A DNA stretch of 64,000 nucleotides from a bacterium MS4. GTDB lineage: Bacteria; Bacillota; Clostridia; Oscillospirales; Acutalibacteraceae. How positions within the stretch are numbered: position 1 is the first letter of the stretch; each line of letters begins with the position of its first letter. The stretch is from the NCBI GenBank assembly GCA_000752215.1, contig CCFG01000009.1, positions 62,001 through 126,000 on the forward strand, written 5' to 3'. Made by a program: the position numbers and the translations under genes. This document shows positions 1 through 64,000 of this stretch, in pieces. Below the pieces are notes generated by a model. That model had not been told where the DNA came from, did no database searches, and saw only the letters and a list, made by a program, of their open reading frames with translations.

Positions 1-191
1 TGGCGGCAGAAATGATCGCCGCCTCGTCGGGAATCGGCTACCTTGTGATGTTTGCCAGAGAGGTGTCTCAGCCGGACGTCATGCTGGTCGGCATCCTGAT
101 GATCGGACTGTTCGGCCTGCTGATCGATTTTCTGCTCGTTCACCTCGAAAAGCGCCTGCTGCGCTGGAATGAAACGGAAACGAAGGACTGA
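1..191 (+). CDS. ABC transporter permease, sulfonate/taurine type (3' end only)
   Basis: The reading frame is open from position 3 to a TGA at 189-191 and gives about 62 C-terminal residues. They contain the GIGYLVMFAREVSQPDVM segment and one further membrane helix, ending LLRWNETETKD. This closely matches the C terminus of the complete permease at 19792-20571 (GIGYLIMYARELSQP...LRWNETDGK), so the family is SsuC/TauC-like. The ATPase gene starts 10 bases downstream, so the two are one operon whose substrate-binding gene must lie left of the window. Substrate specificity cannot be read from this fragment; an alkanesulfonate, taurine or other small organosulfur compound is inferred from the family and the adjacent sulfur genes. 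Confidence 0.9.
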   Translation, partial: AAEMIAASSGIGYLVMFAREVSQPDVMLVGILMIGLFGLLIDFLLVHLEKRLLRWNETETKD

Positions 192-201
192 GGGGGTAGC
201 T

Positions 202-975
202 ATGAGCGGATTACTGTCTATCAATCACATCAAGAAAAATTTTATCATCGATAAAAAACAGGTGGAAGTCCTTTCAGATATCAGCCTGGAGGTAAACAAA
301 GGGGAATTCATCAGCATTATCGGTTCGAGCGGATGCGGAAAAAGCACGCTGCTGAAGCTGATCATCGGGCTGGAAAGCGCGACGGACGGACAGATTACTC
401 TGGACGGCAAGCCCCTTGTGGAGCCTTCGGAGCTGTGCGGCATGGTCTTTCAGGAATCTAGGCTGTTTCCCTGGTTCAACGTGGAGCAAAATATTGACTT
501 CGGTATCCCGAAAAGCGTCGGCGCGGCGGAGCGAAAAAAACGGATTGACGAGCATATCGCGCTGGTGGGGCTCACCGAGTTTACAAAGGCCAGGCCGAAC
601 CAGCTTTCGGGCGGAATGCAGCAAAGGGTCAGCATCGCCAGGGCGCTTGTCGGACAGCCTGAACTGCTGCTGCTCGACGAGCCCTTCGGAGCCCTCGACG
701 CCCTGACCCGCATCAATATGCAGCAGGAGATCCTGCGTATCTGGGAGGCGGAGAAAACAACGATGGTGCTTGTCACCCACGATATTGACGAAGCGATTTA
801 CTTGGGGGACCGGGTGGTGGTCATGTCCAAGCGCCCCGGGGCCATCAAAAAGATCATCCCTGTGGAGCTTTCCCGCCCCCGCAGCCGGACGAGTGAAAAC
901 TTTGCCGTCATGCGCCAGAAGGTATACCGCGAATTTCTGGAGGAATCCGAAATCACGCCGGATTACTATATCTGA
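202..975 (+). CDS. ABC transporter ATP-binding protein, sulfonate/taurine type
   Basis: 257 residues. The Walker A GSSGCGKST is at 41-49, the Q-loop in VFQESRLFPW near 84, the signature LSGGMQQR at 135-142, Walker B LLLLDEPFGALD from 155 and the switch His in VTHDIDEA at 193. This is the SsuB/TauB/NrtD subgroup that powers uptake of small organic anions. I chose the ATG at 202 because GAGGGGGT lies just upstream; an in-frame ATG at 169 would overlap the permease. It is a close paralogue of the ATPase at 20580-21359, sharing QESRLFPW, VEQNI and a tyrosine pair near the C terminus. A strong terminator follows. Confidence 0.93.
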   Translation: MSGLLSINHIKKNFIIDKKQVEVLSDISLEVNKGEFISIIGSSGCGKSTLLKLIIGLESATDGQITLDGKPLVEPSELCGMVFQESRLFPWFNVEQNIDFGIPKSVGAAERKKRIDEHIALVGLTEFTKARPNQLSGGMQQRVSIARALVGQPELLLLDEPFGALDALTRINMQQEILRIWEAEKTTMVLVTHDIDEAIYLGDRVVVMSKRPGAIKKIIPVELSRPRSRTSENFAVMRQKVYREFLEESEITPDYYI

Positions 976-990
976 GAATCCTGAGAAACC

Positions 991-1030
991 AAAGACAGCC
1001 GTTCCGGCATTTGCCGGAACGGCTGTCTTT
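991..1030. terminator. Bidirectional intrinsic terminator
   Basis: A perfect 19-bp inverted repeat (991-1009 with 1012-1030) is GC-rich in the centre and flanked by A and T runs. It ends the ABC operon on the plus strand and the thiS-like/thiF/metY operon on the minus strand. Confidence 0.9.
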
Positions 1031-1042
1031 TCAACGCTTTCA

Positions 1043-1264
1043 TCATGCGATTTTTTTGTACTGCCCACCGCCCATGTAATAAAGAAACTCCACACGGTCT
1101 CCGTCCCGGACGGGGATAGAGCTGAAATCCTTCCGGCTGATGATCTCATCATTCAGCTGCACCGTTACATATTCCTGCATATCGACCTCGGTCTTTTCCA
1201 GGAGCTCCTGAACGGACATTTCCGCTTCAAAACTGTTTTGCTTGCCGTTGATCGTAATTATCAT
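1043..1264 (-). CDS. ThiS/MoaD-like sulfur carrier protein with C-terminal extension
   Basis: A 73-residue beta-grasp protein (MIITINGKQNSF... DGDRVEFLYYMGGG). Sulfur carriers of this family are adenylated and thiocarboxylated on a terminal Gly-Gly, but here the glycines (65-67) are followed by six more residues, QYKKIA. It starts two bases after the E1-like gene and is the last gene of the operon. Thiamine carriers end at GG, whereas the Wolinella methionine carrier HcyS carries a C-terminal residue removed by a JAMM protease. A JAMM gene is divergently encoded at 5190, so I infer an HcyS-type carrier for homocysteine synthesis. No thiG, thiH or molybdopterin gene is nearby. Confidence 0.85.
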   Translation of the reverse strand: MIITINGKQNSFEAEMSVQELLEKTEVDMQEYVTVQLNDEIISRKDFSSIPVRDGDRVEFLYYMGGGQYKKIA

Positions 1265-1266
1265 AG

Positions 1267-2109
1267 CTAAATCTCCTTACTTTCTTCGTGCCGGCCGGCA
1301 GGTGAAAAACTGCACGCCTTCAGTTCATAGTCGATCAGATGAGTGATGGTCGGGTGGTCTCCGCAAACCGCGCATTCAGGGTCACGGGTGATTTTAATTT
1401 TACGGAACTCCATTTTCGCCGCGTCGTAAGTAAGCAGGCTCCCGTTCAGCAGATCGCCGACTCCCAGCAGATACTTTATCGCCTCGGCCGCCTGAATCGT
1501 TCCGATGACGCCGCCCATGACCCCCAGCACCCCGGCCTGCTGGCAGGTCGGAACGGCGTCCGGCGGCGGGGGATTTTTAAATACGCAGCGGTAGCAGGGG
1601 CCTTCCCCGGGAAGGAACGTCATGGTCTGCCCCTGAAAACGGATGATTCCCGCGTGTGAAAAGGGCTTTTTCAGCATGACGCAGGCGTCGTTGATCAGAA
1701 ATTTCACGGGGAAATTGTCCGTGCCGTCGATGATGAAGTCGTAATCCCGGTCCCTGATAATATCCAAAATGTTTGCCGAAGTCGCATACTCGTGGTACGT
1801 AACGACGTCTACGTCGGGGTTCATCTGGTTGATCGTCTCTTTGCCGGAGAGTACCTTCGGCTTGCCGACGTCCTGCGTGCCGTGGATAATCTGGCGCTGC
1901 AGGTTGGAAAGGTCCACGGAATCCGCGTCGACCAGGCCGATGGTGCCCACGCCTGCGGCGCCCAGATACATGGCGGCGGGCGCGCCCAGCCCCCCGGTGC
2001 CGATGATCAGCACTTTCCCGTTCAGAAGCTTTTTTTGTCCGCTTACGCCGACATCGCTCAAAATAATGTGCCGTGAATACCGCTCAAGTTGTTCGTTCGT
2101 GAATTTCAT
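1267..2109 (-). CDS. ThiF/MoeB/HesA family adenylyltransferase (HcyF-like E1)
   Basis: 280 residues. The nucleotide-binding GTGGLGAP starts at residue 37 and is followed by the DADSVDLSNLQRQ segment. Zinc cysteines occur as CYRC (172, 175) and CAVC (246, 249), and the catalytic-loop cysteine is in PTCQQAG (189). The family adenylates the C-terminal glycine of a ThiS/MoaD-type carrier so that it can accept sulfur. It lies two bases before the carrier gene and overlaps the upstream response-regulator gene by four bases, showing translational coupling. Given the MetY, sulfite reductase and JAMM neighbours, an HcyF role fits better than thiamine or molybdopterin synthesis. Confidence 0.9.
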   Translation of the reverse strand: MKFTNEQLERYSRHIILSDVGVSGQKKLLNGKVLIIGTGGLGAPAAMYLGAAGVGTIGLVDADSVDLSNLQRQIIHGTQDVGKPKVLSGKETINQMNPDVDVVTYHEYATSANILDIIRDRDYDFIIDGTDNFPVKFLINDACVMLKKPFSHAGIIRFQGQTMTFLPGEGPCYRCVFKNPPPPDAVPTCQQAGVLGVMGGVIGTIQAAEAIKYLLGVGDLLNGSLLTYDAAKMEFRKIKITRDPECAVCGDHPTITHLIDYELKACSFSPAGRHEESKEI

Positions 2110-2510
2110 AGGGAAGTCTCCTTTTGAATTTGGCCGGTGGACTGGCTTTCCAGTATTTTACGCACAAGAATGGCAAGCTGATGCAAATTCTCTTTCAGAA
2201 GATAGGCACAGCAGCGGTTCTTCATCGCATAGCGGATGCTTTCCGGCGCAACGTCTTCGGAAACGATGATAAACGGCGTTTTCGGTGTCAGGCGGTTGCG
2301 CACGGACAGCGCCTGAATGGCGTTAAAGTGCGGCGTGGAATCGTCGGAAAGAATAATATCCCATTTTTCCTGCAGCAGTGCCTGGCACATGGCCAGCTCG
2401 CTGGAAACGTACCGGCTGCAGACGCTGTAGCCTCCCCGCTTCAGTTCCAGGACATTCAGATCGGCAATATACCGGAATTCCTCCACAATGAGGACGTTGA
2501 TGGTTTGCAT
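2106..2510 (-). CDS. Receiver-only response regulator
   Basis: 134 residues forming one receiver domain with no output domain. The acidic start is degenerate (VLIVEE near residue 10). The putative phosphoacceptor Asp56 lies in ILSDDSTP (D-x3-P), a Ser/Thr-like position is in IIVSE (84), and the conserved Lys106 is in YLLKE. It sits between metY and the ThiF-like gene and overlaps the latter by four bases, so it is co-translated with sulfur enzymes, which is unusual. It may be a phosphorylation sink or allosteric partner for the kinase at 5611 (inference). Confidence 0.8.
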   Translation of the reverse strand: MQTINVLIVEEFRYIADLNVLELKRGGYSVCSRYVSSELAMCQALLQEKWDIILSDDSTPHFNAIQALSVRNRLTPKTPFIIVSEDVAPESIRYAMKNRCCAYLLKENLHQLAILVRKILESQSTGQIQKETSL

Positions 2511-2531
2511 TCGGCAATCCTCCGTATCGTT

Positions 2532-3761
2532 TTATAGTCCGCCGACAGCGTTTTCAAAATCTTCGGTCAGGTCCTCAATATCTTCCAGACCGACGCTGAC
2601 ACGGATCAGATCTTCGTAAACGCCTGCGTTTTCCTTTTCCATCGTACTGCTGTTTGCATAGATCGTGGAAGCGGGATGGATGACCAGCGTCCTAAGGTCG
2701 CCTATATTTGCAATATTGCGCGCGTATTTCAAATGATTGATGATGAAAAAAGCGTTTTCCTTCGTACCGGCCCGCAGGGTCAATATCGCCCCGTAACCGC
2801 CGGAAAACTGCCGTCGGGCCGTTTGGTGCCACGGGCTGGATTCCAGCCCCGGATAGTTGACGTACGCTAACTTGGGATTGTCCGAAAGCCGTTGCGCGAG
2901 CTTCTGGGCATTGCCGCAGAGGCGCTCCATCCGGATGCCCAACGTTTCCAGCCCAAGACTGCACAGGAAGGCGTTGAACGGGGAAAAACAGGAGCCGGTG
3001 TTGCGGAACAGCCCGCTTCTCAGCTTGGAAAGGTAAGAAAATTCCCCGAACCTGACAAATTTTGCTATTGAGGGGTATCGCTCCGGGTCCCAGTCAAAGT
3101 TTCCGCTGTCGACAATGATCCCGCCGATGGAATTTCCGCTGCCGTTGATATACTTGGATACGGAATGCACGATGATGTCCGCGCCAAGCTCAATGGGGCG
3201 CAGAAGGAAGGGGGTGGCGGCGGTATTGTCGACGATTACCGGAATTTTGTGTCTGTGCGCCATTTCCGACAGGGCGGAGATGTCGGGAACATCCAGCTTT
3301 GGGTTTCCGATGGTTTCAACAAATATCAGCTTCGTACGCCCGGTGATCTGATTTTCAAAGCTTTCGGGCGTGCTGTCCGCGACATAGCGGGTGGTGATCC
3401 CGTAGCTTTCCAGATCGCGGAACAGGCCGATCGTTCCGCCGAAGATTCCTGCGGCGGAAAGGATTTCGTCCCCCGCGCTTAAAAGATTCAAAACGGACAG
3501 GGAGATGGCGGCCATGCCGGAAGCGCAGGCCACCGCCCCGATACCGCCTTCCAGCGCGGCGACGCGGCGCTCAAAAGCCTCGACAGTGGGATTGTTGATT
3601 CTGGTGTAGGAGAAGCCCGGCGCGCGGTTGTTGAAGATCGCCTCCAGCTCCTCCGCGGTTTTGTGTTCAAAGGCGCTGGACTGGTAAATGGGAGTATGGG
3701 TGGCTCCCGTTGCCCTGTCCGGGCCGTTGTTTTTGTGAAGCAGAGCAGTATTGAACCTCAT
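2532..3761 (-). CDS. metY: O-acetylhomoserine sulfhydrylase (MetY), PLP-dependent
   Basis: 409 residues, the usual length of the Cys/Met metabolism PLP family. YTRINNPT (52-59), VETIGNP (148-154), VDNT with Asp178, and the Schiff-base Lys203 in SVSKYINGSG are all present. The enzyme replaces the acetyl group of O-acetylhomoserine with sulfur to give homocysteine. Its start overlaps the TusA-like gene by four bases. The adjacent carrier, E1 and JAMM genes suggest the sulfur donor is a protein thiocarboxylate rather than free sulfide (inference from the Wolinella pathway). Cystathionine gamma-synthase or methionine gamma-lyase activity cannot be excluded from sequence alone. Confidence 0.88.
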   Translation of the reverse strand: MRFNTALLHKNNGPDRATGATHTPIYQSSAFEHKTAEELEAIFNNRAPGFSYTRINNPTVEAFERRVAALEGGIGAVACASGMAAISLSVLNLLSAGDEILSAAGIFGGTIGLFRDLESYGITTRYVADSTPESFENQITGRTKLIFVETIGNPKLDVPDISALSEMAHRHKIPVIVDNTAATPFLLRPIELGADIIVHSVSKYINGSGNSIGGIIVDSGNFDWDPERYPSIAKFVRFGEFSYLSKLRSGLFRNTGSCFSPFNAFLCSLGLETLGIRMERLCGNAQKLAQRLSDNPKLAYVNYPGLESSPWHQTARRQFSGGYGAILTLRAGTKENAFFIINHLKYARNIANIGDLRTLVIHPASTIYANSSTMEKENAGVYEDLIRVSVGLEDIEDLTEDFENAVGGL

Positions 3762-4006
3762 TCCAATCCGCCCTTTATCACGCCGAGCAGGTAGGTTCCG
3801 TCGCCGTTCTGAACCACCTCGATCACCTTGTGTTTTTCATTTTTCAAGCTGCGGGGAACATTCTGAATCGGTTCTCCGTCATTCAGCCGGATTTGCAAGG
3901 TCTGTCCGTTTTCCAGTTCCTCCAGTGCGACTTTTGTCTTTACGAAGGTGATCGGGCACACCACATCCGTAATATCGACAAAAGCGTCATAGCTTTGCTT
4001 GCTCAT
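3758..4006 (-). CDS. TusA/SirA-like sulfur transfer protein
   Basis: 82 residues. TusA-type proteins carry a persulfide on the Cys of a CPxP-like motif; here it is CPITFVKTK with Cys17, followed by ENGQTLQIRLNDGEP. The ATG at 4006 is supported by an upstream GAGGAGGC on this strand; longer in-frame starts would run through the sulfite reductase gene. It overlaps that gene by four bases at its start and metY by four bases at its end, so all three are translationally coupled. A role in handing sulfur between the reductase and the ThiS-like carrier is inferred; the Wolinella pathway as I recall it does not need a TusA. Confidence 0.85.
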   Translation of the reverse strand: MSKQSYDAFVDITDVVCPITFVKTKVALEELENGQTLQIRLNDGEPIQNVPRSLKNEKHKVIEVVQNGDGTYLLGVIKGGLE

Positions 4007-4869
4007 CGGATTGCCTCCTCCAGTTTTTTCTTTAATTGATCCTCGCCGATGCGGTCGATCGTCCGGCGGAAACGTTCGCCCGGTTTTCCGTGTTCCTGAA
4101 AGAAGGCGATGGCGGCGTCTACCACGCGGAACAGCTGTTCCTTCTCTGTAATCAGCGGAAGCAGCGGCTTCCCAAAGACCATATCGTTCCCAAAGGTGCC
4201 GCCGAAGGAGGTAATGTAGCCGCTTTTCCCCGACCAGGCATCCGTTGGGCAGGATTTTACGCATTTCCCGCAGTAAATGCAGCGGCTTTCGTCAAACGCA
4301 AGCGAATTTGGCCCGCGGCTGACGCTGATCGCCTTCACGGGGCATGCGGCCGCGCATACGCCGCAGTAGGTGCAGTCTCCGCTGTGCCACTCGGGGCGAA
4401 GCCCCCCTTTAATACCAAGGTCGTTTTCTTCCGCTTTCAGGCAGTTGTTTTTGCACCCGGTAATGCCGATTTTAAATTTGTGGGGCAGGTCCCTGCCGAA
4501 ATATTTGGCGTCCAGCTCCCTGGCAAGGCCGCTGGTCTCGATCAGACCGCTTCCGCAGATGGCGCTGCCCTGGCACGCGGTGACCGTGCGCACGCGCGGG
4601 CCGCATGCCCCCGGCTGAAGCCCTACTTCGGCCAGTTCGCCCTTTACCGCCTCCACGTCTGCAAAGTCGATAAACGGGATTTCAATTCCCTGCCTCGACG
4701 TCATATGGATATAGCCCTTTCCGTACAGATCGGCTATCTCGCTGACTTTTTTGATCTGATTTCCCTGTAGCTGACCGCCGACCACCCGGATTCTCAGCGA
4801 AAATTTATTGTTTTGAATCTGCCTCATAAATCCGCCTTTTTTAAGCTCTTTATATATCGACTCATCCAT
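4003..4869 (-). CDS. Ferredoxin-containing siroheme sulfite reductase (HcySA-like)
   Basis: 288 residues. The siroheme/4Fe-4S ligands are CQGSAIC (Cys99, Cys105, CX5C) and CKNNC (Cys139, Cys143, CX3C). A two-cluster ferredoxin insert follows: CTYCGVCAAACP (166-176) and CIYCGKCVKSCP (197-207). This is a small single-subunit sulfite/nitrite reductase, much shorter than assimilatory CysI. It is the first gene of the operon, with AAGGAGG nine bases from its ATG and a consensus promoter upstream. In the Wolinella pathway a similar enzyme delivers reduced sulfur to the carrier. Sulfite could come from imported sulfonates (inference). Confidence 0.88.
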   Translation of the reverse strand: MDESIYKELKKGGFMRQIQNNKFSLRIRVVGGQLQGNQIKKVSEIADLYGKGYIHMTSRQGIEIPFIDFADVEAVKGELAEVGLQPGACGPRVRTVTACQGSAICGSGLIETSGLARELDAKYFGRDLPHKFKIGITGCKNNCLKAEENDLGIKGGLRPEWHSGDCTYCGVCAAACPVKAISVSRGPNSLAFDESRCIYCGKCVKSCPTDAWSGKSGYITSFGGTFGNDMVFGKPLLPLITEKEQLFRVVDAAIAFFQEHGKPGERFRRTIDRIGEDQLKKKLEEAIR

Positions 4870-5189
4870 CTGAGTATTCCTCCTTACCGTACTTCTAAAA
4901 TGTACATTTAATTATAGAATACGGTCCCCGCTCTGACAAGGCGAATAAATTTAGCATAAGGGGGGAATATCTTTGGCTGTCAAAACCGGACGATTGACTT
5001 TGCCCGCCGGCATGTTAAACTGTTTTCATAGTGAATATAGTAAACATATGTATATTATATACTTTGAAGCACCGCATTTAAGGGAGATGCTTTGAAGTGT
5101 ACAGCCTTTTCTTCAACATTTTTATAACATATAAAACATATATGTTAAATTAAGTTAATATCTTTTTTAGAAGATACGGGAGGTTTATT
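4870..5189. promoter_or_regulatory. Divergent regulatory region between sulfite reductase and JAMM genes
   Basis: These 320 non-coding bases hold the minus-strand promoter and, on the plus strand, a weaker TTGACT-N16-TAAACT (4994-5021). A direct repeat CTTTGAAG occurs at 5062-5069 and 5090-5097, and a perfect 12-bp palindrome AACATATATGTT at 5135-5146, close to the JAMM start. The last two are candidate sites for the response regulator encoded at 6409. No known riboswitch motif was recognised. Confidence 0.5.
4911..4939 (-). promoter_or_regulatory. Sigma-A promoter of the sulfur operon
   Basis: On the minus strand TTGTCA (4934-4939) is separated by 17 bases from a perfect TATAAT (4911-4916), about 40 bases before the sulfite reductase ATG. 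Confidence 0.8.
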
Positions 5190-5603
5190 GTGATAATATT
5201 AAAAAAACAGCAGATAGGGGAAATGATACGCCACAGCATTGCCGGGCTTCCCAACGAAAGCTGCGGTCTGATCGCAGGAACCGTCGAGAACGATTGTAAA
5301 ACGATTGAAAGGGTATATCTGCTGAGGAACATCGACGAAAGCCCGGAGCATTTTTCCATGGATGTGCGGGAGCAGTTTGCGGCGGTCGCGGATATGAGAA
5401 AGAACGGCTGGAAGCTGATCGGCAATTTTCACAGCCATCCGCAGACGCCGTCCCGCCCTTCCCGGGAGGACATCCGGCTGGCCTTTGACCCGTCGCTGAG
5501 CTATTTGATCCTTTCCCTTGCGAACAGCCAGGAGCCGGTGCTGAACAGTTTTCTGATACGGAATCAATCCGTGGAGAAAGAAGAAATAAAAAGTTTGGAG
5601 TGA
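5190..5603 (+). CDS. JAMM/Mov34 (Mec+-type) metalloprotease, HcyD-like
   Basis: 137 residues with a complete JAMM zinc site: Glu23 in NESCGLI, then HSHPQTPSRPSREDI giving His81, His83, Ser91 and Asp94 (HxHx7Sx2D). Bacterial members such as M. tuberculosis Mec+ and Wolinella HcyD remove residues from the C terminus of a sulfur carrier protein. The obvious substrate is the carrier at 1043, with QYKKIA after its glycines. The GTG start at 5190 is set by GGGAGG seven bases upstream. It is the first gene of a plus-strand unit with a histidine kinase (seven bases downstream) and an AraC-type regulator. Confidence 0.88.
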   Translation: MIILKKQQIGEMIRHSIAGLPNESCGLIAGTVENDCKTIERVYLLRNIDESPEHFSMDVREQFAAVADMRKNGWKLIGNFHSHPQTPSRPSREDIRLAFDPSLSYLILSLANSQEPVLNSFLIRNQSVEKEEIKSLE

Positions 5604-5610
5604 GCTTGTC

Positions 5611-6369
5611 ATGGACCCCCGTGAACACGAGGCTTTTGCAGGAATTCAGGAACAGGAGCAGGAATCCCCGCGCGGCGGCAGCCATGACCTGCAGGTGCTC
5701 AGTTCTACGATCTCCCATGAGATCAAAGCGCCGGTACGCGCCATTGACGGCTATGCGCGGATTTTCATTGAGGATTACCGCGATAAAATCGATGAGGACG
5801 GCCTGCTGCTGATCTCCAATATCCGCGCGATATGCAGGGAAACGCTTTCCATGATTGACAGGCTTCTGGAATACACCCGGCTTTCCGGGGTGGAGCCCGT
5901 CAAGGAGACGGTCAATCTGCAGCAGATGATTCAGGACGTGTGTGACAAACTTGCGGCGGGCTATACAAGCAAAAAAGCTACCGTGCTGAAATTTCAGGAA
6001 GAGATTCCGTTCGTCCTGTGCGACGGGACCCTGATGCATCAGGTGGTTGTGAATCTGGTCTCAAACGCGCTGAAATTTACCCGCGAAGAACAGACCGCCG
6101 TCATTACAGCGGGCTTCCACCTCGAAAACGGGGAGGATGTATTTTATATCCGCGACAACGGCGTGGGGTTCGATATGGAATATTCCCAGAATCTGTTCGG
6201 CATGTTCCAGCGCATGCATTCCGATGATGAATTCGAGGGAAGCGGCGTAGGCCTTTCCATCGTGAAAAAGCTCATTCAGGCAATGGGCGGCAGAGTCTGG
6301 ATAACCGGCGAAGTCGGAAAGGGGGCTTGTGTGTATTTTACCCTTCCCCCGGGCAATATTTTAAAATAG
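5611..6369 (+). CDS. Soluble sensor histidine kinase
   Basis: 252 residues without membrane segments. The phosphoacceptor is His36 in ISHEIKAPVRAIDGYAR (HisKA, phytochrome-kinase-like). The ATP-binding domain has an N-box in NLVSNALKF, a G1 box RDNGVGFDM and a G2 box GSGVGLSIVKK. No dedicated input domain is visible: the first 30 residues are only a polar, Gln/Glu-rich stretch, so any signal must be cytosolic, perhaps through a partner protein. It follows the JAMM gene by seven bases. Likely partners are the AraC-type regulator at 6409 and the receiver-only protein at 2106. Confidence 0.88.
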   Translation: MDPREHEAFAGIQEQEQESPRGGSHDLQVLSSTISHEIKAPVRAIDGYARIFIEDYRDKIDEDGLLLISNIRAICRETLSMIDRLLEYTRLSGVEPVKETVNLQQMIQDVCDKLAAGYTSKKATVLKFQEEIPFVLCDGTLMHQVVVNLVSNALKFTREEQTAVITAGFHLENGEDVFYIRDNGVGFDMEYSQNLFGMFQRMHSDDEFEGSGVGLSIVKKLIQAMGGRVWITGEVGKGACVYFTLPPGNILK

Positions 6370-6408
6370 AGCCGTATGGTTCGCTTGTTCTGTTAGGAGG
6401 TGTCGCAG

Positions 6409-7536
6409 ATGTATCGGGTTTTATTGGTGGATGACCGGGATATTTTTCTCATGGAGCTGAAAAGGCTGAAAGTATGGGGGAATGTTTCCGGGTTCGAGGT
6501 AGCGGGAAAGGCAAATAACGGAAGACAGGCAATGGAAATGCTGAAATCCTCTTCCTATGATCTGGTCCTTACGGATATCCGCATGCCGGTGGTCGACGGC
6601 CTGCAGCTCCTGCGGGTCATCAATCAGGAGAACCTGTGCTCCTGCGTAGTGCTCCTGAGCGAGTACAGTGAATTCAATTACGCCCGTCAGGGAATTGTGC
6701 TGGGCGCTTTCGATTATCTTGTCAAGCCCCCCAGCCGGGAAAAGCTTTTGGAACTGTTCCAGCGGGCGCACCGATTTCTGGAAACCCGCAAAAAAGGGGA
6801 AAACGGCTATGGAAACCCGCTGGAGACCGACTTTGGCTGGGCGTACCCCTCTGCGGAGGAAAAAAGGGTTGTCGACGGGTTCCTGAACCGGGGCACCGAT
6901 ACGGTGCAGATTTTTGAAAGCGCCGTGAAAAGCGTGTACACCATGATGGGGGACAATATGATCAAGGCCGACATCCTTGTCAGAAAGCTGTACCACCATA
7001 TCATCGAAGAGGTTTATTCAAAAATTCCCTGGCTGGGCGATTTCATCGATATCCGCTTCTTTGACGCCACGGAATATCTGCAGGAAAGCGGACCAGATAC
7101 CTACAAAGAATATTACTGCGGGAAAATAACTTTTCTGCTGAACTTCATCCGCAGGTATCAGCCGGAGGTGGAGGACGGCACCATCAGCGAAATCTGCTCT
7201 TACATACTGAGCCATTCGGAGGACGATATCAAGCTGAAGGTGCTCGCGGAAAAATTTTATATCAATAATACTTATCTGAGCAATACCTTTGCCGTCAAAA
7301 CCGGAATGCACTACAACAGCTTCGTCACGATGGTAAAGATGGCGCGCGCGGAATACCTTTTTAAAAATACGGATTTGAAAACCTATGAAATCTGCTATCA
7401 GCTGGGGTATCACGATATCAATTACTTTTCCAGACTATTTAAGAGCTACATTGGCAAAAGCCCGGCGGAGTACCGGAACCTGCAGCTCAAAAATTGCCCG
7501 GTGGTCATGGAAAGTTGCTGCAAAATAGCCCCGTAA
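6409..7536 (+). CDS. Two-component response regulator, YesN/AraC type
   Basis: 375 residues. The N-terminal receiver has VLLVDDRD, phosphoacceptor Asp56 in VLTDIRMPVVDG and Lys106 in YLVKPP. A linker of about 150 residues precedes an AraC/XylS double HTH from about 270 (VLAEKFYINNTYLSNTF ... ICYQLGYHDINYFSRLFKSYIG). The ATG at 6409 is preceded by TTAGGAGGTG; an in-frame GTG at 6400 lies inside that site and is rejected. It probably regulates the divergent sulfur operon and its own unit, but the target sites are not demonstrated. Confidence 0.9.
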   Translation: MYRVLLVDDRDIFLMELKRLKVWGNVSGFEVAGKANNGRQAMEMLKSSSYDLVLTDIRMPVVDGLQLLRVINQENLCSCVVLLSEYSEFNYARQGIVLGAFDYLVKPPSREKLLELFQRAHRFLETRKKGENGYGNPLETDFGWAYPSAEEKRVVDGFLNRGTDTVQIFESAVKSVYTMMGDNMIKADILVRKLYHHIIEEVYSKIPWLGDFIDIRFFDATEYLQESGPDTYKEYYCGKITFLLNFIRRYQPEVEDGTISEICSYILSHSEDDIKLKVLAEKFYINNTYLSNTFAVKTGMHYNSFVTMVKMARAEYLFKNTDLKTYEICYQLGYHDINYFSRLFKSYIGKSPAEYRNLQLKNCPVVMESCCKIAP

Positions 7537-7550
7537 AACAGCGTCACACA

Positions 7551-7591
7551 AAAAAGCCCGAAAACGCTTTTTCGCGTTTTTTCGGGCTTTT
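7551..7591. terminator. Intrinsic terminator between convergent genes
   Basis: AAAAGCCCGAAAA-CGC pairs with GCG-TTTTTTCGGGCTTTT, giving a stem with A and T tracts on both sides. It can end the response-regulator unit (+) and the SleL-like gene (-). Confidence 0.85.
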
Positions 7592-7693
7592 GCATTTGAA
7601 TGCGGGGCATGTGGAATTTCTTTGGGGACATGGGAGTGCGGCCGGACGATGCTTCGGAGGAGAATACTTTCGCAGCAAGCATTGCGGGAGGGA

Positions 7694-9115
7694 TTATGAG
7701 GAAAAATTCCATTTTCTGATCGCAAAATTATCCTCAAGCAAGGTCCAGTTCTGCGGGAATGGATAGCCCAGGGCCCAATAGCTTATCCCCGGCAGGTTAT
7801 AGCTTTTCACCATATCGAATTTCGCCTGGGCGCTGCGCGCGTCCTCAAACCACACTTCGTGCTCCCTGCTCTGTTCGTCCCAATACCGGAAGAAAGGAGC
7901 CTGGGCGACCGGATCGTACTGAATCTCCGCACCGTATCTGACGGCCCTCGCGATGGCCTCCTGGGAACTGAACGTTTCCGCTTCCTGCCCCTCGGTATGG
8001 GGCAATAACCAGTCTCTGGCGTAAATCTGGAAGCCGAAGTAGATTTTCTCCCGGGGAATGACCGTGACGGCGTAGTCAAGAACCTGCTCGATCTGATTCA
8101 AAGGAGAAATCGGCTGAGGCGGCCCCTTCCGATAGCCCCATTCATAAGTCATCAGAATCACGAAATCGACAATCCTGCCGTGCGCCGCATAATCGTGCGC
8201 TTCATAGAGCAAACCGGCCTGCCCCTCGGACGTTTTCGGTGCGAGCGCCGTGGATACAAAGAAGCCTTCCGCATGCAGACGGTCCACCGCGCGCTGGAGA
8301 AAGCGGTTGTAAGTTTCGCGGTCGGCCGGGAGCACGTTCTCCAGATCGATGTTCAGTCCCCGGTATCCTTTTTCTTTCATCAGGGAAATGATCTCGGTCA
8401 GCAGACGTTCCACGAGCTGCGGGCTGTTCAGCACGACGGACGCAAGATTCGCTCCCTGGGATGTCGAAGTGAAATTGGTGATGGACATCATGGGGACCAC
8501 TCTTTCCGTCAGAGCGGCCTGTACGGCGGGCTCGTCATCGATCGGCTGCAGCGTTCCGTCCTCTTTGATCAGATAAGCAAACGGACTCAGGTAGGTCAGA
8601 AATCTGCCGTCCTCCCTGACGATCGGAACGGCGTCCTCCCCCAGCGTATAAAGATAGCCGTTTACATTGAGAGGGGGCCTTGCCCTGCGCGGAATAACGA
8701 GTACGGTCCCGGGAATGATCCTGTCCGGATCGGCAATTCTGTTGACTGTGATGAGGGACTGCAGCGATACGCCGTACATCTGCGCGATCCCTCCCAGGGT
8801 TTCCCCGGGCTGTACACGGTGCCGGGGGGCGGGGACATACAGGATCATTCCCGGACGGATGCTGTCCGGGTCCGTAATCTGGTTGGCCTGTACGATCTCC
8901 CGTACGGTGGTTCCGTATGTCTGAGCGATCTTCCACAGGGTGTCTCCGGGCTGTACGGTATAAAAATCCTCACTGGGAATCACCAGGGCTTGACCGATAA
9001 CAAGCCGATTGGGATTTTGCAGCCCATTCACCGCCACTGTTTCCGCCACGGAAACACCATATCGATTTGCAATCTGCCAAAGCGTTTCGCCCGGCATGAC
9101 TACATGAATAAACAT
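7694..9115 (-). CDS. sleL: LysM-GH18 spore cortex-lytic enzyme (SleL/YaaH-like)
   Basis: 473 residues: three LysM modules at about 3-48, 52-96 and 97-141 (each PGETLWQIA/PGDTLWKIA-like), then a GH18 domain from about 155. The catalytic loop is GLNIDLENV with Asp257 and Glu259; the first Asp of the canonical DGxxxDxE is replaced by Gly/Leu/Asn context, as in spore glycosidases with NIDFE. SleL/YaaH proteins bind peptidoglycan or spore coat and degrade cortex as N-acetylglucosaminidases during germination. There is no signal peptide, typical of coat proteins made in the mother cell. It is monocistronic. Confidence 0.9.
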   Translation of the reverse strand: MFIHVVMPGETLWQIANRYGVSVAETVAVNGLQNPNRLVIGQALVIPSEDFYTVQPGDTLWKIAQTYGTTVREIVQANQITDPDSIRPGMILYVPAPRHRVQPGETLGGIAQMYGVSLQSLITVNRIADPDRIIPGTVLVIPRRARPPLNVNGYLYTLGEDAVPIVREDGRFLTYLSPFAYLIKEDGTLQPIDDEPAVQAALTERVVPMMSITNFTSTSQGANLASVVLNSPQLVERLLTEIISLMKEKGYRGLNIDLENVLPADRETYNRFLQRAVDRLHAEGFFVSTALAPKTSEGQAGLLYEAHDYAAHGRIVDFVILMTYEWGYRKGPPQPISPLNQIEQVLDYAVTVIPREKIYFGFQIYARDWLLPHTEGQEAETFSSQEAIARAVRYGAEIQYDPVAQAPFFRYWDEQSREHEVWFEDARSAQAKFDMVKSYNLPGISYWALGYPFPQNWTLLEDNFAIRKWNFSS

Positions 9116-9133
9116 AAAACGTCACCTTCTTTT

Positions 9134-9150
9134 TTCACAATATATGTGAA
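9134..9150. promoter_or_regulatory. Palindrome upstream of the SleL-like gene
   Basis: TTCACA-N5-TGTGAA forms a perfect 6-5-6 dyad about 20 bases before the start codon of the LysM-GH18 gene. It could be an operator or a 5' leader hairpin. The binding protein is unknown. Confidence 0.4.
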
Positions 9151-9183
9151 AATTCCTGGGTGTGTGAAAGCTTCCTTTCCGTC

Positions 9184-9222
9184 AAAAAAGAGCCCTCCCA
9201 GCTGTAAACGCCGGGAGGGCTT
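9184..9222 (-). terminator. Intrinsic terminator of the HPr gene
   Basis: On the minus strand GCCCTCCC...GGGAGGGC is followed by CTTTTTT. It lies 160 bases beyond the HPr stop and before the SleL-like gene. Confidence 0.8.
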
Positions 9223-9381
9223 ATTTTTTTCCGTTTAGGGGGAATATAAAGCTAAGCTTTCGATAACGCTGTGTAAAAAGCGGGAGCAAATCATCTGCGG
9301 AAATACCGATACCCTGTGCCTGCTGTAAAATAGAAATACCAAATTTCCGGATTCCGGGATCTGCCCATCGTATATTGCCGG

Positions 9382-9639
9382 TTACAGGTTTCCTTCACAG
9401 AAGGCTTTGATTTCCTGACAGGCCTGGTCCTCGTTTTCCCCGTCGAAAGAGAATTCTACGGTCTCGCCCTTTGTGACGGCCAGACCCATTACGGAGAACA
9501 GCTTCTTTCCGTCCGCGCTTTTTGCGTCTTTTGCGATGGTGATTTTACAGGGGAATTTGCCCGCGATTTTCACCAGAAGGCCGACCGGCCTTGCGTGCAG
9601 CCCGTATTCGTCACGTACCGTCCATTTAAATTTCTTCAT
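9382..9639 (-). CDS. HPr family phosphocarrier protein
   Basis: 85 residues, normal HPr length. The phosphoacceptor His15 lies in GLHARPVG. A Ser at residue 49 in KKLFSVMGLAV aligns with the HPr-kinase site Ser46 of Firmicutes HPr. HPr passes phosphate from enzyme I to EIIA proteins. The gene is divergent from a PTS regulator operon and has its own strong promoter and terminator. Enzyme I is not in the window, so this could be the general HPr or one dedicated to the neighbouring PTS. Confidence 0.92.
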   Translation of the reverse strand: MKKFKWTVRDEYGLHARPVGLLVKIAGKFPCKITIAKDAKSADGKKLFSVMGLAVTKGETVEFSFDGENEDQACQEIKAFCEGNL

Positions 9640-9706
9640 ATTTCTTCCTCATTTCCAAAATAACGGCGTTTCTAAGGTGTTGTCACGCCTGATTATCAAT
9701 AAAAAA

Positions 9707-9736
9707 ATTATAATCCCATTCTGAAAAGAGTGTCAA
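9707..9736 (-). promoter_or_regulatory. Promoter of the HPr gene
   Basis: On the minus strand a perfect TTGACA (9731-9736) is 18 bases from a perfect TATAAT (9707-9712), about 70 bases upstream of the ATG. Confidence 0.8.
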
Positions 9737-9761
9737 CGCAAGGATTCTTCGGTTGCTGGAC

Positions 9762-9796
9762 GACATTTTCCCAGCTCAAAACAGATGGAAAATGTC
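9762..9796. promoter_or_regulatory. Inverted repeat upstream of the PTS regulator
   Basis: GACATTTTCC (9762-9771) is repeated in perfect inversion as GGAAAATGTC (9787-9796) with a 15-base gap, between the HPr promoter and the regulator gene. It is a candidate operator for the PRD regulator or a leader hairpin. Confidence 0.5.
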
Positions 9797-9870
9797 ACTT
9801 ACAAGCCGTCATTTGTTGATGTCGACTTTCCAAATCAAAAAAAATATAATGATGAAAAGGAGTAAGCAAA

Positions 9871-11799
9871 ATGAGAAGCGGGGGCAGCCAAATGTGTGCA
9901 AAAGGAATGTCGGTTGTCAAATGTTTGGCCAATGCGAAAACAGAATATACAACGTCCGTGCAGCTGAGCGCCCTTCTGAACGTAAGCAGCCGTTCGGCGC
10001 TCCGGTACGTTCAGGAAGCGCAGCGGGTCAGCGCCGAAAACGGCTTTGAAATCCGGGCCCACAAAGGGCGCGGATATACGCTGACGGTTACGGATCAGGA
10101 AAAGTTCGGGCGGTTTATCGGCGAGGGCGGCGACAGTCTTCCTCTGCCGTCCTCGGAGAAAATTCTGATGAAGGTTGCCGCGCTCATTCTTACTTATGAC
10201 AATATCAGACTGGATGATCTGGCGGAAGAGTTCCATTACAGCCGCTCGAGCATGTCCCGCATAACCGCTTCCGTCGCAAAGCTGTTCAAAAGCTACGGCG
10301 TCCGTCTGGGAAGCAGGGCCCACGCGGGCCTGACCGTGCAGGGTAAGGAAACAGCCGTGCGCAACTGCATGTGCCATGTGTTCTTTTCCGGCGCCGGGCT
10401 TGAGGAAGCGGCATCAAGTATGCAGCTTTCCGAAGAGCAGATTTCCGGTGCCAGACAGAGCATTGACGGCTTTGTGGAACAAAACAGCCTTCGCTGTACC
10501 GCACAGAGCTGCGAACAGTTTCTGAAATATCTGTTTGTGACGGTTTACCGGATCAGGGGCGGCCATGGAATCCGCTTTGACAGGCAGGCGGTTTCCCTGG
10601 TAAAGGCTGCCCTGTCTTCGCAGTCTTCTGAGAACCGAGGGTTTCTTTTCAGCTTATTGTCCCTTTTTATCCCCAATTTTGAATCGGCCCATTCGGCAAA
10701 AGAGGAAATCACCTATCTTACTTTGATCTGGGAGCAGTCCTTTTTTACCCGCAGCCCCGGAAAGGAAAACAATCCGTCCTCTGCGCCGTTTTTCCGTACG
10801 CTCGTGCAAAATTCTCTGGAGAACATTGAGGAAAAGTACGGAGTCGATCTTACGAAGGACACGAACCTTTTCAACGGGCTTGTGGATCATATCTCGTCCT
10901 GCTTCGGCAAATATCTTCTGGATCTGGAAACGGACAATTCGTTTCTTGCGGAAGCGAGAAAGAATTATCCCAGCGCGTATTACTATTCCATTGAGCTGTC
11001 CGAGTGCATCTGGGAGCAGACGGGAATACGGATTTCCAACAATGAGCTGGGTTATATTTCGCTGTATTTCGCGTCGTCCATTGAGCGAAATGAAAAGCAC
11101 GACAAGTACCGTGTGATTATCCTCTGCAATACGGCGTTTGGTACGGCCGCGCTTCTGAACAGCCGGATTTCCACCCAGTATGAGGAAATCAATGTCGTCG
11201 ATGTGTGCGCGATCAACGACGCGAAGCGAATCCGCTCCGATGTCGATTTCTATATTACCACGGTCCCCGTGAAACAGATGTCCCTGAACGGCAAGCCCGT
11301 CCTGCTGTTGTCCCCGTTCCTGAAAGAGGACGATAAAAAGGCGCTGGCAGATATGCTTGCAAAGCTTTCCCAGACGGAAACCATTCAGGACATCTGTTCC
11401 CCCGAACGGTTTTCCATTATTGAAAAGCCCTGTAAAAAGACGGAGCTGCTCGAAATGCTGACCGACGATTTTGTGCGGCGGGGACTGCTTACCGCCAAAG
11501 AGAAGCAGGCGGTTTTTGACCGCGAAGCGCTGGTGTCGACGGAGATTGCTGAAAATATCGCCATGCCGCACTGCATCATTCAGGGGCCGAGCTTTATCTC
11601 CTTTTATATCCTTCGCACGCCGGTCATGTGGGGCAAGGCAAAAATCAGCCTTTTGATTTTCGGCTGTTTCCACGAGGGGGACGTTCAGATCAAAAAGCTG
11701 CTTTCCCAGCTGTTTGCCATTGTTTCGGACCCGCGCAGGACCGCAAATTTAATATCAAGTACCAATTACAATGAATTCCTGGAAAATTTAAAAATTTAA
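9871..11799 (+). CDS. PRD-containing PTS transcriptional activator with EIIB and EIIA domains
   Basis: 642 residues, the architecture of MtlR/LicR-type activators. N-terminal winged HTH at about 15-60 (TSVQLSALLNVSSRSALRYVQ) and a second Mga-like HTH at about 85-135; two PRD modules at about 185-400; an EIIB-like domain with Cys419 in IILCNTAFGT; a C-terminal EIIA domain with His567 in IAMPHCII. The PTS state is sensed by phosphorylation of these domains. AAAAGGAG precedes the ATG. It heads the operon encoding its own EIIA, EIIB and EIIC, 14 bases before the EIIA gene. Confidence 0.9.
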   Translation: MRSGGSQMCAKGMSVVKCLANAKTEYTTSVQLSALLNVSSRSALRYVQEAQRVSAENGFEIRAHKGRGYTLTVTDQEKFGRFIGEGGDSLPLPSSEKILMKVAALILTYDNIRLDDLAEEFHYSRSSMSRITASVAKLFKSYGVRLGSRAHAGLTVQGKETAVRNCMCHVFFSGAGLEEAASSMQLSEEQISGARQSIDGFVEQNSLRCTAQSCEQFLKYLFVTVYRIRGGHGIRFDRQAVSLVKAALSSQSSENRGFLFSLLSLFIPNFESAHSAKEEITYLTLIWEQSFFTRSPGKENNPSSAPFFRTLVQNSLENIEEKYGVDLTKDTNLFNGLVDHISSCFGKYLLDLETDNSFLAEARKNYPSAYYYSIELSECIWEQTGIRISNNELGYISLYFASSIERNEKHDKYRVIILCNTAFGTAALLNSRISTQYEEINVVDVCAINDAKRIRSDVDFYITTVPVKQMSLNGKPVLLLSPFLKEDDKKALADMLAKLSQTETIQDICSPERFSIIEKPCKKTELLEMLTDDFVRRGLLTAKEKQAVFDREALVSTEIAENIAMPHCIIQGPSFISFYILRTPVMWGKAKISLLIFGCFHEGDVQIKKLLSQLFAIVSDPRRTANLISSTNYNEFLENLKI

Positions 11800-11813
11800 C
11801 GGAGGCTAATGGA

Positions 11814-12263
11814 ATGTTGTCGGAAATTCTTACGAAAGAACTGGTCGCGCTGGATGTGGACGGCCTGCATTCTCCGCAGGAAGTGATTCGTTATAGCGGG
11901 TTCCTTTTGGTGAAAGCGGGAAAAGTGAAAGAGGAATACGTTGCAAAAATGGTGGAGGCGTATGAAACGATCGGGCCGTACATGGTTATGACGCCCGGGA
12001 TCGCGCTTCCGCACGCCAGACCCTCGGGGGATGTTCTGGAGCCCTGTATCTCTTTCGTCAGGCTGAAAAATCCGGTTGCATTCCATCATCCGGGAAACGA
12101 CCCCGTCAAACTGGTGTTTGCGCTGGGCGGAGTTCAACATAATGGACATCTTGAAGTTCTGGAGGCCCTGAGCGGCTTGCTGGGCGACGAGAAGAACATA
12201 GAGCAGCTGCTTTCCTTAAAAAGTTACGAGGAACTGGAAAAGCTCATTCAGAGCGTCCGGTAA
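11814..12263 (+). CDS. PTS EIIA component, ascorbate/mannitol-fructose fold
   Basis: 149 residues. Phosphoacceptor His67 in PGIALPHARPSGDV and the KLVFALGGVQHNGHLEVLEAL segment place it in the UlaC/SgaA-type EIIA family. It receives phosphate from HPr and passes it to the EIIB at 12310. It is the second gene of the PTS operon, 14 bases after the regulator. Confidence 0.9.
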   Translation: MLSEILTKELVALDVDGLHSPQEVIRYSGFLLVKAGKVKEEYVAKMVEAYETIGPYMVMTPGIALPHARPSGDVLEPCISFVRLKNPVAFHHPGNDPVKLVFALGGVQHNGHLEVLEALSGLLGDEKNIEQLLSLKSYEELEKLIQSVR

Positions 12264-12309
12264 TCGGGGAACGGCAGATGATCAGCAGAGGGGAAATCCC
12301 TCAAAGGAG

Positions 12310-12588
12310 GTGAGCACGATACACGTTGTTACAGTATGCGGTATGGGTTTCGGAACCAGCCTGATGCTGCTGATGTCGATCAAGGATATTGGGAAAAAGC
12401 ACGGCATTGAAATCAGCGGCGAAGCGGTTGACCTGGGCTCATACAAGGGAAAAAGATGCGATTTCATTGCGGCGTCCTCGGAAATCGCAAAGCAGATTCA
12501 AGGGGAAAATGTCCCGGTTGTTTCCATTGACAATCTTTTGAGCAAAAGTGAAATTGAGGAAAAAATAATGCCGTTATTAACGAAATAA
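12310..12588 (+). CDS. PTS EIIB component, ascorbate (UlaB/SgaB) type
   Basis: About 92 residues if GTG 12310 is used. The phosphocysteine lies in VTVCGMGFGTSLML, the P-loop of lactose/ascorbate-type EIIB. The start is uncertain: the perfect ribosome binding site AAAGGAGGTGA (12303-12313) covers the GTG, and the codon at normal spacing is ATA (12319-12321), which would give a protein beginning IHVVTVCG, the usual length for EIIB. So either GTG within the site or a non-AUG start is used, or an ATG was lost here. It sits between EIIA and EIIC genes. Confidence 0.85.
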   Translation: MSTIHVVTVCGMGFGTSLMLLMSIKDIGKKHGIEISGEAVDLGSYKGKRCDFIAASSEIAKQIQGENVPVVSIDNLLSKSEIEEKIMPLLTK

Positions 12589-12610
12589 CGAGCGAAAGGG
12601 AGGGACCACC

Positions 12611-13894
12611 ATGGTATCTTTTTTAGTCAAACTTCTTAGCGAACCGGCTATCGTACTGGGTCTTGTGGCATGTGTCGGCCTGATTGCGATGAAAAACAAG
12701 CCCTCGACCGTCGTTACCGGAACGGTAAAAACCATTCTGGGCTTTATGGTTCTGAGCGCGGGCTCCACGATCATCTGCGGTGCTTTAGTCCCGTTCAGCA
12801 CAATGTTCACCCAGGCGTTCGGCCTGGCTGGAATCGTCCCGGAGGATAATTCCCTTGTGGCGGCGGTACAGACGGTCCTCGGCTTTGAAACGCCGCTGAT
12901 TATGCTGTTCTCCTTTGTCATTAACCTGATTCTCGCGAGAATCACACCGTTTAAATACATCTTCCTGACAGGGCATATGATGTTTTCCTTTGCGGGAACC
13001 ATGGCCATTGTGCTCGACCAGCTCGGCATACGCGGCTGGACTGCCGTCGCGATCGGCTCTGTGGTAGAAGGCGTTTCCATGGTTCTGTTCCCGGCCATTG
13101 CCCAGCCCTTTGTCCGCAAGATCCTGAAAACGGACGACGTGGCCTTCGGCTTCTGGGGAAGCTCCCTTGTCTGCCTGAGCGGCTGGGTCGGCGGGCTGAC
13201 GGCGAAGAAGGACAGAGACCCTGAAAAGGACACCTGGGAATCGGTCAATGTTCCGGAGAAGCTGAGCTTTTTAAAGGATATGTCCGTCCTGATGGCGATC
13301 GTCATGGCTGTTGTCTATGTTGTCACGGCGATTGCTGCCGGACCCACAGTGGTCAATGAACTGAGCGGCGGGTCAAACTACATTATCTACGCGCTCCTGC
13401 AGGGCCTGACCTTCGTTGCCGGCGTCATCGTCCTTTTACAGGGCGTGCGTATGTTCCTTGGCGAAATCATTCCCGCGTTCAAGGGCATCAGTGAAAAGCT
13501 GGTTCCCGGTGCGCGGCCCGCGCTGGATATCCCGATTTTCTATGCCAGCGGCCCGGTTGCTACGACCGTTGGATTTATCGCCGCGATGGTCGGCGGATTC
13601 ATTGCAACGACCATTACCTCACAGATGTCCGTCGTGGTTTTGCCCGGCGTCATCGGGCTGTACTTTATGGGCGCGGCGGCCGGTGTGTTCGGCGACAAGC
13701 TGGGCGGCAAGCGCGGCGCCGTCGTGTCGGGCCTGTTCCTCGGCTTTGTGTTCACCATGCTGGTCGCGGTGGCTTACCCGCTGATCGATGTGGCGCGCTA
13801 TGGCGTAAAGGGACTGTGGTTCGCATCCTCCGACGCGATCATTGTTTCCGCAGTCATGAAGCTGCTGGGCATGCTGTTCGGCATCGCACATTGA
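12611..13894 (+). CDS. PTS EIIC component, ascorbate (UlaA/SgaT) family
   Basis: 427 residues with about ten hydrophobic membrane segments, matching the UlaA/SgaT permease length. GHMMFSFAGTMA and the repeat-like second half IPIFYASGPVATTVGF are characteristic. It transports and phosphorylates its substrate with the EIIA and EIIB upstream. AAAGGGAGGG precedes the ATG. Although the family is named for ascorbate, the downstream lactonase, aldolase and creatininase genes replace the ula catabolic genes, so the substrate is probably another sugar acid or lactone (inference). Confidence 0.9.
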   Translation: MVSFLVKLLSEPAIVLGLVACVGLIAMKNKPSTVVTGTVKTILGFMVLSAGSTIICGALVPFSTMFTQAFGLAGIVPEDNSLVAAVQTVLGFETPLIMLFSFVINLILARITPFKYIFLTGHMMFSFAGTMAIVLDQLGIRGWTAVAIGSVVEGVSMVLFPAIAQPFVRKILKTDDVAFGFWGSSLVCLSGWVGGLTAKKDRDPEKDTWESVNVPEKLSFLKDMSVLMAIVMAVVYVVTAIAAGPTVVNELSGGSNYIIYALLQGLTFVAGVIVLLQGVRMFLGEIIPAFKGISEKLVPGARPALDIPIFYASGPVATTVGFIAAMVGGFIATTITSQMSVVVLPGVIGLYFMGAAAGVFGDKLGGKRGAVVSGLFLGFVFTMLVAVAYPLIDVARYGVKGLWFASSDAIIVSAVMKLLGMLFGIAH

Positions 13895-13983
13895 TTCCTC
13901 ATTCCGTTTTATGTACATCTTAATCGGGCTCACGTTAAGCTGTGCATTCCTATGTCTGTGAGCCGGAAAGGTCGGTATTCAAA

Positions 13984-14913
13984 ATGAAATATGCAAGAAC
14001 GGTTCTTGGCGATATCAAAGCGGAGGAGATGGGCTTTACATATACGCACGAGCATCTTCACGCGGTTCCGCCTCCGTGCCAGAAGGACAGGGACCTGGAA
14101 CTCAGCAGCTATGAAAAGAGTACTGCCGAATTGCTGAATTTTAAGGAAGTGGGCGGCTGCACGCTGGTGGAGGCCTCCACTCTGGATTACGGCAGGGACC
14201 TCAACGTGCTTCGGAAAATGTCCGAAGAAACCGGGGTACATGTTATTGCCACTTCCGGATTCAATAAGCATATTTATTATCCGGAATGGGTCGAAGAAAA
14301 ATCCGTGGAAGAAATTGCGGATCTCCTCAGCAACGACGTTCTGGTCGGCGGGGACGGGGGCAGCTCAAGGGCCGGTTTCATGAAAATCGGTACCTACTAC
14401 AACCTGATCCATCCGCTGGAGAAAAAGACCATTACCGCCACGGCGATTGCCCAGAAAAAATGCGGAGCGCCTATCTGGGGACACACCGAGGCCGGAACGA
14501 TGGGCATGGAAGTGCTCGATCTTCTGGAGAGCAACGGGGTCGACCTGACCACCACGGCTCTGGGCCATCTTGACAGAAACGCGGACGAGTATTACCTGTT
14601 GAAGCTTGCCGACCGCGGCATCTACATCCAGTTTGACGGCCCCGGCAAAGTAAAGTATTATCCGGACAGTGTCCGCGTCGCCCTGATCAAATCCCTGATC
14701 GCCCACGGTCATATTGACCAGCTCCTGATTTCCGGCGACATGGGAAGGGCCTCCTATCTGGAAGCCTACGGCGGCGGACCCGGCTTCCGCTATATCAAAA
14801 CGAAGTTTATTCCGCGCCTTCTGGATGAAGGAGTGACGCAGGCCGAGATCGAGAAGATCTTTATCAAAAATCCGCAGCGCTGGCTCGCGGTCTTCGAGGG
14901 TCCGGAATGCTGA
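13984..14913 (+). CDS. Phosphotriesterase-family metallohydrolase, probable phospho-sugar lactonase
   Basis: 309 residues from the ATG at 13984; an upstream in-frame ATG at 13942 lacks a better site. Metal ligands His22 and His24 in TYTHEHLH, a Lys in AGFMKIGTYYN at the bridging-lysine position, His in WGHTEAGT and LGHLDRN, and Asp in SGDMGR give a full binuclear phosphotriesterase site. Some PTS-linked members of this family hydrolyse furanose lactone phosphates in Listeria and Mycoplasma. The position after an ascorbate-type PTS suggests the same here. It overlaps the aldolase gene by seven bases. Confidence 0.85.
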   Translation: MKYARTVLGDIKAEEMGFTYTHEHLHAVPPPCQKDRDLELSSYEKSTAELLNFKEVGGCTLVEASTLDYGRDLNVLRKMSEETGVHVIATSGFNKHIYYPEWVEEKSVEEIADLLSNDVLVGGDGGSSRAGFMKIGTYYNLIHPLEKKTITATAIAQKKCGAPIWGHTEAGTMGMEVLDLLESNGVDLTTTALGHLDRNADEYYLLKLADRGIYIQFDGPGKVKYYPDSVRVALIKSLIAHGHIDQLLISGDMGRASYLEAYGGGPGFRYIKTKFIPRLLDEGVTQAEIEKIFIKNPQRWLAVFEGPEC

Positions 14914-15533
14914 CGGAAAGTAAACTCGTCGCGATTATCCGGGATGTGGACGCGCAGTACGTGACCGGCATTGTGCAGGTACTGCTCCGGGAAGGCATCG
15001 ACACGGTAGAGGTCTCCCTCAGCAACCCCGAAAGGGGATATGCCTGCATTGAGGCTTTACAGCGCGCTTTTTCAAAGGATCAGCTTCATCTGGGAGTCGG
15101 GACCGTTGTCCGCAGGAGCGAGGTGGACCGGGTGTCGGAGCTGGGCGCCGATTTCATCCTTACCCCCGGCTATGACGACGAGCTGGTCGGATACGCTCAG
15201 GAAAAGGGAATGGAGATTCTGCCCGGCGTGTTTACGCCGGGGGAAGTCCAGAAGGCGCTGAACAGGGGAATCACTCTCCTGAAGCTGTTCCCCGCGGATT
15301 CTCTTCCGATGAACTATGTTTCCAACCTGAAAGGTCCGTTTCCGCAGGCTGAATTTGTCGCGGTCGGCGGGGTTACCAGAGACAATTTTACCGATTTTCT
15401 GAAGCACGGCTTCCACGGAGCCGCCATTGGCGGCGGGCTGGTACCGCGCAGGGCCACCGACGCGGACCTGCCCGCTATCGCGGAGAACGCCAGAGCGTTC
15501 GTCGGCGCACTGGGAAAGCAGGCGAAGGAATGA
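14907..15533 (+). CDS. KDPG/KHG aldolase family protein
   Basis: 208 residues, the class I 2-keto-3-deoxy-6-phosphogluconate/4-hydroxy-2-oxoglutarate aldolase fold. Glu35 in VEVSL, the GVGTV motif (63-67) and the Schiff-base Lys126 in LLKLFPA are conserved. Such enzymes split a 2-keto-3-deoxy sugar acid phosphate into pyruvate and an aldehyde. It overlaps the lactonase gene before it (7 bases) and the creatininase gene after it (4 bases), so all three are translationally coupled. The true substrate is unknown. Confidence 0.88.
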   Translation: MLTESKLVAIIRDVDAQYVTGIVQVLLREGIDTVEVSLSNPERGYACIEALQRAFSKDQLHLGVGTVVRRSEVDRVSELGADFILTPGYDDELVGYAQEKGMEILPGVFTPGEVQKALNRGITLLKLFPADSLPMNYVSNLKGPFPQAEFVAVGGVTRDNFTDFLKHGFHGAAIGGGLVPRRATDADLPAIAENARAFVGALGKQAKE

Positions 15534-16261
15534 TATATCGCGTACAGGACATGACACGGCTGCAGGTTGCGGAGCGCATCCGGCAGTATCCGGTCGCCAT
15601 CGTGCCGATCGGTTCCACCGAGCAGCACGGGCCGCACCTCCCTTTGGGCACCGACGTTTTTCTGGCGGAAAAGCTGGCGGAGCTCGTTTCGGATGAAACG
15701 GGGGCGCTGGTATTCCCTTCACTGAATTTCGGCTATTCCTGGGGCTGGCGCGACATTGCCGGCACGGTATCTCTGCAGCGGGAGCATTTTCAGATCGTTC
15801 TGACAGATATCGTGAAAAGCATGGAACGCTACGGGATTCAGCTTCTGATCTTCCTGAACGGCCACGAGGCAAACGGCTCTTCGATGAAATACGCAATCCG
15901 GGACGTATCCGACGATACCTCCATGAAAGTCCTTGGAATGTTCTATCCCGGACTGGGCGAGGTCTATGAAAAATATATGGAATCCCCGACTTGGGGAGGA
16001 ATGTTCCACGCCTGCGAATTTGAAACCTCGTTGATGCTTTCCGCGGATGAATCGAAGGTAAATATGCAGCTGGCCTGTAAGGAGTATCCTCCGCGCCCGG
16101 ATTTCTACGGCATGGACGACTCGTCGATCGGGGAAATCAGCAAGAGCGGCGTGTACGGCGATCCGACGCTGGCCACAAAAGAAAAGGGCGACCGCATGTT
16201 CGCCGAATTTACCCGTAGGATTGTTGAGATCATTCATAAGGCCTATCCGTGTGAAAAATAG
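15530..16261 (+). CDS. Creatininase family metallohydrolase
   Basis: 243 residues. The metal-binding signature PIGSTEQHGPHLPLGTD (Glu31, His33, Asp42), NGHEANG and CEFETS match the creatinine amidohydrolase/FAPy deformylase family. Members hydrolyse amide or related bonds in small cyclic compounds. It is the last gene of the PTS operon and overlaps the aldolase by four bases. Its role may be hydrolysis of an amide or lactone in the imported compound, but no specific activity can be assigned. Confidence 0.85.
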   Translation: MIYRVQDMTRLQVAERIRQYPVAIVPIGSTEQHGPHLPLGTDVFLAEKLAELVSDETGALVFPSLNFGYSWGWRDIAGTVSLQREHFQIVLTDIVKSMERYGIQLLIFLNGHEANGSSMKYAIRDVSDDTSMKVLGMFYPGLGEVYEKYMESPTWGGMFHACEFETSLMLSADESKVNMQLACKEYPPRPDFYGMDDSSIGEISKSGVYGDPTLATKEKGDRMFAEFTRRIVEIIHKAYPCEK

Positions 16262-16630
16262 ACGGCGGTTTTCCTGCACCGCAGATCGGACAGAAGCGGG
16301 ATGCCTGAAAGCATCCATGAAATTCCCCATCCTTTAGTCAAAGCGGGACGAAGTTTTTATAGCTCATGAACTTCTATGTATGTAAATATGAAAAGGTGCG
16401 TTTCCAGAGTATGGGAGCGCACCTTTGCCGTATGATCGTATCTGTCGATCCAATGCGTAAACCGCACCCCGATTATCGTTCCATATACGGAACGATAATC
16501 GGGGTGTTTTTTATGCGGTTCACAGCATTGTAAAGTTCTATCCAAACAATTTCTGCTATCATGCAAAAGTTAGTCATGTTGTAGAAAAGATTTCCAAGTT
16601 ATATAATTTATATATGTTTAGTAGATTATA
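16262..16630. other. Long intergenic region after the PTS operon
   Basis: No supported gene. It holds a 9-bp hairpin (AAAGGTGCG at 16392-16400 with CGCACCTTT at 16418-16426) and the 80-base inverted repeat/terminator listed separately. The remainder is AT-rich; the stretch ATATAATTTATATATG near 16597-16617 could carry a promoter for the downstream leader, but no good -35 box is seen. Confidence 0.5.
16451..16530 (+). terminator. Extended inverted repeat containing an intrinsic terminator
   Basis: The core stem pairs 16466-16482 with 16489-16505 (17 bp, ATATAC-type loop) and is followed by GTTTTTT, a strong plus-strand terminator for the PTS operon. The symmetry continues outward: AACCGCA (16460-16466) with TGCGGTT (16514-16520) and CAATGC (16451-16456) with GCATTG (16525-16530). 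The total of 80 bases is longer than termination needs and may be a palindromic repeat element. Confidence 0.75.
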
Positions 16631-16639
16631 AACCTTGCT

Positions 16640-16800
16640 GTCAGCATTACAGACTGGAAAGGCCTGCTCCGGTGGTTTTATCGGTAGCCCCGGTTATCTG
16701 TAAAACGCTCGGAAACAGAAGTTTTCTATGCTCCTGTTTCTGCTATGATGCGCCCGGATCAGGAACTGATTGACAAGGCAGAAACAAGGGGGAGATGCGC
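16640..16800 (+). promoter_or_regulatory. Candidate structured leader RNA with alternative hairpins
   Basis: Two mutually exclusive pairings share one strand. GAAACAG (16712-16718) can pair with CTGTTTC (16734-16740). Alternatively TGTTTCTGC (16735-16743) pairs perfectly with GCAGAAACA (16778-16786), and the adjoining CTCC (16731-16734) can pair with GGAG (16791-16794), the ribosome binding site of the ORF at 16801. A small ATCAG/CTGAT hairpin (16758-16770) fills the loop. Upstream, 16660-16710 is G/C-rich and could form an aptamer. This resembles a translation-controlling riboswitch or attenuator; no known class was recognised. Confidence 0.45.
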
Positions 16801-16902
16801 ATGCTTTATCATTTTATAATCCCAAGGGGGGTTCGGGAGTACTGTTGCGGCTCCTGTAGATGGGAACGGCCCCGGTTCGGTCATATTCAAAAAAATGGTT
16901 GA
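16801..16902 (+). CDS. Small Cys-rich ORF coupled to radical SAM gene
   Basis: 33 residues, MLYHFIIPRGVREYCCG then SCRWERPRFGHIQKNG, with a CCxxC group at 15-19. The ATG is six bases after AAGGGGGAG (16786-16794). Its TGA (16900-16902) overlaps the start of the radical SAM gene (ATG 16895), which has no ribosome binding site of its own. It is therefore either a leader peptide that couples translation or a genuine small product, possibly a substrate of the enzyme. No homologue was recognised. It could also be a chance ORF. Confidence 0.45.
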   Translation: MLYHFIIPRGVREYCCGSCRWERPRFGHIQKNG

Positions 16903-18184
16903 TTATTCAATGAAAAAGAAAGTAGGCGGATACAGCTTGAGTAATGATCGCAATTGGCGGGAAAAAGAGCTCAGCCTTTCGGAAGTGATTCGGAAATATC
17001 CCGACGTTTCCCCATTTGTCATTATAAAAACCGATGTGCAGCGCAGAGGAGTTTTCTATACCGAAAAAGCCCTCGCCGCCGTCGATCCCGATGTCCATCT
17101 TACCAAATTGCGCAGCGATTACAGCAACAAGGAGGATTTGACGCCTGTTTCTCTTACGATGCGGGACGGCACCTCCATTAACGTAGGGGACGAGGGCAGC
17201 GGGGAGGCACATGGCGACAGAGACCCCTATCAGGTGGATGTGGTGGACGGAAAAATCGTCTTGGTGGATGAAGGAAACGTCATTGAAGAAGTTTCTTACT
17301 GGGAAAAGCCGGATTATTATGAAAAAGTAACCTCACGGGGTACTCCCATGTGGCATGTGGTTTCTCCCCGCCCGCAGCGGCTGTGCATCCATCCTCACCA
17401 GCAATGCGACTTTTGGAAAACGCCCGGCTATGGCTGCAAATTCTGTACCATGTCCGCCGTTTACCACGCGGGCAACAAGCCGGAGCTGCTGAACACGCAG
17501 GATATTGTGGAGACCGTCGCCGAGGCGCTGAAGGAGCCGGGGCGCAATGTCAATATCTTCCTGACGGGCGGAACGCTCAGAGGCGGGGAAAATTTCCTGG
17601 ACGAGGAGCTCGACTGTTATATTGACATTCTGGCAGGAATCACCGGGCTGTTTGGGGGAAAGCGTTTCCCGAGCCAGCTGATCAGCACGGCCTTCTCACG
17701 GGAGCAGCTCCGGCGCCTGCACGACAGCACGGGCCTTGCTTCCTATACGGCGGACCTCGAGGTGCTCAATAAAAGCCTGTTTGAATGGATCTGCCCGGGC
17801 AAGGCGGCGACGATCGGTTATGAGGAATGGAAAAACCGTTTGTATGAGGCTGTGGAGATATTCGGGCGCGGCAATGTGGACACCGGAATCGTGGCGGGTG
17901 TGGAGCTTGCGCAGCCAAACGGTTTTCAAACCGAGGAAGAGGCGCTGGAATCCACCCTCTCCGAAGCGGATGAAATATCCTCCCACGGTGTGGGCGTGGT
18001 CGGCTGCGTGTGGAAGGTGCATCCCGGTTCTATCTTTCGTAAGCAGACGTCTCCCAGCCTGGAATATTACGTGCGTCTTGCCACGGGGCTTGACCAAATA
18101 CGCAGAAAATACAACCTTAGTATCGATATGGACAATTATCGGCGGTGCGGCAACCATCCCGATACGGATCTTTCCAGAATTTAG
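16895..18184 (+). CDS. Radical SAM protein of unknown function
   Basis: 429 residues. The cluster motif is CDFWKTPGYGCKFC (Cys171, Cys181, Cys184; CX9CX2C), preceded by Cys164 and HPHQQ, followed by FLTGGTLRGGEN (the GGE-like SAM-binding step) and a TIM-barrel-like remainder; there is no C-terminal SPASM cysteine cluster. Variant spacing also occurs in some QueE enzymes. The N-terminal 160 residues resemble nothing I recognise. The start is uncertain: ATG 16895 or 16910, neither with a good ribosome binding site, so coupling to the upstream ORF is likely. A PNPOx-like gene and sulfonate-type ABC genes follow, suggesting radical chemistry on the imported compound. Confidence 0.82.
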   Translation: MVDYSMKKKVGGYSLSNDRNWREKELSLSEVIRKYPDVSPFVIIKTDVQRRGVFYTEKALAAVDPDVHLTKLRSDYSNKEDLTPVSLTMRDGTSINVGDEGSGEAHGDRDPYQVDVVDGKIVLVDEGNVIEEVSYWEKPDYYEKVTSRGTPMWHVVSPRPQRLCIHPHQQCDFWKTPGYGCKFCTMSAVYHAGNKPELLNTQDIVETVAEALKEPGRNVNIFLTGGTLRGGENFLDEELDCYIDILAGITGLFGGKRFPSQLISTAFSREQLRRLHDSTGLASYTADLEVLNKSLFEWICPGKAATIGYEEWKNRLYEAVEIFGRGNVDTGIVAGVELAQPNGFQTEEEALESTLSEADEISSHGVGVVGCVWKVHPGSIFRKQTSPSLEYYVRLATGLDQIRRKYNLSIDMDNYRRCGNHPDTDLSRI

Positions 18185-18196
18185 GGGGGAATCAGA

Positions 18197-18670
18197 ATGA
18201 GCGTGATACTCAGCGAGGAAATCAGGCGGGCGCTTGCCGATCCCGGAACGGTCCGGGCCGTGGCCACCGTGGAGAAGGACGGCGATCCGCATATCGCATT
18301 CAAACAGTCTCTCAGGCTGCGCGGGGATGGAAACCTCGAGTACGACGAAGGGATCGAAACATCCCAAACCAATAAAAATCTTGTGTATTCCATCTGGTTC
18401 GGGAAAACCGTTTCCATCAGCCTGGTTACCCCGGACCGGCGCAGCTACAACATCGTGGGGCGTCCCCTTCGGGTGCTGATAGCGGGAAGGGAATTCCGTA
18501 CGCATTACACAGCGGCCCGGGAAGAACGGGGAGATATCGATCTGGCCGCTGTATGGGTGATCGAACCGGTCGCGGCATGTGAACAGAGCTTTGACAAACG
18601 CAGGCTGGAAGAAGAGGCGGCACATCCCCTGCTACAGCATTTGGACCGCCTGACCGTAACCGGTCAATAA
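18197..18670 (+). CDS. Pyridoxamine 5'-phosphate oxidase-like FMN-binding protein
   Basis: 157 residues with the split-barrel flavin fold pattern: an N-terminal helix EEIRRALADPG, then VRAVATVEKDGDPHIAFKQS and a later VYSIWFGKTVSISLV strand. TTAGGGGGGAATC precedes the ATG, 12 bases after the radical SAM stop. Such proteins bind FMN, F420 or heme and act as reductases or oxidases. Position between a radical SAM enzyme and an importer suggests it supplies electrons or processes the same substrate (inference). Authentic PdxH is longer and is not suggested here. Confidence 0.75.
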   Translation: MSVILSEEIRRALADPGTVRAVATVEKDGDPHIAFKQSLRLRGDGNLEYDEGIETSQTNKNLVYSIWFGKTVSISLVTPDRRSYNIVGRPLRVLIAGREFRTHYTAAREERGDIDLAAVWVIEPVAACEQSFDKRRLEEEAAHPLLQHLDRLTVTGQ

Positions 18671-18701
18671 CTATTTTTAAAATTTGAGGAGAAATTTCAT
18701 A

Positions 18702-19772
18702 ATGAAAAACCATTTAAAAAGGAGTAAGCTTTTCATTCCGGTGCTGATCCTGGCGACCCTTCTGTCGGTATCCGGGTGCTCGTCCGCGGCTCCGTCCTCC
18801 GGTACCTCGCAGGCGGGTGGCTCCGCTCCTGCGTCCTCCGCTTCCGCTTCGGCGCAGGAGTCCGAAAAAGATTACGGCGGGCTGACCATCCATATCGCTA
18901 CCCAGCCCAGCCAGACCCAGCCCGCCCTGGCGGAGGAGCTTGGCTATTTTAAGGAGGAATTCGGAAAGAACAACATCAATTTCGATGTGCGTACCTTTGC
19001 TTCCGGCCCCCCGATCATCGAGGCCTTCGCCGCCGGCGATATCGATATCGGCCAGGTGGGCGCACAGCCGGCTGTTCAGGCGGCTGCCAACGATATTCCA
19101 CTTAAAATCATCGCCGCTTACATGACCGGCAACGGCAAGGGCGACGGCCTGCTTGCCCGAAAGGGTTCCGGCATCAATGCCCTCGCGGATATCCGCGGGA
19201 AGAAAGTCGGCGTGCAGATCGGCTCCAATTCCCACATGCTCCTGCTGCGGATTCTGGAGTCGGTCAACCTGACCGAAAAAGATATCCAGCTGGTAAACCT
19301 TTCTTTCACAGACATCAACACCGCGCTGGAAGCCGGCAATATTGACGCCGGCGTCAGCCAGCTTCCGCAGCTGCAGACTGTAATCGACAACGGGACCGCC
19401 ACCCTGCTGGAGGTGGACGGCTCTAAATTTCCAAGAACATCGAGCGTCATTATCGTTTCGGAGGAATTTACCAAAAAATATCCCGAGCTGATTTCCCGCA
19501 TCCTGAAAACGCTGGACAAAACGGTCACTTATTGCAAGGAGCACGAGGACGAGGCGATCAAGATTCTTTCCAAGAGAAACGGCGTGGCGGAAAACTCTTA
19601 TAAAGCCTCCTTTGCTTCCACCGATTTTTCATTATATCTGGACAAAGAACGGCTTGGCACTCTACAGGACACCAAGGAGTTCCTGCAGGAACAGGGTACC
19701 ATAAAAGACGTGGACCTAAATCAGATTATCGACACCTCTTATCTGGAGGAAGCAGGAATCAGCAAAAATTAA
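18702..19772 (+). CDS. ABC transporter substrate-binding lipoprotein, sulfonate/taurine (SsuA/NMT1) type
   Basis: 356 residues. Signal peptide with lipobox LLSVSGCSS (Cys26), then an Ala/Ser-rich linker to about residue 55. The mature domain has the SsuA/TauA pattern: LAEELGYFKEEF, FASGPPIIEAFAAGDIDIGQVG, IRGKKVGVQIGS and a GVSQLPQ motif. The ATG at 18702 is preceded by GAGGAGA; a TTG at 18684 lies upstream of that site. It captures the substrate for the permease and ATPase that follow. Nitrate or thiamine-precursor binding is less likely but not excluded. Confidence 0.9.
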   Translation: MKNHLKRSKLFIPVLILATLLSVSGCSSAAPSSGTSQAGGSAPASSASASAQESEKDYGGLTIHIATQPSQTQPALAEELGYFKEEFGKNNINFDVRTFASGPPIIEAFAAGDIDIGQVGAQPAVQAAANDIPLKIIAAYMTGNGKGDGLLARKGSGINALADIRGKKVGVQIGSNSHMLLLRILESVNLTEKDIQLVNLSFTDINTALEAGNIDAGVSQLPQLQTVIDNGTATLLEVDGSKFPRTSSVIIVSEEFTKKYPELISRILKTLDKTVTYCKEHEDEAIKILSKRNGVAENSYKASFASTDFSLYLDKERLGTLQDTKEFLQEQGTIKDVDLNQIIDTSYLEEAGISKN

Positions 19773-19791
19773 CCGGAAGGGACGCTTTTGT

Positions 19792-20571
19792 ATGACTTCA
19801 AACCTGAAAAACCGGTTCGTCAAGATCGGCCTGGGGTGCGTTCTGCCGGCGGTGCTGATCCTTACCTGGGAAATTCTGGGGCGGCAGGGAATCATCAACC
19901 GCTCCATTTTTCCCTATCCCACACGTATTTTTGAAACCTATCTGGATATGGTGCGGAAGGGCAGCATACAAAAGGATCTAACCGTAAGTGCGGGGCGGGT
20001 CATCAAGGGCTTTTGTATCGGTTCCTCGCTCGGGCTGGGCATCGGCGTTGTCATCGGCCTTTCCAAAACGGCAAACAGCCTTGCGGCCTCCATCATCGGG
20101 CTTCTGCGCCCGATCCCTATGATCGCGTGGGTCCCTCTGCTTATTTTGTGGATGGGGATCGACGAAGCTTCCAAGGTGACGCTCATTTCAATCGGTACCT
20201 TTTGGCCGGTGGTGATAAACACCAGCCGCGGGATACTCAACAGCGATAAAAAGCTGCTGGAGGTGGGCACTATTCTGGAGAAAACCCGATTCCAGATGCT
20301 TACCAAGGTGGTTCTGCCCGGCGCGTTTCCCTTTATTTTTACCGGCCTGCGTCTGGGGGTGAGCAGCGCGTGGACCTGTGTCGTAACGGCGGAAGCCATC
20401 GCGGCCGCCTCGGGCATCGGCTACCTGATCATGTATGCGCGCGAGCTTTCACAGCCGCCCGTAATGTTCTCCGGCGTAATCACCATCGGATTGGTGGGGT
20501 TGCTTCTCGATACGGTTTTGCAGCGGATCGAAAAGCACGTTTTACGCTGGAACGAGACTGATGGAAAGTAG
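19792..20571 (+). CDS. ABC transporter permease, sulfonate/taurine (SsuC) type
   Basis: 259 residues with about six membrane segments. The EAA loop region reads LLEVGTILEKTRFQMLTKVVLPGAFP in pieces (LEVG...KVVLPGA), the contact site for the ATPase. The C terminus, GIGYLIMYARELSQP then LRWNETDGK, is nearly the same as the truncated permease at the window start, so the two transporters are recent paralogues or of one subfamily. It lies 19 bases after the binding-protein gene. Confidence 0.92.
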   Translation: MTSNLKNRFVKIGLGCVLPAVLILTWEILGRQGIINRSIFPYPTRIFETYLDMVRKGSIQKDLTVSAGRVIKGFCIGSSLGLGIGVVIGLSKTANSLAASIIGLLRPIPMIAWVPLLILWMGIDEASKVTLISIGTFWPVVINTSRGILNSDKKLLEVGTILEKTRFQMLTKVVLPGAFPFIFTGLRLGVSSAWTCVVTAEAIAAASGIGYLIMYARELSQPPVMFSGVITIGLVGLLLDTVLQRIEKHVLRWNETDGK

Positions 20572-20579
20572 ATATCGAA

Positions 20580-21359
20580 ATGGCTGAAAATAAAAACATA
20601 GATATAGCAGGCGTCTCAAAGACCTTCAAGCTTTCGTCCGGGGACCTCCCGGTGCTCAACAACATTGATTTGCAGATCGAAAGCGGTGAGTTTATCAGTG
20701 TGGTGGGTGCCAGCGGGTGTGGAAAAAGCACCCTTTTACGGATTCTTTCCGGGCTGGAAACAGCCACCACGGGCGAGGTGAGAATCGGCGAGCGCAGAGT
20801 GGAGCGGCCCAGCGTGCTTACGGGTGTGATCTTCCAGGAATCCAGACTGTTCCCATGGCTGAACGTAGAGCAAAATATCGCGTTCGGCATCCATCAAAAA
20901 ATCGATAAGGAGCAAAGGGTACGGTCCATCGCGGAGCATATTGAACTGGTGGGGCTGAAAGGCTTTGAAAAGGCGCTGCCAAAGCAGCTTTCCGGCGGAA
21001 TGCAGCAGCGGGTGAGCATCGCCCGTGCGCTGATCAATCAGCCCAACGTGCTTCTGCTGGATGAGCCGTTCGGCGCGCTGGACGCTCTCACCAGAATCCA
21101 CATGCAGAATGAGATTCTGCGGATATGGGACAAAGAAAAATCGACGATGGTTTTAGTCACCCATGACGTGGACGAGGCGATTTTTTTAAGCGACCGGATT
21201 GTGCTGCTGTCAAATCGTCCGGGAGAGGTCAAAAAAGTGATCTCCGTCGGCCTGAGCCGCCCCAGGGACCGCAGCAGCGCCCGCTTCATCGAAATCCGCA
21301 AAGAAATTTACACCCATTTTTTCGAGGATTCTTCCCTGTCGATCGAATACTATCTGTAG
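20580..21359 (+). CDS. ABC transporter ATP-binding protein, sulfonate/taurine (SsuB) type
   Basis: 259 residues. Walker A GASGCGKST (43-51), Q-loop in IFQESRLFPW, signature LSGGMQQR (137-144), Walker B LLLDEPFGALD (from 158) and VTHDVDEA are intact. It begins eight bases after the permease stop and ends the six-gene unit that starts at the small ORF. It is paralogous to the ATPase at 202-975. Confidence 0.93.
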   Translation: MAENKNIDIAGVSKTFKLSSGDLPVLNNIDLQIESGEFISVVGASGCGKSTLLRILSGLETATTGEVRIGERRVERPSVLTGVIFQESRLFPWLNVEQNIAFGIHQKIDKEQRVRSIAEHIELVGLKGFEKALPKQLSGGMQQRVSIARALINQPNVLLLDEPFGALDALTRIHMQNEILRIWDKEKSTMVLVTHDVDEAIFLSDRIVLLSNRPGEVKKVISVGLSRPRDRSSARFIEIRKEIYTHFFEDSSLSIEYYL

Positions 21360-21424
21360 CTTCATTTTCCTGCACTTACATACTATCCGGAGCATCTGAA
21401 AATTCAGCACGATATCCTATCAGA

Positions 21425-21466
21425 AAAGCCGCAGCCAAACTGATTGGAATGGTTGCGGCTTTCCTT
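21425..21466 (+). terminator. Intrinsic terminator of the radical SAM/ABC operon
   Basis: AAAGCCGCAGCCA pairs with TGGTTGCGGCTTT (one G-U), followed by CCTTT, 65 bases after the ATPase stop. Confidence 0.8.
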
Positions 21467-21561
21467 TAACGGACTTGAAAATTGCAGAGCTTATTGGGAC
21501 GCGGCGGTATGGTTGGAAGGACTTGAGGTGATAGGGAAAGTAGTCAGCGCCAATCGGGAAA

Positions 21562-21592
21562 ATAAAAAAGGCAAGCAGAAAAACTGCTTGCC
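21562..21592 (-). terminator. Intrinsic terminator of tRNA-Val
   Basis: On the minus strand GGCAAGCAG...CTGCTTGCC is followed by TTTTTTATTTT immediately beyond the tRNA 3' CCA. Confidence 0.85.
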
Positions 21593-21597
21593 TTTTA

Positions 21598-21673
21598 TGG
21601 TGGACGTTATAGAACTCGAATCTATGACCTTTCGCACGTCAAGCGAATGCTCTACCAGCTGAGCTAAACGTCC
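21598..21673 (-). tRNA. tRNA-Val (anticodon GAC)
   Basis: 76 nt cloverleaf with encoded CCA. Acceptor GGACGTT pairs with AACGTCC; D stem GCTC/GAGC with loop AGCTGGTA; anticodon stem TTCGC/GCGAA with loop TTGACGT (anticodon GAC, U33 present); variable AGGTC; T stem ATAGA/TCTAT with loop TTCGAGT; discriminator A. It stands alone with its own promoter and terminator. Confidence 0.95.
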
Positions 21674-21693
21674 ATTTTTTTGAGTGCTCGATT

Positions 21694-21722
21694 ATTATAA
21701 CTTAAATAGCTCTAAAAATCAA
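21694..21722 (-). promoter_or_regulatory. Promoter of tRNA-Val
   Basis: On the minus strand TTGATT (21717-21722) is 17 bases from a perfect TATAAT (21694-21699), about 20 bases before the mature tRNA 5' end. Confidence 0.8.
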
Positions 21723-21760
21723 TATAAATTTTCAAAAAACCTCATTTTTATTTCCTTCGC

Positions 21761-21789
21761 TTGTTTTCGACCGGGGATTAGCCTATAAT
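21761..21789 (+). promoter_or_regulatory. Promoter of the patatin-like gene
   Basis: TTGTTT (21761-21766), 17-base spacer, TATAAT (21784-21789), about 33 bases before the ATG. Confidence 0.75.
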
Positions 21790-21822
21790 AGAACATAATA
21801 TTTGTGATGTGAGGTGTTTGCT

Positions 21823-22677
21823 ATGCCGATAGGCCTTGTACTGGAAGGCGGCGGTATGCGTGGGGCATACACGAGCGGTGTGCTGGAAGTTTTCTTGAAT
21901 CATGGGATCGAGTTCCCGAATGTCTACGGCATTTCGGCCGGCGCCTGCAACGCGCTCAGCTATATTTCCGGACAGAAGAACAGAAATTACGATATTTTTT
22001 ATCAGTATATCGGGGATAAGCGATATATCAGCGTGGAAAATTTAAACCGGACGGGTTCTTTGTTTGGCTTTGACTTTATTTTCGGAGAGCTTTTCCATAC
22101 GCTTCTTCCGTTCGACTACGAATCCTTTTTCAACTCTCCGGCTGACCTCAAGGTCGGCGCTACCGACCTGAAAACCGGTCAGACGGTCTTTTTCGACAAG
22201 GCGAATCTGGATGAGGATTTCACCGCGGTCAAAGCCTCCAGCTCGCTGCCCTTCATTTCCAACACCGTTTCCTATCGGGGACGGGAACTGCTGGACGGCG
22301 GCTGCGCGACTCCGATTCCGATCGAGCGCTCTATTTTTGACGGAAACAATCTGAATGTGGTCGTGCTTACCCGTGACAGCACCTACCGAAAAAGCCCGCG
22401 CCCGGAATTCCCGCGTTCGGTGCTTCGTGTAAAATATGGGGAGTATCCGAATTTTGTAAATACCATGCAGGTCCGTGCAGAGATTTACAACAATGAGCTT
22501 GAGGTCTGCCGCAGACAGGAAGCGGAGGAAAAAGCAGTCATCGTCCGTCCAAGCAGGCCGATCGTAACAGGCCGGTATGAGAAGAACCCGGAGGTGCTGA
22601 AGGGGATCTACGAAATGGGAATGAGCGACTGCGAAAGAAAACTTCCGGAAATCCGTGCTATGATGGCGCGCGCATAA
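21823..22677 (+). CDS. Patatin-like phospholipase family protein (RssA/YjjU-like)
   Basis: 284 residues. The oxyanion motif is LEGGGMRGAY (7-16), the nucleophile is Ser38 in GISAGA (GxSxG), and the dyad Asp158 is in LLDGGCATP (DGG/A). This bacterial patatin subgroup hydrolyses acyl esters, probably membrane lipids, in the cytosol. The ATG at 21823 is favoured because GAGGTG lies about eight bases upstream; the in-frame GTG at 21814 is within that site. It is monocistronic, with its own promoter and terminator. Confidence 0.9.
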   Translation: MPIGLVLEGGGMRGAYTSGVLEVFLNHGIEFPNVYGISAGACNALSYISGQKNRNYDIFYQYIGDKRYISVENLNRTGSLFGFDFIFGELFHTLLPFDYESFFNSPADLKVGATDLKTGQTVFFDKANLDEDFTAVKASSSLPFISNTVSYRGRELLDGGCATPIPIERSIFDGNNLNVVVLTRDSTYRKSPRPEFPRSVLRVKYGEYPNFVNTMQVRAEIYNNELEVCRRQEAEEKAVIVRPSRPIVTGRYEKNPEVLKGIYEMGMSDCERKLPEIRAMMARA

Positions 22678-22686
22678 ATAAAGATG

Positions 22687-22714
22687 AAGGGACGGATGTT
22701 ATCCGTCCCTTTTA
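22687..22714 (+). terminator. Intrinsic terminator of the patatin-like gene
   Basis: AAGGGACGGAT pairs with ATCCGTCCCTT around a three-base loop, followed by TTT. Confidence 0.85.
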
Positions 22715-22715
22715 C

Positions 22716-22744
22716 TTGACAATAACCGGTGATCGGTCTATATT
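22716..22744 (+). promoter_or_regulatory. Promoter of the zinc-type ABC operon
   Basis: A perfect TTGACA (22716-22721), 17-base spacer and TATATT (22739-22744) lie directly before the candidate metal operator. Confidence 0.8.
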
Positions 22745-22750
22745 ATACAT

Positions 22751-22765
22751 TGCTAATGATTTGCA
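22751..22765 (+). promoter_or_regulatory. Fur-family (Zur-like) operator candidate
   Basis: TGCTAAT-G-ATTTGCA is a 7-1-7 inverted repeat with one mismatch. This geometry is shared by Fur, Zur and PerR boxes. Located just downstream of the -10 box of a znuABC-type operon, it suggests repression when metal is sufficient. Confidence 0.6.
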
Positions 22766-22784
22766 TTTAAGGAGGCCGTACAAA

Positions 22785-23666
22785 ATGCTGAAACGAGCTG
22801 CCGCCGTCATTTTGGCGGCTGCGATTCTGCTTTTTTCCGCGGGGTGTGCCGGAAGGACAACGCAGAATGTCCGTTTTCGGGTGGTGACATCCTTTTATCC
22901 TTTATATATTATGGCCCTGAACATCACCGACGGGGTGCCCGGCATACAGGTGGAAAATATGGCGGGACAGCAGGCGGGCTGCCTGCACGATTATCAGCTG
23001 CAGTCGAAGGACATGAAAAATATAGAGCAGGCGAATGTGTTCGTGATGAACGGCGCGGGAATGGAAAGCTTTATGAATAAAGTGACTTCTCAGCTTCCCG
23101 ATCTGCGGGTGGTCGATTCAAGCGAGGGGATTTCCCTTTTGGCGAATGAGAGCGGGGAGGAAAATCCGCACATCTGGGTTTCTATTTCCAACTGCATCCG
23201 GCAGGTTTCCAACATCGAGAAAGGTCTGGCACAGGCCGACCCGCAGAACGCCGAAGCTTACCGGACAAATGCACAGGCTTACACGGCGAAGCTGAGCGTA
23301 CTGCGCGATAAAATGCACACCGAATTGAGTCATATCACGAACAGGGATATCATTACCTTCCATGAAGCTTTTCCGTATTTCGCCGAAGAATTCGACCTGA
23401 ACATCGTGAGCGTGGTCAACCGTGAGCCCGACAGCCAGCCGAGCGCGCGCGAACTGGCGGAAACCATCCGGCTGATACGGGGCAGCGGTGTAAAGGCCGT
23501 TTTTGCGGAGCCGCAGTATCCGAAATCCGCCGCCAACATTGTAGCGAACGAAAGCGGCGTGAAGGTATATTCGCTTGACCCGGCGGTGACCGGGGAAAAC
23601 AGCAAAGACGCCTATCTTGACGCGATGGAAGGCAACCTGAAAACACTCGAAGAGGCGCTGAAATAA
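22785..23666 (+). CDS. znuA: Metal ABC transporter substrate-binding lipoprotein (ZnuA-like)
   Basis: 293 residues from the ATG at 22785, set by AAGGAGGCC upstream. Lipobox LLFSAGCAG (Cys21). The cluster A-1 metal-binding family is shown by VTSFYPL, His68 in GCLHDYQL, His129 in NPHIWVS, His193 in ITFHEAFPYFAEEF and an Asp in SLDPA near the C terminus. Three His plus Asp is usual for zinc-binding members; there is no His-rich loop. Manganese is the main alternative. It is the first of three coupled genes under a Fur-family-like operator. Confidence 0.9.
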   Translation: MLKRAAAVILAAAILLFSAGCAGRTTQNVRFRVVTSFYPLYIMALNITDGVPGIQVENMAGQQAGCLHDYQLQSKDMKNIEQANVFVMNGAGMESFMNKVTSQLPDLRVVDSSEGISLLANESGEENPHIWVSISNCIRQVSNIEKGLAQADPQNAEAYRTNAQAYTAKLSVLRDKMHTELSHITNRDIITFHEAFPYFAEEFDLNIVSVVNREPDSQPSARELAETIRLIRGSGVKAVFAEPQYPKSAANIVANESGVKVYSLDPAVTGENSKDAYLDAMEGNLKTLEEALK

Positions 23667-23677
23667 AGGGGAATGAC

Positions 23678-24421
23678 ATGGATACTTGCAAATGCAGCAT
23701 ACAGATACGCAGCCTTACGGTAAGAAAGCACGACGGAGTGATTCTTCACGACGTCTCCTTCGATGTGCATCACGGAGAAATTCTGGCGCTGATCGGACGC
23801 AACGGCGCGGGCAAAACCACGCTGCTCAAAGCGCTGCTGGGGCGTATTCCCTATACGGGGACCGTTGTGTTCCACAATTCCAAGGGGGAAAAGATTTCCA
23901 ATCCCCGCATCGGTTATGTTCCGCAGAATCTGGTATTTGACCGCTCCATGCCCGTTACGGTCGGCGACATGCTCTGTGCCAACATGAGCGGGTTCCCGGT
24001 CTGGCTGGGCCATAACAAAGAAAGGCTGAACCGGGTCCGGCAGACGCTTGCCGCGGTCGGAGGCAGCCCCGCGCTCTTAAACAAACGGATCGGCAGCCTT
24101 TCCGGCGGGGAAATGCAGCGTGTGTTGCTCGCGTTTGCCCTGGACCCGAAGCCGGACCTTCTGCTTTTGGATGAACCGGTGTCCGCGGTGGACCGCAGGG
24201 GAATAGAGGTCTTTTACGACCTGGTCACCTCGATGCGCGCGGAACACCAGATGCCGATCATTCTGGTGTCCCACGATCTTTCCCATGTGGAGAAATACGC
24301 AACGCGCGCCGTGCTGCTGGACCGCACCGTTCTGGTCAGCGGCAGCGTCCGGGAAGTGATGAGAACGCCCGAGGTTCAGGAAGCCTTCGGCCTGAAGCTG
24401 ACCGGAGGTGTGAAATCATGA
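23678..24421 (+). CDS. znuC: Metal ABC transporter ATP-binding protein (ZnuC-like)
   Basis: 247 residues. Walker A GRNGAGKTT, signature SLSGGEMQR, Walker B LLLLDEPVSAVD and switch VSHDLSHV are intact. The N-terminal CKC near residue 4 is unusual but not clearly functional. It follows the binding protein by 11 bases and overlaps the permease gene by four, so it powers that complex. Confidence 0.9.
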   Translation: MDTCKCSIQIRSLTVRKHDGVILHDVSFDVHHGEILALIGRNGAGKTTLLKALLGRIPYTGTVVFHNSKGEKISNPRIGYVPQNLVFDRSMPVTVGDMLCANMSGFPVWLGHNKERLNRVRQTLAAVGGSPALLNKRIGSLSGGEMQRVLLAFALDPKPDLLLLDEPVSAVDRRGIEVFYDLVTSMRAEHQMPIILVSHDLSHVEKYATRAVLLDRTVLVSGSVREVMRTPEVQEAFGLKLTGGVKS

Positions 24422-25263
24422 ACGCAATATATTCCTTGATCGATCTGCTTCTGCCGTTTGAGTGGACGGAATTCAACTATATGAAAAACGCGCTGCTCGC
24501 CGTCTTGCTGATTACCCCGCTGTTCGGGCTGGTCGGGACGATGATCGTAAACAACAAGATGTCCTTTTTTTCAGATGCGCTGGGACACTCCGCGCTGACC
24601 GGAATCGCCATCGGCGTGCTGATGGGCATTGACAATTATCTGATTTCCATGATGGGCTTCGCGCTTTTGTTCGCGCTGTGCATCTCGGCCGTGATGGATT
24701 CCGGCACTTCCTCCGCGGATACCATTATCGGGGTGTTTTCCTCTACCGGGCTGGCGCTCGGCATCGTGCTGCTGTCGGCTTCCGGCGGCTTTGCGAAATA
24801 TTCCGGGTATCTCATCGGCGATATTTTAACGGTGCAGCCCGCAGAAATCGTTATGCTGGCTTTCATTCTGCTGGCGGTGCTTGTGATCTGGGACCTGTTC
24901 TTCAATAAACTGCTGCTGACCAGCATCAATGCCGATCTGGCCGCGAGCAAGGGCATCAATACGCGCTTTGTTGAAAAGCTGTTTGTAATCATTGTAGCCG
25001 CCATCGTAACCGTGTCGATCAAATGGGTGGGCGTGCTGATTATCAATTCCCTGCTGGTGCTTCCGGCGGCCTCGGCCCGCAATCTTGCCAAGGGGATGCG
25101 TTCCTACCACCTGATCGCCGTCTTTATCTCGCTGTTTTCCGGCGTGAGCGGGCTGATCGTCTCCTACTATACGGGTACGGCGGCAGGCGGAACCATCGTG
25201 CTGATTGCGGCGGCGATCTTCTTTTTCAGCTATTTTCTCAATCGGACACGGGAGAAAGCCTGA
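24418..25263 (+). CDS. znuB: Metal ABC transporter permease (ZnuB-like)
   Basis: 281 residues with about eight hydrophobic segments, the ABC-3 family. MIVNNKMSFFSDALGHSALTGIAIG is the conserved loop near residue 45 (key part SDALGHSALTG), and VGVLIINSLLVLPAASARNLA matches the C-terminal consensus. It ends the operon. No clear terminator follows within 90 bases. Confidence 0.9.
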   Translation: MNAIYSLIDLLLPFEWTEFNYMKNALLAVLLITPLFGLVGTMIVNNKMSFFSDALGHSALTGIAIGVLMGIDNYLISMMGFALLFALCISAVMDSGTSSADTIIGVFSSTGLALGIVLLSASGGFAKYSGYLIGDILTVQPAEIVMLAFILLAVLVIWDLFFNKLLLTSINADLAASKGINTRFVEKLFVIIVAAIVTVSIKWVGVLIINSLLVLPAASARNLAKGMRSYHLIAVFISLFSGVSGLIVSYYTGTAAGGTIVLIAAAIFFFSYFLNRTREKA

Positions 25264-25354
25264 AACAGGTTGCGAACACTGTCGGAAATGTGTTACTATT
25301 TGATTACTGAATGGGCGATGTCCCGAATTTCGTAAGAGAACAGGAGATTTCTGA

Positions 25355-26581
25355 ATGTTGCACCCTTATTTTAAACCCGCGGATATCCTGCTGCCGAAGG
25401 ACGTACCGACAGAAAACTGGTGTGTGGTTGCCTGTGACCAATATACTTCCCAGCCGGAGTACTGGCAGGAAGCGAAAAAGGCGGCGGGGGATTATCCCTC
25501 CACCTACCATATGGTGTACCCCGAATGTTATCTGGAAACGACCGACGCGGAGCAGTACGCCGCCGGAATCAACGCCGCCATGGAACGCTACCTCTCAAAC
25601 GGCGTTTTTCGTGAAATAAAGAACAGCTACCTCTACGTGGAGCGCACCCTGGCGGACGGAAAGCTTCGCCGCGGGGTCATGATGGCGCTTGACCTGGAGC
25701 AGTACCGGTACGAGGCGGGCAGCAAGACGCCTATCCGCGCGACGGAGGGAACGGTGCTGGAACGGATTCCGCCCCGCGTGAAAATCCGCCGCGGCGCGCC
25801 GCTGGAGCTTCCGCATATCATGATTTTGATCGACGATCCCGAGTGCAGCGTGATTGAGAAAATCGATCCTTCCGGGCTGACTCCGGAGTACGAGGGAAAG
25901 CTGATGCAAAGAAGCGGGAGCATCCGCGGCTTCAGCCTGAATTCCGCGGCCGCCAAAAAGCTGGAAGACGCGCTGGACCGTCTGCCGGTCCGCGATAATC
26001 TGCTTTTTGCCGTGGGCGACGGCAACCATTCCCTCGCGACCGCAAAGGCCTGTTACGAGGAGCTGAAAAAGACGCTGTCCCCGCAGGAAGCGGCGGTTCA
26101 TCCCGCGCGCTGGGCGCTTGTGGAGGTCGTGAACCTGTACGACGATTCCCTGCAGTTTGAACCGATCCAGCGGGTGGTGTTCCAGACAAATCCCGGGGAG
26201 CTGATGCGGGAGCTGTACCGTTTCTACGACGTTTCCGACGTTCCCTGCGAGGGGCACCGGATCACCTGTCTGGTGGACGGACGGAAAAAGGATATCTGGG
26301 TAAAGAATCCGCCGTCCAATTTAGAGGTCGGTACGCTGCAGAAATTTCTGGACGCACGCCTTGCGCACGTGGGCGGAAAAATGGACTACATACACGGCGT
26401 AGAAGTAGCGGAAAAGCTCTGTGCCGGGGACAGCAGTGCAATGGCTTTCTTTTTGCCCAATATGGAGAAAAGCAGCCTGTTTGAAACGGTCGCCGTCGAC
26501 GGGGCCCTTCCGCGGAAAACCTTTTCCATGGGGCATGCCTGCGACAAGCGCTTCTATATGGAGTGCCGCAGAATCAAGTGA
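25355..26581 (+). CDS. DUF1015 family protein
   Basis: 408 residues, full family length. The N terminus ILLPKDVPTENWCVVACDQY and the GDGNHSLATAKACYEE motif near residue 219 are typical of DUF1015 proteins, which often lie near serine or phosphoserine metabolism genes; their biochemical role is unknown. AGGAGAT precedes the ATG. It is followed by a terminator and stands alone between the zinc operon and purL. Confidence 0.85.
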   Translation: MLHPYFKPADILLPKDVPTENWCVVACDQYTSQPEYWQEAKKAAGDYPSTYHMVYPECYLETTDAEQYAAGINAAMERYLSNGVFREIKNSYLYVERTLADGKLRRGVMMALDLEQYRYEAGSKTPIRATEGTVLERIPPRVKIRRGAPLELPHIMILIDDPECSVIEKIDPSGLTPEYEGKLMQRSGSIRGFSLNSAAAKKLEDALDRLPVRDNLLFAVGDGNHSLATAKACYEELKKTLSPQEAAVHPARWALVEVVNLYDDSLQFEPIQRVVFQTNPGELMRELYRFYDVSDVPCEGHRITCLVDGRKKDIWVKNPPSNLEVGTLQKFLDARLAHVGGKMDYIHGVEVAEKLCAGDSSAMAFFLPNMEKSSLFETVAVDGALPRKTFSMGHACDKRFYMECRRIK

Positions 26582-26592
26582 ATCCGAAAGTG

Positions 26593-26623
26593 CCGGCGGG
26601 GACGATTCTCCGCCGGTTTTTTT
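26593..26623 (+). terminator. Intrinsic terminator of the DUF1015 gene
   Basis: CCGGCGG (26593-26599) pairs with CCGCCGG (26610-26616), then TTTTTTT. Confidence 0.9.
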
Positions 26624-26755
26624 ACTTTCAGAACATGATTTTTTATGGAAAATGTCAATGTTTTCATCTTCTCTTTATAATGGAAAACAAATGTGATACT
26701 ATTGAGGATAAAGTATGTTGAATCGGCCGCTTTCAGGCGGCGGAACGGGGGAAAT

Positions 26756-29700
26756 ATGTCTGGCGTAATCAGAGTATTTGTGGAAAAGAAACCCGGCTTC
26801 GATGTTGAAGCACAGCACATCAAAACCGACCTTGTAGACAATCTCGGCATGACTTCCATTGAGGAACTCAGGCTGATGAACCGGTACGACGTATCCGGAC
26901 TTACCAAAGAAGAATTTGCCGCCGCAAGGGGGACTATTTTTTCCGAACCCAATGTGGACGACGTTTATGACGAGACGGTTCCGGTTCCGGAGGATTTTAC
27001 CGTGTTCGCCATGGAATATCTTCCCGGGCAGTACGACCAGCGCGCCGATTCCGCCGCGCAGTGTATCCAGCTTCTGACGCAGGGGGAGCGCCCGCAGGTG
27101 GCTACCGCCCGCGTGATTGCCGTAAAGGGCAATTTAAGCGAAGAGGAACTGAATCAAATCAAGAGCTATCTGGTAAACCCGGTGGAAAGCCGTCTTGCCT
27201 CGTTAGCAAAGCCCGAAACCCTCGACGTGAAAGCGGATGTTCCGCCGGACGTCGCTCGTGTGACGGGCTTTATCAGTTGGAATGAAAACGAACTGAAGGC
27301 CTATTACGAATCCATGGGCTTCGCCATGAGCTTTGAAGACCTGGCGTTCTGCCGCGATTACTTCCGCAAGGAAAACCGCGACCCCAGTGTGACCGAGCTG
27401 CGCGTCATCGATACCTACTGGAGCGATCACTGCCGCCACACCACTTTTTCCACAAGGCTGGAAAATATCACGATTGAGCAGTCGGCAGTCAGCGGCGCGA
27501 TTGAGGATGCGCTGAAAGCGTATTACGAGGCGCGTTCCGAGGTGTACGGTGAAACGGACCGCCCCGTCTCCCTGATGGATATGGCGGTCATCGGCATGAA
27601 GCTTCTGCGCAAGCGGGGGCAGATTCCCGACCTTGACCTGAGCGAGGAAATCAATGCCTGCTCCATTGAGGTGCCGGTCACCGTGGACGGGAAAGAAGAA
27701 AAATGGCTGGTGCAGTTTAAAAACGAGACCCATAACCATCCTACCGAAATCGAGCCGTTCGGCGGGGCGGCCACCTGTCTCGGCGGCGCGATCCGCGACC
27801 CGCTTTCCGGCAGGGCGTATGTCTATCAGGCGATGCGCGTGACCGGCTCCGGCGACCCGCGCGTCCCCTTTGAGGACACGCGGGCGGGCAAGCTGCCGAC
27901 CCGGAAAATTACGACGGGCGCGGCGCAGGGCTACAGCTCCTACGGCAACCAGATCGGCCTTGCGACCGGTCAGGTCACCGAGCTGTACGACGCCGGCTAT
28001 GTCGCGAAGCGCATGGAAATCGGCGCGGTCATCGGCGCGTCGCCAAAAGAGAACGTGGTGCGGTTCGTGCCGGACGAAGGGGATATCATCGTGCTGCTGG
28101 GCGGCAGTACGGGGCGCGACGGCTGCGGCGGCGCCACCGGCTCCAGCAAGGCGCACACCGAACAGTCCATCGAGGTCTGCGGCGCGGAGGTGCAGAAGGG
28201 AAATCCGCCGACCGAGCGCAAAATCCAGCGTCTTTTCCGCAATGCGGAGGTCGCGCAGAAAATCAAACGCTGCAACGACTTCGGCGCGGGCGGTGTCTGC
28301 GTCGCTATCGGCGAGCTTGCGGACGGCCTCAGAATCGATTTGAATAAGGTTCCAAAAAAATACGAGGGCCTTGACGGGACCGAACTGGCTATTTCCGAAT
28401 CGCAGGAAAGAATGGCGGTCGTGCTCGCCCCGCAGGACGTGGAAGCGTTTATCGCGGCGGCAAACGAAGAAAACCTCAACGCGCAGGGGGTCGCTATTGT
28501 TACGAAGGAGCCCCGTCTGCGCATGACGTGGCGCGGGGATACGATCGTGGACATCAGCCGCGCGTTCCTGGACACCAACGGCGTGACCCAGAAGAACGGC
28601 GTGACCATTGAAGCGGTGGACCCGGCGCGGTATTACAGAAGCCTGGTGCCGGAATGCCTGAAAAACAAGCCGCTTGCCGAAGCGTTCGAAGAGAACCTTT
28701 CCCGGCTTGAAGTCTGCAGCCAGAAAGGCCTTGCCGAGCGGTTCGACGCGAGCATCGGCGCGGCGACTGTTCTGATGCCTTTTGCCGGGAAATATCAGCT
28801 GACCCCGGAAGAGGCAATGGCGGCGAAAATCCCGGTCATGCACGGAGAAACGGACGACGCCACCGCGATGTCCTACGGGTATCTTCCGGGCATCGCGCGG
28901 TTCAGTCCGTTCCACGGAGCGGCCTGGGCGGTCACGGAGAGCCTGTCGAAGCTCGCCGCTGTCGGCGCGGACCCGCTGAATGCCCGGCTGACCTTTCAGG
29001 AATATTTTGAAAGGCTGAACACCGACCCGAAGCGCTGGGGAAAACCGGCCGCCGCGCTGCTCGGCGCGCTGAGCGCGCAGCTCGGCATGGGACTGCCCGC
29101 GATCGGCGGCAAGGACAGTATGAGCGGCAGCTTTGAGCAGCTGGACGTTCCGCCCACGCTGGTCAGCTTTGCCGTCGCCATGACCAAGGCGAGCGGCACC
29201 GTTTCCGCCGCGTTTCAAAACCCGGGCGCGTCCGTTGTCCTGCTTCCGGTTCCCGAAAATCAGAATACTTTGCTTCCCGACTGGGAAAAGCTGAAGGAAT
29301 ACTACGCGGAAATTTACAGTATGATTCATCACGGTGCGGTGGTGTCCGCTTCCGTTGTCAAGGAAGGCGGCACAGCCGCGGCGGTCGCGAAAATGTGCTT
29401 CGGCAATCGGTTGGGCTTTGTGTTCCGCAAAGAGGCGGTCGATGAAAAAACGCTGTTTGCTCCCGTTTCCGGCGCTCTGGTGGTGGAGCTTGCAAAAGAT
29501 TGCCGGATCGACGAAAAATTCCATCCGGTTCTTCTGGGAACCGTCAGCGAAGAGCCGCGGATTGTTCTGGGCGGCGAAACGCTTGAGATCGAAGCGCTCG
29601 TTGCCGCATGGTGCGGCACGCTGGAAAAGATTTTTCCGAACGAAGCGCAGGAGCAGCCGCTTACGAAGGAGGTTCCGCTCTTTACGGAGCGCTTTGCAAA

Positions 29701-30520
29701 GGCGCCTGCGATCAGGGCCGCGAAGCCCCGGGTCTTTATCCCGGTGTTCCCGGGAACCAACTGCGAGTACGACACCGCCCGCGCTTTTGAGCGCGCGGGA
29801 GCGCAGCCGGAAATTCTGGTTGTGCGGAATTTGACTTCTTCCGATATTGAAGCTACAATTGAACGGATGGAAAAGGCGATCCGTCAGTCTCAGATCATCA
29901 TGCTGCCGGGTGGATTTTCCGGCGGCGACGAGCCGGACGGTTCCGGGAAGTTTATCGCCACCACCTTCCGCAATCAAAAGATTGCCGAAGCGGTGGGCGA
30001 CCTGCTGAAAAACCGCGACGGTCTGATGCTCGGTATCTGCAACGGGTTCCAGGCGCTGATTAAGCTGGGCCTTGTGCCGTACGGCGAGATTACGAAGCCA
30101 AGCGAGGACTCTCCTACCCTGACGTTTAACACCCTTGGCCGCCACGTTTCCCGCATGGTGTATACCCGCGTGACCTCCGTCAAATCCCCGTGGTTCACGG
30201 GCGTAAGCGCGGGCGATGTGTTCGCGGTGCCGATTTCGCACGGGGAAGGGCGCTTTGTCGCAAGCGGCGCGGTCATGGACCGCCTGATTGCCGGGGGCCA
30301 GATCGCGACCCAGTATGTGACCCCGGACGGGGTCCCCAGCGGCAGTATCGAATGGAACCCGAACGGCTCGGTCTGCGCGGTGGAGGGCATCACCAGCCCG
30401 GACGGACGCATTCTCGGCAAGATGGCCCATTCCGAGCGCAAAGGAAAAGACCTGTACGCAAATGTTCCCGGAGCGAAGGACCAGATGATTTTTGAATCAG
30501 GTGTCAAATACTTCAAGTAA
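26756..30520 (+). CDS. purL: Phosphoribosylformylglycinamidine synthase, long single-chain form
   Basis: 1254 residues, the clostridial single-chain form in which synthetase and glutaminase are fused. The enzyme converts FGAR and glutamine to FGAM in purine synthesis. DTYWSDHCRHTTF and FKNETHNHPTEIEPFGGAATCLGG mark the synthetase part (key residues HCRH, HNHPTEI). The class I glutaminase begins near 1030 (PRVFIPVFPGTNCEYD); catalytic Cys1095 is in LGICNGFQ and His1162-Glu1164 in ISHGEG. The ATG at 26756 follows GGGGGAA; an ATG at 26693 lies upstream without a site. The gene is alone here, without other pur genes. Confidence 0.93.
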   Translation: MSGVIRVFVEKKPGFDVEAQHIKTDLVDNLGMTSIEELRLMNRYDVSGLTKEEFAAARGTIFSEPNVDDVYDETVPVPEDFTVFAMEYLPGQYDQRADSAAQCIQLLTQGERPQVATARVIAVKGNLSEEELNQIKSYLVNPVESRLASLAKPETLDVKADVPPDVARVTGFISWNENELKAYYESMGFAMSFEDLAFCRDYFRKENRDPSVTELRVIDTYWSDHCRHTTFSTRLENITIEQSAVSGAIEDALKAYYEARSEVYGETDRPVSLMDMAVIGMKLLRKRGQIPDLDLSEEINACSIEVPVTVDGKEEKWLVQFKNETHNHPTEIEPFGGAATCLGGAIRDPLSGRAYVYQAMRVTGSGDPRVPFEDTRAGKLPTRKITTGAAQGYSSYGNQIGLATGQVTELYDAGYVAKRMEIGAVIGASPKENVVRFVPDEGDIIVLLGGSTGRDGCGGATGSSKAHTEQSIEVCGAEVQKGNPPTERKIQRLFRNAEVAQKIKRCNDFGAGGVCVAIGELADGLRIDLNKVPKKYEGLDGTELAISESQERMAVVLAPQDVEAFIAAANEENLNAQGVAIVTKEPRLRMTWRGDTIVDISRAFLDTNGVTQKNGVTIEAVDPARYYRSLVPECLKNKPLAEAFEENLSRLEVCSQKGLAERFDASIGAATVLMPFAGKYQLTPEEAMAAKIPVMHGETDDATAMSYGYLPGIARFSPFHGAAWAVTESLSKLAAVGADPLNARLTFQEYFERLNTDPKRWGKPAAALLGALSAQLGMGLPAIGGKDSMSGSFEQLDVPPTLVSFAVAMTKASGTVSAAFQNPGASVVLLPVPENQNTLLPDWEKLKEYYAEIYSMIHHGAVVSASVVKEGGTAAAVAKMCFGNRLGFVFRKEAVDEKTLFAPVSGALVVELAKDCRIDEKFHPVLLGTVSEEPRIVLGGETLEIEALVAAWCGTLEKIFPNEAQEQPLTKEVPLFTERFAKAPAIRAAKPRVFIPVFPGTNCEYDTARAFERAGAQPEILVVRNLTSSDIEATIERMEKAIRQSQIIMLPGGFSGGDEPDGSGKFIATTFRNQKIAEAVGDLLKNRDGLMLGICNGFQALIKLGLVPYGEITKPSEDSPTLTFNTLGRHVSRMVYTRVTSVKSPWFTGVSAGDVFAVPISHGEGRFVASGAVMDRLIAGGQIATQYVTPDGVPSGSIEWNPNGSVCAVEGITSPDGRILGKMAHSERKGKDLYANVPGAKDQMIFESGVKYFK

Positions 30521-30538
30521 TACGGGTGAAAGAATAGA

Positions 30539-31726
30539 ATGAGTGAATTTTTCAGAAGAACCTGGGCCGAGGTCAGCCTTGACGCAATTGACCATAATTT
30601 TAAAACGATCCGTGAACAGCTCAGGCCGGAAACGCTGGTCTGCTGTGTCATCAAGGCGGACGCTTACGGTCACGGGGCGGAGGCCCTGGCGAAGGAATAT
30701 GAAAAGCTGGGCGCGGACTGGTTCGCCGTTTCCAATCTGGAAGAGGCGATGCAGATCCGCAGCGCCGGAATCCGCCTGCCGATTCTGATTTTGGGCTACA
30801 CACCACCCTGTATGGCCGCGCAGCTGTGCGAACTGAACATTGCTCAGACCGTGTTCTCCGTCGGGTACGGCGAGGCGCTTTCCGCCGAAGCGGTCAAGGC
30901 GGGCGTTACGGTGCGCGTTCATATCAAGCTGGATACGGGCATGAGCCGCATCGGCTTTATGTACCAGAACCCCGTCAGGGACGGGGACGTGATCGATGAG
31001 ATCGAAACAGTCTGCAAGCTGCCGTCGCTTGACCCGGAAGGCATTTTTACTCATTTCGCCGTCGCCGACGAGGGCAACGGCGGCCGCGCTTATACCATCA
31101 TGCAGTTTGACAACCTGATGAAAGCGATTGCCCTGCTGGGACAGCGCGGCATCACCTTCAAAATCCGCCACTGCGCGAATTCCGCCGCGATCTTCGATTA
31201 CCCGGATATGCAGCTTGACATGGTGCGTCCCGGTGTGATTCTGTACGGCCTGATGCCGTCGGATATGATGAAAAATGCCGTGGAGCTGATGCCCGCGATG
31301 GAGCTGAAAAGCGTTGTGTCGCTGGTTAAAACCGTTGAACCGCAGACCAGTGTCAGCTACGGCAGAAAATATATTGCAAAGAAACAGGTGAAAATCGCGA
31401 CCGTGCCTATCGGCTATGCGGACGGATACCCGCGGCATCTCTATATCAAGGCAAGCATGCTTGTGCGCGGACATAAGGCAAAGATCATCGGCCGGGTATG
31501 TATGGATCAGCTGATGCTGAACGTCACCTCTATTCCCGACGTAAAAGAGGGGGACGTTGTGACCGTGTTCGGCCGCGACGGGGACGCCTGTGTTACGCTG
31601 GAGGAGCTTGCCGGGTACAACAGCACCATCAACTATGAGCTTGTCTGCATGATCTCAAAGCGTGTGCCGCGCATCTACTACAAAGACGGAAAAGAAGTCG
31701 GCGAGCTGAATTATATCTGTAAATAA
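30539..31726 (+). CDS. alr: Alanine racemase
   Basis: 395 residues. The PLP Lys39 lies in VIKADAYGHG, the second catalytic Tyr near 274 in SVSYGRKY, with HIKLDTGMSRIGF and VCMDQLMLNVT also present. It interconverts L- and D-alanine for peptidoglycan. GGGTGAAAG precedes the ATG, 18 bases after purL, so it may be co-transcribed with purL. A bidirectional terminator follows. Confidence 0.93.
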   Translation: MSEFFRRTWAEVSLDAIDHNFKTIREQLRPETLVCCVIKADAYGHGAEALAKEYEKLGADWFAVSNLEEAMQIRSAGIRLPILILGYTPPCMAAQLCELNIAQTVFSVGYGEALSAEAVKAGVTVRVHIKLDTGMSRIGFMYQNPVRDGDVIDEIETVCKLPSLDPEGIFTHFAVADEGNGGRAYTIMQFDNLMKAIALLGQRGITFKIRHCANSAAIFDYPDMQLDMVRPGVILYGLMPSDMMKNAVELMPAMELKSVVSLVKTVEPQTSVSYGRKYIAKKQVKIATVPIGYADGYPRHLYIKASMLVRGHKAKIIGRVCMDQLMLNVTSIPDVKEGDVVTVFGRDGDACVTLEELAGYNSTINYELVCMISKRVPRIYYKDGKEVGELNYICK

Positions 31727-31740
31727 AATTGTTCTCAATA

Positions 31741-31779
31741 AAAATGACCGCAATGATTTTTAATCATTGCGGTCATTTT
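31741..31779. terminator. Bidirectional intrinsic terminator
   Basis: A perfect 18-bp inverted repeat (31741-31758 with 31762-31779), AAAATGACCGCAATGATT and its complement, separates alr (+) and a small XRE gene (-). It overlaps the last codons of the XRE gene, encoding its NDRND tail. Confidence 0.9.
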
Positions 31780-32020
31780 CATCCTGTCTGTTTCCGACTA
31801 AATAGTCAATGGAGACTTGATAAATGCAGGACAGCTTTATCAGCATTTTAATACTCGGTCTTGTTTTGCCCGTTTCGTAATAGGAATAGCTTGAACGATC
31901 AATCCCAAGCAGCTCAGAAATTCGCTGTTGCGTAAAGCAGCGGCTTTTCCGTAGCTTTTTCAGGCGTTCTTCCAGTAGAACTTCCGGTTCCCTGCAATGA
32001 ATGAGTGAACTTTGCCACAT
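31760..32020 (-). CDS. Small XRE-family helix-turn-helix regulator
   Basis: 86 residues, essentially one Cro/C1-type HTH: LKKLRKSRCFTQQRISELL, GIDRSSYSYYETGKTRP and the common IYQVSIDYLVG end. AGAAGGG precedes the ATG. Its 3' end forms part of the terminator shared with alr. It is divergent from another small XRE gene at 32154 across an AT-rich 133-base region, suggesting mutual or auto-regulation. No toxin-like partner is adjacent. Confidence 0.82.
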   Translation of the reverse strand: MWQSSLIHCREPEVLLEERLKKLRKSRCFTQQRISELLGIDRSSYSYYETGKTRPSIKMLIKLSCIYQVSIDYLVGNRQDENDRND

Positions 32021-32153
32021 TTCCCAAACCCTTCTTTGCTATGCTATTGAAATGACCTGTTTTATAGTAATTCCATGTATAACCTATAATATTATATATT
32101 TTATCATGTTATATAACAAAAAACAATAGGTTAAACTATATTAGGGTGAAAAA

Positions 32154-32402
32154 ATGAACAATTTAGATAAAAGTAGGTACGTGCAGATTGGCCTGAAAAT
32201 AGCATATTATCGCAAGCTGAATAATTGGACGCAGGAAAAATTGGCGGAGAAAATAGGCATCAGCCCCGGGTATCTTTCTCAGGTAGAGACTCCTTCCTTT
32301 ATTCAGCCCATTTCTTTGGCGACACTTTTTGCGCTTGCCGACGCTTTTCAAATTCCGCCCTATAAGCTTTTACAGTTTGATGATATAAAAGAAATACCGT
32401 AA
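32154..32402 (+). CDS. Small XRE-family helix-turn-helix regulator
   Basis: 82 residues with one Cro/C1-type HTH: IAYYRKLNNWTQEKLAEKIG, SPGYLSQVETP and LATLFALADAFQIPPYKLL. The protein has no other domain. It begins after GGGTGAAAAA, a weak ribosome binding site. It faces the XRE gene at 31760 and ends in a bidirectional terminator that overlaps its last codons. Confidence 0.82.
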   Translation: MNNLDKSRYVQIGLKIAYYRKLNNWTQEKLAEKIGISPGYLSQVETPSFIQPISLATLFALADAFQIPPYKLLQFDDIKEIP

Positions 32403-32430
32403 GCCCAATCCGGGCTTACGGTATTTTTAC
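32392..32430. terminator. Bidirectional intrinsic terminator
   Basis: AAATACCGTAAGCCC (32392-32406) pairs perfectly with GGGCTTACGGTATTT (32412-32426) around AATCC. It separates the small XRE gene (+) from the flippase gene (-), whose stop codon directly follows. Confidence 0.9.
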
Positions 32431-33959
32431 GCTTTCCGTTCACTTTTGCGGGATCCGGGCCATTTTACAAAGCCCTTCAAATACTGAAATTCGCGGGTGT
32501 TCCAGAACAGAACCAGATAAACCGTGTTGGGCACAAGAAGGCAGATCACGCATTTCACGGCAAAAGCCCAGAACCCGGCGCCGGGCAGGAAGGAACAGCA
32601 CAGATAGGTGAAATACCCTGTCAAGCCTGTCAGCACGGCGTAATAAACGTACCGCGCAAAATAAGCTCTGACCGGGCGGTGGAAGCCGTGCCGGAACAGG
32701 ACCAGCGGCTCCACCCAGAAATCGATCGTCATAGTGCTGATGAAGGTCCCGGCAAAAACGCCGATGATTCCGTACCGCTGTACCAGGATAATGGAAAAGA
32801 TCAGGTTTACCGCGGCTTCCAGAACCGCCTTGTACCGGTCATACCAGAACAGGCCGAACGCGTCGCGGAAGGTCAGCGTTGCCTGCCGCATGCCGGTGAC
32901 GAAGAAATTGAGGGCAATGACGAAGACAATGGGAAGGGCAAACAGAAGGTCCTGCCGCCTTGTCCACAGGGTGATAAATGGATTGAAAAGACAGAGAAGG
33001 CTGATCGAGCAGAAGCTGAAAATCCAGAAGCACGCAAAATTGATGGAAAGGTAAATATCGTACGATCTTTTTCTGTCCTCCAGCGCACCCAGATTCCCTA
33101 CGCTGGCCGTGATTCCGCTGAAAATCTGTGCGGTCAGCTGGCGCAGGGTGCTGGTAATCAGGAAGTAGTTGGAGTAGATGCCTACGCTGACGATGCCCAC
33201 AAAGCGGGAAATCAGCAGAATGTCGGTTCCGTTGACCACGGTGCTTCCGATTCGGTGCATAAACATTGCGCGGATATTTTTGAGGATGGAAGACCGGTCG
33301 CTTTTACTGAGTTTTTCTTTTTCGTACTGTCTGAGGTATGGGTACATCTGATCCGCCTTGCGAGCAAGGAAGAAGTTCGTGAAAAAGCTGAACAGAATCT
33401 GAACGCAGAGGTACAGAATAAAGTTGTGGGTCTGAAACAGAATGGCAATCTGAAGGATATTCTGCAAAATGCAGAAGCCGTACTGATATAAAGTACAGAC
33501 ATAATTTTTCTGGTCAGCCACAATAATGGACTGCTTGTAGGCGAAAAAATAAGTGATGACCGTATTGAAAATATACAGCAGATAAATGACGGTCAGATTT
33601 GGAATTCCGGGGTCTTCTTTTATAAACAGAGGATAAAACGGGGTAAAGGCAAGGCCCACGATTCCGACAATCAGCCCGATGGTGTGATAGGCCCTTTTGT
33701 ACAGGGCCATCAGCGCCCCGATTTTTTTGCGGTCGTTCTGCGCCAGCGGCTTGTACATGCTGAAAATGATCGCGGTACCCACGCCCAGCTCGGCCAGGGA
33801 AAGCAGCGTCAGGATATTGCTGAACAGCCCGCTGATCCCCAGATAGGCTTCCCCGAGGGTCCTGATAAAAATAGTCCTGCACAGGAAACTCAGCAGAATG
33901 CTGAACAGCTGGCTGCCGACATTGACAATAATATTCTTGATCGAGTTCTTACTGCGCAT
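32427..33959 (-). CDS. Polysaccharide/lipid flippase, MATE-like (Wzx family)
   Basis: 510 residues with 12-14 predicted membrane helices. The start MRSKNSIKNIIVNVGSQL, the RTIFIRTLGEAYLGISGLFSN segment (key part LGEAYLGISGLF) and the FVGIVSVGIYSNY repeat are typical of oligosaccharide repeat-unit exporters of the Wzx/MATE clan. It would move a lipid-linked glycan across the membrane. No glycosyltransferase genes are adjacent, so its substrate is unknown. It appears monocistronic. Confidence 0.85.
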   Translation of the reverse strand: MRSKNSIKNIIVNVGSQLFSILLSFLCRTIFIRTLGEAYLGISGLFSNILTLLSLAELGVGTAIIFSMYKPLAQNDRKKIGALMALYKRAYHTIGLIVGIVGLAFTPFYPLFIKEDPGIPNLTVIYLLYIFNTVITYFFAYKQSIIVADQKNYVCTLYQYGFCILQNILQIAILFQTHNFILYLCVQILFSFFTNFFLARKADQMYPYLRQYEKEKLSKSDRSSILKNIRAMFMHRIGSTVVNGTDILLISRFVGIVSVGIYSNYFLITSTLRQLTAQIFSGITASVGNLGALEDRKRSYDIYLSINFACFWIFSFCSISLLCLFNPFITLWTRRQDLLFALPIVFVIALNFFVTGMRQATLTFRDAFGLFWYDRYKAVLEAAVNLIFSIILVQRYGIIGVFAGTFISTMTIDFWVEPLVLFRHGFHRPVRAYFARYVYYAVLTGLTGYFTYLCCSFLPGAGFWAFAVKCVICLLVPNTVYLVLFWNTREFQYLKGFVKWPGSRKSERKA

Positions 33960-34118
33960 GGTTCACAGCCTTTCTGTTCAAAATGAATTCCGCCGGATAT
34001 TCTATCCTATCATTTATTTATGAATTTATTTTTGACGTGACGTTAACAGTATATGTCAGACAAATTCCGCAGCAGCAAAGAAATTTTTATATTCCTGCCA
34101 AAAAAGAAAACAGCGCAA

Positions 34119-34160
34119 TAAAACAGGGACGCCCCGCTGAAAGGGACTGTCCCTGTTTTG
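34119..34160 (-). terminator. Intrinsic terminator of the trpS operon
   Basis: On the minus strand AAAACAGGGAC...GTCCCTGTTTT forms an 11-bp stem with an 18-base loop that contains a further GC-rich part; TTTTATT follows. Confidence 0.75.
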
Positions 34161-34179
34161 CTTGATTACCGTGTCAGTC

Positions 34180-35196
34180 TCAGAAGGCTCTTGGAATAAA
34201 ACCGACCTTTTTCATGACCTTGTTCAGGGTGCGTACGGAAAGGGAAAGCGCTTTCTGCGCGCTTTCGGTATAGCACTGCTCCAGATAATCTTTATTTTTG
34301 ATCAGGTCGGCATACCGTTCCTGAATGGGGCGCAGATGCTCCACCACGGTTTCGCCCACGGCGGTCTTGAAATCGCCGTAGCCTTTATTATCGAACTCTT
34401 TTTCGATCTGCTCGTTGGAAAGCCCGGTCACGCAGGAGTAAATGCCCATCAGGTTATTGATGCCGTCCTTGCCTTCCCCGCAGCGGACACAGGCTTCGCT
34501 GTCCGTAATCGCACGCTTGCATTTGCGCATGATGTCCTCCGGCTTATCCAGAACGGCGACATAGGCGTTGGCGTTTTCATCGGACTTGCTCATTTTTCTG
34601 GTCGGCTCCTGCAGGGACATGATGCGTGCGCCCTGCTTGGGAATATAGGCATCCGGTACGGTGAAGGTCTGGCCGTAAATGCCGTTAAAGCGCTCCGCAA
34701 TATTGCGGGTGAGCTCCAGATGCTGCTTCTGATCGGCCCCCACGGGGACGAGGTCCGCCTGGTACAGCAGGATGTCCGCCGCCATCAGGCTGGGATATGT
34801 GAACAGGCCCGCGTTGACATTGTCGGCATGTTTTGCCGACTTGTCCTTGAACTGCGTCATCCGCTGCAGCTCGCCGAACTGCGTGTAGCAGTTCAGGACC
34901 CACGCAAGCTCGGAATGGGTGCAGACGTGGCTCTGGATGAAGAACGGGCTTTTTTTCGGATCGATGCCGCAGGCCAGCAGCAGAGCGTACGCTTCCAGCA
35001 CATTACGGCGGAATTTCGCTGGCTCCTGGCGGACGGTGATGGTGTGCAGGTCGGCCAGAGCAAAAATACAGCTGTATTCATCCTGCAGGCTGATCCAGTT
35101 TTTGAGCGCGCCCAGGTAGTTGCCGAGGGTAATCGTGCCGCTCGGCTGAATTGCGCTGAAGATGACCTTTTTGCGCTCGGTATTGGCTGTTTCCAT
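34180..35196 (-). CDS. trpS: Tryptophanyl-tRNA synthetase
   Basis: 338 residues, class Ic synthetase. The HIGH-type signature is PSGTITLGNYLGA (18-30) with the usual TxGN variant, and KMSKSDE is at 201-207; GADQKQHLELTRNIA is also conserved. It charges tRNA-Trp. The gene lies 18 bases after the aminotransferase gene and ends in a terminator. No T-box leader is visible. Confidence 0.95.
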   Translation of the reverse strand: METANTERKKVIFSAIQPSGTITLGNYLGALKNWISLQDEYSCIFALADLHTITVRQEPAKFRRNVLEAYALLLACGIDPKKSPFFIQSHVCTHSELAWVLNCYTQFGELQRMTQFKDKSAKHADNVNAGLFTYPSLMAADILLYQADLVPVGADQKQHLELTRNIAERFNGIYGQTFTVPDAYIPKQGARIMSLQEPTRKMSKSDENANAYVAVLDKPEDIMRKCKRAITDSEACVRCGEGKDGINNLMGIYSCVTGLSNEQIEKEFDNKGYGDFKTAVGETVVEHLRPIQERYADLIKNKDYLEQCYTESAQKALSLSVRTLNKVMKKVGFIPRAF

Positions 35197-35214
35197 TTTT
35201 GAATGCCTCCAAAA

Positions 35215-36408
35215 TTAATTCCTGATGATATCGTGGGCAAGCTCGCCCAGAATTTGAATTCCCTTCAACAGCTGAATGTCGGTGGGAGTGGAAAAATTGA
35301 TGCGGAAAGACTGGCAGGGCTCGTTTTCATTCGTCAGAAACGCGTTGCCCGGCACGACGCAGACCTTGCGCCCGACCGCCTGGCTGCAGAAGTCGATCAT
35401 ATCGATCCCGTCAGGAAGTGTGCACCACAGGAACAAACCGCCCTCGATCGGATTGTAGGTCACTTCCGGCGCGAGGTATTTGTCGAGCGCGGCCGTCGCG
35501 ATGGCGGATTTTTTCAGGTAAACCTCGCGCAGCCTTTTCAGCTGGGCGTCAAAGTCGTATTTCGTCATCAGTTCATGGCAGACGATCTGGGACCAGATGT
35601 TGGTGTGTACGTCCTCGCCCTGCTTGCAGACGATCATTTTCTGTAAAATTTCCCGCGGCGCGATCGCATAGCCCACGCGCATACCGGGGGAAATCACCTT
35701 TGAAAAGGTACCGGCGTAAATGACGAGCCCCTCTTCGTCCAGCGACTTGACCGCTTCGATATGTTCCCCGTAGAAACGAAGGTCGCCGTAAGGGTTGTCC
35801 TCCAGAATCAGGACACCGTATTTTTTGGCCAGGGCGTACAGGCGCCGCCGCTTTTCCCAGCTCATGGTGATGCCGGACGGATTCTGGAAATTGGGGATGG
35901 TGTAAATGAACCTGACGTTTGTTTCTTCCTGCAATGCCTTCTCCAGCTCGGCCAGGTCCATGCCGTCGCTTTCCATCGGGATTCCGCGCAGGCGGCAGTT
36001 GTAGGAGCGGAAGGTGTTCAGCGAGCCGATAAAGCTCGGCGCTTCGCAGAGCACCACGTCGCCCTCGTTGCAGAGCGATTTCGTCGCCAGGTCCATGACC
36101 TGCTGGGCTCCGCTGGTAATCAGAATATTGTCAAAATCACGGCCTACGCCGTGTATGCTTTTCATATAGGAGGAGAGGTAGTCGCGCAGGGGCGCGTAGC
36201 CTTCGGTGATGCTGTACTGCAGCGCGTCGATGGGCCGCTCCGACAGAATCCGCGCGGAGATTTCACTTACTTCCTTTACCGGGAAGGCCTCGGGCGCGGG
36301 ATTGCCCGCAGAGAGTGATATCACGCTTGGATCGGAGGCATACTTAAAGATCTCCCTGATTGCCGACGGTTTCAGCGATAAAACGCGGTCGGAAAATTGA
36401 TATTCCAT
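35215..36408 (-). CDS. PLP-dependent aminotransferase, class I/II (2-aminoadipate/aromatic type)
   Basis: 397 residues. ISLSAGNPAPEAFP near 30-43, TIPNFQNPSG (170-179), EDNPYGDLRF (203-212) and the Schiff-base Lys237 in GTFSKVISPGMRVGY place it in the LysN/MocR-catalytic-domain-like aminotransferases. These act on 2-aminoadipate, aromatic or branched-chain amino acids. It lacks the N-terminal GntR domain of MocR regulators. It is upstream of trpS in one unit, but this does not define the substrate. Confidence 0.88.
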   Translation of the reverse strand: MEYQFSDRVLSLKPSAIREIFKYASDPSVISLSAGNPAPEAFPVKEVSEISARILSERPIDALQYSITEGYAPLRDYLSSYMKSIHGVGRDFDNILITSGAQQVMDLATKSLCNEGDVVLCEAPSFIGSLNTFRSYNCRLRGIPMESDGMDLAELEKALQEETNVRFIYTIPNFQNPSGITMSWEKRRRLYALAKKYGVLILEDNPYGDLRFYGEHIEAVKSLDEEGLVIYAGTFSKVISPGMRVGYAIAPREILQKMIVCKQGEDVHTNIWSQIVCHELMTKYDFDAQLKRLREVYLKKSAIATAALDKYLAPEVTYNPIEGGLFLWCTLPDGIDMIDFCSQAVGRKVCVVPGNAFLTNENEPCQSFRINFSTPTDIQLLKGIQILGELAHDIIRN

Positions 36409-36610
36409 ATTGTCACCCTCTCATTACGATTGATTTTTATGATACCACAGGCGCACCGCGTGTTGTGGTATATTTATAAATTGGCGAAGCGGGTAAAATC
36501 GTCGCTTGCGATTATTTTACCACAGAAACCGGGGAAAGACTATAAAAAACCGTACAATTTATAAAAATACTTATAATGCGATTGGAAACGCCAAATTTTT
36601 ACGGCGCGTT

Positions 36611-36643
36611 ATGACAATAGCAACCATATACATATAGTATAAT
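36611..36643 (+). promoter_or_regulatory. spoIIE promoter with 21-bp spacer
   Basis: ATGACA (36611-36616) and a perfect TATAAT (36638-36643) are separated by 21 bases, too far for ordinary sigma-A promoters. B. subtilis spoIIE has this same kind of over-long spacing, where Spo0A-P assists sigma-A. On the reverse strand TTGTCAT overlaps the -35 box and resembles an imperfect 0A box (TGTCGAA). Confidence 0.7.
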
Positions 36644-36696
36644 TATTTTTAGCAAAAAATGGACAAGTTACCAAATAATGTATGGCGGTGATAGGA

Positions 36697-39021
36697 ATGT
36701 TAAAAGCGAAGGCGGGGCGCGTCAGCTTTACGACGGCTGCTTTGGACCCTACAAAGGCTGTTGCAAAGCAGGTGGTTTATTTCACGGTGGCGCTGCTCTG
36801 TTCACGGGGACTGGTATTCGGCAAATACGCGCCGTTCGGCGTTGCGGCGGTCGCGGCATTCCCGTACGCGGGAATCTGGAGCGTTGTGCTGGGAAGCACA
36901 GCGGGGTATCTGCTGCCTTCTCCGGCGGCTGTGCCGGTACATTATATAGCGGCGGTCCTGGCTGCCGCGGCAATCCGCTGGACGCTGAATGACCTGATCA
37001 AGCTAAAAATGCATCCGGGCTTTGCTCCCGCGACGGCGTTTCTTCCGGTGTTCTGTACGGGCATGGCCATCGTCTTTGTCAACGGCTCCGCTTCGACGAC
37101 CGTGGCGATGTATGTGGCGGAAGCGCTCCTTGCCGGCGGGATGGCATACTTCTTTGCGCGCACGTCCAAGGTGATCGCTTCCGGCAGGAGCATCGGCACC
37201 ATGAACCCGCAGGAAATCGCCTGTGCGGCGCTGTCGGCGGGCGTGGTTCTGCTGTCGCTTTCCAACCTGAGCATCGGCCCGGTCTCGCTCGGGCGCGTGC
37301 TGGCGGTGGTGGCGATCCTGTTTGCCGCGCGCTACGGCGGCGTTGCCGGCGGCAGCGTGGCGGGCATTTCGGCGGGCATTGTGTTCAGCCTTTCCACCTC
37401 GGGCCTGAACTATCTTTCCGGCGCCTACGCGCTCGGCGGTATGATGGCGGGTGTATTTTCCCCGGTCGGGCAGCTCGCGTCCGTAGTCGCCTTTATTTTT
37501 TCCAACGCGGTCGCCTCGCTTCAGGTGGGCAATCAGGAAGCCGTCATAGGGGGGCTTTACGAAGTGATGACGGCGACTGTCTTTTATATGCTGCTGCCGC
37601 AGAAGGTCGGAGCGCCGCTGATCGGCATGTTTTCTCACGCCGACGATACCTCCCGTTCCGACGGCCTTCGCCGTTCCGTTATCATGAAGCTTGATTACGC
37701 CGCGAAGGCCCTCGGCAGCGTCTCCGAGTCGGTGGAGGAAGTCTCCAAAAAGCTTTATACCGCGTGTGCCCCGGACATCAACGGCGTGTACAAGAAAACG
37801 ATGGACGATGTCTGCTGCAGCTGCGGGTTAAAGGTTTACTGCTGGGAGCGCAACTACAGCGAAAGCATGAACGCGTTCAACGATCTGACGGACAAGCTCA
37901 GGGCGAAAGGGAAGATCGAGCGCGCCGACTTTAACACGCAGTTTGCCACACACTGCAGCAGGCTGCCGGTGGTTATGGACAGCGTCAACACCAATTATAA
38001 TGAATTCATGATCCGGGACGCGGCGGACAGCCGCGCGCAGCAGGTGCGGAGCATGGTTTCCGACCAGTTTACCACCACCAGCAACATGCTGGAGGATATG
38101 GCGGCGGAGCTTGAGCTTTACGAGCAGTTCGATTTCGCCGCGGCGCAGAAGGTCGGGGAAGTCCTGCGCGGGGCGGGCATCCTGCCCATTGACATCAGCT
38201 GCCGTACGGACCGTTTCGACCGCATGTCGATCGAAATCATCACTGCCCAGCTGGACGGCGTCCGCCTGAACAAAGCCGAGCTTACGGACGAAATTTCACA
38301 CGCGTGCGGCCGGAGCTTCCAGCAGCCCTGCATCAGCATGGTAAAAGGGAAGTGCAGGCTGCAGATTTCGGAGCGCCCCCTTTACCGCGTGCAGACCGGA
38401 TGCGCCCAGCACTCCTGCGGAAACAGGCAGCTCTGCGGCGACAGCTGGGACACCTTCCCCGACGGCAACGGCCGCCAGATCGCGATCATCAGTGACGGAA
38501 TGGGGACGGGCGGCCGCGCGGCGGTAGACGGCGCGATGGCCTGCGGGATTCTATCCCGTCTGGTCAAAGCCGGTATCGGGTTCGACGCCTCGCTCAAGAT
38601 CGTGAATTCGGCACTGATGGTGAAATCGGGCGACGAATCGCTCGCGACCGTTGATTTGGCCGCGATCGACCTTTTCAACGGGAGCCTTGAATTTATGAAG
38701 GCCGGTGCGCCCATCAGCGTGCTGCGCAAATCGGGGCGGGCCGTGGTGATCGACGCGCCCAGCCTGCCGATCGGCATCCTGAACGAAATCAATTTCGCCA
38801 AGTCCTCGGACAGCCTGGGAAAAGACGACCTGCTGATTATGCTTTCCGACGGGGCGCTCGCCGGTGGGGACGATTGGATCTGTGAAGCGGTGGAGAAATG
38901 GAACGGCCAGATCCCGCAGGAGCTTGCGGAGGAAATCGTAACACAGGCGATCGCCCGCCGCACCGACGGCCACGACGACGATATCACTGCTTTGGTAATA
39001 AAAGTAAGAGAAAACGAATAA
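36697..39021 (+). CDS. spoIIE: Stage II sporulation protein E
   Basis: About 774 residues. The first third has about ten hydrophobic segments, a central region contains a Cys cluster (VCCSCGLKVYCWERN), and the C-terminal PP2C phosphatase has ISDGMGTGGRA near 600, LIMLSDGAL near 716 and GHDDDITALVIKV at the end. SpoIIE dephosphorylates SpoIIAA at the division septum and thereby activates sigma-F. I prefer the ATG at 36697 because GGCGGTGA lies eight bases upstream; ATG 36682 has no site. It is monocistronic, with a 21-bp-spaced promoter. Confidence 0.95.
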   Translation: MLKAKAGRVSFTTAALDPTKAVAKQVVYFTVALLCSRGLVFGKYAPFGVAAVAAFPYAGIWSVVLGSTAGYLLPSPAAVPVHYIAAVLAAAAIRWTLNDLIKLKMHPGFAPATAFLPVFCTGMAIVFVNGSASTTVAMYVAEALLAGGMAYFFARTSKVIASGRSIGTMNPQEIACAALSAGVVLLSLSNLSIGPVSLGRVLAVVAILFAARYGGVAGGSVAGISAGIVFSLSTSGLNYLSGAYALGGMMAGVFSPVGQLASVVAFIFSNAVASLQVGNQEAVIGGLYEVMTATVFYMLLPQKVGAPLIGMFSHADDTSRSDGLRRSVIMKLDYAAKALGSVSESVEEVSKKLYTACAPDINGVYKKTMDDVCCSCGLKVYCWERNYSESMNAFNDLTDKLRAKGKIERADFNTQFATHCSRLPVVMDSVNTNYNEFMIRDAADSRAQQVRSMVSDQFTTTSNMLEDMAAELELYEQFDFAAAQKVGEVLRGAGILPIDISCRTDRFDRMSIEIITAQLDGVRLNKAELTDEISHACGRSFQQPCISMVKGKCRLQISERPLYRVQTGCAQHSCGNRQLCGDSWDTFPDGNGRQIAIISDGMGTGGRAAVDGAMACGILSRLVKAGIGFDASLKIVNSALMVKSGDESLATVDLAAIDLFNGSLEFMKAGAPISVLRKSGRAVVIDAPSLPIGILNEINFAKSSDSLGKDDLLIMLSDGALAGGDDWICEAVEKWNGQIPQELAEEIVTQAIARRTDGHDDDITALVIKVRENE

Positions 39022-39037
39022 GGACGGTGACCGGAAG

Positions 39038-39070
39038 AGGGCGGGAGGCATTGCCTCCCGCCCTGATTTT
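39038..39070. terminator. Bidirectional intrinsic terminator
   Basis: AGGGCGGGAGGCA (39038-39050) pairs with TGCCTCCCGCCCT (39052-39064), followed by GATTTT on the plus strand. It ends spoIIE and, on the other strand, the ribbon-helix-helix gene. Confidence 0.85.
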
Positions 39071-39272
39071 ACTTCTCTTCCGGTACAATTTCGCAGTTCT
39101 CAACAGCATATTCCAGAAAAATGCCGATCAGTTCATTCCGGCTTCTTCCGCTTTTTGAAGAGAGTTCGTCAATGGCCGCAGCCGTTTCCTCCCTGATGCG
39201 TATGGAAAAGGTTTTGTACCCGTCCTCGCCCTTCGGCGCCTTGGCCTTTATAATTATTTTTCGGTTTTCCAT
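39069..39272 (-). CDS. Ribbon-helix-helix (Arc/CopG-like) DNA-binding protein
   Basis: 67 residues from ATG 39272, preceded by GCAGGTGA; a TTG at 39290 lies upstream. The strand-helix-helix pattern is YKTFSIRIREETAAAIDELSSKSGRSRNELI (key parts TFSIRIREE and SGRSRNELI), then FLEYAVENCEIV. Such proteins are small dimeric repressors. It is alone, without a toxin gene beside it, and its target is unknown. Confidence 0.8.
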   Translation of the reverse strand: MENRKIIIKAKAPKGEDGYKTFSIRIREETAAAIDELSSKSGRSRNELIGIFLEYAVENCEIVPEEK

Positions 39273-39371
39273 GCGGTCACCTGCTTTCAAACATATTATA
39301 TGTTTGAAATTTGATTGAATATATGTTATAATTTATGTTATAAAATAAATTCTATAGTAGAGGCGGTTCCT

Positions 39372-39578
39372 TTGCCGGATTACCAGAGAATGTATACAAC
39401 GCTTTTCAACCAGATAACAAGCACAATTGAGCAGCTAAAGCTGGTACAGCAAAGAACGGAGGAGATGTATATAAAATCAGACGAAACTTTTGTAAAAATG
39501 CAAATCGGGATAAAAAATAAGGTGACAAGTAATTTTAGAAAAAATTTACAATATAGCCTTCTACATACTTCCACATAG
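39372..39578 (+). CDS. Small conserved clostridial hypothetical protein
   Basis: 68 residues if TTG 39372 is the start, which is supported by AGAGGCGG eight bases upstream. The PDYQRMYTTLFNQITSTIE then QRTEEMY pattern resembles short helical proteins common in Clostridia (YxxLF...TIEQL...EEMYI). The last 30 residues (TFVKMQIGIKN...) are basic, AT-rich in codons and less typical, so a frameshift near 39480 or a variant tail is possible. Function is unknown. Confidence 0.55.
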   Translation: MPDYQRMYTTLFNQITSTIEQLKLVQQRTEEMYIKSDETFVKMQIGIKNKVTSNFRKNLQYSLLHTST

Positions 39579-39683
39579 TACTTGATATTTTTTCTGTGGA
39601 GATGTAGTATGTTGTTCATGGCGGAGCTTGTAAAAGTCCGTCGGCACAGCGTAACCATACTATGAAAATTAAGGAGTACGATT

Positions 39684-40352
39684 ATGACATTGAATGTGAA
39701 AAGAACACTGGCGGCCTGCATCTGTGCGGCGTGTACGCTCGCGGTAATAACAGGCTGCTCCAATTTCAACTCCGGCAGCTCACAGATCGCCTCTTCCGCA
39801 CCGGTCTCTTCGGAAGCTGTTTCCTCCTCTGTCGCCTCCGAGGTAAGCTCGGCGCAGGAATCTTCCCAGCCGGTTGATGCTCAGGCGGATCTTCTCAAGC
39901 TGATGAAAGAGACAGCGGTAAAAGGAAAAGTGATGAACTGCGACTTTGCGGTTCAATCCAATGTAATTGAGGATGTAGAGGAAAAGTGGGGCAAGGAAGA
40001 CAAATCCGAATACATTGCCGCCGCCAAGGGAACCTACGCGACCTATTCCAAGAAGGGCTTCGTGTTTGGCTTCAACAAGGGCTCTCAGCTTTTTGAAGTC
40101 AGGTCTTTTGACAGCCAGCTGAAAGAAATCACCCTTTCCAAAACGGAAGAGGTTTTCGGCAAGCCGGATTACGATGTGACTTCGGGCAGCGACAGGATCA
40201 TTGGATACGTTGTCAGCAAGGACTATAAAATGCTGATGGTGTTCGCGGATTCCAAGGCGAACGGCGCGAACGCCGTGCTCGATCATTACTCTGTATTTTA
40301 TCCTGCCGGTACGGTCAACATGATGGCCGACGATCCCGGCCGCCAGTGGTAA
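39684..40352 (+). CDS. YjgB/DUF4309-family lipoprotein
   Basis: 222 residues. Lipobox LAVITGCSN with Cys25, then a Ser/Ala/Val-rich linker to about 65 and a compact domain: EKWGKEDKSEYIAAAKGTYATY, FVFGFNKGSQLFEVRSFD and VFGKPDYDV. This matches the YjgB (DUF4309) domain of Firmicutes surface lipoproteins, whose role is unknown. AAGGAG precedes the ATG. It has its own terminator and no operon partner. Confidence 0.8.
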   Translation: MTLNVKRTLAACICAACTLAVITGCSNFNSGSSQIASSAPVSSEAVSSSVASEVSSAQESSQPVDAQADLLKLMKETAVKGKVMNCDFAVQSNVIEDVEEKWGKEDKSEYIAAAKGTYATYSKKGFVFGFNKGSQLFEVRSFDSQLKEITLSKTEEVFGKPDYDVTSGSDRIIGYVVSKDYKMLMVFADSKANGANAVLDHYSVFYPAGTVNMMADDPGRQW

Positions 40353-40411
40353 CAAAGGCCGCAAAGCATCCTGACGCTCTTTTCCCTTGTGGGATGAACT
40401 GAATACAGATC

Positions 40412-40452
40412 AAAACACCTTCTTCCCGTTTTTGGGGGAGAAGGTGTTTTCT
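40412..40452. terminator. Intrinsic terminator between convergent genes
   Basis: AAAACACCTTCTTCCC pairs with GGGGGAGAAGGTGTTTT (one G-U) and has A/T tracts on both sides, serving the YjgB-type gene (+) and possibly the XRE-membrane gene (-). Confidence 0.75.
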
Positions 40453-40535
40453 TAACAAAGCTTTTTGGTGTGTCGCCTGTGACCGCTATGAAAATAAGGG
40501 ATTTCACGCGATGGCTCTGCGGATACCCCGTCAGG

Positions 40536-41303
40536 CTATTCATAACGCTTTCCCGCGACGATGATCGGAACAAAGAGACCGAGACAGGCGGTCAGGCTGA
40601 AATACAGCCTGCAGGATTCCCACACATAGGCGGGGAAAAGCCGCGCGATCAGAAAATACAGCAGGGGGAACAGTACGGCGACTGAAAGGGTCCACACACG
40701 ACCCGCCCGGAGGATATGCGGCCAGTTGCTGTTGTTAAAACGGACTCCCGCCAGATTCATCCGAAAGATGCCGTCGCTGTAGCTGCTGATTTTATTTTCG
40801 TCGTAATACGCGGGCAGCGTTTCCTTTACAAACAGGCAGAACCATGCTCCGAACAGCAGGCAGAGGAGTTCGGTAAGCGCAAGGTTTTCCCGCAGTTCCC
40901 GGTAGGTAAATCCAAGTGCCAGCAGGACGCCGGTTTCCACGGCCACGGCCGCCAGACAGGCAAGATAACAGGCAATGTACCGCTTCCGCCGTTCCTTGCG
41001 CTCGCGCCGCTCCTTTGTGGAAAGTCCGATGGTTCCGGTCACCAGCTTTTCCACCTCCTTTACATTCAGATGCTCCGGCTCCCGGATAAACTGTCCGCTG
41101 AGCAGCTCCGTCACGGTTACTCCCAACAGGTCGGACAATGGAAATAGCAGAGCGATATCCGGCATACTCAGCCCGCGCTCCCATTTACTGACGGCTTTAT
41201 CGGAAACAAACAGTTTTTGCGCCAGTTCCTTTTGTGTAAGATTTTTTTCTTTCCTTAACTGCGTTAAAAAAACTCCAAATTTTTGATTGTCAATTTCGTA
41301 CAT
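40536..41303 (-). CDS. XRE-family regulator with C-terminal membrane domain
   Basis: 255 residues. The HTH (about 10-65) reads FLTQLRKEKNLTQKELAQKLF, VSDKAVSKWERGLSMPD and LLGVTVTELLSG. A charged ERRERKERRKR stretch (about 98-108) precedes four hydrophobic segments (from about 110, 140, 205 and 235). This HTH-plus-membrane layout is common in Firmicutes and suggests a membrane-tethered regulator. The signal and targets are unknown. It is monocistronic. Confidence 0.82.
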   Translation of the reverse strand: MYEIDNQKFGVFLTQLRKEKNLTQKELAQKLFVSDKAVSKWERGLSMPDIALLFPLSDLLGVTVTELLSGQFIREPEHLNVKEVEKLVTGTIGLSTKERRERKERRKRYIACYLACLAAVAVETGVLLALGFTYRELRENLALTELLCLLFGAWFCLFVKETLPAYYDENKISSYSDGIFRMNLAGVRFNNSNWPHILRAGRVWTLSVAVLFPLLYFLIARLFPAYVWESCRLYFSLTACLGLFVPIIVAGKRYE

Positions 41304-41451
41304 ATCCGAAGCCTCCTTGACAGCATTGTACTCTCTGCCGAGATTTCAGGCAACCGACTGACAGTAGAATGAAGGATTACCGGCATTTTTGGCATGCTTT
41401 ATTAAGAATCCGGCGTTGATAAAAGGGTTTATGAACTTCGGGGGAAAAGAC

Positions 41452-41483
41452 AAAAACGGATACCCCGAAGAGTATCCGTTTTT
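41452..41483 (-). terminator. Intrinsic terminator of the metG-tatD operon
   Basis: AAAAACGGATAC (41452-41463) pairs with GTATCCGTTTTT (41472-41483); on the minus strand the stem runs into TTTTTG, 30 bases beyond the TatD stop. Confidence 0.85.
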
Positions 41484-41513
41484 ACTTCCGGCCTGCTTTC
41501 GCCGGGAGAACTC

Positions 41514-42293
41514 TTATTTCTGAATGGAAAAGAGGTTTTCCGCGTTTCCGCGTGTAACCGTTAAAAGCTCTTCTGCGGTGATTCCCCGAATTTCAGCGAT
41601 CCGCGCGGCGGTATAGGCGATCAGGGTGGAGTCGTTGCGCTTTCCGCGGAACGGGACCGGAGCCATATACGGGCAGTCCGTTTCCATCAGCATCCGTTCC
41701 AGCGGAACGGCGGCCGCCACCTCCACGGGTACGCGCGCGTTCTTGAATGTGACCGCGCCGCCCAGGCCGATATACATGCCGAGCCGGACGCACTCCATCG
41801 CCATTTCCACACTGCCGGAAAAGCAGTGCACCACGCCGGACGGCTTGTGCTTACGAAGAATCTCCATCGTGTCGCCGTGCGCGTCGCGGTCATGCACGAT
41901 GATCGGCAGATGGTGTTTTTTCGCCAGGAGAATCTGGTTTTCAAACGCCGCTTTCTGTACGTCTCTCGGCGCGTTGTCCTCAAAATGATAGTCCAGCCCG
42001 ATTTCTCCGACCGCGACGACCTTGTCCCGATGGAGCAGCTCTTCCAGCTGCTCCTGGTAGTTCTCCGGGGCATCCTTGACACACTCCGGGTGGATGCCCA
42101 CCGCGGCGTAAATATACGGATAGTCCGCCGCCAGTTGGATGGAAGTGCGGGAGGAGTCCAGCTCCGCCCCGCAGTTGATCACGTTGCAGATTCCGCGGCC
42201 GGGCAGCCCGGCGAGAACCGCATTTCGGTCGTCGTCAAAAGCCGCGTCGTCGTAATGCGCGTGGGAATCGAAAATAGGCTTCAGCATATCCAT
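41514..42293 (-). CDS. tatD: TatD-family metal-dependent DNase
   Basis: 259 residues. FDSHAHYDD (metal His11, His13), AVGIHPE, VGEIGLDYHF (Glu ligand), PIIVHDRDAHGDT, VVHCFSGS and METDCPYMAP (Asp) form the complete TatD site. Such enzymes act as DNases or tRNA/peptide-modification hydrolases. It overlaps metG by one base, a conserved gene pair in Firmicutes. Confidence 0.92.
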   Translation of the reverse strand: MDMLKPIFDSHAHYDDAAFDDDRNAVLAGLPGRGICNVINCGAELDSSRTSIQLAADYPYIYAAVGIHPECVKDAPENYQEQLEELLHRDKVVAVGEIGLDYHFEDNAPRDVQKAAFENQILLAKKHHLPIIVHDRDAHGDTMEILRKHKPSGVVHCFSGSVEMAMECVRLGMYIGLGGAVTFKNARVPVEVAAAVPLERMLMETDCPYMAPVPFRGKRNDSTLIAYTAARIAEIRGITAEELLTVTRGNAENLFSIQK

Positions 42294-44236
42294 CAGCGGA
42301 CTTTGCTCCCGGCGGGAATTCCGTCCACAAAAATAACTTTAACATCTTCTCCGGCGTCCGCCGCCAGAATCATGCCCTGGCTTTCCACGCCGCACAGCAC
42401 GGCGGGCTTCAGGTTTGCGACCAGAATGATGCTGTGTCCCGTCAGGTCCTCCGGCTGATACCATTTTGCAATGCCCGAAGCGACCGTCCTCTGGCCTTCT
42501 CCGTCGTCGATCGTCAGCTTCAACAGCTTCTTTGCGCGCTTGATCGGCTCGCACGCGATGATTTTGCCGACGCGCAGCTCGACCTTTCCGAAGTCGTCAA
42601 TGCCGATTTGGGCAATGCCCTCGATTTTCTTTTCCGCGGGGGCTTCCTGCTTTTCCTCGCCGGGGTTCGGGATCAGCTTGTTCAGCTCCTCGATTTCCTT
42701 GTCCACGTCGATACGCGGGAACAGCGTTTCCCCTTTGGAGATCACGGTATCGGAGGGCAGAAGCCCCCACTTCGCCGCCGCGTCATAGGTCAGCACGTCC
42801 GCTTTCGCACCGAGCTGCGCCTGGATTTTCGGCGCCGTTTCCGGAATGAAGGGCGTAATCAGAATCGATACGATACGCAGGCTCTCGCAGAGATTGTAAA
42901 TAACCGCTGCCAGGCGCGCGCGCTTTGTTTCGTCCCTTCCCAAAGCCCAGGGCATGGTTTCATCGATATATTTGTTGGTGCGGGCGATCAGCTTCCAGAT
43001 TTCGGTCAGCGCGTTGCTGAACTGGTAGCCGGCAATCGCGTCGTCGCATCTCTTGCGCAGGCCGAGCGCCATTTGAATCAGCTCGTCGTCAATGGGGGCG
43101 CTTTCCCGTTCGGCGGGGATTTTGCCGCCGAAGTATTTCTCCGCCATGGCGGTAGAGCGGGAGAGAAGGTTGCCCAGATCGTTCGCAAGGTCGGAATTGA
43201 TGCGGCCGATCAGCGCTTCGTTGGTGAATACGCCGTCCGCGCCGAACGGGATTTCCCGCAGGAGGAAGTAACGGATGGCGTCCACGCCGTAGCGGTCGCA
43301 CAGGACGACAGGGTCGACCACATTGCCTTTCGATTTGCTCATCTTGCTGCCGTCGCCGAACAGAAGCCAGCCGTGGCCGTAGACCTGTTTGGGCAGGGGA
43401 AGGTCGAGCGCCATCAGCATGGCGGGCCAGATGATGGTGTGGAAACGTACGATTTCCTTGCCGACAAAATGCACGTCGGCGGGCCAGTATTTTCGGTAAT
43501 CGGAATCATCGTCCGAACCGTAGCCCATTGCGGTGATATAGTTGGTCAGCGCGTCCAGCCACACATATACAACATGCTTCGGGTCGAAATCGACGGGGAT
43601 TCCCCACGTAAAGCTGGTGCGGGAGACACAGAGGTCCTCCAGTCCCTGCTTGATAAAATTAATCATTTCGTTTTTGCGGCTCTCCGGCTGAATGAAATTC
43701 GGCTGGTCCTCATAGAGCTTTAACAGCCTGTCCGCGTATTTGGACAGACGGAAAAAATAGGCTTCCTCATTGGCCCTTTTTACTTCTCTGCCGCAGTCGG
43801 GGCATTTGCCGTCCTTCAGCTGGGTTTCCGTCCAGAAGGATTCACAAGGGGTGCAGTACCAGCCCTCGTATTTTCCTTTGTAAATTTCCCCTTTGTCATG
43901 GAGAACTTTGAAGATTTTCTGTACCGCCCTGACATGATAATCGTCGGTGGTGCGGATGAACCGGTCGTTGGAAATATTCAGAAGCTTCCACAAATCCTGA
44001 AAGCCCGCGACAATTTTATCGACATATTCCTTGGGGGTTACACCCTCTTTTTCGGCGTTGATCTCAATTTTCTGGCCGTGCTCGTCCGTACCGGTCAGAA
44101 ACATCACGTCGTAGCCCTGCATTCGCTTGTAGCGCGCGATTGCGTCGCTGGCAACGGTGCAGTAGCTGTGCCCGATGTGCGCCTTACCCGAGGGATAATA
44201 GATAGGCGTCGTGATGTAAAAAGTTTTTTTGTCCAT
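42293..44236 (-). CDS. metG: Methionyl-tRNA synthetase
   Basis: 647 residues. HIGH is at 20-23 (KAHIGHSYC), a zinc knuckle near 130-150 (CTPCESFW ... CPDCG), KMSKSKGN near 297, and a C-terminal tRNA-binding OB domain from about 540 (GIDDFGKVELRVGKI). This is the Firmicutes dimeric type. It charges tRNA-Met. A promoter is visible upstream, with no T-box. The OB domain is fused here rather than separate. Confidence 0.95.
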   Translation of the reverse strand: MDKKTFYITTPIYYPSGKAHIGHSYCTVASDAIARYKRMQGYDVMFLTGTDEHGQKIEINAEKEGVTPKEYVDKIVAGFQDLWKLLNISNDRFIRTTDDYHVRAVQKIFKVLHDKGEIYKGKYEGWYCTPCESFWTETQLKDGKCPDCGREVKRANEEAYFFRLSKYADRLLKLYEDQPNFIQPESRKNEMINFIKQGLEDLCVSRTSFTWGIPVDFDPKHVVYVWLDALTNYITAMGYGSDDDSDYRKYWPADVHFVGKEIVRFHTIIWPAMLMALDLPLPKQVYGHGWLLFGDGSKMSKSKGNVVDPVVLCDRYGVDAIRYFLLREIPFGADGVFTNEALIGRINSDLANDLGNLLSRSTAMAEKYFGGKIPAERESAPIDDELIQMALGLRKRCDDAIAGYQFSNALTEIWKLIARTNKYIDETMPWALGRDETKRARLAAVIYNLCESLRIVSILITPFIPETAPKIQAQLGAKADVLTYDAAAKWGLLPSDTVISKGETLFPRIDVDKEIEELNKLIPNPGEEKQEAPAEKKIEGIAQIGIDDFGKVELRVGKIIACEPIKRAKKLLKLTIDDGEGQRTVASGIAKWYQPEDLTGHSIILVANLKPAVLCGVESQGMILAADAGEDVKVIFVDGIPAGSKVR

Positions 44237-44287
44237 TTTTCAGCCTCCAAGAGAATAGTATTCTCAAATAAAGTGATTAATTCTAAT

Positions 44288-44316
44288 ATTATACCATTAT
44301 TTTCATCAATAGTGAA
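44288..44316 (-). promoter_or_regulatory. Promoter of metG
   Basis: On the minus strand TTCACT (44311-44316), 17-base spacer, TATAAT (44288-44293), about 50 bases before the ATG. The -35 box is a 4/6 match. Confidence 0.6.
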
Positions 44317-44370
44317 TATAAAATAAAGAAACATGGCGGACTTACCCGCCGGAATCATAAATTTTGTCGA

Positions 44371-44410
44371 AAAATACCGCTCCGGAATTGACATCAATCC
44401 CGAAGCGGTA
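44371..44410 (-). terminator. Intrinsic terminator of the LCP gene
   Basis: On the minus strand TACCGCTTCGGG pairs with CCGGAGCGGTA and is followed by TTTTTCG. Confidence 0.8.
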
Positions 44411-44437
44411 CAATGAGACGGCAGAATTATGATATGA

Positions 44438-45580
44438 TTAATTTGGAGCCGTGCCGGATTCGTCGGTTCCGGCATCTTCACCGTAGAGAAAAGTCCTTAA
44501 AAGCTTACAGTTCTCCGGCAGATCGGGGTCTAGCACTTCGCCGATTCCCTTAATGGTAGGTTCGGTATAGGTGTTCAGGTTTGGAATATGCATGGTTTTC
44601 ATGGGATAGTTGGAGACGGAGCCCGCGATGGAAGCAAGATACATCAGCTCCGAATCGGTGAGGTTCGTCTTGACCAGCGGCAGAAATTCGTTCATCATGC
44701 TGTTGATTTTGATCGGGCTCATGCCTTCCAGCTTTTTGATCATCAGCTCCATGACCTCGCGCTGCCTGCCGGTACGGCCAAAGTCGCTGTCCGTCTCGCG
44801 GATTCGGGCGTAATACACGGCCAGCCGGCCGTCCAGATGATTGACCCCCGGTTTCAGGTTGCTGCCCATATTCCGGTTTTCCGCGTCGCAGAGCTTTTGA
44901 TCCATCTGAATGTCAAGACCGCCCATTTTATCGATAATGGTGGCGAAATTCTCAAAGTCAACGGAAATATACTTGTCTATATTAATTCTGAAATTGTTCT
45001 CCAGGGTCTGCATGGTAAGCGCCGCGCCGCCTTTTGTGTAGGCCGCGTTCAGCTTCTGCTTTTTCATTGTGGGAATTTCAACATACAAATCCCGCAGAAA
45101 GGAAACCAGACGAAGCGTCTTGTTTTTTGTGTCGATGGAAATCAGCATGGTGGTATCGCTTCGGCTGCTGTTCCCGTCGTCTCCCTTGTCGGTGCCGATC
45201 AGCAGAATGTTGGTGATCTGGTTGTCCGAAATAACTCCCCACGTGGGTGCGGCGCTGGGCTGTTCAATATATTTGGAAGTGTTGATTTCTTCCGACCGGT
45301 CCAGACGAGACATCAGATATTTTCCATATACGAAGACGCCCGCGCATACAATCAGAATCAGGCAGAGGAGGCCCGTGAGAAATTTCTTCAGGCCGTTTTT
45401 TTTTCTGCCGTATTTTTTGCCCCCCCGCCGTGCGGGTTGGCTAGTACTGTAAATATCGCGGTCGACATAATGGTACCGGTCGATTTCGCCGGTGTCAAAA
45501 TTTGTTCTTCTACCCGCGTTTCGCGGCCCGGAACCAACACCTTTGCGCTGCGACCGGCTGTCGCGGTTTTGTCTGTTCAT
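44438..45580 (-). CDS. LytR-CpsA-Psr (LCP) family cell-wall polymer transferase
   Basis: 380 residues. A basic cytoplasmic N terminus (RRGGKKYGRKKNGLKKF), one membrane helix at about 66-88, then an extracellular LCP domain: NILLIGTDKGDDGNSSRSDTTML (key SRSDT), VSFLRDLYVEIP, KLNAAYTKGG and ARIRETDSDFGRTGRQREV near 260. LCP enzymes attach teichoic acids or polysaccharides to peptidoglycan. It is monocistronic, and a link to the flippase at 32427 is not indicated. Confidence 0.9.
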   Translation of the reverse strand: MNRQNRDSRSQRKGVGSGPRNAGRRTNFDTGEIDRYHYVDRDIYSTSQPARRGGKKYGRKKNGLKKFLTGLLCLILIVCAGVFVYGKYLMSRLDRSEEINTSKYIEQPSAAPTWGVISDNQITNILLIGTDKGDDGNSSRSDTTMLISIDTKNKTLRLVSFLRDLYVEIPTMKKQKLNAAYTKGGAALTMQTLENNFRINIDKYISVDFENFATIIDKMGGLDIQMDQKLCDAENRNMGSNLKPGVNHLDGRLAVYYARIRETDSDFGRTGRQREVMELMIKKLEGMSPIKINSMMNEFLPLVKTNLTDSELMYLASIAGSVSNYPMKTMHIPNLNTYTEPTIKGIGEVLDPDLPENCKLLRTFLYGEDAGTDESGTAPN

Positions 45581-45660
45581 ATTTCACCTCAAAAAACGTA
45601 ATACACAAAGCAGTCTTATTCTATTGCAATTCCGCTTGCATGTCAATAGTTATGTAAACT

Positions 45661-45688
45661 AAAAAAAGAAAGCGGAAGTTCTGCTTTC
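45661..45688 (-). terminator. Probable intrinsic terminator
   Basis: On the minus strand GAAAGC(A)GAA...TTC(C)GCTTTC is followed by TTTTTTT, 50 bases beyond the 84-residue protein gene. Confidence 0.6.
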
Positions 45689-45736
45689 AGTACGCTGTTT
45701 TCAGGTGGAAAAGGGTGTTGTCAAAGAACAGGCAGA

Positions 45737-45991
45737 TTACGTAAGGCCGCCGTCGGAGAATTTCTGTCGAAGCTCTTTTAAATAATAGTCCTTGGCAGCG
45801 GCCGGTGTTTGAAAACTCAGGGGTTTCATGAAAATGTAAGAAAGACTGGTGCTCCAATCTTCGGCGGAAAAAAGGCTGGGGTCCATGTTTTCTACCACGG
45901 GCAAAATGACGGCGCTGTTTTCCGACAGCCGGATATTGGAAATATACAGATTGCATGATTCAGCAACATACTCTACCATCTTCTCACTCAT
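45737..45991 (-). CDS. Hypothetical protein divergent from XRE regulator
   Basis: 84 residues, MSEKMVEYVAESCNLYI... with a largely helical, amphipathic C terminus (AAAKDYYLKELRQKFSDGG). No family was recognised and no membrane segment or signal peptide is seen. AAGGCGGTG lies before the ATG. It is divergently paired with the XRE regulator at 46183, and the 190-base region between them has two strong dyads, so it is likely under control of that regulator. Confidence 0.6.
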   Translation of the reverse strand: MSEKMVEYVAESCNLYISNIRLSENSAVILPVVENMDPSLFSAEDWSTSLSYIFMKPLSFQTPAAAKDYYLKELRQKFSDGGLT

Positions 45992-46061
45992 TCACACACC
46001 GCCTTTCCTACTTACAAGCCGGTAACAAAAATCCTGTAATAGAATTACCATATATCATTAT

Positions 46062-46129
46062 AGTAACGTTTTGTTACTTAGTCAACATATTTACACAAGT
46101 TTCGGCAAATTTAGTAACTGTTTGTTACA
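46062..46129. promoter_or_regulatory. Paired AGTAAC operators for the XRE regulator
   Basis: AGTAAC-GTTTT-GTTACT (46062-46078) is a perfect 6-5-6 dyad, and AGTAAC-TGTTT-GTTACA (46113-46129) is the same with one mismatch. The centres are 51 bases apart, and a GGTAAC half-site occurs at 46021. They sit between the hypothetical gene (-) and the XRE gene (+), as expected for an autoregulated divergent promoter. Confidence 0.7.
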
Positions 46130-46182
46130 TAAATTGCTTGTAAATTTCCTAAACTGTATAATTTCCGTAAGGGGATGATAAA

Positions 46183-46536
46183 GTGGTTGCTCGAAGATTA
46201 AAGGAGCTTCGCACGGAACATAAACTCACTCAGAATGACATAGCAGCCCTTTTAAATATATCACGAGAAGCATATTGTATGTACGAAAATCAGAAAAGAC
46301 AATTAAACTACGAATCCCTTTGTATTCTTGCCGATTATTATCATGTGACACTGGATTATCTGTTTGGGCGGTCCGATCGGCCGGATTTGACCGGGCCGCT
46401 CGGGAGTGAGGAAAAACTGCTGCTGGAGTATTACCGGGCCATGGACCAGCGGGGACGTGAAAATGTCATAGGAATGGCCAAAGTGGAGTATCAGAGAGGG
46501 ATCAAAAGGAGAGAATTTTCCGAGCCGGTCCTATGA
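46183..46536 (+). CDS. XRE-family transcriptional regulator
   Basis: 117 residues. HTH at about 4-60: LKELRTEHKLTQNDIAALL, NISREAYCMYENQKRQ, then YHVTLDYLFGR. A C-terminal helical region (EKLLLEYYRAMDQRGRENVIGMA) is shared with many small phage-like and housekeeping repressors. The GTG start follows AAGGGGATGA. Paired operator-like dyads lie 60-120 bases upstream. Confidence 0.85.
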   Translation: MVARRLKELRTEHKLTQNDIAALLNISREAYCMYENQKRQLNYESLCILADYYHVTLDYLFGRSDRPDLTGPLGSEEKLLLEYYRAMDQRGRENVIGMAKVEYQRGIKRREFSEPVL

Positions 46537-46615
46537 TACCGTTAAAATGAAATGAACGATAAAAGGCTCGCTATGAAAATTCACAGAATGTTCACGGCTC
46601 TTTTTGTGATTTTGT

Positions 46616-46621
46616 TATAAT
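46616..46621 (+). promoter_or_regulatory. Extended -10 promoter of the 39-residue gene
   Basis: TG-T-TATAAT at 46613-46621 is an extended -10 element 37 bases before the ATG. A TTCACG 19 bases upstream is a weak -35 box. Confidence 0.5.
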
Positions 46622-46657
46622 AAACTGATAAGCCAGCAGGAAAAGGAGGAGATCGGA

Positions 46658-46777
46658 ATGCAGACCCATAAAACGCCGGGGCACCGTATCGACATGCGTA
46701 AACTGCTGATTCGAGTGGTGGCCATCCTTTGTGCGGCGGTGATTATTGGCTCCGTGTTTCTTGCTGCTTTCGGATAA
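46658..46777 (+). CDS. Small single-pass membrane protein
   Basis: 39 residues: a polar, basic start MQTHKTPGHRIDMRKLLIR and a hydrophobic helix VVAILCAAVIIGSVFLAAFG ending the protein. The ATG is seven bases after AAGGAGGA, a near-perfect ribosome binding site, and an extended -10 promoter lies upstream and a terminator downstream. This makes a real gene likely despite its size. A basic N terminus followed by one helix suggests a membrane protein with its N terminus in the cytosol. Function is unknown. Confidence 0.65.
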   Translation: MQTHKTPGHRIDMRKLLIRVVAILCAAVIIGSVFLAAFG

Positions 46778-46787
46778 CAGCTTCATA

Positions 46788-46821
46788 AAAAGGCTTCCGC
46801 CCATGGGCGGAAGCCTTTCTT
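46788..46821. terminator. Bidirectional intrinsic terminator
   Basis: AAAGGCTTCCGCCC (46789-46802) pairs perfectly with GGGCGGAAGCCTTT (46805-46818). It separates the small membrane protein gene (+) from the OppA-like gene (-). Confidence 0.9.
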
Positions 46822-46834
46822 GCTGTATGGGATA

Positions 46835-48466
46835 TTATTCTTTTCCGGCCTGGATAAAATCCACGCCCGCGCCGTAAGGGTGGAAAACGACCCCGGTCAC
46901 GCCCTTTGAGGAGGCGTAGTAGTGCTTTTCGTAGTACAGGGGATAGAATACGCCCTGTTCATTCAAATACTTTTCGGCATTTGCGAAAATCGCGGCGGAA
47001 TCCGCTCCTCCGCTTTTCTCCGCACTGTCCAGCATGGCGTCGAAAGAGGAGTCCTTCCATTTGGCGGGATTGTTCTTCTCGCTGCTTTTAAACAGGGACA
47101 GAACGGAAAGCGGGCCGTCGCTGGCCGGCTGGACAGGGCACAGTGCAACCTGATAGTCTCCCGATTGAATACGGGAAGCGAGCTGGTCTTCGGAAAGCGG
47201 CTCCATATTAAAGTAATTGTGGAACTGAACGTTCCAGGAAGCAATCATTTCATTGAGCATCAGCTTGACGTTGGCGTCGTCGGGACAGATCACGGTTACG
47301 CTTTTCAGCTCTGAAAGGGAAAGCTCGCTCAGCCCCGCGGCCAGAAGAGCCGCCGCGTTTTTGTCCTGCTTTAAAAAGTAGGAGCCGCCGCCGGCAAGGC
47401 TGCGGTAAGGCTTGCCCAGCAGGGTGGTGGACGGGGGAGTGATATCGTTTGCGGCGGACATGTTTTTCGGCAGGTGCTGCAGCACCTTTGCCCGGTCAAA
47501 AGCCTGGATGAAAGCCCGCCGGATATTTTTGCTTTTCATCAGCTCGGACTGCGTGTTGAAGCAGAGGCCCCAGGTTGTGTCCTCAAAGGAGGTAATAGTG
47601 CAGCCCTGCGCCTGTGCGGCGGTGGCCTGGCTGCCGGAAACGGCGATCGCGTCCACTGTACCGCTCTTCAGCGCGTCGACCGGGTCGGTAATCGCGTTAT
47701 CCTCGTTTTGTACGGTGAGTTTCAGATTGGACGGCAGCGGCTTTTGTTTTCCGGCATAGGTGTCGGAACGGACAAGGTTAAGGTACTGGCCGTGGGACCA
47801 TCCGTACTTGCCGTCTATTTCAAAGGGGCCGTTTCCGATCAGATATTTTATTTCCAGGCCGTAACGTCCCGAAGTGCTTTCAAAAAATTTCTGGTTACAG
47901 GGCATAAAGACGGGCGCCGCGGTGATGGAGGGAAAATCCGGATAGGAATAGTTGAGCCGTACCACCAGCGTATGGGCATCCGGGGCGGTCACCCCGAGCT
48001 GGTCGGCGGGCACCGTTCCGGCGTTTACCTCTCTGGCGTTTTGAATGCAGAACATGCGGGAACAGGTCGGCGATCCGGTCTGCGGAGAAAGCGCGCGCCG
48101 GAACGCATAGACAAAATCGTTCGCGGTGACGGGCGTCTTTTCCTTGTCCGACCATTTGGCGCTGCTGCGCAGGGTGAAGGTAAATACCGTATCGTTCTCG
48201 CTGCTGACCCATTTTTCCGCAACGCCCGGGTAAGGGCGATTATCCGCGCCAAGGCGCACCAATCCTTCAAACAGCGCTTCGACCGCCACTGTGGCGGCAC
48301 TGTCCGATGCGATCTGAGGGTCCAGCGTTTTCGGTTCGGAGTCGAGATAATAGTTGATTTTTTTATTTGCGTTTTTCGGTTCGTTTTTTCCGCATCCGGA
48401 AAAAGAAAATAATATTGTCAGGCAGAGCAGGGCTGCCGTCATTCTTTTCAGCAATCGTTCAGTCAC
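46835..48466 (-). CDS. Oligopeptide-type ABC substrate-binding lipoprotein (OppA-like)
   Basis: 543 residues. Lipobox LFSFSGCGK with Cys25, then the family 5 binding protein pattern: YYLDSEPKTLDPQIASD, LFEGLVRLG, VTANDFVYAFRRALSP and LLGNGPFEI-like IGNGPFEIDG. Such proteins bind peptides for uptake or signalling. There are no permease or ATPase genes beside it, so it is an orphan binding protein that uses a transporter elsewhere. It is monocistronic, and the bidirectional terminator at 46788 lies just beyond its stop. Confidence 0.9.
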   Translation of the reverse strand: MTERLLKRMTAALLCLTILFSFSGCGKNEPKNANKKINYYLDSEPKTLDPQIASDSAATVAVEALFEGLVRLGADNRPYPGVAEKWVSSENDTVFTFTLRSSAKWSDKEKTPVTANDFVYAFRRALSPQTGSPTCSRMFCIQNAREVNAGTVPADQLGVTAPDAHTLVVRLNYSYPDFPSITAAPVFMPCNQKFFESTSGRYGLEIKYLIGNGPFEIDGKYGWSHGQYLNLVRSDTYAGKQKPLPSNLKLTVQNEDNAITDPVDALKSGTVDAIAVSGSQATAAQAQGCTITSFEDTTWGLCFNTQSELMKSKNIRRAFIQAFDRAKVLQHLPKNMSAANDITPPSTTLLGKPYRSLAGGGSYFLKQDKNAAALLAAGLSELSLSELKSVTVICPDDANVKLMLNEMIASWNVQFHNYFNMEPLSEDQLASRIQSGDYQVALCPVQPASDGPLSVLSLFKSSEKNNPAKWKDSSFDAMLDSAEKSGGADSAAIFANAEKYLNEQGVFYPLYYEKHYYASSKGVTGVVFHPYGAGVDFIQAGKE

Positions 48467-48581
48467 CCCTTGGTTTACGGGATTCCATTATTTTATCATC
48501 TTTTCCGTGCTATTGCAACGAGGTTAACATAATTGTTATCTTTTTCTGCACGGAGGGGATTCATACGGTCGAATAAGCACA

Positions 48582-48614
48582 AAAAAGCTCCTTCCCATAA
48601 GGGAAAGAGCTTTT
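48582..48614 (-). terminator. Intrinsic terminator of the glycolytic operon
   Basis: AAAAGCTC...GAGCTTTT with TTCCC/GGGAA inside forms a hairpin; on the minus strand it runs into GCTTTTTTGTG, 13 bases beyond the gpmI stop. Confidence 0.8.
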
Positions 48615-48626
48615 GTCATTTCAAAA

Positions 48627-50138
48627 TTATTCGATGATGCTGACGCCGTCCATTTCCGGCGGCTGGGGAAGATCCAGAATTTTGAGCATGGTCGGGGAAA
48701 TGTCCGCCAGCCTTCCGCCGGAGCGAAGCTTGCACGGATAGCCGACCACACAGAACGGGACAGGATTTGTCGTATGCGCGGTGAAGGGCGAACCGTCTTC
48801 TTCGTACATTTTGTCCGCGTTGCCGTGGTCTGCCGTAATCAGAGCGACGCCGCCCATCTCGGAAATGGCGTGGACCACTCTGCCTACGCAGGCGTCGACC
48901 GCTTCCACGGCGGCCTTGGCGGCACTGAAAATGCCGGTGTGACCCACCATGTCGCAGTTGGCAAAATTCAGGATAATGACATCGTATTTTCCGCTTTTGA
49001 TGCGTTCCACCAAAGCGTCCGTGACCTCATACGCGCTCATTTCGGGCTGCAGGTCGTAGGTAGCAACCTTGGGGGAGTGGATCAGGACACGGTCTTCACC
49101 CGGGTACTGTTTTTCCACACCACCGTTGAAAAAGAAGGTGACGTGGGCGTATTTTTCCGTTTCGGCGATCCGCAGCTGGGTCATGCCCTTGTCGGAAATA
49201 TATTCTCCGAAGGTGTTTTTCAGCGACTGGGGCTTAAAGGCGACCAGAACGTTGGGCATGGTAGCGTCATACTGCGTCATGCAGACGTAGGTGAGGGGGA
49301 AGAACCCGTTTTTGCGCTCAAAGCCCTGAAAGTCCGGATCAACGAAGGTGCGCGTGATTTCGCGGGCACGGTCGGGCCGGAAATTGAAGAAAATAACGGA
49401 ATCGTTCGCTTTGAGAGCGGCGCCTTTTACGCAGACGGTGGGAACGACGAATTCGTCGGTTACTTTTTTCTGATAGGAATCCTCAACAGCCTGAACCGGG
49501 TCGTCACACTGGATTCCCTCGCCGTACACCATGGCGGCGTATGCTTTTTCCACGCGCTCCCAGCGGTTGTCACGGTCCATCGCATAGTAGCGGCCCATCA
49601 CGGTGGCGATTTCACCCACGCCGATTTCCTTCAGCTTTTCGGCACATTCGGCGACATAGCCCTTTCCGGAATCCGGGGGAACGTCGCGGCCGTCCAGCAG
49701 GGCATGAACGTAGACCTTTTTGCAGCCGCGTTTTTTGGCCAGCTCGACCAGCGCGTAAAGGTGCCGGTTGTGACTGTGCACGCCGCCCGCGGAAAGCAGG
49801 CCGATCAGGTGCAGGGCGCCGCCGTTTTTCGCCGCGTTGTCCGCGGCGGCAAGAAAGGCGGGATTTTCAAAAAAATCGCCGTCCTGAATGGATTTTGTAA
49901 TCCTTGTCAGCTCCTGATAAACAATGCGGCCCGCTCCGATGTTGGTATGGCCGACCTCGGAGTTTCCCATCTGGCCGTCCGGAAGACCGACGTCAAGGCC
50001 GGAGGCACCGATCTGCGTAATTGGGTTATTTGCAAAGAGACGGTCTATGTTGGGGGTGTGCGCCGCCTTGATCGCGTTGCCGCTCTCTCCGGCAATTCCA
50101 AAACCGTCGAGTATCATCAGTATTAAAGGTTTTTTCAT
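48627..50138 (-). CDS. gpmI: 2,3-bisphosphoglycerate-independent phosphoglycerate mutase
   Basis: 503 residues. Metal ligand Asp11 in LMILDGFG and the phosphoserine nucleophile Ser60 in [27 protein letters not shown] and [11 protein letters not shown] are the other metal motifs. It interconverts 3- and 2-phosphoglycerate with manganese. I use the ATG at 50138; a TTG at 50150 is an alternative. It is the last gene of pgk-tpiA-gpmI. Confidence 0.95.
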
Positions 50139-50169
50139 GTTTTTGACCAACCTGCCTTTCGGAGTATTT

Positions 50170-50937
50170 TTACCTGCTTGCAGCCTTTACGATCTCCGCA
50201 AAGTCGGCCGGCTTTAAGGAAGCGCCGCCGATCAGGCCGCCGTCCACATCGGGCTGGTCGAGCAGCTCCGCAGCATTTTTGGCGTTCATGGAACCGCCGT
50301 ACTGAATGGTGATCGCGTCGGCGCTCGCCGTGCCGTACAGCTTCGCGACGGTTGCGCGGATGACGGCGCAGACTTCGTTGGCCTGCGCTGCGGTCGCCGT
50401 TTTGCCGGTGCCGATGGCCCAGATCGGCTCATACGCGATAATGATCTTTTTCAGCTCGTCCTTGCTGACGCCGCCGAGAGCGATCTTGGTCTGCATGGCG
50501 ACCAGCTCGTCGGTAATGCCCTGCTCGCGCTGTTCCAGATATTCGCCCACGCACAGGATGACGGAAAGGCCGCTGTCCAGCGCCGCGCGGACACGCTTGT
50601 TTACGGTGACGTCTGTTTCACCGAAATAGGTCCTGCGCTCGCTGTGGCCGATAATGACGTACTGCACTCCCGTGGAAACCAGCATGTCCGCGGAAATTTC
50701 CCCGGTGAAGGCGCCGCTCTTTTCCCAGTGGCAGTTCTGCGCGCCGATGCCGATGTTGGAGCCCTTCGCGGCTTCCAGCGCGGCGGAAAGGTCAATATAG
50801 GGCACGCACGCGATCACGCCGCAGTCCGCGTCTTTTACCAGGGGTTTGATCTCATTGATCAGTTCGGTTGCCTCGGCAGGAGTCTTATTCATTTTCCAGT
50901 TGCCGGCGATGACTGCTTTTCTCAGCTTTTTGTTCAT
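50170..50937 (-). CDS. tpiA: Triosephosphate isomerase
   Basis: 255 residues. Substrate-binding Asn13 and Lys15 in AGNWKMNK, catalytic His98 in IIGHSERR and Glu170 in [11 protein letters not shown] are all present. It interconverts dihydroxyacetone phosphate and glyceraldehyde 3-phosphate. AAAGGAGATATGC precedes its ATG. It lies between pgk (95 bases upstream) and gpmI. Confidence 0.96.
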
Positions 50938-50976
50938 AAAGCATATCTCCTTTAAAATTCTTTCCTGTTTTGTTAT

Positions 50977-51030
50977 AAATGCGGCAGACAGGCTGCCGCA
51001 TTTTCACGTACAAGCAAACGCTTGTTTTTT
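50977..51030. repeat. Intercistronic hairpins between pgk and tpiA
   Basis: AAATGCGGCAG (50977-50987) pairs with CTGCCGCATTT (50993-51003). Next to it ACAAGC-AAAC-GCTTGT (51010-51025) is followed by TTTTT on the plus strand. Neither has a T run in the sense direction of the operon, so they may stabilise or process the mRNA; the second could stop antisense transcription. Confidence 0.5.
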
Positions 51031-51032
51031 AT

Positions 51033-52226
51033 TTATTTGTCGTTCAGGCAGGCGATGCCGGGCAGCTCAAGGCCTTCCAGGAACTCAAGGGAAGCGCCGC
51101 CGCCGGTGGAAATATGGGTCATCTTATCGGCAAAGCCGAGCTTTTCAACCGCAGCCGCGGAATCGCCGCCGCCGATGATGGAAATCGCGCCGCTGTTTGC
51201 GACCGCCTTCGCAACCGCGACCGTGCCGGCGGCGAAGTTGTCCCATTCGGAAACGCCCATCGGTCCGTTCCACACGACTGTGCCGGAGCCCTGAATGGCC
51301 TCGGAGAACAGAGCGGAGGTTTTCGGCCCGATGTCAAGGCCCATCCAGCCTTCCGGAATCTGGTCGGAATCGACGATCTTATGCTCGGCGTCGGGTTTGT
51401 ATTCCGTGGCGACCACGTTGTCGATCGGGATCAGGAATTTAACGCCCTTTTCTTTTGCCTTCGCCATCATGTCCTTCGCGAGCTCGACCTTGTCGTTTTC
51501 GCAGATGGAAGTGCCGATGGCGTAGCCCAGCGCGTTCATAAAGGTGTAGGCCATGCCTCCGCCGATGATGAGGGTGTCGACCTTTTCCAGCAGGTTTGTG
51601 ATTACGCCGATTTTGTCGGAAACCTTCGCGCCGCCCAGAATGGCGACGAACGGACGCTTCGGGTTGCTGAGCGCGCCGCCCATAATGGTGATTTCCTTCT
51701 GGATCAGGTAGCCGCAGACCGCGGGAAGGTACGCCGCTACGCCCGCTGTGGAAGCGTGGGCCCTGTGCGCGGTGCCGAACGCGTCGTTGACGTAGATTTC
51801 CGCCAGAGAGGCGAGCTGCTTTGAAAATTCAGGATCGTTCTTTTCTTCTTCTTTATGGAAGCGGACGTTTTCGATCAGTTCCACTTCTCCGTCTTTCAAG
51901 GAGGCGGCTATGCTTTTTGCGCTGTCGCCGATGACGTCGGAAGCCATCTTTACTTCCTGGCCAAGGGCCTTGGAAAGGTATTTGGCAACAGGTGCGAGGG
52001 AGTATTTCATGTTGAATTCGCCCTTCGGGCGGCCCAGGTGGGAGCAGAGGATTACCTTTGCCTTGTGACCGATTAAATACCGAATGGTCTTCAGCGCCTC
52101 ATCAATACGCTTCGGATCGGTGATATTGCCTTCCGCATCGAACGGGACATTGAAGTCGCAGCGGACCAGCACCCGTTTTCCGGCAACATCAATGTCCTCC
52201 ACGGTTTTCTTGTCGAGATAATTCAT
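51033..52226 (-). CDS. pgk: Phosphoglycerate kinase
   Basis: 397 residues from the ATG at 52226, eight bases after AAAGGAG; a GTG at 52235 is too close to that site. [37 protein letters not shown] and the C-terminal [14 protein letters not shown] are the family motifs. It makes ATP from 1,3-bisphosphoglycerate. It is the first gene of the operon, without gapA upstream, where a tRNA-methyltransferase gene lies instead. Confidence 0.96.
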
Positions 52227-52277
52227 GCATAGCACTCCTTTATATTATGATAACAGAAAATACGATTTACCTCCGCT

Positions 52278-52306
52278 ATTATACAATAATCCGTCGATAA
52301 ATTCAA
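52278..52306 (-). promoter_or_regulatory. Promoter of pgk-tpiA-gpmI
   Basis: On the minus strand TTGAAT (52301-52306), 17-base spacer, TATAAT (52278-52283), about 50 bases before the pgk ATG. Confidence 0.7.
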
Positions 52307-52356
52307 GCATATTGCAGGCCGAATCGGCCGTTTCCGGAAACTTTGTTAAAAAAGTA

Positions 52357-52857
52357 TCACCATTTATATTCCCTTAATTGCCCTTTGCACAAAAGTTCCG
52401 GATACCCCCATTGCCGCAGCACCTCGTAAACGCCCACCGCCACGGAATTGGACAGGTTCAGGCTGCGCGCGTCGGCGTTGTCGATCATCGGGATGCGCAC
52501 GCAGCTGCCGGGGTTTTCATACAGCAGCTTTTCGGGCAGCCCGGCCGTTTCTTTGCCGAAAAAGAGGTAACTGTTGTCGGGGTACCGGATGTCCGAATGG
52601 ATGTGTTGGGCCTTTGTTGAAAAGAAGTAGAAATTACCCGAATTTTTACTGAAAAAATCGGAAAGGCTATTGTAACAGGTGATATCCAGCAGGTGCCAGT
52701 AATCCAGCCCGGCGCGTTTCAGCTTTCTGTCGTCAATCTGAAAGCCCATCGGCCCGACAAGATGCAGCCTTGCTCCGGTTGCGGCGCAGGTGCGGGCAAC
52801 GTTGCCGGTGTTTTGCGGGATTTCCGGCTCGACCATAACAATGTTCAGTGTTGGCAT
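52357..52857 (-). CDS. trmL: tRNA (cytidine/uridine-34-2'-O)-methyltransferase
   Basis: 166 residues, SPOUT knot fold. EPEIPQNTGNVARTCAATG, LFFGKETAGLPE and IPMIDNADARSLNLSNSVAVGVYE (key RSLNLSNSVAV) are the three SAM-binding knot motifs. TrmL methylates the wobble base of tRNA-Leu. It could share a transcript with pgk, which lies 120 bases downstream behind its own promoter. Confidence 0.92.
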   Translation of the reverse strand: MPTLNIVMVEPEIPQNTGNVARTCAATGARLHLVGPMGFQIDDRKLKRAGLDYWHLLDITCYNSLSDFFSKNSGNFYFFSTKAQHIHSDIRYPDNSYLFFGKETAGLPEKLLYENPGSCVRIPMIDNADARSLNLSNSVAVGVYEVLRQWGYPELLCKGQLREYKW

Positions 52858-52972
52858 GGGAGACTCCTTTATTCAAAAAATTTGGCATTAATTTTCAAAT
52901 ATAAACGGAAAGAAAGAGGGGATGATATTGAAAGGCCCAGGTTCTATATTTTCAGTCGGGAGGTTTTACGTT

Positions 52973-53155
52973 ATGTACAAAGAGACGATGGGATTTGTAA
53001 GGGGCGTCGGCACCGGTATGGTCGCCGGCATCGCAGTTGCCTCTATGGGCAGCAAAATGATGAAAAACAACCGTAAGCTCAGACGCAACGCCAATAAAGC
53101 CATGCACGCGGTAAACGGCATGTTTGACGACGTACAGGGCATGTTTAAACAGTAA
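52973..53155 (+). CDS. Small hypothetical protein, Gly-rich helix and basic tail
   Basis: 60 residues from ATG 52973, preceded by CGGGAGG; a longer in-frame start at 52922 lacks a better site. GFVRGVGTGMVAGIAVASMGS (8-28) is a glycine-rich hydrophobic helix, then a basic NNRKLRRNANKAMH stretch and an amphipathic end. It resembles YtxH-like small membrane-associated proteins of Firmicutes but lies below confident recognition. It faces the pil operon across a hairpin. Confidence 0.65.
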   Translation: MYKETMGFVRGVGTGMVAGIAVASMGSKMMKNNRKLRRNANKAMHAVNGMFDDVQGMFKQ

Positions 53156-53194
53156 ACGGCGGTATTTTTACAAAACAGCAAATTTCCAAAGACA

Positions 53195-53222
53195 TCGGCG
53201 GGGAATACCCCGCCGACAGTTG
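53195..53222. terminator. Probable intrinsic terminator between convergent genes
   Basis: TCGGCGGGG pairs perfectly with CCCCGCCGA around AATA. The downstream T tracts are poor on both strands, so strength is uncertain. Confidence 0.6.
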
Positions 53223-53233
53223 TTTGACCGGCT

Positions 53234-54478
53234 TTATCCGCCGGAGATGACGCTGTACATACTGAACATGGGAATAACGATGGAAATCACCACGGTGCCG
53301 ACAATGACGGCGATAATGATCGTCATCGCCGGTTCCAGAGCGCTGGTCAGCCGTTTGGTGGCTTCGTCCGTCTCCTCTTCGTACATGGACGCCATCTTGT
53401 CCAGCGTTTCAAAAAGCATCCCGGATTCCTCGCCTACCTTGATCATGGAGACGAGAAGCGCGTCGAAAATCGGGAATTTCGCCATGGAGGCGTTGATGGC
53501 GGAGCCGAATTTTACCTCGGAAATGATCTGTGTCAGCTGCTCTTTCATAAAGCGGTTCGGAATCACGTCGCGCGAAATTTCAAGCGACTTTACGATATCC
53601 ACCCCGGATTCCACCAGGGAAGACATGATGCGGCACAGCCGTGCGATATACGACTGGCGCAGCAGTGGCCCGACCGCCGGAATCCGCAGGATCAGCCTGT
53701 CCACCGCGGTGGAAAACGGAGCGGATTTCTTTTTCAATATCATAAAGGAAAATACGAGGACAAAGACTACCAGCAGGATCAGATACCATCTCGTCATCAT
53801 AAACGAGGAAAAGGACATGACGAATCTCGTAATGGCCGGCAGGTCGGTATTGAATTCCTGAAAGATATTCGCGAAATTCGGAAGCACGAACACGTTCATC
53901 ACGATCATCAGCAGCAGGGTGAGGCACAGAAGGAAAATCGGGTATCCGGTTGCGCCCTTCAGCTTGGCGGTCAGTACGATTTCCTTGTCCAGAATTTTTG
54001 CGCAGCGTTCAAACGCGGTGTCCAGCCGCCCGTCCGTTTCGCCGGACTGGATGATGTTGGTGATGATTTTCGGAAAAGCCCTGAATTTCGACATGGCCTC
54101 GGAAATCGGGATGCCGGTGTACAGGTCCCGGTTCATTTCCTCCAGAATCCGTTTGACCTTTTTATCCTTTTCCCCGCTGATCAGCACCTCCATGGCCATG
54201 GAAAGGGACACGCCGGCCTTCATCATAATCCCCATCTGGTTCATGATGGTGAGAAGCTTTTTCTTTTTGATTTTCGCCTTATGAATGTCGGAGCCGGTGA
54301 TTTCCATCTCCCAGATAGAGGTGGGCTCCGCTTCCGTTTTGCCCTCGCCGCCCGTCAGGGAAAGCGCGGTCAGGCCTTCGCTCTGCAGCCGGGCAATCGC
54401 GTCGGCCTTGCTGTCGGCGTTGAGAAAGCCACGGGATTTTTTATTTCTATGGTCAACCGCCGTATATTGATACCGCAA
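53234..54478 (-). CDS. pilC: Type IV pilus inner-membrane platform protein PilC
   Basis: 414 residues, GspF/PilC family. Start MRYQYTAVDHRNKKSRGFL, two homologous F domains with membrane helices near 175-195, 225-245 and 385-410, and QIISEVKFGSAINASMAKFP-type repeats. It forms the membrane base on which PilB and PilT act. It is the most distal gene of the minus-strand pil operon, 17 bases after pilT. Confidence 0.92.
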   Translation of the reverse strand: MRYQYTAVDHRNKKSRGFLNADSKADAIARLQSEGLTALSLTGGEGKTEAEPTSIWEMEITGSDIHKAKIKKKKLLTIMNQMGIMMKAGVSLSMAMEVLISGEKDKKVKRILEEMNRDLYTGIPISEAMSKFRAFPKIITNIIQSGETDGRLDTAFERCAKILDKEIVLTAKLKGATGYPIFLLCLTLLLMIVMNVFVLPNFANIFQEFNTDLPAITRFVMSFSSFMMTRWYLILLVVFVLVFSFMILKKKSAPFSTAVDRLILRIPAVGPLLRQSYIARLCRIMSSLVESGVDIVKSLEISRDVIPNRFMKEQLTQIISEVKFGSAINASMAKFPIFDALLVSMIKVGEESGMLFETLDKMASMYEEETDEATKRLTSALEPAMTIIIAVIVGTVVISIVIPMFSMYSVISGG

Positions 54479-54495
54479 TAAAATCCCCTCTTATG

Positions 54496-55539
54496 TCATG
54501 AATTTCGCGTGGCGGCATCAAAGCCGAATTCCCCGGCGGTGCCGCTCGTGATGATTCCCCGCCGCAGCAGGTCGTCGACGCTGCGTTCCAGCGTAATCAT
54601 TCCCTGGCTGATCCCGGTCTGGATGGACTGGGAGATGTTGGCCGTTCTGCCCTCGCGGATCAGGTTGCTGATCGCGGAGTTGATAAACATCATTTCAAAG
54701 GCGCCGACGCGGCCCCTGCCGTCGGCGGTGGGCAGCAGGCGCTGGGAAATGACGCTTTTCAGCACCAGGGAAAGCTGCGTGCGGATTTGCTGCTGCTGCT
54801 GGGGAGGAAACACGTCGATCAGACGGTCGATGGTCTTGGCGGCCCCGATCGTATGCAGCGTGGAGAGCACCAGATGTCCGGTTTCCGCCGCGGTCACGGC
54901 AATCGAGATCGATTCCAGGTCGCGCATCTCACCGACCAGAATGATGTCCGGGTCCTCGCGCAGGGCGGCTTTCAGCGCCCGCGCGTACGAGACGCTGTCC
55001 GCCCCGATTTCCCTCTGGTTGATAATGCTGTTTTTCGGAGTATGCATATATTCGATCGGGTCCTCGATCGTAATGATATGGCAGTGCCGGTTTTTGTTGA
55101 ATTCGTTGATGATGGCCGCCAGCGTGGTCGATTTTCCGCTTCCGGTCGGGCCGGTCACGAGAACAAGGCCGTCCTGCAGCTCCAGAATCCGGCTGATGGA
55201 GGCCGGAAGGCGCAGCTCGGAAATCTCCGGCGTCGCGGCGTTGATAATGCGCATGACCAGCGTTTCGCCGCGAATCTGATGAAACGCGTTGATACGGAAC
55301 CGCCCGCACCCGCCGATTTCCGCGGAAGCGTCCATATCTCCGGTTTTCAGGAATTCTTCGTATTTTTCGTGGGAAAGGCACTGGCGGATCATGCCGTCCA
55401 CCTCTTCCGGCGTCAGCGAGGGAACGTCGAGAAAATGCATTCTGCCGTTGATGCGGTAAGCGGGACGGTTATTGGCGGACAGGTGAATGTCCGAGGCGTG
55501 TTTTGCAACGCCGTCCGAAACGATTTGTAAAAAATCCAT
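54496..55539 (-). CDS. pilT: Twitching motility ATPase PilT
   Basis: 347 residues from the ATG at 55539; a GTG at 55554 overlaps the pilB stop. ASDIHLSANNRPAYRINGRM, Walker A VTGPTGSGKSTT, Asp box ITIEDPIEYMH, Walker B ILVGEMRDLESI and the AIRE-like GRVGAFEMMFINSAI are present. PilT drives pilus retraction, so these pili can probably twitch. It follows pilB with overlapping start. Confidence 0.93.
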   Translation of the reverse strand: MDFLQIVSDGVAKHASDIHLSANNRPAYRINGRMHFLDVPSLTPEEVDGMIRQCLSHEKYEEFLKTGDMDASAEIGGCGRFRINAFHQIRGETLVMRIINAATPEISELRLPASISRILELQDGLVLVTGPTGSGKSTTLAAIINEFNKNRHCHIITIEDPIEYMHTPKNSIINQREIGADSVSYARALKAALREDPDIILVGEMRDLESISIAVTAAETGHLVLSTLHTIGAAKTIDRLIDVFPPQQQQQIRTQLSLVLKSVISQRLLPTADGRGRVGAFEMMFINSAISNLIREGRTANISQSIQTGISQGMITLERSVDDLLRRGIITSGTAGEFGFDAATRNS

Positions 55540-55550
55540 ACTAGCAAGCC

Positions 55551-57227
55551 TCACATTTGCAGGGAGTAAACTTCCAGCATTTCCTGTACGGAGGTTTTTC
55601 CCTCTATTACGATTCTCCTGATATTTTCGTCGAGAGTGATCATGCCCTCATGAACGGCGGTTTCCCGGATCTGGTCCGTGCTTTTCCCGTTGTTGATGCA
55701 GGCTTTGATTCCGGTGGAAACCGGCATGATCTCATGAATGGCGGTTCTGCCCCGGTAACCCTTGCCGCTGCAGAAGCTGCAGCCCTTTGCTCGGTACAGC
55801 TTCTGCCGGGTGTCTTTGGGCAGCCCCAAAAGCTCCAGCTCGTTTTCCTCCGCAAGATATTCCTCTTTGCAGTGGGGGCAGAGGGTGCGCACCAGCCGCT
55901 GCGCGATGACGCCCAGTACGGAGGACGACACCATGTAAGGCTCCACGCCCATGTCGATCAGGCGGATAATGGAACTGGGGGCGTCGTAGGTGTGCAGCGT
56001 GGAGAGAACCAGATGCCCGGTGATGGCGACGCTGCTGGCGATTTCCGCGGTCTCCGTGTCGCGGATTTCGCCGATCATGACGACGTCGGGGTCCTGGCGC
56101 AGAATCGAGCGCAGCACGGCGGAAAAGGTCAGGCCCGCCTTTGCGTTGATATCCACCTGCGTGATGTTCGGGATAATCATTTCCACGGGATTTTCGACGG
56201 TAACAATGTTGATATCCTCGCGCATGATTTCTTTCAGCGCGGTGTAAAGGGTGGTGGATTTCCCGCTTCCGGTCGGGCCGGTCAGCAGGAGGATGCCGTG
56301 ATTGTTTTTCAGCAGGGAGTTGAATTTTTCAAGATTCTCCGGCAGAAAGCCGATTTCCTCCTTCACAAGGGAGAAGCTGAGCGCGGTCGTGATACGGATG
56401 ACCACTTTTTCGCCGAATACACAGGGCAGGACGGAAATTCTCATGTCAATATCCTTGCCGCCGATCCGGTAATTGATACGGCCGTCCTGCGGGATGCGTT
56501 TTTCGGCAATGTTCATGCCGCCGATAAACTTGATGCGGGAAACCACCGAGGGAATCAGCTCGGCGCTGGTTTCCATATAAAGGCTGAGCCGCCCGTCCAC
56601 CCGGAAGCGGATGCGCATGGATTTCTCCTCCGGCTCGATGTGGATATCGCTCGCCTTGAGCAGGACGGCCTGCTCGATCATATTGTTGACAAAGCGGATA
56701 ATGGGCTGGTCCGTTCCGGTCTGGCCCTCAAGCTGGTCCAGCGGGATATCCGGCTGAGCGGTGGAAAGCTCCCGCGCGGCGGCGAACGCTTTCTGGGTGG
56801 TATACAGCTCGCGGATTTTCGTTTCCAGCTTCTCGCGCTCCGCAATGACGGGATTCACCTTTAATTTGGTATAGATCCCGATATCGTTGATCCCGTTGTA
56901 ATCCAGCGGGTCCGCGACCGCCACGGTCAGAATGCTGCCCGAACGGCTGATGGGGACGATCAGATTGGAGCGCGCCAGCTCCTCCGGTACCAGCGACGAA
57001 AGGGAAGGGTCCACGCTGACGGAGGAAAGGTCCAGGTAGGGAATGGAGAGCTGCTGTTCCAGCGAACGGATGATCTGCATTTCCGTCAGAAAGCGGTTGT
57101 CGATCAGAATCCTTCCCAGACGCACATTGGTGCCCTTTTGCCGCTCCAAAGCCTGCTGGAGCTGTTCCTCGGTGAGCACCCCGGAATTGATCAAAATCTG
57201 TCCAAGCTTCAAATTCGTAATTTTCAT
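55551..57227 (-). CDS. pilB: Type IV pilus extension ATPase PilB
   Basis: 558 residues from the ATG at 57227, preceded by AAAGGAGCC; in-frame upstream codons lie in the peptidase gene. Two N-terminal MshEN-like domains (LGQILINSGVLTEEQLQQAL, LGRILIDNRFLTE), Walker A TGPTGSGKSTT, Walker B VMIGEIRDTETAEIA and the zinc tetracysteine CPHC...CSFC near 450-490 are intact. It powers pilin polymerisation. Repeated MshEN motifs in some PilB proteins bind cyclic di-GMP, which may hold here (inference). Confidence 0.93.
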   Translation of the reverse strand: MKITNLKLGQILINSGVLTEEQLQQALERQKGTNVRLGRILIDNRFLTEMQIIRSLEQQLSIPYLDLSSVSVDPSLSSLVPEELARSNLIVPISRSGSILTVAVADPLDYNGINDIGIYTKLKVNPVIAEREKLETKIRELYTTQKAFAAARELSTAQPDIPLDQLEGQTGTDQPIIRFVNNMIEQAVLLKASDIHIEPEEKSMRIRFRVDGRLSLYMETSAELIPSVVSRIKFIGGMNIAEKRIPQDGRINYRIGGKDIDMRISVLPCVFGEKVVIRITTALSFSLVKEEIGFLPENLEKFNSLLKNNHGILLLTGPTGSGKSTTLYTALKEIMREDINIVTVENPVEMIIPNITQVDINAKAGLTFSAVLRSILRQDPDVVMIGEIRDTETAEIASSVAITGHLVLSTLHTYDAPSSIIRLIDMGVEPYMVSSSVLGVIAQRLVRTLCPHCKEEYLAEENELELLGLPKDTRQKLYRAKGCSFCSGKGYRGRTAIHEIMPVSTGIKACINNGKSTDQIRETAVHEGMITLDENIRRIVIEGKTSVQEMLEVYSLQM

Positions 57228-57238
57228 GATAGGCTCCT

Positions 57239-58015
57239 TTACATATTCAGCAAAGACATATACCAGACGGCGAAGGACTCGATCTGGCGGTGAAACGCCA
57301 TAAACAAAAGCAGGCTGATGCACAGATACGGCCCGAGCGGAAGATAGAGGTTCCGTATCGGCCGCCTGCGCAGCAGCAGAGAAACAATGTAGAAAAACGC
57401 AAGGAAAACGGTCATCAAAAATACGAGGAAAAAAGAAGGGAACCCCGTCAGTATTCCCGCTGCGGCGAAAAGCTTGACGTCGCCGAAGCCCATCGCCTCT
57501 TTTCTGTAGGCGATTCTCCCTACGACGGCAAACAGAAGCATCAGGATCAGCCCGGCGGCCGCTCCGTAAAGGGGGGAAAGCCAGCCCGTGTGGAACAGGC
57601 GGGTCCCGCTCAGAAGATCGTAGCCGGATACGGCGGTAAAGATCACAAACAGCACCAGCGTAAACTGATCGGGAATAATGAAATATTTACTGTCCGCCGC
57701 CGCAATCATCGGCAGGACGACCGCCGCGGCGCAGAAGGCGAAAAAGAAAAGGAGATCGCCTTTATATTGTAAATAAATCAGGATGAACGACAGGGAAAGG
57801 GCGACCGTCATCCAGATGCCGTGCGGCTTGAAAAAGAGCCTTTTGCGGGAAAGGTCCTCTCCCGGCTGCTCGTCGTAGTCGCAGAACCATCTCGCGGGCA
57901 GCGCGTTGAACAGCCCTACGCTGAGGTTTGCCAGCACGGCCGCGGCAGGGATGCAGAACAGACACACAACGGCGTCGTAAACGAGCCCGGCTTCCGCTGA
58001 ATTCAGTGAGATCAT
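57239..58015 (-). CDS. pilD: Prepilin peptidase (PilD-like)
   Basis: 258 residues with about seven membrane segments. Aspartyl protease motifs are AAADSKYFIIPD (first Asp) and GFGDVKLFAAAG (GxGD). The N-terminal cytoplasmic loop that in PilD bears two CxxC pairs and the methylase site is reduced to ALPARWFCDYDEQPGED with one Cys, so N-methylation of pilins may be absent or done otherwise. It cleaves class III signal peptides of the pilins at 60326 and 62582-63540. Confidence 0.88.
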   Translation of the reverse strand: MISLNSAEAGLVYDAVVCLFCIPAAAVLANLSVGLFNALPARWFCDYDEQPGEDLSRKRLFFKPHGIWMTVALSLSFILIYLQYKGDLLFFFAFCAAAVVLPMIAAADSKYFIIPDQFTLVLFVIFTAVSGYDLLSGTRLFHTGWLSPLYGAAAGLILMLLFAVVGRIAYRKEAMGFGDVKLFAAAGILTGFPSFFLVFLMTVFLAFFYIVSLLLRRRPIRNLYLPLGPYLCISLLLFMAFHRQIESFAVWYMSLLNM

Positions 58016-58578
58016 TGCTTGGCGCCCCCGGAAAAATAATACAGGGTCATGGTGAGCACCGCGTCCACTTTTCCGGTAGTGTCCGGCCCCGCGTATTTGA
58101 CGCGATTGACGAAATAAACCCCTTTGGACTCGTTTTCAAAATAACCGACCAGTGCGGGCAGCTGCGTCTGGGTGCACAGGACGTTCAATTCAACGGACGC
58201 CGTGTAAAGCTGTTGTCCGCTTGCGGCTGTTTTGCCCTTTTCGGCCTGTTCCGGGCCGACGTCGATGGTTTTCAGCGTGACTCCGGAGGAGCCGGCGATT
58301 TTTCCGATATCCTCGGCAACATTTTTTCCCGTTACCGCCGTATCGGCTTTCTCTTCATTCAGCTGCGTTTTCAGGCCGTCTATTTTCTGCTGCAGATCGC
58401 TGAACCGGGCCGACTGTAGCTCATAGGTTTGCAGCTGTTCCAGATTGCCGAGGTGCTCTCCGTTCAGATCGGAAACCTTCTGGTTCAGAGGGAGAAAGAT
58501 ATAGTTTACATAAAGCAGAAGCACCAGGGAAAAACCGAACAGGTAAAGCAGGACGCCGGATACTTTTATGCTTTTCAT
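58012..58578 (-). CDS. pilO: PilO-like pilus assembly protein
   Basis: 188 residues: one membrane helix at about 8-28, a coiled coil at about 30-80 (LNGEHLGNLEQLQTYELQSARFSDLQQK in pieces) and a ferredoxin-like domain after 90. This is the PilO pattern, and the gene follows pilM-N as expected. It overlaps pilMN and the peptidase gene by four bases each. It would align the inner-membrane platform. Confidence 0.8.
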   Translation of the reverse strand: MKSIKVSGVLLYLFGFSLVLLLYVNYIFLPLNQKVSDLNGEHLGNLEQLQTYELQSARFSDLQQKIDGLKTQLNEEKADTAVTGKNVAEDIGKIAGSSGVTLKTIDVGPEQAEKGKTAASGQQLYTASVELNVLCTQTQLPALVGYFENESKGVYFVNRVKYAGPDTTGKVDAVLTMTLYYFSGGAKQ

Positions 58579-60182
58579 TGCTGTCCACCGTCCTTACTGC
58601 CCGATGTTACGGGAGTGAAGTCCTTTACGCTGAGGGAAACGCTGCAGGTGCACAGGCCGTCGGAGCCGACTTCGGCCCGGAACGGAACGGCAATTGCAAA
58701 ATAGCCGCCGGACTCCACCTGACGCTTGACGGTCAGATAGTCGCCGTAATTTGCGGTCGTAAAGGTAAGGGAGATGGTGCCGGTCATATTGTCCAGCTCA
58801 CAGCTGTCCACCGATTTTGCTTTTGAGGTGATCTGGCTGATCAGACGGTCCGTGATTTCTTTCGCGTTGCTTTTGTCGGAAGGAAGCAGCTTCTGGTCGC
58901 TTTTCAGTTTGGAAAGCTGCTGCTCCAGTTCGCTCTGTTCCTGTAAAAGGGCTTTTACCGGCAAATATTTCAGGTCGCTCAGGGAGAGCTTGTCCTGCGC
59001 CTGCTGTTTCAGCGCGGACAGGTAAATAATCGGTTCCAGCGCCATGATCCCGACGGCGAGCAGCGTGATGACGGCAAGCACGGCCACGTTTGCCGCGCGC
59101 GTGCCCGATATGGATTTTACCAGAAGCAGGAAATCGATATCTTCGGCCTTTTTGGCGGCCAGAATCCCCGCGGCGGTGAAGAAGGCGGCGGGCTGGAACC
59201 CGGCCCTTTTTGCAGCTGCGTTGACGGCGGGCAGGGGAACGGAAAGGGAAGCGATATTTTCAATCGGAATATCCAGTTCCAATCTTGCGCAGAACTCGTC
59301 AAATTTGGGTACAATAGAAAGCCCCCCGCACAGAATCAGCCGGTTCAGTTCCAGACGCTCGCTGGAAAGAACCATGCGGATATTGCGGACGGCCTCGCTG
59401 ACGCTGGCGTCCAGCAGATCGGAAATCTGCCGCGCCGCGGCTTCGTCGTTTTCTACAGTAAATCCGTAGGTGGTCACGTTTCTGACCGCGTCGGCAAAGG
59501 ACACCGAGCGGTTTCGCATGATGATTTCGACAATGTCGTCGAAAACCGTTTCAAAGGTTCTCTGAAAAACGGGCATCCCGTTCTGAAAGAGAACAAGGCG
59601 TGTTTTTGCGTAGTCAAAATCGAGCAGGGCGATCGTCTGATCCCGTTCAGCCGGAATCGATTTGCCCGCGTGTAATAATCCGCTGATGGGCGGAACGATC
59701 TTCATGACGTGAAGGCCGTATTTGGAAAAGGCTTTCCGAATGTCCCCGAGCAGCCTGGTTTTTACCGCGAAAAGGGAGCTGGTCAGCTTGCCGGTGAGCG
59801 GATTCACACGGTTGTACTCGTAGTTCTGGATCATATAGCTGTCCACGCCGTCCTGAAGTACGGTTTCGGCTTCCAGCCCGGCCAGGGAAAGCAGGTCCTT
59901 CTTTTTACACGGAAGGTGCTGGTACTCTTTGCTGACGATAGAATCGTCTTCCAGACAGAAAACAATTTTGTTGGTTCCCATGTTTGCGGAGTTCGCGCAC
60001 TCCCGCACATATTTCGCGAAAGCGGAAAGATCGTCGCCTGTTTTGCCGTCGCGCATGCTTTCGGGCAGCTCAAAACACTGCGGCAGCCCGAAAACCGGTT
60101 TTCTCGTATATTTTACCCACGTCAGGTAAAGCGCCCTGCGGGTCGTTTGCAGCAGAATCACGTTCAAAGCGGCTGACACCAC
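58575..60182 (-). CDS. pilM: PilM-PilN fusion protein
   Basis: 535 residues. Residues 1-360 have the actin-like PilM fold: KIVFCLEDD, LLDFDYAKTRLVLF (phosphate-binding strand) and RLILCGGLSIVPKFDEF. A membrane helix at about 370-393 is followed by a coiled coil and a small domain like PilN (SELEQQLSKLKSDQKLL ... YGDYLTVKRQVESGGYF). In most pili these are separate proteins linked by the PilN N-terminal peptide binding PilM, so the fusion is structurally sensible. It overlaps pilO by four bases. Confidence 0.85.
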   Translation of the reverse strand: MVSAALNVILLQTTRRALYLTWVKYTRKPVFGLPQCFELPESMRDGKTGDDLSAFAKYVRECANSANMGTNKIVFCLEDDSIVSKEYQHLPCKKKDLLSLAGLEAETVLQDGVDSYMIQNYEYNRVNPLTGKLTSSLFAVKTRLLGDIRKAFSKYGLHVMKIVPPISGLLHAGKSIPAERDQTIALLDFDYAKTRLVLFQNGMPVFQRTFETVFDDIVEIIMRNRSVSFADAVRNVTTYGFTVENDEAAARQISDLLDASVSEAVRNIRMVLSSERLELNRLILCGGLSIVPKFDEFCARLELDIPIENIASLSVPLPAVNAAAKRAGFQPAAFFTAAGILAAKKAEDIDFLLLVKSISGTRAANVAVLAVITLLAVGIMALEPIIYLSALKQQAQDKLSLSDLKYLPVKALLQEQSELEQQLSKLKSDQKLLPSDKSNAKEITDRLISQITSKAKSVDSCELDNMTGTISLTFTTANYGDYLTVKRQVESGGYFAIAVPFRAEVGSDGLCTCSVSLSVKDFTPVTSGSKDGGQQ

Positions 60183-60263
60183 ACTTTACTATTTCAATTT
60201 CCGATACGTTTCTATTATACAATATCCTATTATTTGCGGCAATCGGTTTTTCATGTGTACAGA

Positions 60264-60289
60264 ACAAGCCCCGGTTTCCCGGGGCTTGT
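60264..60289 (-). terminator. Strong hairpin between major pilin and pilM genes
   Basis: ACAAGCCCCGG pairs perfectly with CCGGGGCTTGT around TTTC, 37 bases beyond the pilin stop. No T run follows, so it is probably a partial terminator or mRNA-stability element that lets the pilin be made in excess over the assembly genes. Confidence 0.6.
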
Positions 60290-60325
60290 AAGAGTAAAAG
60301 TCAACAAATAGTTTACCTTATTTAC

Positions 60326-60742
60326 TTAGCCTGCATCCTTATTATCTAAAACGGATTTCAGAGTAGTAGTGGTGTCCATAGCAATTTTTACGCCGTCATC
60401 CGAATTAGCCGAAATCGTCACCTTACCGTTTCTGGCACGGTAGTTACCGCTGGTTTTAATAGCGGGGAGCTCGGGAATCCCTTCATGTTTTAGAGCATCT
60501 GCAACTGTAACGGTATCCGCATCTACATCCCAGGTTTTCGCAATTGCTTCCGCCTGAGCGGATTTGAGTGCCAGCTCCACCGTCTGAGCGTTGGCCTTGT
60601 CTACATTTTTGTTTGCAGTTGAAATCACATTGCTGACAGTTGGGATGGCGATGGCCGCCAAAATAGCGAGAATGGCGATGACGATGACGAGCTCCACAAG
60701 GGTAAAGCCTTTTTTATTTGTTTTTCTCAGGGTTTCTACCAT
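60326..60742 (-). CDS. pilA: Type IV major prepilin
   Basis: 138 residues. Class III signal: basic leader MVETLRKTNKKG cut after Gly12, mature FTLVELVIVIAILAILAAIAIP with Glu17 at position +5, then a soluble domain of about 100 residues without cysteine pairs. Short, Ala-rich and highly charged, it fits a major pilin. AAAGAGGTAG precedes the ATG, and a perfect-consensus promoter lies upstream. A downstream hairpin separates it from the assembly genes. Confidence 0.92.
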   Translation of the reverse strand: MVETLRKTNKKGFTLVELVIVIAILAILAAIAIPTVSNVISTANKNVDKANAQTVELALKSAQAEAIAKTWDVDADTVTVADALKHEGIPELPAIKTSGNYRARNGKVTISANSDDGVKIAMDTTTTLKSVLDNKDAG

Positions 60743-60818
60743 GTTCGTTCTACCTCTTTTTTGTTTAATTTTCAGTAAGAAAGGAAAAATAAGAACCGCT
60801 TCTATCTTTTATATCCTG

Positions 60819-60847
60819 ATTATAAAGCCGATTGTTTTTTCTGTCAA
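60819..60847 (-). promoter_or_regulatory. Consensus promoter of the major pilin
   Basis: On the minus strand a perfect TTGACA (60842-60847), 17-base spacer and perfect TATAAT (60819-60824). This is the best promoter in the window and leaves a leader of about 70 bases. Confidence 0.88.
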
Positions 60848-60933
60848 TAAACTCTGTTTAATTACAAAAAAATGTTTTTTTCCGCAGCCATTTTTTTCAT
60901 AAAATATCAAAATTCGCCATTCGCTGAAAATTC

Positions 60934-60962
60934 TTGCGCTCTTCCCGCAATCAGGCTATAAT
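60934..60962 (+). promoter_or_regulatory. Promoter of the minor pilin operon
   Basis: TTGCGC (60934-60939), 17-base spacer, TATAAT (60957-60962). It fixes the true start of the first minor pilin at ATG 60994, because the upstream ATG at 60934 lies within the promoter. Confidence 0.75.
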
Positions 60963-60993
60963 CAAGATGATTCTGAAAGTGAGGTGCGGACGG

Positions 60994-62592
60994 ATGAAAA
61001 CCGGTTCCAAACGGGGCGCTGCCCTTGCATATGTTATCGTGGTTTCGGCGGCGCTGATGATTTTGGCGTCCGCTTTGGTTTTCAGCGCCAAATTCAATCT
61101 GGATTCCGCCACGAACAGCCTGGAAAGCCGTCAGGCCTATCTCGACGCAAAGTCCGCCATAGAGTACGGTCGCGCGTATGTGCTTCAGAATCCCGACGCC
61201 GGCAGCTTCACCATCCTGAAAACCTCCGAAGATTCGGGCTTTAAAATCGGTTCCGGGGAAAACGCGGTAGCTGAGTACGACAGCACCCGTAAGCTGATTA
61301 AGGCCAGCGCAAAGTACCGTTCCTCCGACCGCGTCAGGAAGCTGGGCTACCAGTTTACGACGGAGGAGAATGGGGGGAGCGGGGGAAGCGACCTGCCGTA
61401 TTCTTTTTTAATTGCCGGCGGGTCCTATTATGGGGAAAACAATCAGAATATTTTATATGACAATTCAAATGGATTCTATAAGGGAACTAAATCTGATTAC
61501 CCTGTCGTTGCCACTCATGCCATAATATTCCCTATTGATCATCCAGAGATGACTGCTCCTGAGGTTAATTTTATTGGCAGAAAAGTGGAAATGGGAACAG
61601 TTAACTGCCTATTCTCCAATGGGAGTAAAAATGTAACAACCATAACAGCAGATTTTATTGGTTTTGACGGAGACATTGTTGGGAAAGCACATGTACAATC
61701 AGACTGGCCTACAACAAGACTGCCAGAAGCTCCAAGACTTTATATAAAATCCAAAACAAATTCGTCCAGTGTCGTTGTGCGTTTTTCCAGAGATCTTATG
61801 ATTGAATTTATAAAAGACAATAATACCATTTTGACGGATTATATCAGGGCAGTTCCTGTGCAATTCGAGGCCGGATATTACCGCTTCCCCAATGGTACGG
61901 ATCTGTTCGATTTGGAAAATATAAAACGCAAGGCTACAAAATTAACAGAGGATGAAGTCAAGGAAGTATTACAGCAGTATCAGACTGCACGGTATACAAA
62001 TGCCGACATACCTATGCTACTTTCAAGTGAAACGATTAGCTCCAGTCCATGGACACAGCAGGGGAAAATGCAGAACACCAATCCGACGCCAATTACAACG
62101 GAAAACGCTACCGTATTTATGTGTGCGTCATTATGGGATACTAAAAATCAAAACGCGCAGTATAAAGCGCCGAATGTTGTCTTTCAGTGGAATAACAGAA
62201 ACAATATGACGGAATCACAAAACGATCCTATGGTCATTACATTTCAGGTGCAGCAAATATCAATGAATCTGGAGAATATTTATGGACACCCGTCCTTTGA
62301 GAAAAGAAATACGAATTCGCATATTTATATCCAGAATACAGCGGATGAATCGCCGATTATCACTTTTGTTACCGATACCACTATTAAAACATCAAAGGGT
62401 ACGACCACGATCGACGCCGGGGTGTACCGAATCGGTGACGATAATCGGGTAGGAGGAACTGTGAATCCTTTTAAGATCGATCTGTTCGATAAAGATTTAG
62501 AACTCGAGAAAATTGCCGATGTAGGAGAATCCGGCGGCTCTGGCGGCGGCGGAACGGAAATTACCGGAGGTGTTTATACCGATGGGGAATAG
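60994..62592 (+). CDS. PilX-like minor pilin with large modular ectodomain
   Basis: 532 residues. The N terminus MKTGSKRGAALAYVIVVSAALMILASAL resembles PilX-type minor pilins (RGaaL, no Glu5). Residues to about 125 form a pilin-like stalk, ending in ENGGSGGSD. Residues about 130-505 form a large beta-rich, Asn/Thr-rich domain, closed by GESGGSGGGG and a short tail TEITGGVYTDGE. The DNA for the large domain is clearly richer in A+T than the flanking parts. It could be an adhesin displayed at the pilus tip (inference). Confidence 0.75.
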   Translation: MKTGSKRGAALAYVIVVSAALMILASALVFSAKFNLDSATNSLESRQAYLDAKSAIEYGRAYVLQNPDAGSFTILKTSEDSGFKIGSGENAVAEYDSTRKLIKASAKYRSSDRVRKLGYQFTTEENGGSGGSDLPYSFLIAGGSYYGENNQNILYDNSNGFYKGTKSDYPVVATHAIIFPIDHPEMTAPEVNFIGRKVEMGTVNCLFSNGSKNVTTITADFIGFDGDIVGKAHVQSDWPTTRLPEAPRLYIKSKTNSSSVVVRFSRDLMIEFIKDNNTILTDYIRAVPVQFEAGYYRFPNGTDLFDLENIKRKATKLTEDEVKEVLQQYQTARYTNADIPMLLSSETISSSPWTQQGKMQNTNPTPITTENATVFMCASLWDTKNQNAQYKAPNVVFQWNNRNNMTESQNDPMVITFQVQQISMNLENIYGHPSFEKRNTNSHIYIQNTADESPIITFVTDTTIKTSKGTTTIDAGVYRIGDDNRVGGTVNPFKIDLFDKDLELEKIADVGESGGSGGGGTEITGGVYTDGE

Positions 62593-63028
62593 GATGTTGA
62601 ATTTCAGGAGCAAAAAAGGGACGACCATGGTGGAGGTCCTCGCCGCGGTGGTGATCCTGGCGCTGGTCGTTACGGCGGTGCTTTCGACGATCGGCTTTTC
62701 CCAGCGGACGATCCTTTCCAAAAGCACCGAAAGCGGCGCGGCGGCCCAGGCGCAGGAAATCGCGGATGCGCTCATTAAGAAGTTGCACGGCGCGGACGCG
62801 GATTCGCTGAAAACCGTCGAGGTTCTCGGGGCGAAATATGTGGAAAACGCGGATTTTCCGGACCCGTCTTCCCCGGACGATAAGCAGTTCACCTTTATTC
62901 CCGTGGAAAAGGACGCGGACGGCATTGAGGGCTATCGAATCAAAGCCGCCGTCTATTTTACGGACGGCAGCGGCAGAAAATGCGTGCAGATGACCGCGTT
63001 TTCAGCAAAGGACGGTGACGCGTCATGA
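62582..63028 (+). CDS. Minor pilin, PilV/PilI-like
   Basis: 148 residues. Prepilin signal FRSKKG cut after Gly13, mature TTMVEVLAAVVILALVVTAVL with Glu18 at +5; the first mature residue is Thr rather than Phe or Met. The remainder is short, with no family recognised. GGAGGTG precedes ATG 62582, which overlaps the preceding stop; ATG 62594 is an alternative. It overlaps the next gene by four bases. Confidence 0.82.
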   Translation: MGNRMLNFRSKKGTTMVEVLAAVVILALVVTAVLSTIGFSQRTILSKSTESGAAAQAQEIADALIKKLHGADADSLKTVEVLGAKYVENADFPDPSSPDDKQFTFIPVEKDADGIEGYRIKAAVYFTDGSGRKCVQMTAFSAKDGDAS

Positions 63029-63540
63029 GGAAGCTGCGCGGCAGAAAAGGCATGACGCTGGTGGAGCTGATTATCGCGGTGGCCTTTACGGCGATCGTGA
63101 TCGGGGCCGCGTGCGCCGTGCTGTTCCTCGGCGGCGATTTTTTTAAAAGCGGTACGGTAAGTGCCTCCAACCAGCAGAGGGCGGCCCTCGCGGAAACCTA
63201 TATTCAGCGGTACGCGTCCACCGCTTTTGAGATTTCTTCGTCAAAGGGTTCTGATGCGGGCGTTGTGTTTACACTTTCCGACAATGTGCTGCGCGTCACG
63301 AAGCAGGCTGCTGACGGCGCGTCTTCGGAGGAGCTTGCCTCTATTGACGGAATCGGGCGCGTGGAATTTCAGGTGGAAGGGACTCTTCTTTCCTATACGA
63401 TTGTATCGCAGGACGGAACCTACCGGCTGGCGGGCGGAACGGTCCTGAATAATTGTACCGGCGGCGACGCGGCCGACCTGACCGGAAACAGGGAAGAGTG
63501 CCTTTTTATGGACCTCACCGCTCCGACGTCCTCGGACTGA
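63025..63540 (+). CDS. Minor pilin, PilW/PilJ-like
   Basis: 171 residues. Prepilin signal MRKLRGRKG cut after Gly9, mature MTLVELIIAVAFTAIVIGAACAV with Glu14 at +5. A compact domain follows, ending ECLFMDLTAP. With the PilV-like and PilX-like genes it forms the usual priming complex of minor pilins that begins pilus assembly. It ends the operon; a hairpin is not obvious after it. Confidence 0.82.
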   Translation: MRKLRGRKGMTLVELIIAVAFTAIVIGAACAVLFLGGDFFKSGTVSASNQQRAALAETYIQRYASTAFEISSSKGSDAGVVFTLSDNVLRVTKQAADGASSEELASIDGIGRVEFQVEGTLLSYTIVSQDGTYRLAGGTVLNNCTGGDAADLTGNREECLFMDLTAPTSSD

Positions 63541-63607
63541 TTCCGGAACTTTCGCAATTTCGGTAAATTATCGAAGAATTTCTATTTCCCTCCCAGGGTG
63601 AATATGC

Positions 63608-63613
63608 TATAAT
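63608..63613 (+). promoter_or_regulatory. Extended -10 promoter
   Basis: TG-C-TATAAT (63605-63613) lies about 70 bases before the ATG of the last gene. No good -35 box. Confidence 0.5.
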
Positions 63614-63685
63614 ATGGTAAATAATACCAAAAAATGATGAGTTAAAAGGAAATTCATAGTATCATCGTAGGTTGGGAGCAGAAAT

Positions 63686-64000
63686 ATGAACGCGAAAAGC
63701 ATGAAAAAGGCATTGCTGTTTAATGATTTTCTAACATCTCTTTCAGGGGAGCCGCTTGAAATAAAGTATAAGCATCTGGCACGCATTTTTCACGTTTCGG
63801 AATCCACCGTTTCCAAGCTGAGGCATGCAAAGCTGAACAAGATGCCGTCCGCAATGCACCCCGATGTCATCGGCGCCGGTTTTGCTCAGGGAGTGGTACA
63901 GTCGTTCGCACCCTCCGGCAGCACCGTCAGGCGCTTTTCGGCGTATGCGCGGATGATCTGCGACAGCTATCTGATTTCCGAAAAGCTGGAAAACGCGGCG
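63686..64000 (+). CDS. HTH DNA-binding protein (5' part, runs off the window)
   Basis: The frame is open from ATG 63686 to the end, giving 105 residues. GGGAGCAG precedes the ATG. EIKYKHLARIFHVSESTVSKLRHAKLNKMP (key part LARIFHVSESTVSKL) is a clear helix-turn-helix at about 25-50. Later residues (STVRRFSAYARMICDSYL) look helical. The family cannot be named from this part; it may be a large regulator with a ligand domain further right. Confidence 0.7.
   Translation, partial: MNAKSMKKALLFNDFLTSLSGEPLEIKYKHLARIFHVSESTVSKLRHAKLNKMPSAMHPDVIGAGFAQGVVQSFAPSGSTVRRFSAYARMICDSYLISEKLENAA

Follow-up and report, generated by a model that had tools for sequence, protein, structure and literature searches.

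A radical SAM and split-barrel protein pair encoded with a sulfonate-type importer as a candidate oxygen-independent desulfonation system in a bacterium of the Acutalibacteraceae

How fermenting anaerobes without Xsc, IslAB and Isr acquire sulfur from sulfonates is, to our knowledge, an open question, and it bears on a gene cluster of the bacterium MS4 (Acutalibacteraceae), located in a stretch of 64,000 nucleotides that was analyzed as a whole and is here called the window. The cluster is a compact run of five ORFs on the plus strand (16895-21359), separated by gaps of 12, about 31, 19 and 8 bp. In order, they encode a variant radical SAM protein of 429 amino acids (rSAM1, 16895-18184), a small protein of 157 amino acids with a predicted split-barrel (PNPOx/HupZ-like) fold (18197-18670), a lipoprotein-type substrate-binding protein of the SsuA family with the NMT1 fold (18702-19772, ATG at 18702), an SsuC-like ABC permease (19792-20571) and an SsuB/TauB-like ABC ATPase (20580-21359). 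The permease scored below the equivalog cut-offs, as did the ATPase among the matches listed (25 of 194), and the designation SsuABC-type is for both a statement at the family level. The initial annotation had already grouped a radical SAM protein, a small protein and a sulfonate-type importer, and this grouping is borne out by the five contiguous ORFs and by the 11 loci examined: the radical SAM and split-barrel genes are strictly paired, being adjacent in all 11 (in L026 as broken frames), with ABC genes next to the pair in 10 of them, which makes the grouping more than chance. The start of the region, formerly set at 16801, was corrected, as the radical SAM ORF opens at 16895 and position 16801 begins a separate frame of 33 codons. 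The Cys-rich leader peptide (16801-16902, three Cys) that could be read there was rejected as a regulator, no consistent counterpart being found in eight other upstream stretches. A search with Rfam at the gathering cut-off for a riboswitch (SAM or other) before the set, covering the window and loci L011, L045, L021 and L022, returned two tRNAs only. Upstream, a terminator-like hairpin with a 19-pair stem (16464-16507, plus strand) splits the set from the preceding operon; its stem is the longest among the terminator-like sites of the region, which number 6 vs 6.6 expected from shuffled sequences.

rSAM1 scored 175.7 bits against the NCBIfam model NF045502 (variant_rSAM, cut-off 125), and 157.9 bits were obtained for the radical SAM protein of a second copy of the set, described below. 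Against Pfam Radical_SAM (PF04055) rSAM1 reached 25.5 bits, under the cut-off of 29.5, and the locus is not among the matches at E 0.001. The three putative cluster ligands, Cys171, Cys181 and Cys184 (CX9CX2C), are invariant in all 11 sequences; the spacing is CX8CX2C in L022 and L026, neither form being CX3CX2C. Two further cysteines, Cys300 (CPGKA) and Cys418 (CGNH), are also invariant. The predicted structure is a barrel (pLDDT 84.4), and this fold together with the three-Cys motif places rSAM1 in the radical SAM superfamily. Its best structural matches were lipoyl synthase (Z 17.9) and HydE (Z 17.4), and MqnE, NosL, NifB and further proteins scored only a few Z units apart from these; the fold comparison thus names no function, and radical SAM families outside this list may fit as well. 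A sequence search of the PDB gave nothing significant. The class contains four more members of NF045502 among those found, with 22-23% identity, and no sulfur-module genes were present near them in the stretches examined. Plasmid homologues amount to 417 records, the 20 listed being 24-27% identical, and no sulfur genes were named in the two of their neighborhoods that were inspected. Identity with the MSMEG_0568 family (TIGR04043) was rejected at 51 bits, the cut-off being 303.7. This family is remotely related in sequence and also has a CX9CX2C-like motif, but its neighborhood is of the nitrilase/acetyltransferase kind, unlike that of the set; no paper with "MSMEG_0568" was found in the open-access PMC literature.

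The small partner had been called PNPOx-like. The predicted fold, a split barrel (pLDDT 86.6), supports this in part, but Pfam PNPOx (PF01243) scored 12.8 bits (E 0.16), under its cut-off of 28.1, no NCBIfam model matched, and the best fold match was HupZ (TM by target 0.82), with the Desulfovibrio FMN-binding protein at 0.71 and F420-binding proteins among the next matches. Flavoprotein is a provisional label for it; the partner is presumed to carry a redox cofactor, either flavin or heme.

The window binding protein scored 197.6 bits against TIGR01728 (SsuA family, cut-off 163.5), in agreement with the earlier call of a sulfonate-family importer. Seven of the eight set binding proteins scanned passed this cut-off (besides that of the window: second copy, 187.8; L018, 164.9; L019, 233.2; L020, 213.6; L021, 188.0; L025, 170.6), the exception being L023 with 71.8 bits. 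Among proteins of solved structure, E. coli SsuA and TauA come closest to that of the window. According to PMC6906117, Gln30 of TauA coordinates the sulfonate, and this residue is aligned with a Gln in five of the nine set binding proteins (window, L018, L019, L020 and L023). It is missing in those of the second copy, L021, L022 and L025, and the proteins of L022 and L023 are very divergent; sulfonate binding therefore does not seem to be needed by all copies. For the window protein, the presumed ligand is a sulfonate.

The fate of the imported sulfur is suggested by the second copy of the set, which lies just left of the window (L011 11223-16192: metK and the genes of the binding protein, radical SAM protein, split-barrel protein and permease). 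Its ATPase, paralogous to that of the window set, is encoded at 169-975 (plus strand), and its radical SAM protein is 57% identical to rSAM1. This copy faces a putative sulfite-to-homocysteine module (1043-5603), which comprises genes for a ThiS-like, HcyS-like sulfur carrier (1043-1264, minus strand; above the Pfam ThiS cut-off), an E1-like adenylyltransferase of the MoeB/ThiF family, HcyF-like (1267-2109, minus), a MetY-like protein resembling O-acetylhomoserine sulfhydrylase (2532-3761, minus; TIGR01326 458.8 bits, below the cut-off of 495.1), a TusA/SirA-like protein (3758-4006, minus; above the Pfam TusA cut-off), a short siroheme-type sulfite reductase-like protein with ferredoxin-like cluster motifs (4003-4869, minus; best model TIGR02912, 140.5 bits, cut-off 324.1) and a JAMM/JAB metalloprotease-like, HcyD-like protein (5190-5603, plus; 66.7 bits against the desampylase model, below the cut-off of 130). 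On another contig of the same genome (C8), a run of Sir, TusA, ThiS, E1 and JAMM genes, in which no MetY was seen, follows a sulfate importer, AprA, AprB-like, CysD and CysN. Comparison of the two module copies indicates that the radical SAM set occupies the place held by sulfate activation in the C8 copy. Genes for sulfate assimilation are thus present in the genome, whose sulfite reductases are therefore not dependent on the radical SAM set. Modules of this gene kind are known: a ThiS/JAB/E1/SirA sulfur module with sulfate genes is given in row 4e of Iyer et al. 2006 (PMC1779556), and a protein-thiocarboxylate methionine route of Wolinella is cited in PMC5764234. As far as these sources describe them, the C8 copy is of the known type, whereas in the copy facing the second set (C9) an Ssu-type importer, the radical SAM protein and the split-barrel protein replace the sulfate importer and activation genes.

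The 11 loci belong to 10 carrier genomes, namely that of MS4 and nine MAGs labeled as Bacillota groups, Synergistaceae, spirochaetes, Desulfovibrio and Accumulibacter; the completeness of the MAGs is unstated, so that gene absences in them are soft. The title of the L021 record names roe deer rumen, the only mention of a gut; the other MAGs come, we presume, from insect guts. The linkage to sulfite-to-homocysteine genes is repeated: in 4 of the 10 genomes the set has the complete module or some of its genes next to it, in different gene orders. These are MS4 and the genomes of L019 (Synergistaceae), L022 (Family XIII) and L025 (Treponema), the latter three representing three phyla. In L025 the linkage consists of two module genes and three siroheme genes, and a sulfate-type binding protein is also encoded beside the set. 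No linkage was seen within the flanks examined in the six other genomes, three of these contigs being shorter than 13 kb. The rough chance of linkage in at least 4 of 10 genomes is 2e-4 to 4e-7. Neither PF01507 nor PF01747 (ATP-sulfurylase) had a match in the L019, L022 and L025 genomes, all of them MAGs. Relatives of the sulfite reductase were found in 8 of the 10 carriers vs 12 of 291 genomes of the class (MS4 is counted in both, and the taxonomy of the class differs from that of the carriers). In L011 and L021 a metK gene, above cut-off, adjoins the set, as expected for a SAM-consuming enzyme.

The known desulfonation routes were then compared with the set. No SsuD-family protein (luciferase-type, PF00296) was found in any of the 10 carrier genomes, the control being positive in 10 of 14, and the set was thus seen without an SsuD match, as had been proposed; it has the importer type in common with SsuABC-SsuD/SsuE, but the radical SAM and split-barrel pair stands in place of the luciferase-family enzyme. 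Xsc (TIGR03457) was above cut-off in none of the carriers, with sub-cut-off matches in 9 of 10 carriers and 14 of 14 controls. The closest known system is IsrBHDK with SsuCAB (PMC11423573), which allows anaerobic isethionate use with release of sulfite for assimilation. In that paper Xsc and IslAB are counted as the first two enzymes that desulfurize isethionate without oxygen and Isr as the third, and IsrB is reported as closest to BciD in SWISS-prot. By this description, Isr and the set have in common an Ssu-type importer and a radical SAM protein, but Isr requires the nitrogenase-like H, D and K subunits. With the L021 nitrogenase-like protein as query no Isr-type match was found in the MS4 genome, and dependence on such an enzyme was rejected for it; some match was found in six of the 10 carriers and none in four, MS4 included. 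The words "flavin", "pnpox" and "pyridoxamine" are absent from the main text of PMC11423573. IslA/IslB, as far as described in PMC6453916 and PMC6386719, resembles the chemistry proposed below in its oxygen-sensitive radical C-S cleavage to sulfite, but it consists of a glycyl radical enzyme and its activase, whereas the set is proposed to rely on direct action of its radical SAM enzyme. The earlier view that no described system has this composition is thus to be narrowed: none of the papers listed from open-access PMC was found to link the radical SAM/split-barrel pair to sulfonates, but IsrBHDK/SsuCAB, as its source describes it, already combines a radical SAM protein with an Ssu importer.

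We lean, with modest confidence, towards an oxygen-independent assimilatory desulfonation system in which the radical SAM protein releases sulfite and the module carries it to homocysteine. The SsuABC-type importer would take up an organosulfonate; the radical SAM enzyme and its split-barrel partner would generate a radical on the substrate, adjacent to its C-SO3 bond, so that sulfite would be released; the short sulfite reductase would reduce it, and the reduced sulfur would pass through the TusA, ThiS-like, E1-like, JAMM and MetY proteins to homocysteine. Organic sulfonates would thus probably yield their sulfur in an oxygen-free manner, along a hitherto undescribed route, and we judge the cluster to be a further oxygen-independent sulfonate assimilation system beside Isr. 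The initial annotation had offered an oxygen-free desulfonation reading, which agrees with the SsuA-family binding protein, the lack of an SsuD match in all 10 carriers and the linkage to the sulfite module; that the substrate is a sulfonate, that sulfite is the product, and that the radical SAM protein itself cleaves the C-S bond, is what we infer. The pair is a two-protein desulfonation candidate. It is a tentative suggestion, somewhat short of an even chance, that it forms a new desulfonase class, patchily distributed in distant phyla, in which a CX9CX2C radical SAM protein and a split-barrel cofactor protein eliminate sulfite with no recourse to glycyl radical, thiamine diphosphate or nitrogenase-like chemistry; if true, a new reaction would be added to radical SAM chemistry.

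Several observations fit other explanations. The lack of the sulfonate Gln in the four binding proteins named above and the remoteness of those of L022 and L023 would be accounted for if the set freed sulfur as sulfide or thiol from another organosulfur compound (a sulfone, thioether, sulfinate or other), the sulfite reductase serving a different source. The nitrogenase-like neighbors in L021 can be read in the same way, as that family includes thioether-cleaving enzymes according to PMC12552129. This explanation appears unlikely, because the recurrent neighbor is a sulfite reductase, joined in L025 by siroheme genes, and because nearly all of the scanned binding proteins passed the sulfonate-family cut-off.

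It is also conceivable that desulfonation is carried out by a different enzyme, which the pair would activate or supply with a cofactor; such a role has been considered for IsrB and is that of the activase IslB. The text of PMC11423573 leaves the role of IsrB beside IsrHDK undecided, and the MS4 genome encodes six glycyl radical enzymes, three of them without an equivalog-model name, with no IslA model among the NCBIfam matches listed. Against such a role, which we regard as improbable, the 11 loci, whose ORFs were named by similarity to the MS4 genes and in part by family search, showed neither a glycyl radical enzyme nor any other constant candidate in the set, and nitrogenase-like genes adjoin one set of 11 (L021) and are without a match in four genomes, as noted. 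A sulfur-free ligand (a pyrimidine, or a nitrate-like or phosphonate compound), processed by the pair in a sulfur neighborhood due to coincidence or co-transfer, is most doubtful: family-level homology cannot fix the ligand, and a PTS/aldolase operon intervenes in the roughly 11 kb that separate the window copy from the sulfur genes, but the module is linked in four genomes with varied gene order, the three besides MS4 being from three phyla, at the low chance given above.

With respect to the origin of the set, a recent foreign acquisition was rejected on base composition, which gave no signal (GC 0.542 in the set vs 0.532 in the window). When the tree was built with a Streptomyces outgroup, full support was reached by none of its inner branches. 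The unrooted tree without outgroup contains a split (100/98), one side of which holds the window copy together with sequences from Synergistaceae, Accumulibacter, Lachnospiraceae and Family XIII, L018 being its closest neighbor (94/93), and the other side the second copy with the spirochaete, Desulfovibrio and Oscillospiraceae sequences; this separation of the two MS4 copies is a hint, short of proof, of transfer of the set.

The stretch 16895-21359 of the window contains five ORFs on the + strand, separated by intergenic gaps of 12, approximately 31, 19 and 8 bp. By profile searches, the first codes for a variant radical SAM protein, the second for a small protein of 157 aa and the last three for the binding protein, permease and ATPase of an SsuABC-type importer, and the five-gene module proposed in the initial annotation was thus borne out. 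A terminator-like hairpin with a 19-pair stem (16464-16507) separates the set from the upstream operon. The radical SAM protein scored 175.7 bits against model NF045502, over the cut-off of 125, and fell under the Pfam cut-off. Its cluster motif is CX9CX2C; all three cysteines were kept in the 11 sequences compared (with the spacing CX8CX2C in two), and Cys300 and Cys418 were likewise invariant. The predicted structure (pLDDT 84.4, pTM 0.86) is a barrel, whose nearest folds are lipoyl synthase (Z 17.9, 237 residues aligned) and HydE (Z 17.4, 240 residues), both with an rmsd of 3.4. The protein is rare in the class, being found at E < 1e-20 in one of 291 genomes, that of MS4 itself. A 33-codon frame with three cysteines and a purine-rich ribosome site (16801-16902), possibly a leader peptide, precedes and overlaps the radical SAM start, and a minus-strand tRNA gene (21601-21673) lies about 240 bp past the end of the set.

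The 157-aa protein had been annotated as a PNPOx-like flavin protein. Its sequence likeness to the Pfam PNPOx model is weak (12.8 bits, cut-off 28.1), and the top fold match of its structural model (pLDDT 86.6) was HupZ, itself a heme protein, followed by split-barrel proteins that bind F420 or FMN. The partner is therefore a possible flavoprotein.

The importer was confirmed as sulfonate-type at the family level, as the SsuA-family cut-off was passed by seven of the eight scanned binding proteins of such sets, that of the window among them, the one from the Desulfovibrio locus L023 failing it. Among solved structures, the window protein is nearest to E. coli SsuA and TauA. The sulfonate contacts of TauA described in PMC6906117 include the Gln30 side chain and the backbone amides of Gly61, Gly79 and Thr132. 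In alignments read by eye, the window protein and those of loci L018, L019, L020 and L023 of other genomes share this Gln, which is not conserved in L021, L022, L025 and a second copy of the set in MS4. By a count on the alignment, the window protein lacks the amine-binding Glu106 of TauA, which argues weakly against taurine as its ligand.

A collection of 84,980 species genomes (contigs of at least 3 kb) was scanned with two peptide patterns, and 60 matching stretches yielded nine confirmed loci, a count that covers members bearing these patterns. These loci belong to MAGs of two Synergistaceae and one each of Accumulibacter, Lachnospiraceae, Family XIII, Desulfovibrio, Spirochaetaceae, Treponema and Oscillospiraceae; with the two MS4 copies, 11 loci in 10 genomes were available. 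The split-barrel gene comes next after that for the radical SAM protein in all 11 (with broken frames in L026), and ABC genes adjoin the pair in every locus except L026. Moreover, a sulfite-to-homocysteine module, whole or in part, adjoins the set in four genomes: MS4, L019 (Synergistaceae; MetY, JAMM, E1, ThiS and Sir), L022 (Family XIII; MetY upstream, Sir to JAMM downstream) and L025 (Treponema; ThiS-like, JAMM and three genes for siroheme synthesis, its Sir lying on a separate contig). The contigs of L020, L021 and L024 (12.6, 10.9 and 3.6 kb) have little room to show a module; L018, L023 and L026 have room enough, yet none was seen beside the set. A rough binomial estimate, which assumes independent genomes and varies with genome size and copy number, gives a chance of 2e-4 to 4e-7 for at least four linked genomes out of 10. 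The sulfite reductase of the module was found in eight of the 10 carriers (limit E 1e-15, every match below 1e-100) and, across the class, in 12 of the 291 genomes (limit E 1e-60), a comparison that is only indicative because both counts include MS4 and the two groups are taxonomically different. In L023, a malate/L-lactate dehydrogenase-family gene (8325-9368) lies immediately upstream of the radical SAM gene; it scored 229 bits against the L-sulfolactate dehydrogenase model NF040650 (cut-off 500), and may hint at a hydroxy-sulfonate substrate.

A search of the MS4 genome revealed a radical SAM gene 57% identical to the window copy, about 19 kb to the left. This second copy also includes genes for a binding protein, a split-barrel protein, a permease and an ATPase, the last at 169-975 of the window, and is preceded by metK. 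Opposite it (1043-5603) are genes for a ThiS-like carrier, an E1-like enzyme, an O-acetylhomoserine sulfhydrylase-like enzyme, a TusA-like protein and a short sulfite reductase-like protein with ferredoxin motifs, with a JAMM-like protein beyond; the names are family-level only, as several of these proteins scored under the cut-off of their own best model. By gene roles, we take this module to resemble the Wolinella protein-thiocarboxylate methionine route. That route is cited in PMC5764234, and the neighbourhood is of the type listed in row 4e of Iyer et al. 2006 (PMC1779556). Between the two sets, an operon at 9871-16261 contains a PTS-type regulator and EIIA/B/C-like genes (named by eye), a phosphotriesterase-family protein, a KDPG-type aldolase and a creatininase-family amidohydrolase; left of the window, a single run at L011 3711-9148 holds, by eye, an amidohydrolase, membrane proteins, a SelA/DgaE-like enzyme and an aldolase-like protein.

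A second module run in MS4 (L045, contig C8), in which no MetY was seen, lies downstream of genes for a sulfate importer binding protein, CysT, CysW, AprA, CysD and CysN, all over cut-off, and an AprB-like protein below it. The two modules have the sulfite-handling genes in common and differ in their front ends, which consist of sulfate import and activation in C8 and of the Ssu-type importer and radical SAM pair in the window region. Of the arguments for sulfite production by the radical SAM pair, this difference is the strongest. We hypothesize that a 5'-deoxyadenosyl radical would abstract hydrogen from a position adjacent to the C-SO3 carbon, that the C-S bond would then break, and that the partner protein would donate or accept an electron. 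The oxygen-independent desulfonation suggested initially is better supported than it was from sequence alone, its chemistry still being hypothetical.

Other sources of sulfite were considered. MS4 carries sulfate assimilation genes. PF01507 (CysD/CysH) was matched in six of the 10 carriers, with no match in the L019, L022, L023 and L025 genomes, and PF01747 (Sat) in Desulfovibrio alone; neither kind of sulfate activation gene was thus seen in the three module-linked genomes other than MS4, a result without a clean reading, since these genomes are MAGs whose completeness is not stated and a sulfate-type binding protein adjoins the set in L025. Region L046 (7830-15090), by eye, is a possible DNA sulfur-modification island, with a 570-aa PAPS-reductase-domain protein (PF01507 match), a cysteine-desulfurase-like gene and an ORF of very large size.

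As to known desulfonation enzymes, no SsuD-family protein was found in any of the 10 carriers, and none had Xsc over cut-off. MS4 has six glycyl radical enzymes, by score two pyruvate formate-lyases, one 4-hydroxyphenylacetate decarboxylase large subunit and three that no equivalog model names, so that an IslA-like enzyme elsewhere in the genome is possible. No paper on the radical SAM/split-barrel pair was found in searches of the open-access (PMC) literature, in line with the initial view, which recognised no described system of this composition; in role, however, the set is like the anaerobic isethionate system IsrBHDK-SsuCAB. The two differ in that MS4 has no match to nitrogenase-like proteins, the defining feature of that system. 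Proteins of the kind encoded beside the set in L021 were matched in six carriers, with no match in MS4 and three others. Among five such regions from four genomes, SsuABC-like genes adjoin in L061, L063 and L064, an ABC ATPase in L065, and the 3.4-kb contig L062 has no recognised ABC gene; no CX3CX2C radical SAM frame was seen in the five. The nitrogenase-like H/D/K sets of L061, L063, L064 and L065, beside SsuABC-like or other ABC genes, are perhaps further sulfur-scavenging systems, and a similar set is present on a Treponema saccharophilum plasmid.
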